From Bacteroidaceae bacterium (lineage in GTDB: Bacteria; Bacteroidota; Bacteroidia; Bacteroidales; Bacteroidaceae), in assembly GCA_024401055.1 (NCBI GenBank), contig JAKSLT010000017.1, positions 1 to 41,506 of the forward strand: a stretch of 41,506 bases of DNA. The letters are read 5' to 3'. Position 1 is the first letter of the stretch; each line of letters begins with the position of its first letter. Of the stretch, positions 1 through 41,506 are shown one piece after another. A program made the translations under genes and the position numbers. Under the pieces are notes generated by a model, which ran no database searches, was not told the DNA's origin, and saw only the letters and a list, made by a program, of their open reading frames with translations.

Positions 1-997
1 GGTAGCCGGCCTGCGAGATGGCGGAGAAGGCCATGAATCGCTTGAGGTTCTTCTGGCGGATGGCGAAGAGGTTGGCCACGGTAATGGAGGCGATGATGAT
101 CCAGAAGAAGGCCCAGTCCCACTCGGTGACGAACTGGCAGAATACTTTCTGCAGCACGGTGAGGAGCACGAAGGCTGCGGAACCCTTGGAAATCACGCTG
201 AGATAACCGGTGACGACGGTGGGAGCGCCTTGATAGGTGTCGGCCGTCCAGAGGTGGAAGGGCACGAGGGAAATCTTGAAGCCCATGCCGGTGATGAAGA
301 GCGTAAGACCGAGAATGGCGATGAGTTTGGAGTTCAAAGCCCAGTCGGCAACGCCCATAAGGCCGTTGATGTCGTTGAAGTAGAGCGTGCCGGTGGCGCC
401 GTAGATGAGGCTGACGCCGTAGAGTAGCAGGGCGCTGGAGAAGAGGGCGAGGAGGATGAACTTCGCGCCGGCTTCTGCGCTTTCGTAACGTTTCTTGTCG
501 AAGGCCACGAGGGCTGCCATGGGGATGGAGGCAAGTTCGAGGCCAATGAAGAACATCAGGAAGTGGCCGCTGGAAATCATGAGGTACATACCGAAGAGGG
601 TGAAGAGCACGAGTTCGTAGAATTCACCCTGTTTGATCCAGTTCTCTTCGCGGCGCAGCCACTTGTTGCTCATGAGGAAGACAACGATGACGCCGATGTT
701 GAGGACGGTCTTCATGATGGAGGCCATAGGCGTGGCCTGATACATGCCGCCAAAGGCTTCTGCAACTCCGGGGCAGCAGGGGCAGGCGGTAAGTATCGTA
801 TGAATCGTGAAGAGGATGAGAGGCAGGGTGCGCTTCATGCGGCATACGCAGAAGGCTTTCTTGCCGCCGCAAACTTCAGAACAGTCGAAGCCCTTCTCGC
901 TGCGTCCGCAAAGGAATAGGTCGGCGATAAACACCAGGCAGATGACAGCCAGCAGGCTGAGTTCTGCAGTCATATAAAGAAATTGACTATAATCCAT
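1..997 (-). CDS. nuoN: NADH-quinone oxidoreductase subunit N (3' end cut by window)
   Basis: Antiporter-like membrane subunit of complex I; couples quinone reduction to proton pumping. Reading from the ATG at 997 gives 332 codons open to the window edge, so the C-terminus is missing. Family signs are the conserved Glu in a helix around GLELASIP, the stretch [14 protein letters not shown] with the following VISKGSAAF lysine, and [14 protein letters not shown] at the cut end. The N-terminus is odd. Between the first two helices lie C30, C39, C43, C50 and C52, and just after the second helix comes a CPCC motif (72-75). I do not know this Cys-rich pattern from other NuoN proteins. The gene follows nuoM by about 21 bases in the nuo operon. 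Identity is secure; the role of the cysteines is unknown. Confidence 0.95.
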
Positions 998-1018
998 AGT
1001 TGTAATGCAGTTTAAGGG

Positions 1019-2548
1019 TTAGAAGGGAACGTTAAGGAATTGCTTGGCGCCATCGAGTACGTCGATGATGGGGCCTACGCCAGTGCCAATCATATCGCTT
1101 ACCCACCAAGGAGCGAGGCCGAGGCCGGCAACGGAAAGGATGAGGCAGACAACAGAGAAGCGCTCGTCCCATGTGGCATCGGTGAGCAGGAGGTGATGCT
1201 CGTTGGTGCAGACACCATAGAGAATCTTGCCCACGAGGCGCAGGATATAGACGGCGGTGATGACGATGGAGGTGCAGGCGATGATGGTGAGGGTGGTGTA
1301 GAACGCGCCCGTATTACCGAAGGCACCTACGAAGATGGTCATTTCTGCCACGAAGCCAGAGAGACCGGGAAGGCCGAGGTTGGCCAGACCGGCGATGACG
1401 TAGCATACGGCGAGGAAAGGCATAATCTTCATAAGGCCGGCCAGCTCGCGGACGTCGCGGGTGTGGGTACGGCCGTAAATCATACCGATGAGGGCGAAGA
1501 AGAGGGCCGTCATTAAGCCGTGGGAGAGCATCTGGAGGATAGCACCCGTGGCGGCTACGTGGTTCATCATGAGGATGGCGAAGAGCACGAGACCGCAGTG
1601 GGAAACGGAGGAGTAGGCGTTGATGTACTTGAGGTCGGTCTGCACGCAAGCGCTGAAGGCACCATAGACCACGGAGATGGCGGTGAGGATAAGGAATATC
1701 CAGCCCATTTCGTTGGCAGCCTCAGGCATGAGGTACATGGCGATGCGGAAGCATCCGTAGCCACCGAGTTTCATCAGCACACCGGCATGGAGCATGGAGA
1801 CGGCGGTAGGCGCGGAGGCGTGGCCGTCGGGAGACCATGTGTGGAACGGGAACATGGCACCGAGCACACCGAAACCGGCAAAGGTCATGGGGAACCAGAA
1901 ACGCTGAAGCGAGAGAGGTACAGCCACGACTGCACCTTCGCGGGCAGCGATCTCGGTGACGTTCATAGTCGTGGCACCGGCGCCGAAGTAGATACCGAAG
2001 ATGCCGCACATAAGGAAGGCCGAGCCACCCATGAGCATGAGGGTAAGTTTCATGGCCGAGTATTCCTTCTTGCCCGAACCCCACACGCCGATGAGGAGGT
2101 ACATGGGGATGAGGGCTATCTCGTAGAACATGAACATTGTGAACATATCCACGGAGATGAAGAAGCCGAACACACCCATAGAGAGAAGGGTGAACCAGAG
2201 GAAGTACTCCTTCGTAAGGGGCTTGAGTTGCCAGGAGGCGAAGGTGCCGGTGAAGACGATGATGGAGGAGAGCAGCAGCATGGCCACGCTGATGCCGTCA
2301 ACGCCTACGGAATACTTGATATTGAGTGCGGGGAACCAGTCGAAGCTGGCGGTGTAGAGCATGGGGAACTCATCGGCGGGCATGGCTGCGCGGTCGCCGA
2401 TGAAGGTGTAAGTGAGATAGATGGCAAGGGCCAGAAGTGCGGTACTACCTGCCACCATCACGCCGCGCACCTGATTGAGGTTGCGGGCTATCCACAAGCC
2501 GAAGAGCATCAGCAGGGGAATCAGTACGAATATAGAAAGGAAATTCAT
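1019..2548 (-). CDS. nuoM: NADH-quinone oxidoreductase subunit M
   Basis: Second antiporter-like proton-pumping subunit of the membrane arm of complex I. The 509-residue length is normal. It is almost entirely hydrophobic helices, with the conserved glutamate in MFYEIALIPMYLLIG (about residue 142) and the channel signature FPFHTWSPDGHASAPTAVS followed by HAGVLMKLGGYG, which holds the buried lysine. It lies between nuoL (25-base gap) and nuoN (21-base gap) and must be co-transcribed with them. No anomalies are seen. Confidence 0.97.
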   Translation of the reverse strand: MNFLSIFVLIPLLMLFGLWIARNLNQVRGVMVAGSTALLALAIYLTYTFIGDRAAMPADEFPMLYTASFDWFPALNIKYSVGVDGISVAMLLLSSIIVFTGTFASWQLKPLTKEYFLWFTLLSMGVFGFFISVDMFTMFMFYEIALIPMYLLIGVWGSGKKEYSAMKLTLMLMGGSAFLMCGIFGIYFGAGATTMNVTEIAAREGAVVAVPLSLQRFWFPMTFAGFGVLGAMFPFHTWSPDGHASAPTAVSMLHAGVLMKLGGYGCFRIAMYLMPEAANEMGWIFLILTAISVVYGAFSACVQTDLKYINAYSSVSHCGLVLFAILMMNHVAATGAILQMLSHGLMTALFFALIGMIYGRTHTRDVRELAGLMKIMPFLAVCYVIAGLANLGLPGLSGFVAEMTIFVGAFGNTGAFYTTLTIIACTSIVITAVYILRLVGKILYGVCTNEHHLLLTDATWDERFSVVCLILSVAGLGLAPWWVSDMIGTGVGPIIDVLDGAKQFLNVPF

Positions 2549-2573
2549 AGCGTATAGTGATTAGTAGTAAGCA

Positions 2574-4595
2574 TTAAAGAACAAATACCATTATGCCCAG
2601 CACGGCGAGTACACCGAGGAAGAACCAGATGGCATACTGCTGAACACTGCCGCTCTGGAAACCCTTGATGAGGGCGGAGAGCTTGTGCGTGCCCCAAGCG
2701 AGGAAGTTGAAGAAACCGTCGATGACGTGGCGGTCGAACCAGGCGATGGGGGTGCTGATGCGGGCGAAGATTATCTTATGGGTGACGAACTGATAGACCT
2801 CGTCAAGGTAGAAGCGCTTGTAGGCCCAGCGGTGGAGGTGCGGGGCGGCAGCGTACATCTTGTCGGCGATAGGCTGAGTCTCGCCCTTGAATATCCATGT
2901 GGCGAGGCCTATGCTGACGAGGGCGATGCAGGTGCTGGTGAGAGCCACCTGAGTGTCGAAATGAACGCCATAGACGGCACCGCTGGCGGTGACGAAGGAA
3001 CCGAAGTTCCAAGTCTCGGGCAGGATGCCGAAGCCGGCGAGCGTGGTGACGGCACCAACGCCGACTGTGATGACGCTCAACACGATGAGGGGCAGCGTCA
3101 TTGTCCAGGGTGCCTCGTGAGGCGTGTGCTCGGCATGGAGTTCCTTGTTTTCGGTGCCCCAGAAGATGCCGTAGTAGAGACGGAACATATAGAAGGCCGT
3201 CATGGCGGCCACAGCCGTCATCCACCAACCGCAAATGCTATTGTACTGGAAGCAAGCGCTGATGATTTCGTCTTTCGAGCTGAATCCGCTGAAGAAAGGT
3301 ATGCCGGCAATGGCGAGGCAGGAGATGAGGAAAGTCCAGCGGGTGACAGGCATGTATTTGCGCAGACCACCCATGGCGCTCATCTCGTTGCTGTGGACGG
3401 CATGGATGATGCAGCCGGCGCCGAGGAAGAGGCAAGCCTTGAACATGGCGTGGGTGAAGAGGTGGAACATGCTGGCCATATAGCCGAGGCTGGCGTGGTT
3501 GAGGTGTTCGCCCTCACCGGGGAGGCATACGCCGAGGGCCACCATCATAAAGGCAATCTGCGAGATGGTGGAGAAGGCCAGCACGCGCTTGATGTCGCTC
3601 TGGGCGCAGGCCACGGCGGCGGCATAGAATGCGGTGAAGGCACCAACCCAGACGACTACGGAGAGCGTCTGCGGAGCGTATTCTATCCAGATGGGGAACA
3701 TACGGGCAATCTGGAATACACCGGCCACGACCATCGTAGCAGCGTGGATAAGGGCGCTGACGGGCGTGGGGCCTTCCATGGCGTCGGGCAGCCAGATGTG
3801 GAGGGGGAACATGGCACTCTTACCGGCACCGCCGATGAACATCAGCACGAGGCTGATAGGCAGCACGGCATAGGCCGCGTTCTTCACAAGGGCTGTCTGC
3901 GGGTCGCAGGGGATGAAGGCTGCGGCACCGTCGGCCATCTGCACTTCGCTGCCGGCAAAGCTGAAGTTAAAACTCTGCGTGTAGTAGCCGAAGATGAGGA
4001 TACCCACGAGGAAGAACATATCAGCAAAGCGGGTGACAATGAAAGCCTTCTTGGAGGCGGCGATGGCGGGCGCCGTGGTGTAGTAGAAGCCGATGAGGAG
4101 GTAGGAACTTACGCCTACGAGTTCCCAGAAGAGGTACATCTGGAAAATGTTGGTGGCAAGTACCAGACCAATCATCGACATGGAGAAGAGCGACAGGAAA
4201 GCATAGTAGCGCTGGAAGCCGCGTTCTCCGTGCATGTAGCCGAAAGAGTAGATATGCACCATAAGAGAAACGGTGCTGATGACCACGAGCATCATCACGG
4301 AGATGGGGTCGAGGAGGATGCCGAGGTCGAAGTGCAGGTTGCCCAAGGGCAGCCAAGTGGTGTTGAAGGGCACCAGGGTGGGGAGGGAGCCGTCTGCGAG
4401 GCGTTCCGTCTGGAAGAAGTATTGCCAGGCCGTCATGTAGGACAGCACGGTGACAATGCCCAGGGAGCAGGTGCCGATAAGGCCGGCAGCCTTGTGGCTC
4501 CACACCTTGCCGCACTTGGGGATGTCCATATCGACGATGCCGATAAGGAGGAAACTGAAGAGCGGCAATAATAATATAAATAATGTATATGACAT
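2574..4595 (-). CDS. nuoL: NADH-quinone oxidoreductase subunit L
   Basis: Distal antiporter-like subunit of complex I, carrying the long lateral helix that braces the membrane arm. At 673 residues it is full length. Visible signatures are WELVGVSSYLLIGF (functional Glu), FPLHIWLPDAMEGPTPVSA followed by LIHAATMVVAGVF, and a C-terminal extension rich in charged residues before a last hydrophobic helix (VQQYAIWFFLGVLAVLGIMV), as expected for the lateral-helix region. It sits between nuoK and nuoM. The nuoK-nuoL spacer carries an AT-rich hairpin repeat. Confidence 0.97.
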   Translation of the reverse strand: MSYTLFILLLPLFSFLLIGIVDMDIPKCGKVWSHKAAGLIGTCSLGIVTVLSYMTAWQYFFQTERLADGSLPTLVPFNTTWLPLGNLHFDLGILLDPISVMMLVVISTVSLMVHIYSFGYMHGERGFQRYYAFLSLFSMSMIGLVLATNIFQMYLFWELVGVSSYLLIGFYYTTAPAIAASKKAFIVTRFADMFFLVGILIFGYYTQSFNFSFAGSEVQMADGAAAFIPCDPQTALVKNAAYAVLPISLVLMFIGGAGKSAMFPLHIWLPDAMEGPTPVSALIHAATMVVAGVFQIARMFPIWIEYAPQTLSVVVWVGAFTAFYAAAVACAQSDIKRVLAFSTISQIAFMMVALGVCLPGEGEHLNHASLGYMASMFHLFTHAMFKACLFLGAGCIIHAVHSNEMSAMGGLRKYMPVTRWTFLISCLAIAGIPFFSGFSSKDEIISACFQYNSICGWWMTAVAAMTAFYMFRLYYGIFWGTENKELHAEHTPHEAPWTMTLPLIVLSVITVGVGAVTTLAGFGILPETWNFGSFVTASGAVYGVHFDTQVALTSTCIALVSIGLATWIFKGETQPIADKMYAAAPHLHRWAYKRFYLDEVYQFVTHKIIFARISTPIAWFDRHVIDGFFNFLAWGTHKLSALIKGFQSGSVQQYAIWFFLGVLAVLGIMVFVL

Positions 4596-4601
4596 AATTT
4601 A

Positions 4602-4690
4602 GGATTATTGGATTACTGGATTATTAGATTATCAGTTACCAACTTTCGTTGAGAAACCGATTGTCTTATAATCTTATTATCTCATTATCT
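4602..4690 (-). repeat. Intercistronic AT-rich hairpin repeat, copy 1 (nuoK-nuoL)
   Basis: On the plus strand, repeated GGATTAT/AGATTAT words lead to a core ATCAGTTACnAAC...CGTTGAGAAAC and then to TCTTATnATCTTATTATCTC words. The two flanks are partly inverted complements, so the transcript could fold into a long hairpin between cistrons. Related copies lie at 5563-5651, 6460-6558 and, with a different core, 7690-7815. The copy overlaps the nuoK stop codon. Confidence 0.8.
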
Positions 4691-4997
4691 AAAATTTCAG
4701 TTTCGTGAGCTTATCCACACCGAGGTGTGTGAGCTGACGGTAGATGTTAATCATAATGGCGATGGCAATGGCGCTTTCAGCCGCAGCGATGGCGATGGTG
4801 AAGAGGGCGAAGAAGTAGCCCTCGTGGCCTTCGGGGAAGAGCATACGGTTGAATACGGCAAAGTTGATGTCGGCTGCGTTGAGCATCAGCTCAATGGAAA
4901 GCAAGATGGCCAGCGTGGAGCGGCGTGTCAAGAAACCGTAGATACCAGCAAACATCATGATGGCCGAGAGGCCGAGGAGGCATTCAATATGTATCAT
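4689..4997 (-). CDS. nuoK: NADH-quinone oxidoreductase subunit K
   Basis: Small three-helix complex I subunit in the proton channel chain, 102 residues as usual. The two conserved buried glutamates are visible: E36 in LLSIELMLNAADINF and E74 in IAAAESAIAIAIMI. It is downstream of nuoJ (39-base gap) and upstream of nuoL (93-base gap with a repeat). Identity is secure. Confidence 0.96.
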   Translation of the reverse strand: MIHIECLLGLSAIMMFAGIYGFLTRRSTLAILLSIELMLNAADINFAVFNRMLFPEGHEGYFFALFTIAIAAAESAIAIAIMINIYRQLTHLGVDKLTKLKF

Positions 4998-5036
4998 AGT
5001 GGTAATGTTTAGCGTTGAATGTTTAATGTTTTGCAG

Positions 5037-5549
5037 TTATCTTTTACGGGCGATGACGAGTCCGCCGACGATGCAGGCGAGCAGCAGCACACTGACGGCC
5101 TCGAAGGGCAGGAGGTAGCCCTCGTGGTTGGTGCTCAACATGTTCTTGCCGATTGTGGTCATGGGCATGATAGTCTCGTCGGGACTTGTGAGTGCGGCCA
5201 CGTCGAAGCCGTGGAGGCAGAGGATGGTCATGAAGATGCCGAGGCCCACCAATGCGATGACGGCAGCACCGATATTCTTGAGGAGAGTATTCTCTGAGAG
5301 CTTGTCTTCCTTGGCGGAGGTGAGCAGCACGGCAAATACGAAGAGGACGATGACGCCTCCGGCATATACCATAGTCTGCACGGAGCCCAGGAAGGTGTAG
5401 CCCATCAGGAAGTACAGGCCTGCGGTTCCCAGAAGGACGAGCAGCAGGTAGGTGACAGCGCGCACGATGCTCTTGGTGAGCACGGTGGCAATGGAGCCGA
5501 GGGCTATCATTGCTGTCAGTACGATGAACATTATTTCAAAGGATTCCAT
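5037..5549 (-). CDS. nuoJ: NADH-quinone oxidoreductase subunit J
   Basis: Membrane subunit of complex I that contributes the bent helix next to the quinone and antiporter channels. It has 170 residues and about five hydrophobic segments, including the conserved region with TVLTKSIVRAVTYLLLVLLG and AGLYFLMGYTFLGSVQTMVY followed by AGGVIVLFVFAVLLT. The middle loop (about 115-145) is variable, as normal. It is flanked by nuoI (103-base spacer with hairpin repeat) and nuoK. Confidence 0.95.
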   Translation of the reverse strand: MESFEIMFIVLTAMIALGSIATVLTKSIVRAVTYLLLVLLGTAGLYFLMGYTFLGSVQTMVYAGGVIVLFVFAVLLTSAKEDKLSENTLLKNIGAAVIALVGLGIFMTILCLHGFDVAALTSPDETIMPMTTIGKNMLSTNHEGYLLPFEAVSVLLLACIVGGLVIARKR

Positions 5550-5562
5550 TGTTTTGATTTAT

Positions 5563-5651
5563 GGGATTATACGATTATGGGATTATGAGATTATCAGTTA
5601 CAAACGTTCGTTGAGAAACTTATAGTCTTATCATCTCATTATCTTATTCTC
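5563..5651 (-). repeat. Intercistronic AT-rich hairpin repeat, copy 2 (nuoI-nuoJ)
   Basis: Same architecture as the 4602-4690 copy: three GATTAT words, the core ATCAGTTACAAACGTTCGTT then GAGAAAC, and TCTTATCATCTCATTATCTT on the far side. The left flank GATTATGAGATTATCAG and the reverse complement of the right flank (GATAATGAGATGATAAG) match at 14 of 17 positions, which supports a stem in the nuo transcript. Confidence 0.8.
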
Positions 5652-5652
5652 T

Positions 5653-6450
5653 TTATTGCTGTGCTTCGGCAACTTTTTTAGCAAAGTTCTCTGCGGCGGT
5701 AGCCAGTTTGGTGGCCTTTGCTGCGGCCTCCTCTGCGGCTGCCTTCAGTTCGGCGTCATCGGGAGCGGCAGCAGCCTTTGCGGCGGCTTCTTCTGCGGCA
5801 ACCTTTTCTGCGGCAGCATTGTCGGCGGCCTTCTTTGCGGCGGCCATCAGTTTGGCCATCTTCTCGTCTGCGGCAGAATCTGCGGCGGGGGCGGCCGGTG
5901 CTGCGTCGGGAGTGGCATTGCCGGCTACGGGCTGACTTTCTGCGGCGGCAGCGGCAGGCTTCGGAGCTACGGCAGGCTTTGCGGGGGCGGGCTTCTCCTC
6001 ACACTTCGAATCGGGCTGGTTGAGCTGCATGATGAGGGCCTCTCGTGAGAAGACGGCGCACTCGTATTCCGGAGCGAAGGTGATGGCACCCTGCGGGCAA
6101 GCACGGGTGCAGAGCATGCAGTACATGCAGCAGCCGTGGTCATAGATGTAGCGTACGAGCTGTTTCTTTTTCTTGCCGTCAACCTCCACCATCTCGCTTT
6201 CTACCTTGATGGTACCGTTGGGGCACTGCATCTCACAGATGCCGCAGCCTATGCACTTGTGTTCGTTCTTTTCGTTATGGGGCATCACCAGCACGCCGCG
6301 GAAGCGTTCGGGGAGCTCATTGGTCTTGCGGTTTTCCGGGTAACGCTCGGTCACCTTTTTAGTGAAGAGTTCGCGGCCGGTTACTTTCAGACCGGTGCAC
6401 AGACTCTTGATACCACTAAACAGACCGCTGAAATAGGACTTGTTTTCCAT
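5653..6450 (-). CDS. nuoI: NADH-quinone oxidoreductase subunit I with long Ala/Lys-rich C-terminal tail
   Basis: Peripheral-arm subunit with two 4Fe-4S clusters (N6a/N6b) passing electrons to NuoB. Cluster motifs are C66-x2-C69-x2-C72-x3-C76-P and C108-x2-C111-x2-C114-x3-C118-P. The ferredoxin-like part ends near residue 148. The remaining ~115 residues are a low-complexity tail: a Pro/Ala linker (151-192) followed by a predicted long charged helix of Ala, Lys and Glu (about 195-263, with words such as AAAKKAAD and AEEAAAKA). Most NuoI proteins end soon after the second cluster. There is no nuoE, nuoF or nuoG nearby, so a tail on the subunit near the input end could contact an alternative partner; that is inference. 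The start is the first ATG, 103 bases before nuoJ's spacer repeat family continues. Confidence 0.94.
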   Translation of the reverse strand: MENKSYFSGLFSGIKSLCTGLKVTGRELFTKKVTERYPENRKTNELPERFRGVLVMPHNEKNEHKCIGCGICEMQCPNGTIKVESEMVEVDGKKKKQLVRYIYDHGCCMYCMLCTRACPQGAITFAPEYECAVFSREALIMQLNQPDSKCEEKPAPAKPAVAPKPAAAAAESQPVAGNATPDAAPAAPAADSAADEKMAKLMAAAKKAADNAAAEKVAAEEAAAKAAAAPDDAELKAAAEEAAAKATKLATAAENFAKKVAEAQQ

Positions 6451-6459
6451 GTTTTCTTG

Positions 6460-6558
6460 GGGATTATGAGATTATTGGATTATGAGATTATCAGTTACTA
6501 ACGCTCGTTGAAAAACTTATTGTCTTATCATCTCATTATCTTATAATCTTATTATCTC
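6460..6558 (-). repeat. Intercistronic AT-rich hairpin repeat, copy 3 (nuoH-nuoI)
   Basis: Third copy of the GATTAT...CAGTTACTAACGCTCGTTG...TCTTATCATCTCATTATC repeat. It is followed by extra AT-rich sequence with TATATATTATATATAA up to the nuoH stop codon. Confidence 0.8.
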
Positions 6559-6593
6559 TATATATTATATATAATGTGTATGTTTAGTGACTG

Positions 6594-7676
6594 TTAATTC
6601 CAAACAAAACCGAAACTTACGCACAGGGCCATTACGACGAGTAGCGTCATCGTCATGGGGAGCATATACTTCCATTCCAGAGTGAGCAACTGGTCAATAC
6701 GCAGACGGGGGAAGGTCCAGCGTTCCCAGAGCAAAAGCATCAGCACGAAGAATACCTTCAGCACGAACCATACGGCACCGGGCACATAGAGCATGATGTG
6801 GTTCCACTGTTCCCAGCCGGGAACGAGCGGTGCTGCCCATCCGCCGAGGAAGATAGTGGCGGCGATGCCGGCGCAGATGAAGAGGTTCATGTATTCGGCC
6901 AGGTAGTAGTAGCCGAAGTCCATGCCTGAGTATTCCGTGTGGTAGCCTGCGGTGAGCTCGCTCTCGGCCTCGGGCATGTCGAACGGGCCACGGTTACACT
7001 CGGCGTTGCCGGCTATCAGGTAGAGAATGAAGCACAGCACGGCGGGCACGTGGCCGCGGATGATGTTCCAGCCGAGGTTTTCCTGCTGCTGGCAGATTTC
7101 GCTGAAGCTCATGGTGCCGGTGAGGCAAATCATGGCGAGCATTATCATGCCGATGGAGAGCTCGTAGCTGATAATCTGGGCACCGGAGCGCATGGCACCG
7201 ATGAGCGAATACTTGTTGTTGGCCGACCATCCGGCGAGCAGTATGCCTACCACGCCGATGCTGCTGATGGCGAGGAAGAAGAACACGCCGACGTTGAAGT
7301 CGATAATCTGCGCGCCTTTGTTCCAGGGCAGGCAGGAGAAGGTGGTCATCGAGGCGGTGATGACGAGGAAGGGTGCCACGTGGTGAAGCAGCTGGTCGGT
7401 GTTGCGGAAGTTGACGATTTCTTTCGTCATCATCTTCAGCACGTCGCAGAACACCTGCAGCAAGCCCCAGGGACCTACGCGGTCGGGGCCGAGGCGGCAC
7501 TGGAACCAGGCGCACACCTTGCGTTCCATGTAAATCATGACGATGGCAAACACGGCGTAGAGCGTGATGATAACCAGAGCTACCAGCACACACTCGATGA
7601 GCACGGTAGCCCAGGCGGGCAGGAAGCTCATCAGCAGCGTGTCAAGCCATTGCGTTACTATATTAAAATCAAACAT
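6594..7676 (-). CDS. nuoH: NADH-quinone oxidoreductase subunit H
   Basis: Membrane subunit at the junction of the arms; forms much of the quinone-binding pocket. It has 360 residues, slightly longer than E. coli NuoH. Signatures are FQCRLGPDRVGPWGLLQ near residue 60, the acidic loop NRGPFDMPEAESELTAGYHT then EYSGMDFGYYYLAEY (about 230-265), and ERWTFPRLRIDQLLTLEWK near the C-terminus. Gaps of more than 130 bases on both sides contain members of the AT-rich repeat family. Confidence 0.97.
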   Translation of the reverse strand: MFDFNIVTQWLDTLLMSFLPAWATVLIECVLVALVIITLYAVFAIVMIYMERKVCAWFQCRLGPDRVGPWGLLQVFCDVLKMMTKEIVNFRNTDQLLHHVAPFLVITASMTTFSCLPWNKGAQIIDFNVGVFFFLAISSIGVVGILLAGWSANNKYSLIGAMRSGAQIISYELSIGMIMLAMICLTGTMSFSEICQQQENLGWNIIRGHVPAVLCFILYLIAGNAECNRGPFDMPEAESELTAGYHTEYSGMDFGYYYLAEYMNLFICAGIAATIFLGGWAAPLVPGWEQWNHIMLYVPGAVWFVLKVFFVLMLLLWERWTFPRLRIDQLLTLEWKYMLPMTMTLLVVMALCVSFGFVWN

Positions 7677-7689
7677 ATTAAAATAATTT

Positions 7690-7815
7690 AGATTATGCGA
7701 TTATTAGATTATAAGATTACCTCTGCCTTTCGCCATGCTTCAAGTTTCTCAAAAGGGAATAGCATTCTGCAACGGTAACTTATTATCTTATTATCCTATT
7801 ATCTTATTATCTCAT
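7690..7815 (-). repeat. Diverged intercistronic AT-rich repeat, copy 4 (nuoCD-nuoH)
   Basis: Flanks are the same kind of words as in the other three spacers (GATTATGCGATTATTAGATT on one side, TATTATCTTATTATCCTATT on the other). The central CAGTTAC...CGTTGA core is replaced by about 60 bases of unrelated sequence. Inverted complementarity of the flanks is kept, so pairing rather than the core may be what is conserved. Confidence 0.6.
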
Positions 7816-7817
7816 CT

Positions 7818-9389
7818 CTACCTGTCCACATCGGGAATGATATAGTCTATCGTGCCGCCGATGGTGATGAGGTCGGCCAGCAGATGGCCGCGGCAGGCCT
7901 TGTCCATGACGTTCACCAGGGGCAGACCGGTGCTGCGGTAGTGCAGGCGGTAGGGGGTCTTGTCGCCCTTCGACTCCAGATAGACGCCCAAGATGCCACG
8001 GCTGCCTTCCACGGCGCTGTAGTACGTGCCTTCGGGCACCTTGATGATGGGCTTCATCTTTTCCTGGATGGGGCCTTCGGGAATGTTGTCGATGAGCTGG
8101 CGGATGATGTCGCAGCTCTCCTCGATTTCCTTCAGACGCACCATGTAGCGGTCCAGGGAGTCGCCGTTCTCGAAGGTGATCTCATTAAACTTCACGCGGT
8201 CGTAGGCAGCGTAGGGGCGGAGCTTGCGCAGGTCGCAGTGCCATCCTGCGGCACGGCCCGTACCGCCGGTGCAGCCGTAGCTGATGACGTCGTCCTTGCT
8301 CAATACGCCCACGCCCTTGGCACGGGTCTGGAAGATGACGTTTCCGGTGAATATCTCGTGGTATTCCTTCAGTCCGTGAGGGATGACCTCGTCGATGAGG
8401 CGGTGTACGTCCTTCACGAAGTCGGGGTGCAGGTCGTGGGCCACGCCGCCAATCATGTTGTAGTTGAGGATGAGGCGTCCGCCGCAGGTCTTCTCGAATA
8501 TCTTCAGGATTTCCTCGCGGTCGCGGAAGCCGTAGAGGAAGGCGGTGGTGGCACCGAGATCCTGGGCCAGACAGCTGAAGAAGAGGATGTGGCTGTCGAT
8601 ACGTTGCAGCTCATCCATAATCGTGCGGATGACCTGCACTCTTTCGCTTACCTCTATACCCATGGCCTGCTCCACGCACATGCAGAGGGCGTGGCGCGTC
8701 TGCATGGCACCGAGGTAGTCCATGCGGTCGGTGAGGCCGAGGCACTGGGGATAGGTGTAGCCTTCGGAGAGTTTTTCTATGCCGCGGTGGATGTAGCCCA
8801 TGTGGGCGTCGATTTTCGTCACGGTCTCGCCTTCGAGGCTGGTGCGGAAGTGCAGCACGCCGTGGGTGGAGGGGTGCTGCGGGCCGATGTTCACCACGTA
8901 GTCGTTCTCGCCGAAGATGGGCGTCTCGGTCTTCTTCACCTTGCCGTCCTCGTTCAGCGTGAAGCACACGGCCTTGTCGCTGATGGGCTCGGACTCGAGG
9001 AAGAACTCGGGGTTCTGGCTCTCGTCGTAGTCCTTGCGGAAGGGGTAGCCAATCCAGTCCTCGCGCAGGAACACGCGGCGGCAGTCGGGATTGTTCAGGA
9101 ACTTGATGCCGTAGAAGTCGTAGGCCTCGCGCTCATAGATGCCGGCCACGGCCCAGAGGTCGCAGACGCTGTCGAGGTAGGGGTTCTCCTTGTCGGCGCA
9201 CACGCTCTTGACGTGTGTCATCTCGCCGGTGGCCGTCTTCGTCAGACTATACACCACGCCAAGTCCTTCCTCGCCCCAGTCCACGCCGGTGAGCACTTCC
9301 AGGAAGTCGTAGCCCTCGGCCTTGAGGCTGGCCAGGGTGGCGTGCAGCTCTGCCGCAGCCACTATTTGGGGATTGATTTGATTGCTCAT
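7818..9389 (-). CDS. nuoCD: Fused NADH-quinone oxidoreductase subunit C/D
   Basis: Peripheral-arm subunits C and D in one 523-residue chain, as in other Bacteroidales and E. coli. The NuoC part is about residues 1-135 (EREAYDFYGIKF, then FLREDWIGYPFRKDY). The NuoD part starts near NYVVNIGPQHPSTHGVLH and holds HMGYIHRGIEKL, and ends with IDYIIPDVDR. NuoD lines the quinone pocket with NuoB. The NuoC region is short at its N-terminus; the upstream sequence shows no better in-frame start. It lies between nuoB (116-base gap with a GC-rich repeat fragment) and nuoH. Confidence 0.97.
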   Translation of the reverse strand: MSNQINPQIVAAAELHATLASLKAEGYDFLEVLTGVDWGEEGLGVVYSLTKTATGEMTHVKSVCADKENPYLDSVCDLWAVAGIYEREAYDFYGIKFLNNPDCRRVFLREDWIGYPFRKDYDESQNPEFFLESEPISDKAVCFTLNEDGKVKKTETPIFGENDYVVNIGPQHPSTHGVLHFRTSLEGETVTKIDAHMGYIHRGIEKLSEGYTYPQCLGLTDRMDYLGAMQTRHALCMCVEQAMGIEVSERVQVIRTIMDELQRIDSHILFFSCLAQDLGATTAFLYGFRDREEILKIFEKTCGGRLILNYNMIGGVAHDLHPDFVKDVHRLIDEVIPHGLKEYHEIFTGNVIFQTRAKGVGVLSKDDVISYGCTGGTGRAAGWHCDLRKLRPYAAYDRVKFNEITFENGDSLDRYMVRLKEIEESCDIIRQLIDNIPEGPIQEKMKPIIKVPEGTYYSAVEGSRGILGVYLESKGDKTPYRLHYRSTGLPLVNVMDKACRGHLLADLITIGGTIDYIIPDVDR

Positions 9390-9436
9390 GTCTTTAATAC
9401 TTCATTGCCTCTGGATGATTACCCTTTAGCGGTAAT

Positions 9437-9498
9437 CCCCCCCTCCCTTTTCGGGGCGGGGCGTCAAAGTGCCGCAGGCAGCCTTGACGGGGTGAGGC
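9437..9498. repeat. GC-rich palindromic element, partial copy in the nuoB-nuoCD spacer
   Basis: Holds CCCCCCTCCC, GGGGCGGGG and then GCCGCAGGCAGCCTTGACGG followed by GGTGAGGC. The last part closely matches the right arm of the elements at 17672-17843 and 18821-18993 (GCCGCAGGCAGCCCTGACGG and GGAGAGGC). It has one arm only, so it is a partial or decayed member. Confidence 0.7.
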
Positions 9499-9505
9499 TT
9501 TTTCT

Positions 9506-10159
9506 TTATGCTTTCTCCTGCATGTTGAGCAGCTCCTTGTTGAGTTTGCTCATTTGCTCAGCATACGGGTCTTTCTGGTGTTTGTTCACTCTGCCGAAGA
9601 AATGCTCCACGCGCACCTTCCTCTGCAACTGCATCATGGCATAGAGGAATGACTCGGGGCGGGGCGGGCATCCGGGGCAATATACATCCACGGGCAGGAT
9701 TTTGTCCACGCCTTTCACCACGTGGTAGCTCTTCGTGAAGGGGCCGCCGCTGATGGCGCAGCCGCCGATGGCGATGACGTACTTCGGGTCGGCCATCTGG
9801 TCGTACAGGCGCTTGAGCACGGGGGCCATCTTCGTGGTGATGGTGCCGTTGACGAGGATGACGTCGGCCTGGCGGGGGCTGTTGCGCGTGATTTCAAAGC
9901 CGAAGCGCGCCATGTCGTAGCGGGCTGCGGCCACGGCCATGAACTCAATGCCGCAGCAACTCGTGGCAAAAGTCAGCGGCCACATGCTGTGGCTGCGGCC
10001 GAGGTTGATAAGGCGGTCCAGAGGGGCCACCACTACGTTCACGCCGCCCTCGTTGAGCTCTTCGATGAGCTTCTCAAGCGTGGCGTTGTCCTTAAATTCC
10101 TCGTGGGGAATGTTGTTGATGGCCGGTGTGTAGCCAATGATGTTTTTCTTTACTCCCAT
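9506..10159 (-). CDS. nuoB: NADH-quinone oxidoreductase subunit B
   Basis: Carries the terminal N2 4Fe-4S cluster that reduces quinone. The ligands are visible: adjacent C68-C69 in TSCCGIEFM, C134 in GGCAISGG and C164 in YCPGCPPRP. At 217 residues it has an extended, charged C-terminus (about 180-217, KVRVEHFFGRVNKHQKDPYA onward) beyond the conserved core. Its start overlaps the 3' end of nuoA by 10 bases, which indicates translational coupling. Confidence 0.97.
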   Translation of the reverse strand: MGVKKNIIGYTPAINNIPHEEFKDNATLEKLIEELNEGGVNVVVAPLDRLINLGRSHSMWPLTFATSCCGIEFMAVAAARYDMARFGFEITRNSPRQADVILVNGTITTKMAPVLKRLYDQMADPKYVIAIGGCAISGGPFTKSYHVVKGVDKILPVDVYCPGCPPRPESFLYAMMQLQRKVRVEHFFGRVNKHQKDPYAEQMSKLNKELLNMQEKA

Positions 10160-10500
10160 TTCAGTGCTCCTTTCCTCCAGGCGTAAGCAAGGCCCAGAAC
10201 TAAGATGAACAAGAAGAAGAGTACGCTGACGAGGCCGGCAGGCCCGAGCGAACGCATCACGACGGCCCAGGGGAAGAGGAACATCGTTTCAACGTCGAAC
10301 ATAAGGAAGAGGATGGCGAAGAGGTAGTAGCCCACGCGGAACTGCATCCATGTGCGTCCGCGCGAGGGAATACCGCATTCGTACGGGTCTTCCTTCTGGG
10401 CATTGTAGCTTCGCGGTCCCAGCAGCCAGGCCAGGACGGTCACTAAGCCCACAAAGCCCAGTCCTGTCAACAATGCTGTGACAAAAAGGGTAAAGTTCAT
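10150..10500 (-). CDS. nuoA: NADH-quinone oxidoreductase subunit A
   Basis: Three-helix subunit holding the flexible loop at the quinone site; first gene of the operon. The 116-residue length is normal. The conserved segment YECGIPSRGRTWMQFRVGYY, then LFAILFLMFDVETMFLFPWA, contains the family's acidic residues. Upstream is a leader of about 145 bases to the predicted promoter at 10653-10685. Confidence 0.96.
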   Translation of the reverse strand: MNFTLFVTALLTGLGFVGLVTVLAWLLGPRSYNAQKEDPYECGIPSRGRTWMQFRVGYYLFAILFLMFDVETMFLFPWAVVMRSLGPAGLVSVLFFLFILVLGLAYAWRKGALKWE

Positions 10501-10652
10501 AGTTCTACCTGTTTATTTGTTGTTATTAATTTGAATGAAGTTTTTCTCAGAGTCGGTGGCGCCGTGCGCCGGTGCCGTCTGGCTGTTTCCGCTGTCCGCA
10601 GTCCTTAATATAAAAACGCACGCCAGCGCGCCCTCGCACATGCGAAGTCGTG

Positions 10653-10685
10653 CAAAGGTACAAAAAAAAACTCTAATAAAGCAAA
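10653..10685 (-). promoter_or_regulatory. Predicted promoter of the nuo operon
   Basis: On the minus strand TTTG (10685-10682), a 21-base gap, then TACCTTTG (10660-10653) match the Bacteroidetes consensus (TTTG, 19-21 bases, TAnnTTTG). Transcription would start near 10646. The resulting leader of about 145 bases is GC-rich in its first half and A-rich next to the nuoA start. Confidence 0.75.
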
Positions 10686-10946
10686 CTTTTGTTAAAAAAA
10701 TGCCTTTTTGGGCTTCGCCCTCTGCTTTTTCTTCTTTTCCTGCCCTCCTTCCTTTCACTTTTTGCGGCTTCGGGGCGGTCTCCTTCTTCTCTTTCAGGCG
10801 CGTTCTCGGGAATGGCGAAACTGTAAAATATTTTGACAAAATCTTTGCGAAGATTTCGGGCACTTTTCATCGTCCGCGATGCGGCTTTGCCACCTCCGGA
10901 TAGCATCCTTTCCCTCCGGATTGCGCCTGTTCCGCGTTGTGTCGAA

Positions 10947-11152
10947 ACTAGTTCCCATTTAATTTTCACTAGTTCCCATTTAATTTCAACTAAAAGGGGA
11001 GTAGTAAAAATTAAAAGAGGACTAGTTCGAATTAAATGGGAAGAAATTCAAATTAAATGGGAAGAAATGCGCGGAGGATGGGGATTAGTGGCAAATAAAA
11101 GGGAAGTAGTTTGCATAAAACGGGCATTTCCGCCACTGAAAGGGAAGTAGTG
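10947..11152. repeat. 21-bp-period inverted repeat cluster
   Basis: ACTAGTTCCCATTTAATTT occurs at 10947 and 10968. The reverse complement form AATTAAATGGGAA occurs at 11030 and 11051. Both pairs have a spacing of exactly 21. Weaker units (AAAAGGGGAGTAGT, AAAGGGAAGTAGT) continue to 11152. A matching unit (CACTTGTTCCCTTTTAATTT) reappears at the right window edge near 41484. There are no unique spacers, so it is not a CRISPR array. Confidence 0.75.
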
Positions 11153-11475
11153 ACGGCGAAAAGTGAAAAAGTCCCCGTCGTAACGGTTTTTGCGCCGCAA
11201 AAGCCTGCCCGGCGGGGTGGGAGAGGGCCTGTTTTCGGCCTTAAAAGGGAAGAAAGACGCCTTGGAACGTAAGAAATCGGGATTTTTTCGCGGATATGTG
11301 GCCTTGTGCGCGGCGTAGTTTGTTGAGTTTCACGATAATACAAAATCAAAACGGACTTGCTCTATAATCGTTTATTTCCGTTCGGAATTTTTTTTTGTGA
11401 GCTCCATGCCCCGAAAATCGATACCCGAATTGTAAAATATTTTGACAAAAAGTCATCGGTGGCCGGTGAACTAAT

Positions 11476-11524
11476 AAGTCCTGAAAGGACGACATAACGC
11501 CGTTATGTCGTCCTTTCAGGACTT
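11476..11524. repeat. 49-bp near-perfect palindrome
   Basis: Two 24-base arms (AAGTCCTGAAAGGACGACAT plus AACG, and its exact complement) flank one base. Inside each arm GTCCTGAAAGGAC is itself a short inverted repeat. There is no T-run on either side, so it is unlikely to be a simple terminator; it could be a mobile or processed repeat. Confidence 0.85.
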
Positions 11525-11611
11525 TCAACTATCCCCGGACAGCAATAATTTCGTTTATTTTTAGCGGACAGCAATAAAATATTTGCGTCAACTTTTCCCG
11601 TCGGACTCCAA

Positions 11612-11663
11612 ACGCAGCAGCCCCCGCACGGCGTTGTGCGGGGGCTGCTGCGTATATTTTTTA
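11612..11663. terminator. Strong hairpin beyond the DUF4827 gene
   Basis: Arms of 18 bases (ACGCAGCAGCCCCCGCAC, complement at 11636-11653) pair perfectly around a six-base loop. It lies about 37 bases past the minus-strand stop at 11690 and probably ends that transcript. The better T-tract (ATATTTTTTAT) follows on the plus strand, so it may work in both directions. Confidence 0.65.
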
Positions 11664-11689
11664 TGGGGGGGATGGCGCGGGGAGTGCGG

Positions 11690-12421
11690 CTACCTGTCGG
11701 ACATGTAGGTGAGCTCGTAGAAACAGGGGTAAGTGGCGGACGAGGCGTCGGCCTGACCTTCCGTGCTGGGGACGATGACGCGCACTTTGGCTATCTCGCT
11801 GTCGTCATAAACGTAGCGGCCGAGGCATACATAGTAGAGCGGGTAGAGCCAGCCGTTGGGCACGGCGGTGGAGGAGTACCTGTTGCTCATTACTCCGCTG
11901 ATAAAGGTGCCGGAAAGCGTGCCGGAGTTGTTCGTGACGCTCATGATGTCGGGCATCTGGGCGTAGGCGGGGCTGAGGACGTTGGATGACTGTATGCTGT
12001 CGCCGCCGATGTTGTATTCTGTATAGCGCACGATGACGCGGCGCGTGGTGCCGGGTGCGAGGGTGTCGCCCCGCAGGGGCTGGACGTGGCCTTCGGCATC
12101 GGTAATGGTGCGTCCCATGTCGCCGGTGCCGCGGCGTATTATCTGCAAATATACTTCGTTGTCGGAGAGGTAGATATATTCGTTTCGCTGGAGGTTACAT
12201 ACATGTCCTGCGGCGTTGTATTCTGCCTCTGTGATGGTGTTGATGGGAGCCACATAGAGAAGGGTGTCCTTGCTGCTTTCGTCGATGATGCAGCAGCCTT
12301 TCTCGATGAAGGTTTCTATCTGCTCTTTCTCACGTGCGCGGAGTTCGGCGTAGGTGAGGTCGTCATCGCATGCGTTGAGGAAGAGGGCTGAGAGAATGAC
12401 CAGGGGGAAGATTTTTTTCAT
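11690..12421 (-). CDS. DUF4827-type lipoprotein
   Basis: Lipoprotein of 243 residues with a signal peptide ending in a lipobox LNAC (C18), so it should be lipid-anchored in the envelope. The segment after the cysteine (TYAELRAREKEQIETFIEKG) and the later PGTTRRVIVRYTEYNI and FISGVM...PNGWLYPL stretches look like Bacteroidales DUF4827 proteins, a family that in my recollection has an FKBP-like fold; no catalytic residues can be named. It is the last gene of a likely three-gene minus-strand group with the OmpH-like gene (60-base gap) and the small membrane protein. Function is unknown. Confidence 0.75.
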   Translation of the reverse strand: MKKIFPLVILSALFLNACDDDLTYAELRAREKEQIETFIEKGCCIIDESSKDTLLYVAPINTITEAEYNAAGHVCNLQRNEYIYLSDNEVYLQIIRRGTGDMGRTITDAEGHVQPLRGDTLAPGTTRRVIVRYTEYNIGGDSIQSSNVLSPAYAQMPDIMSVTNNSGTLSGTFISGVMSNRYSSTAVPNGWLYPLYYVCLGRYVYDDSEIAKVRVIVPSTEGQADASSATYPCFYELTYMSDR

Positions 12422-12481
12422 TTCTGCGGTAGTGTGGGCCCTTATGGGGTGGGGCGGTGGTGGTGTGCCGGCTGGGCGGCG

Positions 12482-13072
12482 TTACTTCTTGGCGCTGCTT
12501 TTCTTGTAGCGCTTGTTGAGACCTTTGACGATGTCTTCGGTGATGTCGAGCTCTTTTTCAGCGTAGAGGATGTTGTCGCCGCTCTTGGCGAGGATGAGTT
12601 TGTAGCGGCCGTCCTTGTTGAAGTCCTTGAGGAAGTTCTGCACGCTGTCGTGGAGGGCCTTGTTGATGTCCTCCTGCTCCTTGGCGAACTTTTCTTCGAG
12701 GTCGGCGGAGAGTTTCTGGAGCTGCTCCTGCTGGCCCATGAGTTTCTTCTGCTCAGCCTCGGCGGCTTCCTGGGAAGCGAACTGGCCGGACTGGAGCTTG
12801 CGCTGGAAGGCGGAGGCGGCGTTCTCGAGGGCGCTCTGCTTGGAGGCGAGTTGCTGCTGATAGCTCTTGAAGCGCTGCTGCAGCTGGTCGGAGTATTCCT
12901 TGCAGTATTCATACTGCGTCATCAGAGAGTCGTATTCCACGTAGGCGGTGAGGCCCTGTTCGGCCTGCTTGTCGGCGGGAGTGAGGCCTTCGGTGCGGGA
13001 GTTTTTGACGTTCTTCTGCGTGCAGCCGGCCATGAGGAGGGCGGCAAAGAGGAAAAGGAGGGATTTTTTCAT
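12482..13072 (-). CDS. OmpH/Skp-like periplasmic lipoprotein
   Basis: The 196-residue protein has a signal peptide with lipobox MAGC (C16). Next comes a long coiled-coil region (about 45-135) rich in Gln, Glu and Ala, and a C-terminal part (LILAKSGDNILYAEKELDIT) typical of the OmpH/Skp family, whose members hold unfolded outer membrane proteins in the periplasm. Unlike E. coli Skp it appears to be lipid-anchored. A Lys/Ser-rich end (KRYKKSSAKK) follows. It lies between the small membrane protein and the DUF4827 gene on the same strand. The family assignment is good; its clients are unknown. Confidence 0.8.
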   Translation of the reverse strand: MKKSLLFLFAALLMAGCTQKNVKNSRTEGLTPADKQAEQGLTAYVEYDSLMTQYEYCKEYSDQLQQRFKSYQQQLASKQSALENAASAFQRKLQSGQFASQEAAEAEQKKLMGQQEQLQKLSADLEEKFAKEQEDINKALHDSVQNFLKDFNKDGRYKLILAKSGDNILYAEKELDITEDIVKGLNKRYKKSSAKK

Positions 13073-13084
13073 GGAGTTATGATA

Positions 13085-13150
13085 GTTTTTTTTCGTTTAC
13101 GTTTCGTTTTCGTCCTTCGTCTTCGTTTTCGTTTTCGTTTACGTCTTCGT
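13085..13150. repeat. Low-complexity GTTTTCGTTT tract
   Basis: Irregular repeats of TTTTCGTTT and CTTCGTTTTCG fill the spacer between the OmpH-like gene and the small membrane protein and extend into the latter's 3' end, where they encode its Lys/Thr tail. The register varies, so slippage could change the tail. Confidence 0.65.
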
Positions 13151-13324
13151 TTTCTTCCTTCGTTCTTCGCGGTCCTGACTCTGCACGCAGCCTATGCCGC
13201 GACGGCGCAATTCTCTGTTGGCACTGACGTGCTGGCCCACGTGGCCGCCATGCCTTGCGGAGTAAGCGGCGAGGATGAGCACGGTGAGGGCCACAATGAC
13301 CAGTGTGAGGAGGAAAAGTTTCAT
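13139..13324 (-). CDS. Small conserved membrane protein
   Basis: I chose the ATG at 13324, giving 61 residues: MKLFLLTLVIVALTVLILAA is one transmembrane helix, followed by HVGQHVSANRELRRRGIGCV then QSQDREERRKKTKT. I recall similar short Bacteroidetes proteins with one helix and an HVG-N-ALR-GI-C-QSQD type motif. Their function is not known to me. A start 36 bases upstream is possible but adds a poor, non-hydrophobic leader and would lie downstream of no better signal. It is head of the minus-strand group and divergent from the gene at 13485. Confidence 0.65.
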   Translation of the reverse strand: MKLFLLTLVIVALTVLILAAYSARHGGHVGQHVSANRELRRRGIGCVQSQDREERRKKTKT

Positions 13325-13332
13325 TGCGAGGG

Positions 13333-13340
13333 CAAAATTA
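13333..13340 (-). promoter_or_regulatory. Possible -7 element for the small membrane protein gene
   Basis: TAATTTTG (TAnnTTTG) lies nine bases before the start codon at 13324. A TTG lies 17 bases further upstream, a little closer than the usual gap. If used, the leader is nearly absent. Confidence 0.4.
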
Positions 13341-13403
13341 GCAAAATTTAGTGATAACAAGTGTGAAAACTGCCGTAAAAATAGTTAAAAGGGCTTTTTT
13401 TTG

Positions 13404-13434
13404 TTGTATATATAATAAATAATGTGTACTTTTG
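13404..13434 (+). promoter_or_regulatory. Predicted promoter of the Trp/Tyr/Gly-rich protein gene
   Basis: TTG at 13404-13406, a 20-base AT-rich gap and TACTTTTG at 13427-13434 fit the Bacteroidetes consensus. Transcription would start near 13441, about 45 bases before the ATG at 13485. Confidence 0.65.
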
Positions 13435-13484
13435 CATGCAAAATTCAGCATAACCCGAGTATAAACTATTAAAAAACGAGCGAT

Positions 13485-14555
13485 ATGAAAAGATTGATGA
13501 CCACCCTGTCAATGTTAGCCCTGCTCGCTGTCCCCGTGACGGCTCAGGATGATGTGTATTTCGTTCCAAAGAAGAAGAAGGTGACGACTGAGACCGCTGT
13601 GCCCAGTCAGTATCGCAGCACATACGGCTCGGAAACATACAACACCGACACTTCGCTGGAAGGCGAGGACTGGTATGTGGGCCGCGGCACGGATGTGGAC
13701 GTGGATGCCTACAACCGTCGCTACGACATGGCCGACACGGCCCTGGTGGACACGACGGCCATGAGCGCTCCCTATTACTATGAGGAGCAGGAGTACGAGC
13801 CCGCCCCCACCGACCTGCTGGTGCGCTTCCACGGCTACTACGATCCCTGGTACTACAGCGACCTGGCCTGGAACTACGGCTTCGGCATGCCCTGGGACTG
13901 GTACTATGATCCCTGGTACTACGGTGCATGGGGCCGCCACGGCTGGTATTATACCTATAGTTGGGCCCGTCCCTACTATGGCTATTACGGCTATTGGGGC
14001 TCTCCCTGGTACGGCCACCATTACTGGGGCTGGAACGACTGGGGCTGGCACGGCGGCTGGCATCACAACTATGTTCACTTCAACCCCGACGGCTCGCGCG
14101 GCTATCAGAACCGCGGCGGCTATCGTGGCGGCACGCGCACCACGGCCTCCCGGGGCGGCAATGCCGGCGTGAACGGCAGCCGTATCGGTGCCACTGGCGT
14201 CAGCAGCCCCGTGCAGCGCGGCGGCTATGTGGGCGGCAATCGCACTGCCGGCACCTCCACGAACCGCGGCAGCGTGCGCACCTCTACTAACAACAGCGGC
14301 GTGCGCACCGGCACCACGCGCTCCACTGCGCGCACTGCCACGCCCTCCATCAGCACCTCCACCGGCTCGCGCAGCACGAGCAGCCCGAGCAATACCTCGC
14401 GCAGCATCTCTTCCAGTTCCTCCTCCAGCCGCGTTTCCGGCGGCTACACGGGCGGCAGCCGCAGCTCCACGGGCGGCAGCTTCAGCAGTGGCGGTTCTCG
14501 CTCCGGCGGCTTCAGCGGCAGCGGCGGCGGTGGCAGCCGTGGCGGCAGAAGATAA
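13485..14555 (+). CDS. Secreted low-complexity protein (Trp/Tyr/Gly-rich centre, Ser/Arg/Gly-rich end)
   Basis: No function can be assigned. The 356-residue protein has a signal peptide (MKRLMTTLSMLALLAVPVTA) and an acidic N-terminal region (20-110). A central block (about 120-200) is packed with Trp, Tyr, Gly and His (YYDPWYY occurs twice, then YYGYYGYWGSPWYG). The last 140 residues are almost only Ser, Gly, Arg and Thr. Such composition suggests an extended, adhesive or self-associating envelope protein. Codons in the Ser/Gly part are strongly GC-rich. It has its own predicted promoter and is divergent from the small membrane protein gene. The outer membrane protein gene follows by 61 bases and may share its transcript. 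Confidence 0.8.
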   Translation: MKRLMTTLSMLALLAVPVTAQDDVYFVPKKKKVTTETAVPSQYRSTYGSETYNTDTSLEGEDWYVGRGTDVDVDAYNRRYDMADTALVDTTAMSAPYYYEEQEYEPAPTDLLVRFHGYYDPWYYSDLAWNYGFGMPWDWYYDPWYYGAWGRHGWYYTYSWARPYYGYYGYWGSPWYGHHYWGWNDWGWHGGWHHNYVHFNPDGSRGYQNRGGYRGGTRTTASRGGNAGVNGSRIGATGVSSPVQRGGYVGGNRTAGTSTNRGSVRTSTNNSGVRTGTTRSTARTATPSISTSTGSRSTSSPSNTSRSISSSSSSSRVSGGYTGGSRSSTGGSFSSGGSRSGGFSGSGGGGSRGGRR

Positions 14556-14616
14556 GCCCTGCGCAGCAACCTGAGAGACATTTCCCCCTTGTATGACATA
14601 AGTTAATAAAATAATA

Positions 14617-16233
14617 ATGAGAAAATATATATTCGCAATAGCTTTCGTGGCCGCAACCGGACTGCAGGCCCAGAACGTATATGAAATAGAGCGCGCCAGC
14701 AGCCTCGACCTCAACGGCACGGCCCGCTCCGTGGGTATGGGCGGCGCCATGAACGCCCTCGGCGCCGACCTCAGCACGATGAGCGGCAACCCGGGCGCCA
14801 TCGGCCTCTATCGTCGCAGCGACTTCGCCCTGACGGCTTCCGTGCAGACGCAGAAGGGCGCCCAAAGCTTTGGCCAGCAAAGCAAGACACGCGGCTCCTT
14901 CGACCAGGCCGGTATGGTGTATTCCTTCCAGACGGGCGGCGACAAGGTGCGCTTCGTCAACTTCGGCTTCAACTATCAGAAGACGCGCAACCTCAAACAG
15001 TTTATCGGCACCGACGGATGGGTGTCGCTCTTTAACCCTGAGACGGGAGACAGCCCCTCGCAACTTTGGCGCCTCGGCGACCAGCTTGCCGGCGCTGCCG
15101 TGGGCTTTCCCATCGTTGGCGATGACGTGGACTTCCCTGACTATAACTCGCCCGTCAGCAACGGTGCCTATGATGCCGGTCTGCTTGAGATCGTTGACGA
15201 TGGCAACGGCTACGGCAAGAAGGTGCTCTCGCCCGCTTCCTCCGAGGCCTACCGCTATTCCCGTGCAAACTGGGGACACGTTAACACCTACGACATTAAC
15301 ATGGCCTTCAACATCAAGGACCGCGCATACTTCGGCGTGACGGCCGGTATCTATGAGGTGAGCATGGGCTCCCGCCTCTATTATGAGGAAATACTCCAGG
15401 CCGGCGCAGGAAACCAAAAGGAATACAGCTACGGCCTCTCCGAAGACTCCCGTATGCACGGCACGGGCTTCGACATGAAGTTCGGTCTCGTGGTACGCCC
15501 CATCGAGGAAAACCCCTTCCGCTTCGGCATAGCCTTCCACACGCCCCGCGTGCTCTCCCTGACGCAGAGCAAGTGGTGCCAGTTTGATACGCAAACGCCT
15601 ATCTACACCGAGAAGGCCGTGTGCGACGAACTTGCCACTGGCTCATACGACTACAATATCCGCACCCCCTGGCGCCTGCAGTTGAGCGCCGCCACCACCG
15701 TGAGCGACTGGCTTGCTCTCGACGCCGAGTACGAGCTGGCCAACTGTAGCAAGACGGCCGTGAAGTATCCTGACCATTACACATACGACGGCCCCTCTCT
15801 CATTGACAGCGAGCTCGACCGGTTCGTCGATAACGAGGTGGACTACTGCCTCCGTCCGCAGCACACCGTGCGCCTCGGTGCCGAAGCCCGCTTCGCCGGT
15901 AATTTCTACGGCCGTATCGGCTACAACTTCGTGAGCTCCCCCTTCAAGAAGGAGGCCTTCCTCAACCTGCCCCCCGCAGAGTCCACCGGCGATTATAGCG
16001 AAGTGACCAACTCAACGTATAACGCCACCTCCACCGACTACATCAACCTCGGCAACACCAACCGCCTCTCCCTCGGCCTCGGCTGGCACGGCAAGAACGT
16101 GTATTTCGACGCCGCCTACATCCTGCAGAACCAGAGTGCAGACGCCTACATGTTTGATGACGTGGACCTCAAACCCTTCGAGATGGACATCGTGCGCCAC
16201 AGCGCCCTGTTTACCTTCGGCGTGAAGTTCTAA
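14617..16233 (+). CDS. OmpP1/FadL-like outer membrane beta-barrel protein
   Basis: The 538-residue protein has a signal peptide ending LQAQ. The start of the mature part, ASSLDLNGTARSVGMGGAMN then ALGADLSTMSGNPGAIGLYR, is typical of Bacteroidetes OmpP1/FadL/PorV-like barrels (often labelled 'hemin receptor' in databases). Many alternating aromatic strands follow and the last residue is Phe (SALFTFGVKF), as in barrel proteins. It probably moves a hydrophobic or unknown substrate across the outer membrane; the substrate cannot be told. It is between the low-complexity secreted protein and the U32 peptidase, 32 bases upstream of the latter. Confidence 0.8.
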   Translation: MRKYIFAIAFVAATGLQAQNVYEIERASSLDLNGTARSVGMGGAMNALGADLSTMSGNPGAIGLYRRSDFALTASVQTQKGAQSFGQQSKTRGSFDQAGMVYSFQTGGDKVRFVNFGFNYQKTRNLKQFIGTDGWVSLFNPETGDSPSQLWRLGDQLAGAAVGFPIVGDDVDFPDYNSPVSNGAYDAGLLEIVDDGNGYGKKVLSPASSEAYRYSRANWGHVNTYDINMAFNIKDRAYFGVTAGIYEVSMGSRLYYEEILQAGAGNQKEYSYGLSEDSRMHGTGFDMKFGLVVRPIEENPFRFGIAFHTPRVLSLTQSKWCQFDTQTPIYTEKAVCDELATGSYDYNIRTPWRLQLSAATTVSDWLALDAEYELANCSKTAVKYPDHYTYDGPSLIDSELDRFVDNEVDYCLRPQHTVRLGAEARFAGNFYGRIGYNFVSSPFKKEAFLNLPPAESTGDYSEVTNSTYNATSTDYINLGNTNRLSLGLGWHGKNVYFDAAYILQNQSADAYMFDDVDLKPFEMDIVRHSALFTFGVKF

Positions 16234-16265
16234 CAGTAAGTGCGAACGGCTTACCCGAACATCTT

Positions 16266-18113
16266 ATGCGCCGCATAGAACTCCTTGCTCCCGCCCGCGA
16301 CCTTGAGACGGGGCGTCAGGCCATCCTCCACGGAGCCGACGCCGTGTATATCGGCGGCCCGGGGTTCGGCGCGCGCCAGGCAGCGGGAAACTCCCTCGAA
16401 GACATCGCCGCATTGTGCGCGTTTGCCAAGCCCTACGGCGTGCGCATCTATGTGACCGTCAATACCCTTATTTATGAAGACGAACTGCGTGAGGTGGAGA
16501 GCCTCACGCAGTCTTTGTATCAGTGTGGCGTGAGTGCCCTCATCGTGCAGGACCTCGCGCTGCTGCGTCTTGACTGTCCGCTGCCGCTCCATGCCAGCAC
16601 GCAGATGGACAACCGCTCTCCCGAGAAGGCCCGCCTCCTGCAGCAACTCGGCTACGAGCAGATGGTGCTGGCCCGCGAACTCTCCCTCGACGAGATACGC
16701 GCTATCCATGCCGCTGCCCCCGAAATCACTCTCGAGGCTTTCGTCCACGGCGCCCTCTGCGTAAGTTACAGCGGCCGTTGTCAGGCCTCGCAGCATTGTT
16801 TCCAGCGCTCCGCCAACCGCGGCCAGTGCGCGCAGTTCTGCCGCCTCGCCTTCGACCTTGTCGATGCCGACGGCCGCATCCTGGAGCACGACCGCCACCT
16901 CCTCTCCCTGCGCGATATGAACCGCTCCGCCTCGCTCGAGGAAATGATAGACGCTGGCGTGAGCAGCTTCAAGATAGAGGGCCGTCTCAAGGACGTGGCC
17001 TACGTCAAGAACGTCACGGCCTACTACCGCCGCGAGCTCGACCGCATCATCGCACGCCGCTCCGACTTGGAGCGCAGCTCGCAGGGCGAGCACACTTTCC
17101 AGTTCACGCCCAATCCCGAGCGTTCTTTCAACCGCCATTTCACGGAGTATTTTCTCCACGGCCGCCAGGGCGACGAGCATTGCCACTACACGCCGAAAGC
17201 CATTGGCGAGCCCATAGGAAAAGTGCAGACGACGGGCTCTGGCTGGATTGACGTCCGCCTCCTTCCCGGCGTTGCCCTTGCCAACGGCGACGGCCTCTGC
17301 TTCTTCGATGCCGACCACCGCCTGCAAGGCTTCCGCGTAAACCGCGCCGAGGGCTCCCGCGTCTTCCTCGTCGGCTCTGTCCCCGCCGGTCTTTCGCTCG
17401 CCACGCCTCTCTTCCGCAATCAGGACGCTGCCCTCGACGCCCGCCTTTCTAAGCCCAGTGCCGAGCGCCGCATGCCCCTCGACATCGTTCTCACCGACGA
17501 CCTCCTCGAGCAGACCTACGAACTGGCCCGCACCCCGCAAGAGGAAAATATCCGCCGCCAGATGTCCCGCCTCGGCGACACGCCTTATTATCTCCGCTCC
17601 CTCGACATTCGCTTCTCCCAAAACTGGTTTATCCCCAGCAGCCATTTGGCAGCGCTGAAGCGCAAGATAGTAAGCCCCTCCCCGTCGGAGCCTCCTGCGG
17701 AGCTCCGCCACCCCTCCCCCTGTAGGGAGGGGGAGAATGCACCTGCGGTTAAAGACGCGCTTGCGACCTTTAGGGGTAATCTCCCCTCCCTACAGGGGGA
17801 GGGGTGGCGGAGCTCCGCAGGAGGCTCCGACGGGGAGGGGCTTGAAATGGGCGGAGGCCTATCCAACCACCTTGCCCGCGAAGTGGCTGCCGCGCTCGGC
17901 CTCTCCATGCCCACGGCCCTTGAGGTCGGCTCCAACGACGAGCCCCTCATGCGTTGCCGTTATTGTCTGCGCCATGCTCTCGGCCAGTGTCCGCGCGAGA
18001 CAGGCCACGCCCCCTCGTGGCGAGAGCCCCTTGCCCTCCGCCTGCCCGACGGCAGAAGTTTCCCCCTTAAATTCGATTGCTCACGATGCGAAATGCTGGT
18101 TTTGCCTTCCTGA
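16266..18113 (+). CDS. U32 family peptidase (RlhA-like) with in-frame palindromic insertion
   Basis: U32 proteins are radical-type RNA hydroxylation or collagenase-like enzymes. This one has the U32 signatures LAPARDLETGRQAILHGADA near the N-terminus, HGALCVSYSGRCQASQHC and RSANRGQCAQFCRLAFDLVD (the Cys set expected to bind an Fe-S cluster) and SFKIEGRLKD. Length is 615 residues. Residues ~470-526 are not enzyme sequence: they are encoded by a 172-bp palindromic element at 17672-17843 (SPSPSEPPAELRHPSPCREG at one end, LQGEGWRSSAGGSDGEGL at the other). The family sequence resumes after it with Cys-rich RCRYCLRHALGQCPRETGHA then FDCSRC. Reading is continuous, so the protein could be functional with a surface insert. 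Its 3' end overlaps the next gene by 28 bases. Whether it acts on rRNA like E. coli RlhA is inference. Confidence 0.85.
   Translation: MRRIELLAPARDLETGRQAILHGADAVYIGGPGFGARQAAGNSLEDIAALCAFAKPYGVRIYVTVNTLIYEDELREVESLTQSLYQCGVSALIVQDLALLRLDCPLPLHASTQMDNRSPEKARLLQQLGYEQMVLARELSLDEIRAIHAAAPEITLEAFVHGALCVSYSGRCQASQHCFQRSANRGQCAQFCRLAFDLVDADGRILEHDRHLLSLRDMNRSASLEEMIDAGVSSFKIEGRLKDVAYVKNVTAYYRRELDRIIARRSDLERSSQGEHTFQFTPNPERSFNRHFTEYFLHGRQGDEHCHYTPKAIGEPIGKVQTTGSGWIDVRLLPGVALANGDGLCFFDADHRLQGFRVNRAEGSRVFLVGSVPAGLSLATPLFRNQDAALDARLSKPSAERRMPLDIVLTDDLLEQTYELARTPQEENIRRQMSRLGDTPYYLRSLDIRFSQNWFIPSSHLAALKRKIVSPSPSEPPAELRHPSPCREGENAPAVKDALATFRGNLPSLQGEGWRSSAGGSDGEGLEMGGGLSNHLAREVAAALGLSMPTALEVGSNDEPLMRCRYCLRHALGQCPRETGHAPSWREPLALRLPDGRSFPLKFDCSRCEMLVLPS
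17672..17843. repeat. GC-rich palindromic element inside the U32 gene
   Basis: Two perfectly complementary 61-base arms (17672-17732 and 17783-17843) flank a 50-base centre. Arms start AAGCCCCTCCCCGTCGGAGC and contain GCCACCCCTCCCCCTGTAGG. Because of the symmetry, the opposite strand is also open and encodes the same peptides. Target duplication cannot be defined from one copy. Perfect arms imply recent arrival or active correction. Confidence 0.95.
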
Positions 18114-19660
18114 GCGCTCTCCTCTGCGCCATGCTTTGCTTCGTAGCCTGCGCTGACGACGACCGCGTCGTGGTGGAGGGCGACGACGTTGTCTATGCCG
18201 GCATGCAGCCCGTCGATTCCCTCTCGTTCCGCACCCTCCATCACTATTGGAAAGGCTATCGCTTCCACACCACCGACACGCTCGGCATACTCTCCTCCGT
18301 GCCGACATACCGCTGGACGCCCGACACGCTGCAAGTGGAGCGGGGCCGTGAGTTCGTGGTGGCCGACATCGTGTGCGTCCCCACTGACACGCCGGACAGC
18401 ATCTGGCTCAAGATGGTTCTCGTCTCCGACACGCTCCTCCTCCAAGGCTGGACGAGCGAGGCCGACCTCCTTGCCGTGTCCCGTCCCACGCATTTCGTGG
18501 CGCGCCTGCTCTCTTTCCTCGGCCCGCTGGCCGACGTGCCGGGCGGCGACTACCCCGACGCATGGCTCGATTTCTATTTCCACCCCACGGCCAACCCCTT
18601 CCTCCTTCCCTGGCCCATGGCCTGCGTCGTCATCGGCCTGTGGGCACTTTTCATTGCCCTCCTCGCACTCCTCGACAAATATCTCATAGAGCCCTACCGT
18701 TACCGTTGCGGCCGCTGCGGTGCCCCGCTGCGAAAGCTGGGAAAGTGCCCGTGCTGCGGGGCGGTGAATGAAAGAGAAACGACGACAGACCCTACGACGA
18801 GCTCTACGCACAGCCCTATTCCCAGCCTCTCCCCGTCAAAGCTTCCTTCGGAACTTTGCCACCCCTCCCCTGTTAGGGAGGGGGAGGATACTCTTGCCAA
18901 TGAAGAAAGCATTTCCTGCAATGTAATATCCCCCTCCCTAACAGGGGAGGGGTGGCAGGGTGCCGTAGGCAGCCCTGACGGGGAGAGGCTGGGGGTGAAA
19001 TGCGACGGTGCCGTAGGCAGCCCTGACGGGGAGAGGCTGGGGGTGAGATGCGACGATGCCGCAGGCAGCCCTGACGGGGAGAGGCTGGGGGAGATACTCC
19101 TTCACTGCTGCTGTGCCCCTTGTTCTTCCGCCATTCTCGAATGGATGCTGGCCAACGGCGTGCGCCCCGTGCTCTATTACTGCAACCCCAACATATACCC
19201 CCAAGAGGAGTACCTCATTCGCAAGAACGAACTCATGCGCCATGCCCAGCGTCTGGGGCTGCGTGTCATAGATGATGACTACGACCACGAAGCATGGCTC
19301 GCCGCCGTGCGCGGTCTCGAGAATGAACCCGAGCGCGGCAGCCGTTGTCTGCAATGCTTCAAGTATCGCCTCCTGCGCACCGCGCGTGTGACGCAGCAAC
19401 TTGGCCTGCGGGAGTTCACCACTACGCTCGCCTCGTCGCGCTGGAAGTCCCTCGACCAAATAAACGAGGCCGGCACCTGGGCTGCCGCCGAGGTGAATGC
19501 CTCACTTCCCGAAGGCGCAGCCCCCGTGGCGTTCAACGCCCGCAACTGGCGAAAGGGCGGTCTTCAGGAACGCCGTAACCAACTCCTCCGCGAGTACGGC
19601 TTCTATAACCAGCAGTACTGCGGCTGCGAGTTCTCAATCCGCAATACCGATACTTTGTAA
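18086..19660 (+). CDS. queH: Membrane zinc-ribbon protein fused to epoxyqueuosine reductase QueH
   Basis: One 524-residue frame holds two unrelated parts. Residues 1-228: a signal or lipobox-like start (CFVAC, C22), a soluble domain, a transmembrane helix (~174-197) and a zinc ribbon CGRCG...CPCCG (C208, C211, C221, C224). I do not recognise this protein. Residues 336-524: QueH, which reduces epoxyqueuosine to queuosine in tRNA, with HCCCAPC (340-346), CLQC (421-424) and YCGC (511-514). Residues ~246-336 are encoded by a GC-rich palindrome plus three 48-bp tandem units (16-residue repeat with GSPDGERLG). No ATG lies near the QueH start; only GTG codons within the 48-bp units could start a separate QueH. 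I chose ATG 18086 over a TTG nine bases earlier. It could be a true fusion or two proteins from one frame. Confidence 0.8.
   Translation: MRNAGFAFLSALLCAMLCFVACADDDRVVVEGDDVVYAGMQPVDSLSFRTLHHYWKGYRFHTTDTLGILSSVPTYRWTPDTLQVERGREFVVADIVCVPTDTPDSIWLKMVLVSDTLLLQGWTSEADLLAVSRPTHFVARLLSFLGPLADVPGGDYPDAWLDFYFHPTANPFLLPWPMACVVIGLWALFIALLALLDKYLIEPYRYRCGRCGAPLRKLGKCPCCGAVNERETTTDPTTSSTHSPIPSLSPSKLPSELCHPSPVREGEDTLANEESISCNVISPSLTGEGWQGAVGSPDGERLGVKCDGAVGSPDGERLGVRCDDAAGSPDGERLGEILLHCCCAPCSSAILEWMLANGVRPVLYYCNPNIYPQEEYLIRKNELMRHAQRLGLRVIDDDYDHEAWLAAVRGLENEPERGSRCLQCFKYRLLRTARVTQQLGLREFTTTLASSRWKSLDQINEAGTWAAAEVNASLPEGAAPVAFNARNWRKGGLQERRNQLLREYGFYNQQYCGCEFSIRNTDTL
18821..18993. repeat. GC-rich palindromic element at the zinc-ribbon/QueH joint
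   Basis: Arms of 64 bases (18821-18884 and 18930-18993) are perfectly complementary at their outer part (CCCAGCCTCTCCCCGTCA) and inner part (GCCACCCCTCCCCTGTTAGG), with mismatches between. Same family as 17672-17843. It is read in frame as SLSPSKLPSELCHPSPVREG ... SLTGEGWQGAVGSPDGERLG. Confidence 0.9.
18959..19091 (+). repeat. 48-bp tandem repeat, 2.8 units
   Basis: Units begin at 18959, 19007 and 19055. Each contains GCAGGCAGCCCTGACGGGGA or GTAGGCAGCCCTGACGGGGA followed by GAGGCTGGGGG. The unit is the outer right arm of the palindrome plus a short GTGAAATGCGAC tail. Period 48 keeps the frame and encodes a 16-residue repeat immediately before QueH. Confidence 0.9.
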
Positions 19661-19670
19661 TTAGATGTCA

Positions 19671-19717
19671 GCGTCGCGGTGTGCCGCCATTCTTTAGCGC
19701 ACGCCGCGTCTTTTTTT
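19671..19717 (+). terminator. Terminator after the zinc-ribbon/QueH gene
   Basis: GTCGCGGTGTGC (19673-19684 region) pairs with GCACGCCGCGTC (19699-19710), allowing a G-U pair and one mismatch, and is followed directly by seven T residues. It begins 11 bases after the stop codon. Confidence 0.75.
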
Positions 19718-19731
19718 GCCGACAGGGTGTA

Positions 19732-19815
19732 TTTCCCACAATTGTGGGAAAATATTTTGACAATTGTGGAAAAATATTTTAACATATGTGGAAATTAATT
19801 TTCACATATGTGGAA
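19732..19815. repeat. Cluster of CCACA-NN-TGTGG palindromes
   Basis: A perfect 20-bp palindrome TTTCCCACAATTGTGGGAAA (19732-19751) is followed by half or near-complete versions: CAATTGTGGAAAA, CATATGTGGAAA and TTCACATATGTGGAAA. AAAATATTTTGACAA sits between them. Units resemble relaxed DnaA boxes (TTTTCCACA), but nothing else suggests an origin. Confidence 0.7.
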
Positions 19816-19891
19816 ACGTTTTTAGTTGGGGATTTATGCGCAGCAAACGGGGGAGAGAGGGAAGGGGAAGGTAAAAAAATCGGACTGTTTC

Positions 19892-19922
19892 TTGTATAGT
19901 TCGCTGAAAAGTAGTAATTTTG
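19892..19922 (+). promoter_or_regulatory. Predicted promoter of the small RNA
   Basis: TTG at 19892-19894 (in TTTCTTG), a 20-base gap and TAATTTTG at 19915-19922 match the Bacteroidetes consensus; start expected near 19929. No reading frame of note begins downstream on this strand. Confidence 0.65.
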
Positions 19923-19928
19923 CAACCG

Positions 19929-20097
19929 AAAGCCGGCCGGTCGTCATAACACGTCGGAGGGTAGAACGATAGAGTGTCCGTGGCAACACGGCGGCAGGAT
20001 AAATGGCGAGCGCCGCTTCGGCGGTACAGTCCCCTGCTTATAGATTAACTGTTACTTAAAGAGGGCGTGTCGAAACCGACACGCCCTCTATCTTTTG
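19929..20097 (+). ncRNA. Putative stand-alone structured small RNA, class unknown
   Basis: About 170 bases between a consensus promoter and a strong terminator, with no gene on that strand after it. Visible folds are CCGTG-GCAA-CACGG (19978-19991, GNRA tetraloop), CCGC-TTCG-GCGG (20013-20024, UUCG tetraloop) and an enclosing GCAGG (19994-19998) with CCTGC (20033-20037). I see no RNase P, tmRNA or SRP signature. 6S RNA was considered (CAGTCCCCTG is shared with the E. coli molecule), but the overall layout does not obviously fit. It could also be a trans-acting regulator. The exact ends are inferred. Confidence 0.55.
20061..20097 (+). terminator. Rho-independent terminator of the small RNA
   Basis: GAGGGCGTGTCG - AAAC - CGACACGCCCTC, a perfect 12-bp stem, is followed by TATCTTTTGTATTTTC. 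On the minus strand it lies about 35 bases after the TlpA-like gene and could end that transcript too, though its T-run there is short. Confidence 0.9.
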
Positions 20098-20131
20098 TAT
20101 TTTCAATAGGATACTTTAGTTCTGGGAAATG

Positions 20132-21541
20132 CTATTGGGTCAGAATGTCTTCAAGTTGCTTGATATTGCCGCCATTTTTGTCCCATCCAGTAAGGTGTTT
20201 TATCAACTTGCCATCGCGCCCGTAAATAAGATAATGTGGAATCGAACCGATGTATCCGGGTATGTTCATTTTCTTGATTTCTGCCTCTGTAAAGATAAAA
20301 TGGTCGCCATTGTGCTTCTTCTTCAACTCAAGGAAACCATCAGTAGAGGAACTGTTGTCGGTGATATAAACAAAGTCAACTCCGCGCTTTTCATAGTTAT
20401 CTTTCACGGTCGCCATTTCCTTGATGCCCATCTTGCAAGGGCCGCACCAAGTGGCCCAAAAGTCAATATAGACAATCTTGCCTGAATGGCGCTCCACGAT
20501 TTGTTGCAACCATGTGGCAGGATCGCCCGTAGGTCGCCAATCGTGATTGATGGCGTCAGCGTTTTTCAGAATTTCATCTATAATGCGACCTTTAAGTTCA
20601 AATAGGGGCTGCTGAAATTCAAAAGACAGTTTTTTTATATCCTCTGATGGCACATTGCGAAACGCCTTGAGTTCTGCCACCATATTCTCCACTTTGAGTC
20701 GCTCTTGTAAGTATTTTCCAAAGGGTTGCTCGGTTAAACCGTTTGCTTCCAAATAGGCATAGTGTTCTGTGCCAAAATAATAAGCGCCATCGATACTGAG
20801 AGGAAATATCAAGGATTGGGCGTGAGGGTCCCGTAGAGTCACCTGCGATGTGAAGGCTCGCATTTCAACAGAGTCACAATTGATGATCGATTTATTGGAT
20901 TCGTAACTCTTGACATTACGCAAGTATAAATTCTCCATTATCATCTGCAAATGTATTTTCTCTTCTGGATTGAGCAGAGAAGCCTTTATCGTGTCCAGAT
21001 ATGCTAAATGCTTCTGCCAAAAACGCTCACGGTAATCAACGAAACTCTCATCGCGGTGGGCCTCCAAATACTTTGTATCTATAACCAATGCGTCCCATTG
21101 CAACTTAGCCGACAGGTTCTTGTATTCAGGGGAAGTCTGCCAATAGCCGCCCCTGATTTTTATTGCGTCTTGAGTCAGACTTCTGTCTTGCAGTTCCTTG
21201 CCCTGTTTCCATTTCAGATAATCCATCTCAATGTCTATCGTGTCGCCCGGACACAATAACCTCGGGAATGACTGGTCACAGACACTAAATTTAAAATTCA
21301 TTGGCCAGCACATATCCCATTTCATACAGAAAGTGCCAAGTGTGTCAATTACATCATAAGGACAAGGCTCCGACTTAATGTTAGACGGTCCGCCCCAATA
21401 ATCAAGCACATGCTCTATGTCTTGCGGAAGGCCCGTCACATGGCCACGAATCACTGTGGTGGCATATTTGCGAGGCCAATTTTGCGCATTAACACTTGCC
21501 ATTATGAATATGGCAGTTATAGCAAAGAGAATCTTCTTCAT
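20132..21541 (-). CDS. TlpA-like thioredoxin-fold protein, secreted
   Basis: Envelope thiol-disulphide protein of the TlpA/ResA kind. It has 469 residues from the ATG at 21541 (an upstream TTG adds only three residues). A signal peptide (MKKILFAITAIFIMASVNAQ) is followed by a long N-terminal region (~25-335) without a motif I recognise, as in Bacteroidetes DUF4369-type TlpA proteins. The thioredoxin domain (~345-469) holds the active site WCGPC (365-369) and the cis-Pro loop SIPHY (P435). Base composition is clearly more AT-rich than in the genes on either side, which suggests later acquisition. It stands alone, convergent with the small RNA. Confidence 0.88.
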   Translation of the reverse strand: MKKILFAITAIFIMASVNAQNWPRKYATTVIRGHVTGLPQDIEHVLDYWGGPSNIKSEPCPYDVIDTLGTFCMKWDMCWPMNFKFSVCDQSFPRLLCPGDTIDIEMDYLKWKQGKELQDRSLTQDAIKIRGGYWQTSPEYKNLSAKLQWDALVIDTKYLEAHRDESFVDYRERFWQKHLAYLDTIKASLLNPEEKIHLQMIMENLYLRNVKSYESNKSIINCDSVEMRAFTSQVTLRDPHAQSLIFPLSIDGAYYFGTEHYAYLEANGLTEQPFGKYLQERLKVENMVAELKAFRNVPSEDIKKLSFEFQQPLFELKGRIIDEILKNADAINHDWRPTGDPATWLQQIVERHSGKIVYIDFWATWCGPCKMGIKEMATVKDNYEKRGVDFVYITDNSSSTDGFLELKKKHNGDHFIFTEAEIKKMNIPGYIGSIPHYLIYGRDGKLIKHLTGWDKNGGNIKQLEDILTQ

Positions 21542-21672
21542 AACAATCAATGATTAGTGAGATTAATGTAAGAACCTATGGATATTTAACCGCAAAACGC
21601 TGATTTATCGTGCAAGAATAACTGTGCCCCTATTAGGCACACACTCGTGTCAGTGCTTGGAGAGCCTGCAAT

Positions 21673-21978
21673 CTACTTGAAGATAAAGTAAACAGCTAGG
21701 ATGAGGCAGACGAATGCTGCCAGGTGGTTCCAATGCAGGTGTTGCCCCTGAAACATCAGATTAGCAATGACGCAAAATACGATGAGCTATATGGCTTCCT
21801 GTATGGCTTTGAGTTGTATAAGGGAGAAGTGACCTCCGTTGCCTATGAAACCTATACGGTTGGCAGGCACCATGACGCTATACTCAAAGAAGGCGATGCA
21901 CCATGAGAAGAAGATGACGCCGATGTGGGGCCAGTGGGTGCTGATGCCTGTCTGCTGGAGTTTGAGGTGGGCGCGCAA
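21673..21978 (-). pseudogene. Truncated, nonsense-mutated copy of the DUF486 gene
   Basis: Minus-strand translation gives HLKLQQTGISTHWPHIGVIF, then FSWCIAFFEYSVMVPANRIG, then IQEAI-stop-LIVFCVIANLMF and finally LAAFVCLILAVYFIFK. It matches the intact DUF486 protein at 25408-25776 closely all the way, but a TAG replaces a serine codon after IQEAI and the first ~23 residues (first helix) are missing. There is no frameshift, so the stop is probably recent. The lost N-terminus ends at a small hairpin (GCGCAAG-T-CTTGCGC, 21973-21987) and a 24-bp repeat shared with 25271-25294. Confidence 0.85.
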
Positions 21979-21988
21979 GTCTTGCGCC

Positions 21989-22012
21989 CTGGTATGGTGG
22001 GTGATGGGGGAG
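21989..22012. repeat. 24-bp direct repeat, left copy
   Basis: CTGGTATGGTGGGTGATGGG then GGAG; the same 24 bases occur at 25271-25294 with one difference. The two copies bracket the gene pair at 22013-25198. This copy abuts the stop codon of the Omp28-like gene. Confidence 0.8.
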
Positions 22013-23887
22013 TTATCTTACAAGGTGTTTCTTGCCTTCGGTGATGAGGAGCGAGCCGGGGGCGGGGGTGATGACTTTGCGGCCGAAGAGGTCGTGGGTG
22101 GTCTTTGCTCCGGGAAGGGAACCGTCGGGGAGAGCGGACTGCCGTTGTCTCGCGCTTCCGTCCGTCGTTGATGCGATGCCTTCGGGTACGTCGGCCACGG
22201 GGCAGCGCACGGCGTTGGCTATAGTGCCGTCGGCGGTGAGGACGAGGACGGTGAGATAGAGGCGGTCGGTATGGATGGCGGAGCGCAGTATCTCTTTAGC
22301 GGGGAGGGTGAGGCGATAGTCGAGTGTTTCGCGCTGACCCGCGGTGCAGGATGTGGTGAAGGCGGGGGCGGCTTCCTGGTTGTCGGCCAACCAGGAGGAG
22401 GCTATCATAACGTCGTCGTACACTACGGCGGCGGGATTTGTGCCGTAGATGCCGCCGGCGCAGAAGTCGGCGAGGAGAGGATAGCGGCTGGCCTCAATCT
22501 CGGCGAAACTGTTGGCTTGCTTCCATAGGGGACTGGCACCCGTGAGGCCGTCGGCGGTAAGGACGAAGGCGATGCGCGAGCCGGGGAGGTCGGTAAGGAA
22601 CTCGGTAGCGGCAGTGGCCTGTATGGCGGAGTAGGTGTCGTCGGCGAAACAGGCCTGCGCCGTGATGTCCACCAGGGGCAGGAGGCTCTGGAAGGCGGCA
22701 GCACAAGATGTGGTGCTCTTGCCGTCGAGGCCGTCGTAGGGGTCGAAGAGGGGCGTCTTGCGGTCAATCATACAGAGGGGCGCCGTGGAGGTGGGAATGG
22801 CGGACTGGTCGTAGTCGGCGACGTACATAGGACTGTAGTTGTTGAACCAATGCACGGTGATGACGGCCACCTTGTCGGCGTGGTCCTTCTTCACCTGATT
22901 CATCACGGCGATGCCTTTGGGGCAGAATGAGCAGCCCGTGCCCGTGACTTCCTCAACGACGGTGAGGCGCTTGGCGGCGCGGGAGAGGACGTCGAAGGAG
23001 AAAGCGAAACTCGTGGGGTCGGCACTGACGTTGGGCTGGCCGTTGATGTGGGTGAGGGTGAGCGTGGCGTTGTAGCGGCCGGGAGTCTGGGGTAGGTTGA
23101 GGTCGAGGGACACCGTGGCCGGTACGTTGAGACCCGAGGCGAGGGGAGTGGAGAATGTCTTCGTTCCCGAGGCGGTGTGGCCGCCGGCCTCGAGGGTATA
23201 GCCTATGGAGGTGACGGGCCGGGAACTGTAGGACGCGAGTCGGAGGGTGAGGGGAGCCGTGGACTGTCCGGCGAGGGCGGGGGACATTTCCACGGAGGTA
23301 GGGAGGACGTAGTCACTTGTGGCCTGTCCGCCCGTAAGGAAGAGCTGGAGGGCGGAGGAGCGGATGTCGCTCTTGTCTTCCCACTGGCCGCCATAGGCGG
23401 AGAAAGAAAGATAGAAACTCTTGGCGGCGGGCGTGGCGCCTGCACCGTCGGTGCGGACGCAGCCTACGGGGTTTTGGTCGTAGATGTCCTGTATCGCGTC
23501 AATGGAAAAATAGTAGCCGATATACATACCCGTGGCGGGAATGGTAACGGGCCGGGAGAGATTCACGCGGGTGTAGCCTTGGATGAATGTGGTGGCGGAG
23601 CAGTCCTGGTCCAGCAGGCTCTTGTCGCCGAGGGAGGTTCCGCCCCACAGACGCACGGCGGTGCAATGGGCCGAGCGGCAAGGGACGTTGAGCGCCACGA
23701 TAGTCTTCCCGGCGAGCGTGGCATTGCCGGGTACCCAAAGGCCTACGCCGTATTCTCCGGCGTATTCGTAGCCCGTGCCTTTGAAGTCGGTACCGGTGAA
23801 ATAGCCCCAGAGGGTCTCTTCCTGGGAGAAGGCACACAGGGCGATGAGGGATAAAAGGGCCGTGAGGGAGACTTTGAGGAGTTTCAT
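22013..23887 (-). CDS. Omp28-like secreted protein with thioredoxin-like CxxC
   Basis: The 624-residue secreted protein has signal peptide MKLLKVSLTALLSLIALCAFS, an N-terminal beta-rich region (~25-300) and an Omp28-type thioredoxin-like domain from about residue 305 (VVEEVTGTGCSFCPKGIAVM). In Omp28 proteins the motif is usually TGxWCxxCP; here Gly replaces Trp but both cysteines remain. The C-terminus (HDLFGRKVITPAPGSLLITE then GKKHLVR) matches a short terminal motif also found in the next gene and common in secreted Bacteroidales proteins, possibly for sorting or anchoring. It is 12 bases downstream of the 432-residue protein gene and surely co-transcribed with it. Substrate unknown. Confidence 0.8.
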   Translation of the reverse strand: MKLLKVSLTALLSLIALCAFSQEETLWGYFTGTDFKGTGYEYAGEYGVGLWVPGNATLAGKTIVALNVPCRSAHCTAVRLWGGTSLGDKSLLDQDCSATTFIQGYTRVNLSRPVTIPATGMYIGYYFSIDAIQDIYDQNPVGCVRTDGAGATPAAKSFYLSFSAYGGQWEDKSDIRSSALQLFLTGGQATSDYVLPTSVEMSPALAGQSTAPLTLRLASYSSRPVTSIGYTLEAGGHTASGTKTFSTPLASGLNVPATVSLDLNLPQTPGRYNATLTLTHINGQPNVSADPTSFAFSFDVLSRAAKRLTVVEEVTGTGCSFCPKGIAVMNQVKKDHADKVAVITVHWFNNYSPMYVADYDQSAIPTSTAPLCMIDRKTPLFDPYDGLDGKSTTSCAAAFQSLLPLVDITAQACFADDTYSAIQATAATEFLTDLPGSRIAFVLTADGLTGASPLWKQANSFAEIEASRYPLLADFCAGGIYGTNPAAVVYDDVMIASSWLADNQEAAPAFTTSCTAGQRETLDYRLTLPAKEILRSAIHTDRLYLTVLVLTADGTIANAVRCPVADVPEGIASTTDGSARQRQSALPDGSLPGAKTTHDLFGRKVITPAPGSLLITEGKKHLVR

Positions 23888-23899
23888 AGCGGGGAAGGA

Positions 23900-25198
23900 T
23901 TATCGCAGGACTTTCTTGCCGGCCGGCGTGATGATGATACCGCGTGAGCGGGCTGTTGCAGGCCGGCCCGTAAGGTCGTAGCAAGGACGTGAAGGAAGGC
24001 TGGCCGCTGTGGTGTGCGGGGCCTGAATGCCAATGGTGCCGAGAAGCCCCCACTCGGAACGCTCAATGCGGGCGTAGGCTTCGTATTCGCCGTCAACACC
24101 GGGGTCGTAACTCTGGTTGAAGATGTACTCGACACATATGGTCCAGTCGTCGTAGGTGGCGTTGTAGGTGTACTCGTATTTGTTGCCCTGTCGTACGGAA
24201 ACGGTCTCGGGATGCTCGGGGTCGGAAGTGAGGGCACGCTCAAAGAGAACCTTGTTGCCGTGAGAGTCATACTCCTCGGTAACGCGCTCGATTGAAGAGA
24301 GTTGGTCGGCTTTGCCTTCAGCAGTGCGATAGGTGCGGAATTCCTCAATGAAACTGCCGTTGGCGTCGGTGAAAGTGAGAGAGTGAACCTTGCGGAGATT
24401 GGCGCCGGGAATGTCCATCGTGGCTACATAGTCGTCAGGGTGGGCGCCGCCGTATGTGACGTTGAGTGCGTAGGTGTAACCGCTATAGTCGTCATATACG
24501 GTGGCGGACTTCAGGCGGTTTGTTCCATGGAAGCACTCGTTGGGGTCGAGCACCTGGCCGGAGCAGGACTCCCACTTCATGTCGGTCCATTTCTCCTCGA
24601 GTTTGAGGTAAGCCTCCTCGGTGACGGGATCCATATTGTAGGTCTCGCGGGTGTAGGTGAGGGGCCGATTGCCTTCGTAAGTGAAGTTCTTCACATAGCT
24701 GATGGGAATGTCGGGCTGGCCGTCTTCGCCGGGAGTGTAGTCACCGATGCGGAGGATATTGTTATTGTCATCGCGGGTGATGATAATCTTCTCGGCCTTA
24801 TAGACGGTCCACTCCTTGTCCACGTTCTGGTATCCCTTGCGAAGAACGCAGAGGTCGTGGATGATAGGGTCATAAGCGCGGTTGTCGTAGGTGTAGAATA
24901 TAAGGCTGTCGGACTGGTAGCCGCGGTAGTCGGCCTCGTAAATGTTCTGTCCCCACTCGTCGTAGCAATAGCGTATGCTGTCCTCGCAGCCTTCGGTCTT
25001 GGCATAGCGAAGTATGACGTGGCCTTTGCTGTCGTATTCGTAGCGCGTGTCCATATCAAGGAGCGAACCGCTCTTGCGCACGAGATACTCCTTTTCCCTT
25101 TGTGGTAGCCATTTGTCCGCACTCTGGGCGAGAGATGAAAGGGGAGCGAGGAGAAATGTGAATAATGTGAGGATGTGTGTAAGGTGAGAAATCTTCAT
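23900..25198 (-). CDS. Secreted protein of unknown function with YD-like repeats
   Basis: Not recognised. The 432-residue protein has a signal peptide (HILTLFTFLLAPLSSLAQ). Its body is full of Tyr-Asp and Gly motifs resembling YD/RHS-type repeats (RYEYDSKGHVILRYAK, CYDEWGQNIYEADYRG, EEYDSHGNKVLFERAL, YEYTYNATYDDWTICVEY). It ends in CYDLTGRPATARSRGIIITP then AGKKVLR, the same DL-GR...GKK-R terminal motif as the downstream Omp28-like protein. It heads a two-gene unit. The shared C-terminus suggests the two are exported by the same route. Confidence 0.75.
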   Translation of the reverse strand: MKISHLTHILTLFTFLLAPLSSLAQSADKWLPQREKEYLVRKSGSLLDMDTRYEYDSKGHVILRYAKTEGCEDSIRYCYDEWGQNIYEADYRGYQSDSLIFYTYDNRAYDPIIHDLCVLRKGYQNVDKEWTVYKAEKIIITRDDNNNILRIGDYTPGEDGQPDIPISYVKNFTYEGNRPLTYTRETYNMDPVTEEAYLKLEEKWTDMKWESCSGQVLDPNECFHGTNRLKSATVYDDYSGYTYALNVTYGGAHPDDYVATMDIPGANLRKVHSLTFTDANGSFIEEFRTYRTAEGKADQLSSIERVTEEYDSHGNKVLFERALTSDPEHPETVSVRQGNKYEYTYNATYDDWTICVEYIFNQSYDPGVDGEYEAYARIERSEWGLLGTIGIQAPHTTAASLPSRPCYDLTGRPATARSRGIIITPAGKKVLR

Positions 25199-25270
25199 AT
25201 TAGAATATGGAACTTGAATTTAGAAAATAAGGAAAGATAAAGTGCCGCCTGGCATTTGTGCTGGGCGGCG

Positions 25271-25294
25271 CTGGTATGGTGGGTGATAGGGGAG
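25271..25294. repeat. 24-bp direct repeat, right copy
   Basis: CTGGTATGGTGGGTGATAGG then GGAG, one base different from 21989-22012. It lies upstream of the 23900-25198 gene. Confidence 0.8.
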
Positions 25295-25325
25295 CGGTGG
25301 CCGCGCAAGGCTCGGCGCCTTGCTG

Positions 25326-25408
25326 AACTGAAAGAAATTAAAAGTGATTAAAAGAAATTTTTCCAGAAATTAAATTTTGCAGGATAGTCAGGACGCAGCG
25401 TCCACATT
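25326..25408. repeat. Dispersed repeat with GGACGCAGCGTCC, copy A
   Basis: Runs AACTGAAAGAA...TTAAAAGAAATTTTTCCAGA...GCAGGATAGTCAGGACGCAG then CGTCCACATT, up to the DUF486 stop codon. It is repeated with small changes at 26910-27020, where a GC-rich element interrupts it. GGACGC-A-GCGTCC is a small inverted repeat. Confidence 0.85.
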
Positions 25409-25776
25409 TATTCCATAAAGACGAAATAGACGGCGAGGATGAGGCAGACGGCGGCAGCGAGATGATTCCAGTGGAGTTGCTGGCCCTGAAAGAGCATGTT
25501 GGCGATGATGCAGAAGACGGTGAGGGAGAGAACTTCCTGGATTATCTTAAGCTGCATGAGTGTGAAGGGGCCGCCGTTGCCGATGAAGCCGATGCGGTTG
25601 GCGGGAATCATGACGCAATACTCGAAGAAGGCGATGCACCACGAGAAGAGAATGACGGCGATGAGGGGCCAGTGGGTGCTGACGCCGATTTGCTGGAGCT
25701 TGAGGTGGCCGTACCACGCGAGGGTCATGAGCACGTTGCTGACGATGAGCAACAGGATTGTCCAAAGTCCGTTCAT
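25408..25776 (-). CDS. DUF486 (DMT superfamily) small membrane protein
   Basis: Small four-helix membrane protein of 122 residues. It matches DUF486 proteins, a DMT-like family with no firmly known substrate. Helices lie at about 4-20, 33-52, 80-97 and 103-120, and the conserved segments WCIAFFEYCVMIPANRIGFI and GPFTLMQLKIIQEVLSL are present. Its start overlaps the pheS stop by one base (TGATG), so it is translationally coupled to pheS. A dead paralogue lies 3.4 kb downstream at 21673-21978. Confidence 0.85.
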   Translation of the reverse strand: MNGLWTILLLIVSNVLMTLAWYGHLKLQQIGVSTHWPLIAVILFSWCIAFFEYCVMIPANRIGFIGNGGPFTLMQLKIIQEVLSLTVFCIIANMLFQGQQLHWNHLAAAVCLILAVYFVFME

Positions 25777-26819
25777 CAGTGTGCGGCGATGAATTCGTCG
25801 AGGAAGCGCGTGTCGTTCTGCGAGAAGAGGCGCAGGTCGTTGACGCGGTATTTGAGGTTGGCGATGCGCTCAACGCCCATACCGAAGGCGTAGCCGGTGT
25901 AGCGCTCGGGGTCGATGCCGTTGCTCTTCAGGACGTTGGGGTCAACCATACCGCAGCCGAGGATTTCCACCCAGCCGGTGTGCTTGCAGAAGCCGCAGCC
26001 TTTGCCGCCGCAGATGTTGCAGGAGATGTCCATCTCTGCGGAGGGCTCGGTGAAGGGGAAATAGGAGGGGCGGAGACGTATCTTGGTGTCGGCGCCGAAC
26101 ATCTCGCGGGCGAAGGAGAGGAGGACTTGCTTGAGGTCGGTGAAGCTGACGTTCTCGTCGATATAGAGGCCTTCTACCTGATGGAAGAAACAGTGGGCGC
26201 GGGCGGATATGGCTTCGTTGCGATAGACGCGCCCGGGGCAGATGACGCGGATGCTGCCGCCACGGATGGTGCCGTCGGGGTTGGCCATGGATTCCATCAC
26301 ACGGCTCTGCACGCTGCTGGTGTGGGTGCGGAGGATGATGTCTGGGTGTGTCTCGACGAAGAAGGTGTCCTGCATGTCGCGGGCGGGGTGGTCGTCGGCG
26401 AAGTTCATGGCGCCGAATACGTGCCAGTCGTCCTCTACCTCGGGACCGTCGGCCATGGAGAAGCCGAGGCGGCCGAAGATGTCGGCGATTTCCTCACGCA
26501 CGAGGCTGAGGGGATGGCGTGTGCCGAGCGGCGTGGGGTAGGGGGTGCGGGTGAGGTCGATGTCGGAGTGGTCGGTGTCGGTGGTGGCCACTTGCTGGCG
26601 CAGGGCAGCCATCTTCTCGTTGAGGGCTTCCTTGAGGGCGTTGATGTGCTGGCCTACTTCGCGCTTCTGCTCGTTGGGGACGGAGCGGAACTCGGTCATG
26701 AGGTCGTTGAGGAGGCCCTTCTTGCTGAGGTATTTCAGGCGGATGGCTTCAATCTCGGCTTCGTTGGCGGCGGTGAGGCCGGCCACTTCAGCCATTAGCG
26801 TGTTGATTTTTTGTATCAT
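25776..26819 (-). CDS. pheS: Phenylalanine-tRNA ligase alpha subunit
   Basis: Charges tRNA-Phe together with PheT, which is not in this window. It has 347 residues. An N-terminal coiled-coil (1-90) is followed by the class II core: HPLSLVREEIADIFGRLGF, HPARDMQDTFF, RTHTSSVQSRVME (motif 2 region RVYRNEAISARAHCFFHQVE) and GYAFGMGVERIANLKY (motif 3). The CNICGGKGCGFCKHTGWVEI segment is a Cys-rich variant I associate with Bacteroidetes PheS. DUF486 is coupled downstream; the MORN gene lies upstream across a 217-base repeat-rich spacer. Confidence 0.97.
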   Translation of the reverse strand: MIQKINTLMAEVAGLTAANEAEIEAIRLKYLSKKGLLNDLMTEFRSVPNEQKREVGQHINALKEALNEKMAALRQQVATTDTDHSDIDLTRTPYPTPLGTRHPLSLVREEIADIFGRLGFSMADGPEVEDDWHVFGAMNFADDHPARDMQDTFFVETHPDIILRTHTSSVQSRVMESMANPDGTIRGGSIRVICPGRVYRNEAISARAHCFFHQVEGLYIDENVSFTDLKQVLLSFAREMFGADTKIRLRPSYFPFTEPSAEMDISCNICGGKGCGFCKHTGWVEILGCGMVDPNVLKSNGIDPERYTGYAFGMGVERIANLKYRVNDLRLFSQNDTRFLDEFIAAH

Positions 26820-26828
26820 GGGAGGTGT

Positions 26829-26880
26829 ATAGTTGATAGTTGACAGTTTATAGTTGACAATTTATAGTTGACAGTTGATA
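26829..26880. repeat. TATAGTTGACA tandem repeat
   Basis: About four imperfect copies of TATAGTTGACAGT / TATAGTTGACAAT directly before the pheS start. A GAGGGGCAC-G-GTGCCCCTC hairpin follows (about 26889-26907). Confidence 0.75.
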
Positions 26881-26909
26881 GATCTTGCGAGGGGCACGGT
26901 GCCCCTCTT

Positions 26910-27020
26910 AACTGAAAGAAGGCCTCTCCCCCCGCCCTCCTCGGTAGGGAGGGCGCTTAAAAGAAAATTTTTCTGGAAATTATATTTTTGCAGGATAGTC
27001 AGGATGCAGCGTCCACATTA
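26910..27020. repeat. Dispersed repeat copy B, interrupted by a GC-rich element
   Basis: Same sequence as 25326-25408 at both ends (AACTGAAAGAA; CTTAAAAGAAAATTTTTCTG ... GCAGGATAGTCAGGATGCAG). Where copy A has a few A-rich bases, this copy has GGCCTCTCCCCCCGCCCTCC to GGGAGGGCG (26921-26955), a short member of the GC-rich palindrome family. Confidence 0.8.
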
Positions 27021-27036
27021 CTCACATTAAGCGCAA

Positions 27037-28146
27037 CTATTGTTTGCGTCCGTTGGAGTATGTGGCTTTTTCTATTACGTTGCCGTTTCGGTCGTAGATG
27101 ACGAACAAACCATCGCGTTCGCCGGCCTTGAAGGTGCCTTCGTAGCGCGTGCCTTCCTTGAGTTCCACTTCTACGCCTTTGCCGTCCTTCTTGCCGGCTT
27201 TGAAATGTCCTCTGTAGCGGAGGCCGTCCTGCGTGAGGGTTCCCTCGCCGTGCATCTCGTTGTTTTCCCATTGACCTACGTATTCGTCACCGTTTTTCCA
27301 TTTGTAGGTGCCTTGTCCGTGGCGCTTGTTGGCTTTCCACTGGCCTTTGTATATTGCGGCGTCTTTCCATGTGAAGGTGCCTTGTCCTTCCTGCTGTCCG
27401 TGGCGGAACTGTCCGGCGTATTTGTTGCCGTTGGCAAAGGTGAAGGTGGCGCCGTCGCCGTGGCGTTCGCCGTTGAGGTAGGGACCTTCGTAGAGGTCGC
27501 CGTTCTGGAACTTATAGATGCCGCGGCCGTTGATGACGTCATCGCGCCATTCGCCAGTGTAGGCATCGCCGGTGGCATAGCGGAAAGTACCTTTTCCGTT
27601 GCGCATGTTATTACTCCACTGGCCGTCGTAGCTGCTGCCGTCAGCCCAGTTGAAGAAGCCTTTTCCGGTCTTCTTGTCGTCCACCCATTGGCCTTTGTAG
27701 TAGGCGCCGTTGGCATAAGTATATGTGCCTTGGCCGTTGCGTTTGTCATCTTTCCATTCGCCTACATATTGGTCGCCGTTGTAATAGGTCATGGTGCCTT
27801 CGCCTTCTTTGACGTTGCGATACCACAGGCCGTCGTAGCGATTATTGTTCTGATACCAGAAGGTGCCGCGTCCATGCTGCTCGTCGTTGAGCCATGAACC
27901 GGTGTATTTCTCGCCGTTGGCAGAGGTGAACGTGCCGTCGCCGTGGCGTTTGCCTTTAAGGTAGCCTCCGTCATAGATGGAGCCATCGTTGTATGTCGTG
28001 GTGCCTATTCCGTTCGGCTTGCCGTTGTAGAGGTCGCCGCTATACACGCTGCCGTCCTTGAAGGTGAAGTTGCCCACGGTCATTTTCTGGGCTTGCAAGG
28101 TAGTAGCTGCCAATACAGCGGAGATGGTGAGGATGAGTCGTTTCAT
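27037..28146 (-). CDS. MORN-repeat protein, secreted
   Basis: A signal peptide (MKRLILTISAVLAATTLQAQ) and then about 14 MORN repeats of 23 residues fill all 369 residues (for example NGDQYVGEWKDDKRNGQGTY and DGSSYDGQWSNNMRNGKGTF). MORN repeats form an elongated beta-strand array used for protein or membrane contact. No catalytic domain is attached. It is 34 bases downstream of kdsB on the same strand and probably co-transcribed with kdsB and the penicillin-binding protein. A scaffold in the envelope is plausible but inferred. DNA-level similarity between repeats makes copy-number change possible. Confidence 0.9.
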   Translation of the reverse strand: MKRLILTISAVLAATTLQAQKMTVGNFTFKDGSVYSGDLYNGKPNGIGTTTYNDGSIYDGGYLKGKRHGDGTFTSANGEKYTGSWLNDEQHGRGTFWYQNNNRYDGLWYRNVKEGEGTMTYYNGDQYVGEWKDDKRNGQGTYTYANGAYYKGQWVDDKKTGKGFFNWADGSSYDGQWSNNMRNGKGTFRYATGDAYTGEWRDDVINGRGIYKFQNGDLYEGPYLNGERHGDGATFTFANGNKYAGQFRHGQQEGQGTFTWKDAAIYKGQWKANKRHGQGTYKWKNGDEYVGQWENNEMHGEGTLTQDGLRYRGHFKAGKKDGKGVEVELKEGTRYEGTFKAGERDGLFVIYDRNGNVIEKATYSNGRKQ

Positions 28147-28180
28147 GAATTGCGTATATTGTTTAGGTAGGTCCTATAAA

Positions 28181-28948
28181 TTAGTATTCTCTTTTATTTC
28201 GTAAGATGAACTCCTCTGCTTTACACAAGTCTTCGGGAGTGTCAATGCCGATAGTCTCGATGTCGGTGTAGCCCACGCTGATGCGATAGCCCGCCTCCAG
28301 CCAGCGGAGCTGTTCCAGGCTCTCTGCTTTTTCCAGAGGTGAGGGGGCCAGTTCGGTTATGGCTTCCAGCACGTCGGGACGGTAGGCATAGAGACCAATG
28401 TGCTTATGGAAGACGTGCCGGCTTGTCCATTCATTCTGAGGTACTCCGCGAAGGAAAGGAATCACGCTGCGACTGAAATAAAGAGCGCGGTGGTCTGGGC
28501 TAACCACGACCTTCGGGCTATTGGGGTTTTGCAGGGTTTCGTAATCGGTGTCGGGTGAAAAGGGCTTGACGAGCGTGGCAATCTGTGTGGCCGGATTGTT
28601 GAAGGCCTCTGCAATAGTGTGAAGCTGGCTCTCATGGATAAAGGGCTCGTCGCCTTGAATGTTTATGACGATGTCAAAAGGTCCGCCCGGGGCTTTTTTC
28701 ATGGCCTCATGGCAACGGTCGGTGCCGCTGCGGTGGTGGGTGCCGGTCATGATATATTGTCCGCCGAAACTTCTCACGCAGTCAGCGATGCGCTCATCGT
28801 CGGTGGCCACGTATGTCGTGCCGGGGAAAAGTTTTTCCACACGCTCGTAAACATGCTGGATGATGGGGCGGCCAGCCAGAAGAGCCAAAGGCTTCGCGGG
28901 AAAACGTGTGGAGGCATAACGTGCCGGTATGAGAGCGAGAATTTTCAT
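28181..28948 (-). CDS. kdsB: 3-deoxy-manno-octulosonate cytidylyltransferase
   Basis: Activates Kdo to CMP-Kdo for lipopolysaccharide inner core/lipid A synthesis, in the cytoplasm. At 255 residues it has standard length. Motifs are IPARYASTRFPAKPLALLAG at the N-terminus (nucleotide binding), VINIQGDEPFI, HKHIGLYAYR, LEQLRWLEAGYRI and GIDTPEDL at the end. It lies 21 bases after the penicillin-binding protein gene, an operon of envelope functions. Confidence 0.96.
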   Translation of the reverse strand: MKILALIPARYASTRFPAKPLALLAGRPIIQHVYERVEKLFPGTTYVATDDERIADCVRSFGGQYIMTGTHHRSGTDRCHEAMKKAPGGPFDIVINIQGDEPFIHESQLHTIAEAFNNPATQIATLVKPFSPDTDYETLQNPNSPKVVVSPDHRALYFSRSVIPFLRGVPQNEWTSRHVFHKHIGLYAYRPDVLEAITELAPSPLEKAESLEQLRWLEAGYRISVGYTDIETIGIDTPEDLCKAEEFILRNKREY

Positions 28949-28969
28949 TGTTGCTTTTTATTAGTTGGC

Positions 28970-31339
28970 TCAAATGCTGAGCAATTTGTCGATGATGTCG
29001 TTGATGGCGTCATTTACATCATCGTCATCTTCTTCGGGTAGGGCTATGGCGTCGGGGTCAACATACAGCGAGTCGGGCATAAGGCCTTCGGGGCGGGAAA
29101 ACTTCTCTCCCGTGGTGTAGCCCAGTACAGCGTTGCCAAAGACCTTCTTCATGTAGTTTGCCCATATAGGCAGGGCCACTGTGGCGCCTTGGCCTTCGGC
29201 AGTCGTATTGAAGTGGATGTCGCGGTCGTCACCGCCAACCCAGCATGCCGTCACGAGGCGCGGCACGTAGCCCACAAACCAACCGTCGGAGTTGGAGGTG
29301 GTGGTACCCGTCTTGCCCGCAATCTCGCCGTTGAAGCCGTAGGCGCCGCGCAGGCGCTGGCCGGTGCCTTGGTTGACCACGGCCTGCAGCATGTCGGTCA
29401 TGTTGTAGGCTGTCAGTTCTGAGAATACCTGATGGAGGCGGGGCTCAAAGCGAGCGATGACATGGCCGTTTGCATCCTCAATGCGGCTGACGAGAATAGG
29501 CGCGGCCTGCATACCCTCGTTGGCGAACGCCGTGTAGGCGGATGCGAGCTCGGCCACGGTGATGTCGCAGGTGCCCAGACATAGGGAAATCGAGGGGTGG
29601 ATGCTGGGGTTGGCCACGTTCATGTTCCACAGCAGTTCGCGCAGTCGCCGTCCCGTCGGGTCAACGGCATTCATTACCTCCGCCGTCACCCAGTTGTTGG
29701 ATTGCGAGATACCCCATTTCAGACTAACCGGCTCGCCGTATCTGGCGCGCGAGCCATTGCGGGGCGTCCATGTGTCGTTCGTGCCGGCCACGGCGTAAGT
29801 ATGCTGGGCGTTTATCACCTGGTCGTCGGGCCTTTTGCCGTCTTCCAGCGCGAGGGAATAGACGAAGGGCTTCATGGTGGAGCCCACCTGCCTGCGCCCC
29901 TGCATGCACATGTCATATTGGAAAGCGGAGTAGTCTATGCCGCCCACGTAGGCTTTCACAAACCCCGTCTGCGGGTCCATGCTCATCATGCCGGCGCGCA
30001 GGAAGGATTTGTAGTAGCGTATGGAGTCCATCGGCGTCATCACCGTGTCGCGCATGCCGTGGTAGGTGAATACCGACATGGAGATGGGCGTGCGGAACGA
30101 ACCGTCTATCTCGCTCTCCGAGTAGCCGTCGTTTTTAAGGACGCGGTAACGCTCGCTCTGTCTCTTGGCGCGGTCGAGCGCCTTCATCATAGCCTCATGG
30201 TTGAGACCCGTATAGGGGAAGTTGGCGTCCGTGGCCTTGCGCCGGAAGAAGAGGGGCTGCAGCTGGTTCGCCATGTGGTTGTAAACGGCCTCTTCGGCAT
30301 AGCGCTGCATGCGCGAGTCGATGGTGGTGTAGAATTTCAGGCCGTCCGTGTAAAGGTCCCATGCCGAACCGTCGGCCTTGAAGTTCTTGTTGCACCAGCC
30401 GTACAGCGGGTCTTGTTCCCATGCCAGCGAGTCGGCGTAGAACTGCTGATATTGCCACGAGGCATACTTGCTGCGGTTGGGCTTCTCCGCGTTCACGATT
30501 TGGCGGATGCGCTCACGCAGATAAGTGGCCAAGCCCTCCTTATGGTCAATGCGGTGGAAGCGGCTCATGTCCAGCGCGTCCTGGGAATAAGAGTTGCACT
30601 CTTCCGCCGTGATGTAGCCGCACTTCTCCATCTGCGCCAACACCACGTTGCGACGTTCCTTGCAGCGCTCCGGTCGCGTGATGGGATTATAGTACGACGG
30701 ATTCTTACACATCCCCACCAGCAGCGCCGCCTCGCTCAGCGTGAGGTCGTGGGGCGACTTCGCAAAATACACGTTCGCGGCCGTCTTGATGCCCACGGCA
30801 TTGTGGAGAAAGTCAAAGTGATTAAGATAGAGCGTGATAATCTCATCCTTCGTAAACTGTCTTTCCAGCTCCACGGCTATAACCCATTCAATAGGCTTCT
30901 GCAGCGCGCGTTCCAAGGGATTGGAAGCTACGTCCGTGTAGAGCTGCTTTGCCAGCTGCTGCGTGATGGTGCTGCCGCCGCCTGCCGATTTCTGGCGCAG
31001 AATGCCGCGCTTCACTACGGCGCGCATCAGAGCCTTGGCGTCAATGCCCGAGTGCTCATAGAAACGCTCGTCCTCCGTGGCCACGAGGGCACGGATGATG
31101 AAGGGCGAAATGCTGTCGTAGTCGGCCAGCACGCGGTTCTCATTCCTGCTCCACGTGCCCAGCAGCTCCCCGTCGTCAGAGATAATCTGCGAGGCAAAAC
31201 GGTTGATGGGACTCTGTATTTCCGCCATGTCCGGCATATAGCCTATCCACCCCTTGCGTATGGCCATGAACATGGCACACGCAAAGAGAAAAGAGCCAAT
31301 GAGCAAGGCCCACATTATAATGATAAAACGTCGCTGCAT
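28970..31339 (-). CDS. Class A penicillin-binding protein (transglycosylase/transpeptidase)
   Basis: Bifunctional peptidoglycan synthase of the PBP1A type. I start it at ATG 31339 (789 residues), because the open frame upstream is made of promoter-like repeats. A membrane anchor (5-26) is followed by the GT51 domain: ATEDERFYEH (catalytic E89) and GGGSTITQQLAKQLY. The transpeptidase has SxxK at S487-K490 (GSTMKP), SxN at S547-N549 and KTGTT at 676-680. The acidic C-terminal tail (EEDDDDVNDAINDIIDKLL) is unremarkable. It is the first gene of a unit with kdsB and the MORN gene, transcribed from a promoter within the repeat block at 31366-31567. Confidence 0.95.
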   Translation of the reverse strand: MQRRFIIIMWALLIGSFLFACAMFMAIRKGWIGYMPDMAEIQSPINRFASQIISDDGELLGTWSRNENRVLADYDSISPFIIRALVATEDERFYEHSGIDAKALMRAVVKRGILRQKSAGGGSTITQQLAKQLYTDVASNPLERALQKPIEWVIAVELERQFTKDEIITLYLNHFDFLHNAVGIKTAANVYFAKSPHDLTLSEAALLVGMCKNPSYYNPITRPERCKERRNVVLAQMEKCGYITAEECNSYSQDALDMSRFHRIDHKEGLATYLRERIRQIVNAEKPNRSKYASWQYQQFYADSLAWEQDPLYGWCNKNFKADGSAWDLYTDGLKFYTTIDSRMQRYAEEAVYNHMANQLQPLFFRRKATDANFPYTGLNHEAMMKALDRAKRQSERYRVLKNDGYSESEIDGSFRTPISMSVFTYHGMRDTVMTPMDSIRYYKSFLRAGMMSMDPQTGFVKAYVGGIDYSAFQYDMCMQGRRQVGSTMKPFVYSLALEDGKRPDDQVINAQHTYAVAGTNDTWTPRNGSRARYGEPVSLKWGISQSNNWVTAEVMNAVDPTGRRLRELLWNMNVANPSIHPSISLCLGTCDITVAELASAYTAFANEGMQAAPILVSRIEDANGHVIARFEPRLHQVFSELTAYNMTDMLQAVVNQGTGQRLRGAYGFNGEIAGKTGTTTSNSDGWFVGYVPRLVTACWVGGDDRDIHFNTTAEGQGATVALPIWANYMKKVFGNAVLGYTTGEKFSRPEGLMPDSLYVDPDAIALPEEDDDDVNDAINDIIDKLLSI

Positions 31340-31365
31340 ATAATCCAACGGACATAAATTCGCGA

Positions 31366-31396
31366 CAAAGTTACAAATAAGTGAGCGAAAAACAAA
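31366..31396 (-). promoter_or_regulatory. Predicted promoter of the penicillin-binding protein unit
   Basis: On the minus strand TTTG (31396-31393), a 19-base gap and TAACTTTG (31373-31366) fit the consensus. It coincides with the copy of the triplicated unit nearest the gene. The start would be about 10-20 bases before the ATG at 31339. Confidence 0.7.
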
Positions 31397-31567
31397 GGAA
31401 AACCCCGTTTTTCTTTGCTTTTCCGAGCGAAAGTAACTTGGGACGTAGTCCAGAGTTACAAATAAGTGAGCGAAAAACAAAGGCCCCCCTTCTTTTCTTA
31501 ACTTTTCCGGACGGGAGTATCTAAAAACGAAGTTTAGAGTTACAAAAAAACGAGAGAATGGCAAAGG
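31369..31567 (-). repeat. Triplicated promoter-like unit
   Basis: Thirty-base units at 31369-31398 and 31454-31483 are identical (AGTTACAAATAAGTGAGCGA then AAAACAAAGG on the plus strand). A third at 31538-31567 is diverged. The spacing is 85 and 84. On the minus strand each reads CCTTTG, 19 bases, TAACT, that is a -33 box and most of a -7 box. Confidence 0.85.
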
Positions 31568-31669
31568 AGTCTCTCGCTGTTCTTCTTTTTAACGGATATA
31601 AGGAGGTTAAAAACGAGGTTTTAGGGTAAAGTGTTTGCCGGGAAGAATCAAGAATGACCTCAGTTCGGG

Positions 31670-31741
31670 ATAAGCCTTCTAAAACAGTGCAGACTGTCCG
31701 TTATTCTCTACCGCGAATCCCCGCGGGGCGGGAAGGCTTAT
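31670..31741. other. Potential three-way-junction RNA/DNA structure
   Basis: Outer arms ATAAGCCTTC (31670-31679) and GAAGGCTTAT (31732-31741) enclose hairpins CAGT-GCAG-ACTG (31685-31696) and CCGCG-AATCCC-CGCGG (31711-31726). Neither strand shows a T-run or a clear promoter, so direction and type are unknown. Confidence 0.45.
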
Positions 31742-31870
31742 TGTCTAATATCAGAGAGTCCGTTAAAACTTCAATCTCAACCAATTATTTGCGTATTAAC
31801 TCGTAAAAAGACGAGGAGTTTATCCCTGCCGGAGGTAAGTGGTTGTTCTTAGTCGGCATTTAGTCATCAT

Positions 31871-31961
31871 GGCCACAGCTGTGACGCATACTTGGCCACA
31901 GTAGTGACCGATACTTGGCCACAGCTGTGACGCATACTTGGCCACAGCTGTGGCCAAGACG
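31871..31961. repeat. 23-bp tandem array of CCACAGCTGTGG palindromes
   Basis: Units start at 31871, 31894, 31917 and 31940, each GGCCACAGCTGTGACGCATA then CTT or a close variant (GGCCACAGTAGTGACCGATA). The last unit ends in the full palindrome TTGGCCACAGCTGTGGCCAA. The core CCACA-GC-TGTGG has the same outline as CCACA-AT-TGTGG and CACA-TA-TGTG at 19732-19815. Confidence 0.9.
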
Positions 31962-32085
31962 ACGATGTCGGCGAAAGCGTGTACTGCAAGGCCGTAATCG
32001 GCTTGCCGCTTGCCTATGTATGCGGGAATTTGCAAACCTTGAATGATAAGACTTCTCCTGAACTGAGGTAAGAATGGCAACTCAT

Positions 32086-32652
32086 TCACTCCTCGTAAAT
32101 GTGTTTTTCGCACAGGCGTGAAGCGCAATAGCCGACGAGGGCGCCGAAGAGGATGCCTGCGAGAATGTCGGTGACATAGTGGACGCCGAGGTAGAGGCGC
32201 GTCCAACTGTTTACGGCGACATAGAGGACGAGGAGGATGGTGACCCAGCGCTTGCGGATGAGTCTGCCCAAGAAGACGGCGAGTGCGCACGTGTTGGCGG
32301 CATGGCTTGAGAAGAAACCGTAGGGGCCGCCGCGATAACCGCGGACGATGCGGACGATGCCCTCGAGGGCGGGCTCGTGGGTAGGACGCAGACGATGGAA
32401 GAGGGGTTTGCAGAGGTGGCTGCTCACTTGGTCTGCCACAAGAATGCAGAGGGCTGCGCCGAGAAGGATGAAGAGAAGGGAGGTGAGGGCCTTTTTCTTT
32501 TCGTGGAATGCCGCGTGTTGCTTTTGGATGAGAACGAGGAGCAGCAGGGCATAGAGGGGCAGCCACGTCAGGGGCTTGGTGAGAACGAGAACGATGGTGT
32601 CGAGCCAGGGTTGCCCCATGTGGTTGAAGAATAGGGTGAGTGTGGTGTCCAT
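32086..32652 (-). CDS. PAP2-family membrane phosphatase
   Basis: Membrane phosphatase of the type 2 phosphatidic acid phosphatase superfamily; members act on lipid phosphates such as undecaprenyl pyrophosphate. The 188-residue protein has five or six helices. The three active-site motifs are present: KPLFHRLRP (K-x6-RP), SSHAANT (in place of the usual PSGH) and TRLYLGVHYVTD (R-x5-H-x3-D). It is the last gene of the Bat-type minus-strand run, 94 bases after the BatD-BatE gene; the spacer holds part of a GC-rich element. The substrate is not determined. Confidence 0.9.
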   Translation of the reverse strand: MDTTLTLFFNHMGQPWLDTIVLVLTKPLTWLPLYALLLLVLIQKQHAAFHEKKKALTSLLFILLGAALCILVADQVSSHLCKPLFHRLRPTHEPALEGIVRIVRGYRGGPYGFFSSHAANTCALAVFLGRLIRKRWVTILLVLYVAVNSWTRLYLGVHYVTDILAGILFGALVGYCASRLCEKHIYEE

Positions 32653-32662
32653 GGGGAAATTT

Positions 32663-32726
32663 CCTTCTCCCTAACAGGTGGGGGGCAAAGAGCCTTAGAC
32701 AACTTTGTCGGGGAGGGGCCTGGGGA
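32663..32726. repeat. GC-rich palindromic element, partial copy before the PAP2 gene
   Basis: CCTTCTCCCTAACAGGTGGG to GTCGGGGAGGGGCCTGGGGA matches the right arm of the 18821-18993 element (CCCTAACAGGGGAGGGG ... GACGGGGAGAGGCTGGGG). The left arm is absent. Confidence 0.7.
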
Positions 32727-32746
32727 GTGACTTTGGTTTGTTTTTT

Positions 32747-35134
32747 TTATTGGGCTACTGTCTCGAGTGCTTTTTTCTGGATCCACACGCTGTGCCCGTC
32801 GGGCAGGCGGACTTCCGTCCAGTCTTTTCCGTAGGAGGAGGTGATGTTTACGAGGGTGCCGGCGTGAAGGGTGAGTGCGGGTTTGGTACGGGCCACGGGT
32901 GAGTCGTAGCAGGGGGCTTCGTCGGCGGTGATAACGGCCTGGTTGTTTAATCGGCGGTCGCGGTGCTGGCGCAGGGCGAAGACGTTGACGGTGAGGAAGA
33001 GGAGGAGGGCTGCGATGCCGAGGTAAAAGGCGGCGCGGCGGATGTATTTGTTGACACTGTGGCGGAAGGTGACGATGCTGGCAAGGAGCGCGATGAAGAG
33101 TAGGAGGGCTATGGCGAGCCATGAGGAGTAGCTGCGTGAGGTGCGCAGGCTGCGGAGCCATGTGGTGAAGAACATCTCCTGAGGTGTGTTGAAGCGGTCT
33201 TCGAGGTGGGTCTGTACGAGGGCGAGATTGTAGCGTGCGTCTTCATGACCGGGGTCGTGCCATAGGGCGCGGGAATAGGCGAGCACGGCCTTGGCATTTT
33301 CCTTGAGGCGATAGGCTTCATTGCCGGCGTTGTAGCAGCTGTCGGCGGTTAATGCGGACGCTGCTGTTAAGGTGGGTAATGTGGATAATGTGGGTAATGC
33401 AGACGCTGCGGTTAAGGTGGAGAATGTGGGGAGGATGAGGAATAGGAATGTGATGAGTAGTCGTCGTGCGTCGTTCATGGCTTGCTTGAGGTTTTCGGGG
33501 CTTGCGGCATCGGGGGCGAAGCGTCGGGAGAGAATTTCTTCGGCTTGCTCGGGAGGCGTGGCGGCTGCCTGGAAGGCTTGCTCGAGGGCGGCATAGAAGG
33601 CGCGGGCATTGCGCTGGTGCAGGGCTTCCTCGGCTGCGGCGAGGTGCTTGTTGCGCTGGTGACTGCTTTGCTGCCAACGGGTGCGGAGCTGCCTGGCGAT
33701 GGGCATTCTTAGCATGAGGCCGGCGAGCCACGCGAGTGCAGCGAAGAGGAGGAGAAGAAGAAGATAGAGGGGGTAGGTGAGGGTGTGGCTGCGAGCGGCT
33801 TGGGTATGGTCGGGGCGGATGGTGCTCTGGCGCAGGGCAAGCTCGCGCTCTACGTCCTCGCGGGAACGCTGGCCTTTCTTGACGTGGAGCTGCGTGGCGG
33901 GGATATTGACGGTGCGGTAGGCTCCGGAGGCTATGTCGAAGTAGATGAATTTAGTGGCGGGGATGGTGAAGTCGCCTTCTTCGCGGGGCACGAAGGTGTA
34001 GTCGAAGGTAATCTTGCCAGAGATGTTGCCGTAGGTGAGGCGGGTAGCGTCTTCGGTCTTGGGGTCGAAGGTGTCGAAAGACTTGGGGAAGATGACGGCG
34101 GGGGCTTGTATGAGCTTCATGTTGCCTTGTCCGCTGACGGTGATGCGATATGTGGCGATGTCGTTAGTGGCGGGGGCTGGGGTGAGAAGTTTGCCTTCTG
34201 CCGTGAGGGTGCCAACTCCGCCGCTGAAGCCTGCTGGGCGGGGTACGGGAAGCGGCCGCACGTTGAAACTGACGCCGTCGGTGCTGCGGGTTACTTTGGA
34301 GGAGAGTGTGCCGCCACCATTGAAGAAGGCGTCAAGTGGGTCTATGTGTGGGTCGTTTTGTAGGACGCTGCACTCGGTGATGAGGGGCGGGAGCGTGAGT
34401 GTGCCGCTCTGCTGGGGGAAGGCGACATACTGCATGAAAGTGTAAACACGGTATGTGGCGCCGCCTATGGTCTCGAAGGACGGCTGGAGGTTGGAGGGGA
34501 GTTCTACTTCCTGCGTCCAGAAGCCTTTCATCTCGGGCTTGTTGTGGGGCAAGACGTTGGAGAGGGCAACACCGGCGCGAGCATATACTTTATAGGTGAC
34601 GGAAACGGGCTCTTGCTCGTAGAGGTTGGTCTTGGATGTGATGCAGCGCACGAAGAGGTCGCGCTGGGTGACGGAGCGTGCTGTGCGGAGATGTTCTTCA
34701 TCGGAGGTGGATGAGGAACTGCGTGGGGGCGCTGACGGCGTGCCCCCGGAGGTGACGTTGATAGTGGCTGCTGTGGCCTGGAGGGTGCGTCCGCCGGCCT
34801 TCACTGTGGGGCGGGGCAGGGCGAGGCGGCCCGTGCGGCGGGCCTGCAGGATGTAAGTGTAGGTGATGCTGGACGATGAGCTGTGCTTGCCGTTTACCCA
34901 TTGCGTGCTGCTGAAGGTGCTGGTGGAAGGACCGGCAAGTATTTCAAAGTCGGCGCTGGAGGGGCAGTGGAATTCGGAAACGTCGTCGGTGGAGATGACG
35001 TACTGCACGCGGAAACTCTCCTGCTGACCTGTGGATGCAGGAGCCTGCGTCTTGAACGTCTGGCTCATGGCGCAGAGAGAGGATATGAGGAACAGGAAGG
35101 CGCAAAGTAGAGCGCGGGAAATGGATGAGTGCAT
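32747..35134 (-). CDS. BatD-BatE fusion protein
   Basis: Envelope protein of the aerotolerance (Bat) system, 795 residues, made of two usually separate proteins. BatD part (1-~550): signal peptide, repeated immunoglobulin-like beta domains (the family's 'protein BatD' fold) and a transmembrane helix at ~453-475. BatE part (from M553): an intact signal-peptide-like start (MNDARRLLITFLFLILPTFS), a TPR region (ADSCYNAGNEAYRLKENAKA onward), two helices (~671-692, 700-720) and a C-terminal SH3-like domain (~733-795). The former BatE start M553 lies at 33478. The joint also contains a repeat-derived segment (TAASALPTLSTLPTLTAASA). One chain, two chains by internal initiation, or signal-peptidase cleavage are all possible. 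It is 30 bases after the BatB-BatC gene. Confidence 0.85.
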   Translation of the reverse strand: MHSSISRALLCAFLFLISSLCAMSQTFKTQAPASTGQQESFRVQYVISTDDVSEFHCPSSADFEILAGPSTSTFSSTQWVNGKHSSSSSITYTYILQARRTGRLALPRPTVKAGGRTLQATAATINVTSGGTPSAPPRSSSSTSDEEHLRTARSVTQRDLFVRCITSKTNLYEQEPVSVTYKVYARAGVALSNVLPHNKPEMKGFWTQEVELPSNLQPSFETIGGATYRVYTFMQYVAFPQQSGTLTLPPLITECSVLQNDPHIDPLDAFFNGGGTLSSKVTRSTDGVSFNVRPLPVPRPAGFSGGVGTLTAEGKLLTPAPATNDIATYRITVSGQGNMKLIQAPAVIFPKSFDTFDPKTEDATRLTYGNISGKITFDYTFVPREEGDFTIPATKFIYFDIASGAYRTVNIPATQLHVKKGQRSREDVERELALRQSTIRPDHTQAARSHTLTYPLYLLLLLLFAALAWLAGLMLRMPIARQLRTRWQQSSHQRNKHLAAAEEALHQRNARAFYAALEQAFQAAATPPEQAEEILSRRFAPDAASPENLKQAMNDARRLLITFLFLILPTFSTLTAASALPTLSTLPTLTAASALTADSCYNAGNEAYRLKENAKAVLAYSRALWHDPGHEDARYNLALVQTHLEDRFNTPQEMFFTTWLRSLRTSRSYSSWLAIALLLFIALLASIVTFRHSVNKYIRRAAFYLGIAALLLFLTVNVFALRQHRDRRLNNQAVITADEAPCYDSPVARTKPALTLHAGTLVNITSSYGKDWTEVRLPDGHSVWIQKKALETVAQ
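33348..33430. repeat. 45-bp in-frame repeat at the BatD/BatE joint
   Basis: AATGCGGACGCTGCTGTTAA then GGTG and AATGCAGACGCTGCGGTTAA then GGTG are 45 bases apart, with GTGGATAATGTGGGTAATG between. On the minus strand this reads GCAGCGTC(T/C)GCATTA, similar to the GCAGCGTCCACATTA of the intergenic repeats at 25326-25408 and 26910-27020. Confidence 0.75.
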
Positions 35135-35164
35135 GGGGAGTGCAGTTGGGAAAGATGGGGCAGC

Positions 35165-36847
35165 CTACCAGTTCTTGATGAGTGCCTTCTGGCGTGGTTG
35201 CTGTTGCTGGAGTTTCTTTCGTGTCTGGTTTTCGGCCTGGCGGGAGAGCTGGAGAAGCTGGTCGGCGTTCTCTTGCGACATTTGGCTGTCGGACTGCTGC
35301 TGGTCTTGCTGGTCGGGATTGTTTTGCCGGTTCTGGTCTTGTGGCTTCTGGTCTTGCTGTTGTTGCTGTTGTTGCTGTTGTTGCTTGTTGTTCTGCTGGT
35401 CTTTCTTCTGTTTCTGCGCCAAAGCCAGATTGTATCGGGTGTCGTTGTCGGAGGGATTGTTGCGAAGGGCTTCCTTGTAGTAGTCAATGGCTTTGTCGTA
35501 CTCCTTTTTCTTGTGATGGATGTAGCCCATGTTGTGGAAAGCCATGGCCTTGACCGTTTTGTTCTTCTCTGTCTTTGCAGCCTCGGCAAACTGCTTGAGG
35601 GCTTCCTGCTGGTTGTCCTCGGCCATGTAGGTGTCGCCCAGGTTGAAGCGGATGCGGCCGTTGCGGGGTTCCGACTGGAGGGCTTGGAGATAGGCTTTCT
35701 CTGCGCCTTTGTAGTCGTGCTTCATGAAGAGGCGGTTGCCTTGCCGCACTTGTCGGTAGGCCGCGGTCTGAGCCTGCGATGCCACTGGGCTGGCGAGGCT
35801 TAGGGCCAGGAGAATGAGCAGGAGGCCGGCGCGATTGAAGATATTTACTTTCTTGAACAGAGGGTTTTTAATAGCCATGATGAAGAATTCGAGAATAAGG
35901 AGGATGAGGGCTATGAGTGCCACGGCCTGAAATTGCTCATCAGCGGCATCATCGCTGGCAGCAATGCTCTCTTTCTGTTGCAGTTGCTTGAGGGCGCTTT
36001 GCAGCTGGTCTTGTGCCATGCTGGTGTTGTCCACGGGGATATACATGCCGCGCCCGGCTTGCGCCACCTCTTTGCCGAGGTCGGCGTTGACGCGGGTAAC
36101 AACCACCTGACCGTCGATGTCGCAGAGCGGGCCTTGCTCTGTGGGGATGGTTCCGCCGTCCTTGCTGCCCACGCCGAGGACATAGACGCGACGGCCGTCT
36201 TTTGCAGCTTTCTTGGCAGCCTCTACGGCACCTTCTTCGTGGTCTTCGCCGTCGGTGATGACGACGATGGCCTTGCCCACGCCTTTTTCCTGTGTGAAAC
36301 TGTTGTTTGCAAGGTCAATGGCTGCGGCGAGGCTGGTGCCTTGCAAGGAAACCATGTTGGCGTTGATGTCGTTCAGGAACATCTTGGCGCTGACGAAATC
36401 GTTGGTGATGGGTAGCAGCGGGTAGGCTTCTCCAGCAAATATGCCGAGGCCCACCTTGTTATCCTTCATACGGTCGATAAGCGTGCTGACGAGGAGCTTG
36501 CTGCGCTCCATGCGCGACGGCTGTATGTCGTTGGACAGCATGGAGTTGCTGACGTCCATCATTATAATTACTTCAATACCTTTCCTTTTGTTCTGCGTGG
36601 TGCCTCCGCCGAGTATCTGGGGGCGTGCCAGCACGAAGATGAGGGCAATGGCGGCGAGGTAGAGAAGGATGCGCTTCAAGAGGGGGCGTATGCGGCTGCG
36701 GTCGGGGGTGAGGCGGTGCAGCAGGGGGATGTCGGCCAGTTTCTTCTCGCGGCGATGCTGCACGAGAAACAGGCCGCAGTCGAGCAACACGGCCAGGACT
36801 ACGACGGCGAGGAGATAGAAGTATTGTGGGTTGGCAAATTGGAACAT
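35165..36847 (-). CDS. BatB-BatC fusion protein
   Basis: Two Bat proteins in one 560-residue frame. BatB part (1-~335): two N-terminal helices (~11-30, 57-75), a von Willebrand factor A domain with a full metal site (DVSNS at 98-102, T171 in QGTSLAAAI, D199 in VITDGED), and a C-terminal helix (~307-325). BatC part (~338-560): a second signal-like helix (RAGLLLILLALSLASPVASQ), four or so TPR units (~363-475) and a Gln-rich tail containing ten successive Gln. In B. fragilis these are separate proteins. The Gln tract (about 35345-35395) is prone to slippage. It lies between BatA (83-base gap) and BatD-BatE (30 bases). Confidence 0.88.
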   Translation of the reverse strand: MFQFANPQYFYLLAVVVLAVLLDCGLFLVQHRREKKLADIPLLHRLTPDRSRIRPLLKRILLYLAAIALIFVLARPQILGGGTTQNKRKGIEVIIMMDVSNSMLSNDIQPSRMERSKLLVSTLIDRMKDNKVGLGIFAGEAYPLLPITNDFVSAKMFLNDINANMVSLQGTSLAAAIDLANNSFTQEKGVGKAIVVITDGEDHEEGAVEAAKKAAKDGRRVYVLGVGSKDGGTIPTEQGPLCDIDGQVVVTRVNADLGKEVAQAGRGMYIPVDNTSMAQDQLQSALKQLQQKESIAASDDAADEQFQAVALIALILLILEFFIMAIKNPLFKKVNIFNRAGLLLILLALSLASPVASQAQTAAYRQVRQGNRLFMKHDYKGAEKAYLQALQSEPRNGRIRFNLGDTYMAEDNQQEALKQFAEAAKTEKNKTVKAMAFHNMGYIHHKKKEYDKAIDYYKEALRNNPSDNDTRYNLALAQKQKKDQQNNKQQQQQQQQQQDQKPQDQNRQNNPDQQDQQQSDSQMSQENADQLLQLSRQAENQTRKKLQQQQPRQKALIKNW

Positions 36848-36930
36848 TGCGGGGGGAGGCTGTTGGGAGACAATGAGGGCTGTTGGGTGGAGGCTATAAA
36901 GAGGCCATTGGGGTTATTCAGGTATTGGGG

Positions 36931-37932
36931 TTATTCAGGTATTCTTCTGAGGAGCGTGAGACGCAGGAGCAACTCGGCGAGGATGCAAAGGAAGGCTGAC
37001 AGGGCAAAGGGCAGGTAGGCCTCAAAGCGGCGGTTGTAGTTGTGCACCTTGAGTTTGCTCCTCTCCAACTTGTCGATGTCGTCGTAGATGGCGCGGAGCT
37101 TAGCCTTGGTGTCGGCAGTGTAGAATAGTCCGCCGGTCATCTCGGCTATCTGCTTGAGGGTGGCGGGGTCGGCGTCGCTCTCCACCCATTGGTAATAGTA
37201 TTCACCGTTGGGGAGAATGGCCACGGGCTGCTTCACCTTGCCTTGGCGTCCCACGGCGATGGTATAGACGCGCACGCTCTGATTCTTGGCAATCTCGGCG
37301 GCCATGAGGGGCGAGATGTCGCCGGCATTGTTGGCGCCGTCGGTGAGGAGGATGACTACTTTTGAAGGGGCCTTTGTGAGGGCCAGACGGCTCACGGCGT
37401 TGGTGAGGCCCATACCCACGGCAGTGCCGTTGGTGATGACGCCTTGCTGCTGGAGGTCGCAGTTCACTTGCTTGAACATGGAGAGCAGGGCGGCATGGTC
37501 GGTGGTCATGGGGCACTGCGTGAAGGCCTCGCCGCCGAAGAGGGTGAGGCCGATGTTGTCTGTCTCGCGGCCGGAGATGAACTCTATGGCCACCTGCTTG
37601 GCGGCCTCGATGCGGTTGGGGGCGAGGTCCTGCGTGAGCATGCTGGTGCTGATGTCCATGCACATCATGATATTGATGCCCTGCACTTCCTTCTCGCTTT
37701 GCGGTGAGGAGGTTTGGGGGCGGGCCAAAATGATGATGATGAGCACCACGGCGGCGCAGCGTAGCACGAAAGGCACGTGGCGCCAGATGCTGAACCATGA
37801 CCGGCGGCCTTCATGCGAGGCAGTGGAGGCCACGGTCAGTGTGGGCTTGTGGCGGCGCCCCATGACGTACCATAGTAGCATGGGGAGCAGCAGGAGAAGC
37901 AGCCAGAAGTATTGTGGGTTGGCGAATTGCAT
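36931..37932 (-). CDS. batA: BatA, membrane von Willebrand factor A protein
   Basis: First VWA protein of the Bat complex, 333 residues. N-terminal helices (~9-24, 55-70), a VWA domain with the metal site DISTS (93-97), a later Thr (TNGTAVGMGL) and Asp (LLTDGANNAG), and one C-terminal helix (~308-328). The VWA domain faces the periplasm by family convention. Its N-terminus (MQFANPQYFWLL) closely resembles that of BatB (MFQFANPQYFYLL), reflecting duplication. Expected to be remodelled or loaded by the MoxR ATPase; this is inferred from family and context. Confidence 0.92.
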   Translation of the reverse strand: MQFANPQYFWLLLLLLPMLLWYVMGRRHKPTLTVASTASHEGRRSWFSIWRHVPFVLRCAAVVLIIIILARPQTSSPQSEKEVQGINIMMCMDISTSMLTQDLAPNRIEAAKQVAIEFISGRETDNIGLTLFGGEAFTQCPMTTDHAALLSMFKQVNCDLQQQGVITNGTAVGMGLTNAVSRLALTKAPSKVVILLTDGANNAGDISPLMAAEIAKNQSVRVYTIAVGRQGKVKQPVAILPNGEYYYQWVESDADPATLKQIAEMTGGLFYTADTKAKLRAIYDDIDKLERSKLKVHNYNRRFEAYLPFALSAFLCILAELLLRLTLLRRIPE

Positions 37933-37940
37933 GTATAAAG

Positions 37941-38035
37941 ACCCCCTCTAACTCCCCCGAAGGGGGAGACCGAACCCCAGACTCGATGAATGGGGGGCGG
38001 AGGAGTTAAGGTTAAAGTTAAGGTTAAGGTTATTT
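37941..38035. repeat. GC-rich element and GGTTAA tandem tract between BatA and BatD-like genes
   Basis: CTCCCCC-GAA-GGGGGAG (37952-37968) with flanking GACCCCCTCTAA and TGGGGGGCGG belongs to the GC-rich family. It is followed by five copies of GTTAAG/GTTAAA (38005-38033) immediately after the BatD-like gene. Confidence 0.7.
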
Positions 38036-38049
38036 TTTACTGCAAATTT

Positions 38050-39114
38050 TTAATTAGATATGAGTACATATAATATATATATGGTCATGCCGAGTGTGGC
38101 GGCACCGGTGAGAACGGTGAGAGCCCAGCGCAGGGCGAGGCGGATGCGGCGGCGTCGAAGGTCCACGTCCACGACCTTGACAATGCGCTGCGGCGGTGCC
38201 TCGGTGGGCTTCGTCTGCTTCACGTATTCCATGGCGTGGAGCAGCGAGCGGTCGTTGTCCACCTCCGTGGCTTCCATGCGGGCGAACTTCACGAGGTCGG
38301 CCGTTTCGAGGAGCTCGCGCAGGTCGTAGAGGGCCGTCTTGTCGCCTGTCTGCGTGATGGCCTCTACGAGTTGCATGGTGGTCATCTCCAGGGCGTCTAT
38401 GCCGAAGCGGTCTTTGATGTATGTGCGCAGCACTTCCGTCAGTTCATCGTAGTAGTGCTTGAGGTCTTCCTCCGTGTCAGCGGTGCGTCCCTTGAACTTC
38501 GCTATGGCGCTTAGGGCCACCTGATGGGCGGGTGGCGGCGGCGTTACGGTAATACGGCGTTTCAGCGGCTCGCGTTTCATCAGTCGGCAGAGGCTGATGA
38601 CGAAGGCGACGAGGAACACCCATAGCAGCAGCGTGGTGCCCAGAAAGCTGCCGTCCCATTGGAAGGCGATGTCCACCGGGCCGTACGGGTCGCGCAGGTC
38701 GTCGGGGTGAAGCGTATCTACATCCACGCTGTTCACCTTCAGTCCCAGCGAGCCGTTGCTGCGGAATGCCTTGCCGCCGGATGTCACCTCCACGGCGGGC
38801 AGTCGGTAGAGGGCGCTGTCGAAGCTGGTCAGCAGATAATCGCGGCAGAGCACCCAGCGCTGTCCGTCGTCGATGACGGAGGTATCCACCTCGCTGCGTT
38901 CCAGCACTTCCACGCCTTCCGTGAGGTAGCCGTTGGCGTATTCGGGGAATACTACGCGCGTGCCTTTCGGGGCAGTCACCTTCGCGTGCAGACCTACCTG
39001 CTCGCCAATGAGTATGGCGGTGGAGTCCAGCGAGGCCTCCACCACGACATCGGCCCTTACGCCGAGTACCACGAATAGGCAGCAAGCAAGGGAGAGTATG
39101 AGGCGTCTCATCAT
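38050..39114 (-). CDS. BatD-like membrane protein of the Bat locus
   Basis: The 354-residue protein has a signal peptide (MMRRLILSLACCLFVVLGVR), a periplasmic beta-rich domain (~22-150), a transmembrane helix (~160-178) and a cytoplasmic helical domain (~195-315, ALSAIAKFKG onward, with LRTYIKDRFGIDALEMTTMQ). A second helix at the end (~330-352) follows basic DLRRRRIRLALRWA. It resembles the DUF4381/BatD-like proteins that sit between DUF58 and BatA genes in Bacteroidetes. It may link the cytoplasmic MoxR/DUF58 pair to the membrane VWA proteins. The start overlaps the DUF58 gene's stop by 4 bases. Confidence 0.78.
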   Translation of the reverse strand: MMRRLILSLACCLFVVLGVRADVVVEASLDSTAILIGEQVGLHAKVTAPKGTRVVFPEYANGYLTEGVEVLERSEVDTSVIDDGQRWVLCRDYLLTSFDSALYRLPAVEVTSGGKAFRSNGSLGLKVNSVDVDTLHPDDLRDPYGPVDIAFQWDGSFLGTTLLLWVFLVAFVISLCRLMKREPLKRRITVTPPPPAHQVALSAIAKFKGRTADTEEDLKHYYDELTEVLRTYIKDRFGIDALEMTTMQLVEAITQTGDKTALYDLRELLETADLVKFARMEATEVDNDRSLLHAMEYVKQTKPTEAPPQRIVKVVDVDLRRRRIRLALRWALTVLTGAATLGMTIYILYVLISN

Positions 39115-40049
39115 TTGTGCCGGTTGTTAAAGAGTTGTTGCAGGGCTTTCACGTAGTCGCCGTTGGTGGCAATGCTGACGCTGTCCACGCGGTTGCGCAG
39201 AAACAGTTCATCCAGCATCTTCTGCCGCTCGGCCCACCATTGGGCATGCTGCCGGCGCACCTTGGCAGAGGACGTGTTCACGAGCACGTCGTTTCCCGTC
39301 TCGGCGTCGCGCATCTCAATGAGGCCTATGTTGGGCAGTGCGGCCATCACGGGGTCGTAAACGCGCAGGGCCACCACGTCGTGGCGCCGGGCGCAGAGGG
39401 GTAGGGGACCGCGCTCGGCGGCCAGGCGGCCTGTCTCATCGAGGAAGTCGCTCATCAGGAAGGCTATGCACCGTTTCCTCTGCACGCGGGAAAGGAACTC
39501 CAGTCCTACGGCCATATCGGTCTTGCGGCTTTCCGGCTGCAGGGTGAGCAGCGTGCGCACGATATGGAGGATGTGGCTGCGGCCCTTCTTGGGCGGTATG
39601 TATTGTTCCACGCGGTCGCTCACGAAGATGGCGCCAATCTTATCGTTATTCTTCGCTGCGCTGAAGGCCAGTGTGGCGGCAATCTCGGTGAGGAGCTCAC
39701 GCTGCGTGCGCTCTCGCGTGCCGAAGTCCAGCGAACCGCTTACGTCGATGACGAGCATCACGGTCAGTTCGCGCTCCTCCTCATACACCTTCACATAGGT
39801 ACGGTCCATGCGCGCCGTCACGTTCCAGTCGATGTCGCGCACGTCGTCGCCCGGCTGATACTCCCTCACCTCGCTGAACGACATGCCGCGTCCCTTGAAG
39901 GCCGAGTGGTATTCGCCGGCAAAGACATTGTTGCTCAGCGCCCGCGTCTTGATTTCTATGCGGCGAACCTGAAGACCCACCCCCTGCCCCTCCCTTGAGG
40001 GAGGGGAGTTGAGTGGGGCTGTGGCCTGAAGTTTACTTTGCTTTCTCAT
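39111..40049 (-). CDS. DUF58 protein of the Bat locus, element-derived N-terminus
   Basis: Cytoplasmic VWA-related DUF58 protein that partners MoxR ATPases; 312 residues. The family core starts near residue 28 (VRRIEIKTRALSNNVFAGEY) and includes FSEVREYQPGDDVRDIDWNV and a VWA-like VIDVSGSLDFG. The first ~27 residues (QATAPLNSPPSREGQGVGLQ) do not belong to the family: they come from a GC-rich palindromic element at 39976-40018. Start codons inside or after the element are not evident, so translation through it is likely. It overlaps the next gene by 4 bases. Confidence 0.88.
   Translation of the reverse strand: MRKQSKLQATAPLNSPPSREGQGVGLQVRRIEIKTRALSNNVFAGEYHSAFKGRGMSFSEVREYQPGDDVRDIDWNVTARMDRTYVKVYEEERELTVMLVIDVSGSLDFGTRERTQRELLTEIAATLAFSAAKNNDKIGAIFVSDRVEQYIPPKKGRSHILHIVRTLLTLQPESRKTDMAVGLEFLSRVQRKRCIAFLMSDFLDETGRLAAERGPLPLCARRHDVVALRVYDPVMAALPNIGLIEMRDAETGNDVLVNTSSAKVRRQHAQWWAERQKMLDELFLRNRVDSVSIATNGDYVKALQQLFNNRHK
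39976..40018. repeat. GC-rich palindromic element at the DUF58 N-terminus
   Basis: CCCCTCCCT-TG-AGGGAGGGG is a nine-pair stem, flanked by CCCAC and GTGGG. It encodes LNSPPSREGQGVG in the DUF58 frame. Confidence 0.85.
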
Positions 40050-40054
40050 TAGCA

Positions 40055-40101
40055 GGAGTATATACTCCCCGCCCTATAGGGAGGGGTTGGGGGAGGGCCT
40101 T
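40055..40101. repeat. GC-rich element between MoxR and DUF58 genes
   Basis: GGAGTATATACTCC (40055-40068, perfect palindrome) followed by CCGCCCTATAGGGAGGGG and TTGGGGGAGGGCCTTAAGG. The end touches the MoxR stop codon, so the last MoxR residues may come from it. Confidence 0.75.
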
Positions 40102-41098
40102 AAGGCACCTCCACCTTCGCCAGTATCCTTGTGATAATTTCGTCGGTGGTCAGCTCTGTGGCTTCTGCCTCGTAGGTCAGGCCGATGCGGTGGCGCAGCA
40201 CGTCGTGGGCCACGGCCTTCACGTCGTCGGGCACCACGTAGCCCCTGCGCTGGATGAAGGCCATGGCGCGTGCAGCCTGTGCCAGACTTATAGAGGCGCG
40301 GGGCGAACCGCCGTACTGTATCATCGGCTTCAGGCCCTCCAGCTTGTAGCGCTCGGGATAGCGCGTGGCAAACACGATGTCGGCCACGTACTGCTCAATC
40401 CTCTCGTCCAGGTATATTCGTTTCACCACCTTGCGGGCTTCGGCAATCGTCTGCGTCGTCACCACGGGCGTCACGGGTGCCGTGAACTTATCCGCCAGCG
40501 CGCCGCGCACGATGCTCTTCTCCTCGTCCAGCGTGGGGTAGCCCACCACCACTTTCAGCATGAAGCGGTCCATCTGCGCCTCGGGCAACTGATACGTGCC
40601 CTCCTGCTCAATGGGGTTCTGCGTGGCCATCACGAGGAACGGGTCGGGCAGGCTCATCGTCTCGTCGCCGATGGTCACCTGCCGCTCCTGCATGGCCTGC
40701 AGCAGGGCACTCTGCACCTTGGCCGGGGCGCGGTTGATTTCATCCGCCAGCACGAAGTTGGCGAACACGGGGCCGCGCCGCACCTTGAAGGTGCCTTCCT
40801 TCTGGCTGTATATCATCGTGCCGATGACGTCGGCAGGCAGGAGGTCGGGAGTGAACTGTATGCGTCCGAACTGCGCGTCCGTCAGTGCGGCCAGCGTGCG
40901 GATGGCCAGTGTCTTGGCCAGACCGGGCACGCCTTCCAGCAGGATGTGGCCGTCGGAGAGCAGACCGATGAGCAGGGCATCTGCCAGATGGCGCTGTCCC
41001 ACGATGGTGCGGCTCATACCGTCTCGCAGGGCCACCGTGAACTGACTGTTTTGCTCAATAAGCGCGTTGAGCTCGCGAATGTCAATGTTCTGGTTCAT
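40100..41098 (-). CDS. MoxR-family AAA+ ATPase of the Bat locus
   Basis: Cytoplasmic AAA+ ATPase of 332 residues, first gene of the Bat unit. Walker A is GVPGLAKT (56-63), the Walker B region is ANFVLADEINRAPAKVQSAL, and sensor-type and lid segments follow (MATQNPIEQEGTYQLPEAQM; YGGSPRASISLAQAARAMAF). MoxR proteins act with VWA-domain partners, here BatA, BatB and DUF58, probably as a chaperone or metal-loading machine. Its TAA stop falls at the edge of a GC-rich element. Confidence 0.95.
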   Translation of the reverse strand: MNQNIDIRELNALIEQNSQFTVALRDGMSRTIVGQRHLADALLIGLLSDGHILLEGVPGLAKTLAIRTLAALTDAQFGRIQFTPDLLPADVIGTMIYSQKEGTFKVRRGPVFANFVLADEINRAPAKVQSALLQAMQERQVTIGDETMSLPDPFLVMATQNPIEQEGTYQLPEAQMDRFMLKVVVGYPTLDEEKSIVRGALADKFTAPVTPVVTTQTIAEARKVVKRIYLDERIEQYVADIVFATRYPERYKLEGLKPMIQYGGSPRASISLAQAARAMAFIQRRGYVVPDDVKAVAHDVLRHRIGLTYEAEATELTTDEIITRILAKVEVP

Positions 41099-41506
41099 GA
41101 TATGAGTTTTAGATTTCTGGCTGCAAAGTTACGAAAAAAATAGCATACGCGCGCATACCCTTATATAAATAAAGTTAAATTGGAAAATTCGGAACTTCCG
41201 CCCCACAAAATTTTTGATAAATTTATTCCTAATTTATGTAGCGCCGCAGGCAACCCTTTTGTCAAAATTTTTTACAATTTATGTGCTCGTACAGCGCGAT
41301 ATTCGCGAGCGAAGTGTAAGTCGATTGGCTACACGCGATTCTCGCGAAAGTTAGTAAAACACTGACGCATAAATCGTTAGTAAAGCGAGGACTAAGATTT
41401 CTTCCCAATTTTCGCAACTAAATGCCGACTAAGCGCGAATTTTGCTTGTACTCGGCAAGAAATTCCGCTCTTTTATTTTTCACTTGTTCCCTTTTAATTT
41501 TCACTT
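41099..41506. other. Non-coding AT-rich region at the right edge
   Basis: No credible gene in 408 bases. It contains the predicted MoxR promoter, the motif TTTTGTCAAAATTTTTTACA at 41257-41277 (reverse complement of the motif at 11430-11450 with one difference), several TCGCGA-rich words (41295-41350), and at the edge CACTTGTTCCCTTTTAATTT, which matches the 10947-11152 repeat unit. Confidence 0.7.
41124..41131 (-). promoter_or_regulatory. Predicted -7 box for the Bat operon
   Basis: TAACTTTG on the minus strand, 26 bases before the MoxR start. No clean TTTG is found 19-21 bases further upstream, so the -33 box is weak. Confidence 0.5.

Follow-up and report, generated by a model that had tools for sequence, protein, structure and literature searches.

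A single open reading frame (positions 18086 to 19660) of an uncultured Bacteroidales genome codes for a membrane zinc-ribbon protein and the tRNA-modifying epoxyqueuosine reductase QueH, linked via a GC-rich palindrome and a 48-bp tandem array. The linker is probably built from a CGTC-tagged REP-like palindrome that often occurs as compact, tag-outward dimers of ∼172 nt, has spread in this genome, is frame-locked within genes, and has fused neighboring genes at two loci, zinc-ribbon/queH and aroE/HAD. The window analyzed here is a stretch of 41,506 nucleotides (contig JAKSLT010000017.1, assembly GCA_024401055.1), and the genome as a whole (G000) is a metagenome-like draft in 103 contigs that is 83% complete, so that the copy number of the array may be misassembled.

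Organization of the fused reading frame

The fused frame starts with ATG 18086 (TTG 18077 is an alternative), its stop codon ends at 19660, and the features of the window that bear on it or on the element are as follows.

7779..9641 contains 9440..9500, minus strand: single REP arm near the C-terminus of the ORF, phase 2
16266..18113, plus strand: U32 peptidase-family gene with DUF3656 (PF01136 and PF12392), host of a 172-nt dimer
17672..17843, no strand assigned: 172-nt REP dimer inside the U32 gene, in frame; G009 has a shorter unrelated linker there
18086..18790, plus strand: zinc-ribbon membrane protein part, with an N-terminal signal-like helix, one long hydrophobic helix, and a CxxC..CxxC ribbon
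18823..18991, no strand assigned: 169-nt REP dimer in the zinc-ribbon/QueH linker, two inverted 61-nt arms with CGTC tags outward, phase 2
18959..19091, plus strand: 48-bp (16-codon) array of 2.8 copies, the unit being the arm's outer part plus ∼13 nt
18995..18997, plus strand: GTG in frame, possible internal start
19043..19045, plus strand: GTG in frame, possible internal start closest to QueH
19094..19657 (stop codon 19658-19660), plus strand: QueH (epoxyqueuosine reductase) domain, PF02677, native start lost
32666..32719, minus strand: degenerate single REP arm (E value of 1.1e-7)

The first-pass annotation had described two proteins in one frame through a palindrome and 2.8 copies of a 48-bp unit, and this description holds over the whole of the ORF, in which the match to PF02677 has an E value of 2.2e-57 and a score of 194 bits against a cut-off of 23.5 bits. 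The QueH part retains the HxCCAPC motif and all of the CxxC and CGC cysteines, which are invariant, and it agrees with 28 relatives at every one of the 69 columns in which these do not vary. The zinc-ribbon part is 62% identical to the stand-alone protein of the congener G009, and its hydrophobic helix spans model residues 175 to 204 (first Met uncounted), its membrane nature being judged by eye. The structure model is confident for the QueH part, and linker residues 229 to 332 have pLDDT values below 50. The inverted arms of the linker (18821-18885 and 18929-18993) are 89% complementary, the array has 96% matches, and the predicted RNA fold of 18815-19110 (−183.1 kcal/mol, z of −10.1) was equaled in stability by none of 200 shuffled sequences. 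The palindrome in the upstream U32 gene is the same one, with 61-nt arms that are 100% complementary. At the gathering threshold, Rfam has no match over positions 16000 to 21000.

Separate genes in related genomes

QueH is patchy in the genus, being present in 13 of 58 genomes (G000 included), and the zinc-ribbon gene adjoins queH at three of these 13 loci, those of G000, G009, and G071. The pair in G009 and G071 is adjacent but separate, each gene having its own stop and start, and no such repeats lie between them; these are the separate genes for which a check in neighboring species had been suggested, and they support the earlier proposal that the element replaced the start region of QueH. 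Judging by these loci, a dimer of the element now occupies the place of the zinc-ribbon stop codon and of the QueH start codon, so that the two ORFs have become one. The QueH gene of G068 (locus L104) is cut at a contig end, with its start region lying beyond the contig. Among named genomes, neither a zinc-ribbon gene beside queH (flanks of up to 4 kb, phmmer, both strands) nor the arm is present at any of 80 QueH loci, the best 80 of 158.

The same replacement is seen in a second element-made fusion, in which aroE is joined to a HAD phosphatase gene; the two are separate genes in G009. A ResB/CcsA gene was considered as a further fusion of this kind and rejected, as both domains are in one ORF in G004 and G061. 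In the region of the element, this host gene is considerably reduced in length compared with its relatives, and some in-frame copies may therefore sit in damaged genes.

Structure and family membership of the element

The arms carry a CGTC tag, a covarying stem, and a CCA tail and are mostly arranged in tag-outward dimers, a combination that fits the CGTC-tagged REP super-family. The arm pattern, which itself demanded a CGTC-like tag and an NCA tail, fits 84 of 123 full-length arms, and of the 39 others, the 30 listed differ in the form of the stem or loop or contain mismatches. Within the 84, the tag is CGTC in 79 and CGCC in 5, the tail is CCA in 70, ACA in 12, and something else in 2, and stem pairing is complete in 83, with nine outer and five inner sequence combinations. 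The stem is 5+4 bp with one bulged C, within the 8 to 9 bp of complementary stem that defines the family, and the loop is TNC (3 nt) as paired, or 5 nt with the last C-G pair open, the family having loops of 4 to 5 nt. Adjacent pairs no more than 300 nt apart are tag-outward in 37 of 48 cases, with 10 in tandem and 1 tag-inward.

The hairpin may be moved as single-stranded DNA by a transposase acting in trans. A linked RAYT was rejected, as the four Y1_Tnp genes (the class covered by the transposase search) have no significant arm match within 1.5 kb, the one hit, in L053, being at chance level (E value of 0.61). A target-site duplication of at least 4 nt, such as a MITE would have, is present at none of 18 compact dimers. 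A purely local origin of the array is weakened because a 48-bp-like unit with the same junction recurs at L059. The repeats had been put forward as the agent of the fusion; a dimer does lie at the junction, but it is no local oddity, as the same CGTC-REP-like element is dispersed and occurs in frame in many genes.

Distribution and reading-frame preference

The arm pattern has 121 matches in G000, versus none for the reversed pattern, and there are five matches in G071 and two in G009. By BLAST, the element is found in 3 of the 58 genomes of the genus (G000 included) and in 1 of 295 genomes of a sample of the order, namely, G000.

Many copies lie within genes. Twenty-three of 99 clusters examined are at least 60 codons within an ORF; 21 of these share one frame (phase 2), and 2 are in other phases. 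The 23 are partly interdependent, and the ORF used was the best over six frames; the intragenic fraction is not exhaustive because stretches were picked by similarity to a coding dimer (with 40 of 123 candidates scored) and from among the matches listed. Phase 2 accounts for 145 of 329 open arm frames (44%; binomial, 2.9e-6) and for all 13 coding dimers, and a length of 1 mod 3 is found in 12 of the 13 coding dimers versus 5 of 16 other dimers (Fisher, 0.0018). In-frame inserts add ∼57 residues for dimers and ∼20 for single arms, and the host genes include those for DPPIV, GH20, LpxK, a MATE transporter, and a RecD-like helicase. All seven DPPIV orthologues compared lack the insert, as do all six RecD-like helicase orthologues compared (the latter from match coordinates). 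RsmF of G071 has an arm in phase 2, and its orthologues in G000, G009, G032, and G061 lack it; a shared ancestral insert was rejected here, as it is missing in G000. Selection may have removed out-of-frame insertions.

Translation of QueH and alternative readings

Upstream of the QueH motif, the frame has its last ATG at 18617, followed by GTG codons at 18764, 18995, and 19043. The absence of an ATG for QueH, which the first-pass annotation took as a sign of replacement, is thus real in that 18617 sits in the zinc-ribbon part, but by itself it is not unusual, because some QueH relatives also lack one (7 of the best 80 of 158 named loci). We put at about even odds that the joined frame yields mostly a single protein, in which QueH would follow a disordered linker of ∼100 residues and lie at the cytoplasmic face of the inner membrane; this estimate allows for how common non-ATG starts are among QueH relatives.

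A serious contender, to which we assign a little less than an even chance, is that the ORF is continuous only on paper, with QueH made mainly from an array GTG (19043 or 18995) and the zinc-ribbon frame mattering little. A GTG inside the repeats had been pointed out; those at 18995 and 19043 are in frame, lie in two different array copies, and each directly follow a purine-rich, Shine-Dalgarno-like stretch (GGGGAGAGGCTGGGG). Relatives, in the start regions inspected, mostly have their ATG 6 to 22 residues before the motif, much like a start at 19043, and non-ATG starts occur among them, including G021, where TTG is the sole start candidate. Against this reading, there is no stop codon between the zinc-ribbon and QueH parts, the RNA hairpin at the junction is very stable, and the aroE/HAD fusion has no ATG, GTG, or TTG from 4010 (inside aroE) to 4290 of L084, the span scanned, so that production of HAD there, if any, must rely on read-through.

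Decay or silence of the locus, or an artifact of binning or assembly, is an improbable explanation of the fusion. The many contigs of the draft, the liability of tandem repeats to collapse, and the patchiness of QueH in the genus speak for it, but the QueH frame has no stop and no changed invariant column, the frame is kept whatever the array copy number because the unit is 48 nt, and the same construction recurs at the unrelated aroE/HAD locus. An ancestral natural fusion with tandem repeats growing later in its linker agrees with a repeat-rich linker and a gene order common to relatives, but it is scarcely credible given two genes with their own stop and start in G009 and G071 and a linker that is a dispersed element present at many other loci.

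Insertion of a REP-like dimer remains our preferred account. With a little less than even odds, REP dimers may more generally serve as portable coding linkers that are locked to one frame, are often open on the two strands, and join operon neighbors into new multidomain proteins, a membrane-tethered epoxyqueuosine reductase here and an AroE-phosphatase elsewhere. If so, bacterial genes can become fused by way of a mobile element. The two element-made fusions suggest a simple route from mobile DNA to new fused proteins. Coding palindromes are best known as a Rickettsia oddity. Here, some two dozen clusters lie deep in ORFs of a Bacteroidales genome and are missing from congeners at those sites that were compared, so that insertion, frame selection, and the effect on proteins are testable.

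Comparison with known systems

Literature searches of open-license papers, judged by title and the opening of the abstract, listed no paper on Bacteroidales coding palindromes or REP-made gene fusions. The CGTC-tagged REP super-family is listed in five phyla, Bacteroidetes among them, and the sections of its description consulted (PMC3733652) share with the present element the CGTC tag, a stem-loop of ∼8 to 9 bp, a 3-nt tail that CCA fits, predominant tag-outward (HH) dimers, the lack of a linked transposase, and the presence of some units within ORFs. Unlike those elements as described there, the arm is compound, with a CGTC hairpin plus a second CCCCTCCC/GGGAGGGG hairpin, the stem has a 1-nt bulge, and the compact dimer is ∼172 nt and codes for ∼57 residues, versus 20 to 30 residues for dimers or groups and 43 to 82 for clusters in two species. 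It also fuses adjacent genes, and the same sections mention no such fusion. Compared with QueH proteins of PF02677, the N-terminus is replaced by the element-encoded linker and an in-frame membrane zinc-ribbon protein.

Rickettsia palindromic elements (RPEs; Ogata et al. 2000, 2002) are palindromes of ∼150 bp, of which RPE-4 and RPE-6 have been assigned to CGTC families (PMC3733652). As described in PMC10969869 and PMC3733652, they too lie in frame in unrelated genes and give one conserved peptide, a likeness in way of working that is drawn from these descriptions. The host here is an uncultured Bacteroidales bacterium and not Rickettsia, and genes are fused to one another through the element. 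RPEs are the known precedent, to which the present element adds a new host group, a large dimer locked to one frame, and fusions between genes.

The joined zinc-ribbon and QueH frame

One open frame in the window runs from a zinc-ribbon membrane protein through a linker built of repeats to QueH, and repeat analysis recovers both the inverted arms and the 48-bp array through which the first-pass annotation had two proteins joined. An arm is one CGTC-tagged palindromic REP-like unit, and two inverted arms form a dimer (∼172 nt when compact), a second copy of which lies nearby.

17672-17843: second dimer copy, in frame in the upstream U32-family gene, with fully complementary 61-nt arms
18086-19660: joined frame, with inverted arms and 2.8 copies of a 48-bp unit in the linker

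RNA across the linker repeats folds far more stably than shuffled sequences (z = -10.1). The absence of an ATG for QueH, also claimed at first pass, is borne out by a start-codon scan with no in-frame ATG between 18617 and the QueH motif; the array holds two in-frame GTG codons, and the sequence after it picks up immediately at ILLHCCCAPC. Other repeats in the window are four tandem copies of a 22-bp AT-rich unit directly 3' of queH (19738-19825), 8-bp-phased CTTATTAT-like blocks at four places (4601-7821), 3.6 copies of a 23-bp unit, TGGCCACAGCTGTGACGCATACT (31870-31952), and a 294-bp direct repeat (21680-21973 and 25418-25711; 77% identical).

Structure and abundance of the palindrome

BLAST with the 17672-17843 copy gives at least 109 matches in the same genome (G000; 40 of 123 candidates scored), and a degenerate arm pattern matches 121 times, the reversed pattern never. 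An arm model run over 438 kb of chosen stretches finds 137 unique arms in 99 clusters. In each arm a short lead precedes the CGTC tag, which is followed by a stem-loop, the CCA tail, and then a second hairpin (CCCCTCCC/GGGAGGGG); one regular expression fits 84 of 123 full-length arms, and pairing is perfect in 83 of these 84 despite nine outer and five inner stem combinations. The CGTC tags lie at the outer ends in 37 of 48 adjacent arm pairs. No target duplication of at least 4 nt was found at the ends of 18 compact dimers, and no element flanks a Y1_Tnp gene at the Y1_Tnp loci of G000. Some of the four Y1_Tnp (IS200-like) genes (L051 to L054) have, by eye, short flanking palindromes of their own, unrelated to this element and perhaps separate REP systems.

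Insertion mostly in one reading frame

Stop-to-stop ORFs read the arms predominantly in one phase (phase 2), as SLSPSxLPxxLxHPSPxREGE, a spacer of ∼14 residues, and SPSLxGEGWQxxxGSPDGERL. Among arm frames that are open, phase 2 has a share of 145 in 329 (44%). Of the 99 clusters, 23 are 60 codons or more within an ORF, and 21 of these are in phase 2 (binomial P = 2.9e-6 against that 44%); the 23 are incompletely independent, some few having a host gene in common, and were scored by the best ORF over six frames. The other two lie in phase 1 on the N-terminal side of the glycosyltransferase ORF listed below (L076:3781) and in phase 0 upstream of DUF6625 (L230), where the start of translation may be further downstream. 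In a first dimer set, gathered by similarity to one coding dimer and so favoring compact dimers, 13 of 29 are coding (margin of at least 40 codons), all 13 in phase 2, which is open on both strands in eight; length is 1 mod 3 in 12 of 13 coding versus 5 of 16 other dimers (P = 0.0018).

Host proteins with phase 2 inserts (Pfam domains or conserved sequence flanking the insert on both sides)
DPPIV/S9
GH20
LpxK
RecD-like helicase
EptA-like protein
ResB/CcsA
U32 protein
MatE protein (two matched stretches; position known for the later one only)
Glycosyltransferase (internal insert; second domain match under the family cut-off)
Zinc-ribbon/QueH and aroE/HAD fusions

At the DPPIV insert site, directly after what we take to be the nucleophile-elbow motif, only a short loop is seen in the seven congeners that have an orthologue; the eighth genome compared, G002, gives weak matches only. 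By match coordinates, the RecD-like helicase site spans 3 to 42 nt in six of six congeners versus ∼70 residues in G000. ResB/CcsA is less clean: the G000 protein is shorter around the element than those of congeners G004 and G061. Its ORF (L075:560-2143, contig C43), with the dimer in frame, falls ∼180 to 220 residues below theirs, as if the dimer had arrived together with a deletion.

Within the genus, BLAST detects the element in 3 of 58 genomes, G000 among them, and it detects it in no other genome of 295 sampled in the order. Of the 13 arms in congener G071, one is 60 codons or more within an ORF, a single phase 2 arm ahead of the LDLCAAPGGKS motif of an RsmF-like rRNA methyltransferase (L263:2223-3602, contig C35). 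It is missing from the aligned orthologues of G000, G009, G032, and G061; thus, insertion continued after the species split.

Fusion of neighboring genes

As a check proposed at first pass, neighboring species were searched for separate genes, which two of them have: in G009 the zinc-ribbon gene has its own stop and queH its own ATG, and the G071 genes are likewise separate. An AT-rich repeat of other wording lies between the two in G009 (L022). The zinc-ribbon gene is present at 3 of the 13 QueH loci among the 58 genomes (G000, G009, and G071) and at none of 80 QueH loci of named genomes (best 80 of 158; phmmer, both strands). Similarly, aroE and a HAD phosphatase gene overlap in G009 and form one ORF with an intervening 172-nt dimer in G000 (L084:3167-4939, contig C93), whose final in-frame start codon is at 4010, within aroE (scanned as far as 4290). 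These arrangements indicate that element-mediated fusion arose at least twice. A longer dimer 5' of aroE (L084:3036-3316) is in frame with the end of the preceding ORF and occupies the native start site of aroE. Translation of aroE may therefore begin either from an ATG further upstream, reading through the element, or from GTG 3326 directly after it.

The QueH product

In an AlphaFold model of the fusion (29 sequences; no aligned relatives for the N-terminal half, mean pLDDT 57; numbering excludes the first Met), confidence is mostly good over the QueH domain, residues 175-204 form one long helix, and pLDDT stays below 50 at 229-332. The QueH part shows no differences across 69 columns invariant in 28 relatives. 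From the order of the parts, QueH would be tethered to the membrane on the cytoplasmic side, and we see about an even chance that the joined frame is mainly translated as one such protein. Translation of QueH from a GTG in the array is plausible, if somewhat short of even. Seven of the 80 named loci (L149, L154, L163, L173, L174, L180, and L208; best 80 of 158) have no in-frame ATG ahead of the QueH motif and congener G021 (L096) has only a TTG. Initiation at a GTG within the array would thus be nothing unusual; judging from these sequences, the QueH family seems to use GTG or TTG as a start commonly.

Comparison with known repeats

In-frame palindromes have a precedent in Rickettsia, reviewed in PMC10969869, and intragenic REPs in several species are described in PMC3733652. 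We found no literature, mainly among open-licence papers, on a frame-read, gene-welding REP dimer in Bacteroidales. What sets this case apart, in our view, is a CGTC-REP dimer that is large and compound, occurs in Bacteroidales, is read mostly in one frame, and welds neighboring genes. The CGTC tag, paired stem, CCA tail, and mainly tag-outward pairs are common to the G000 element and the CGTC-tagged REP super-family. PMC3733652 reports CGTC repeats to be without linked transposases, and the G000 element, checked against the Y1_Tnp genes, is alike in this respect.
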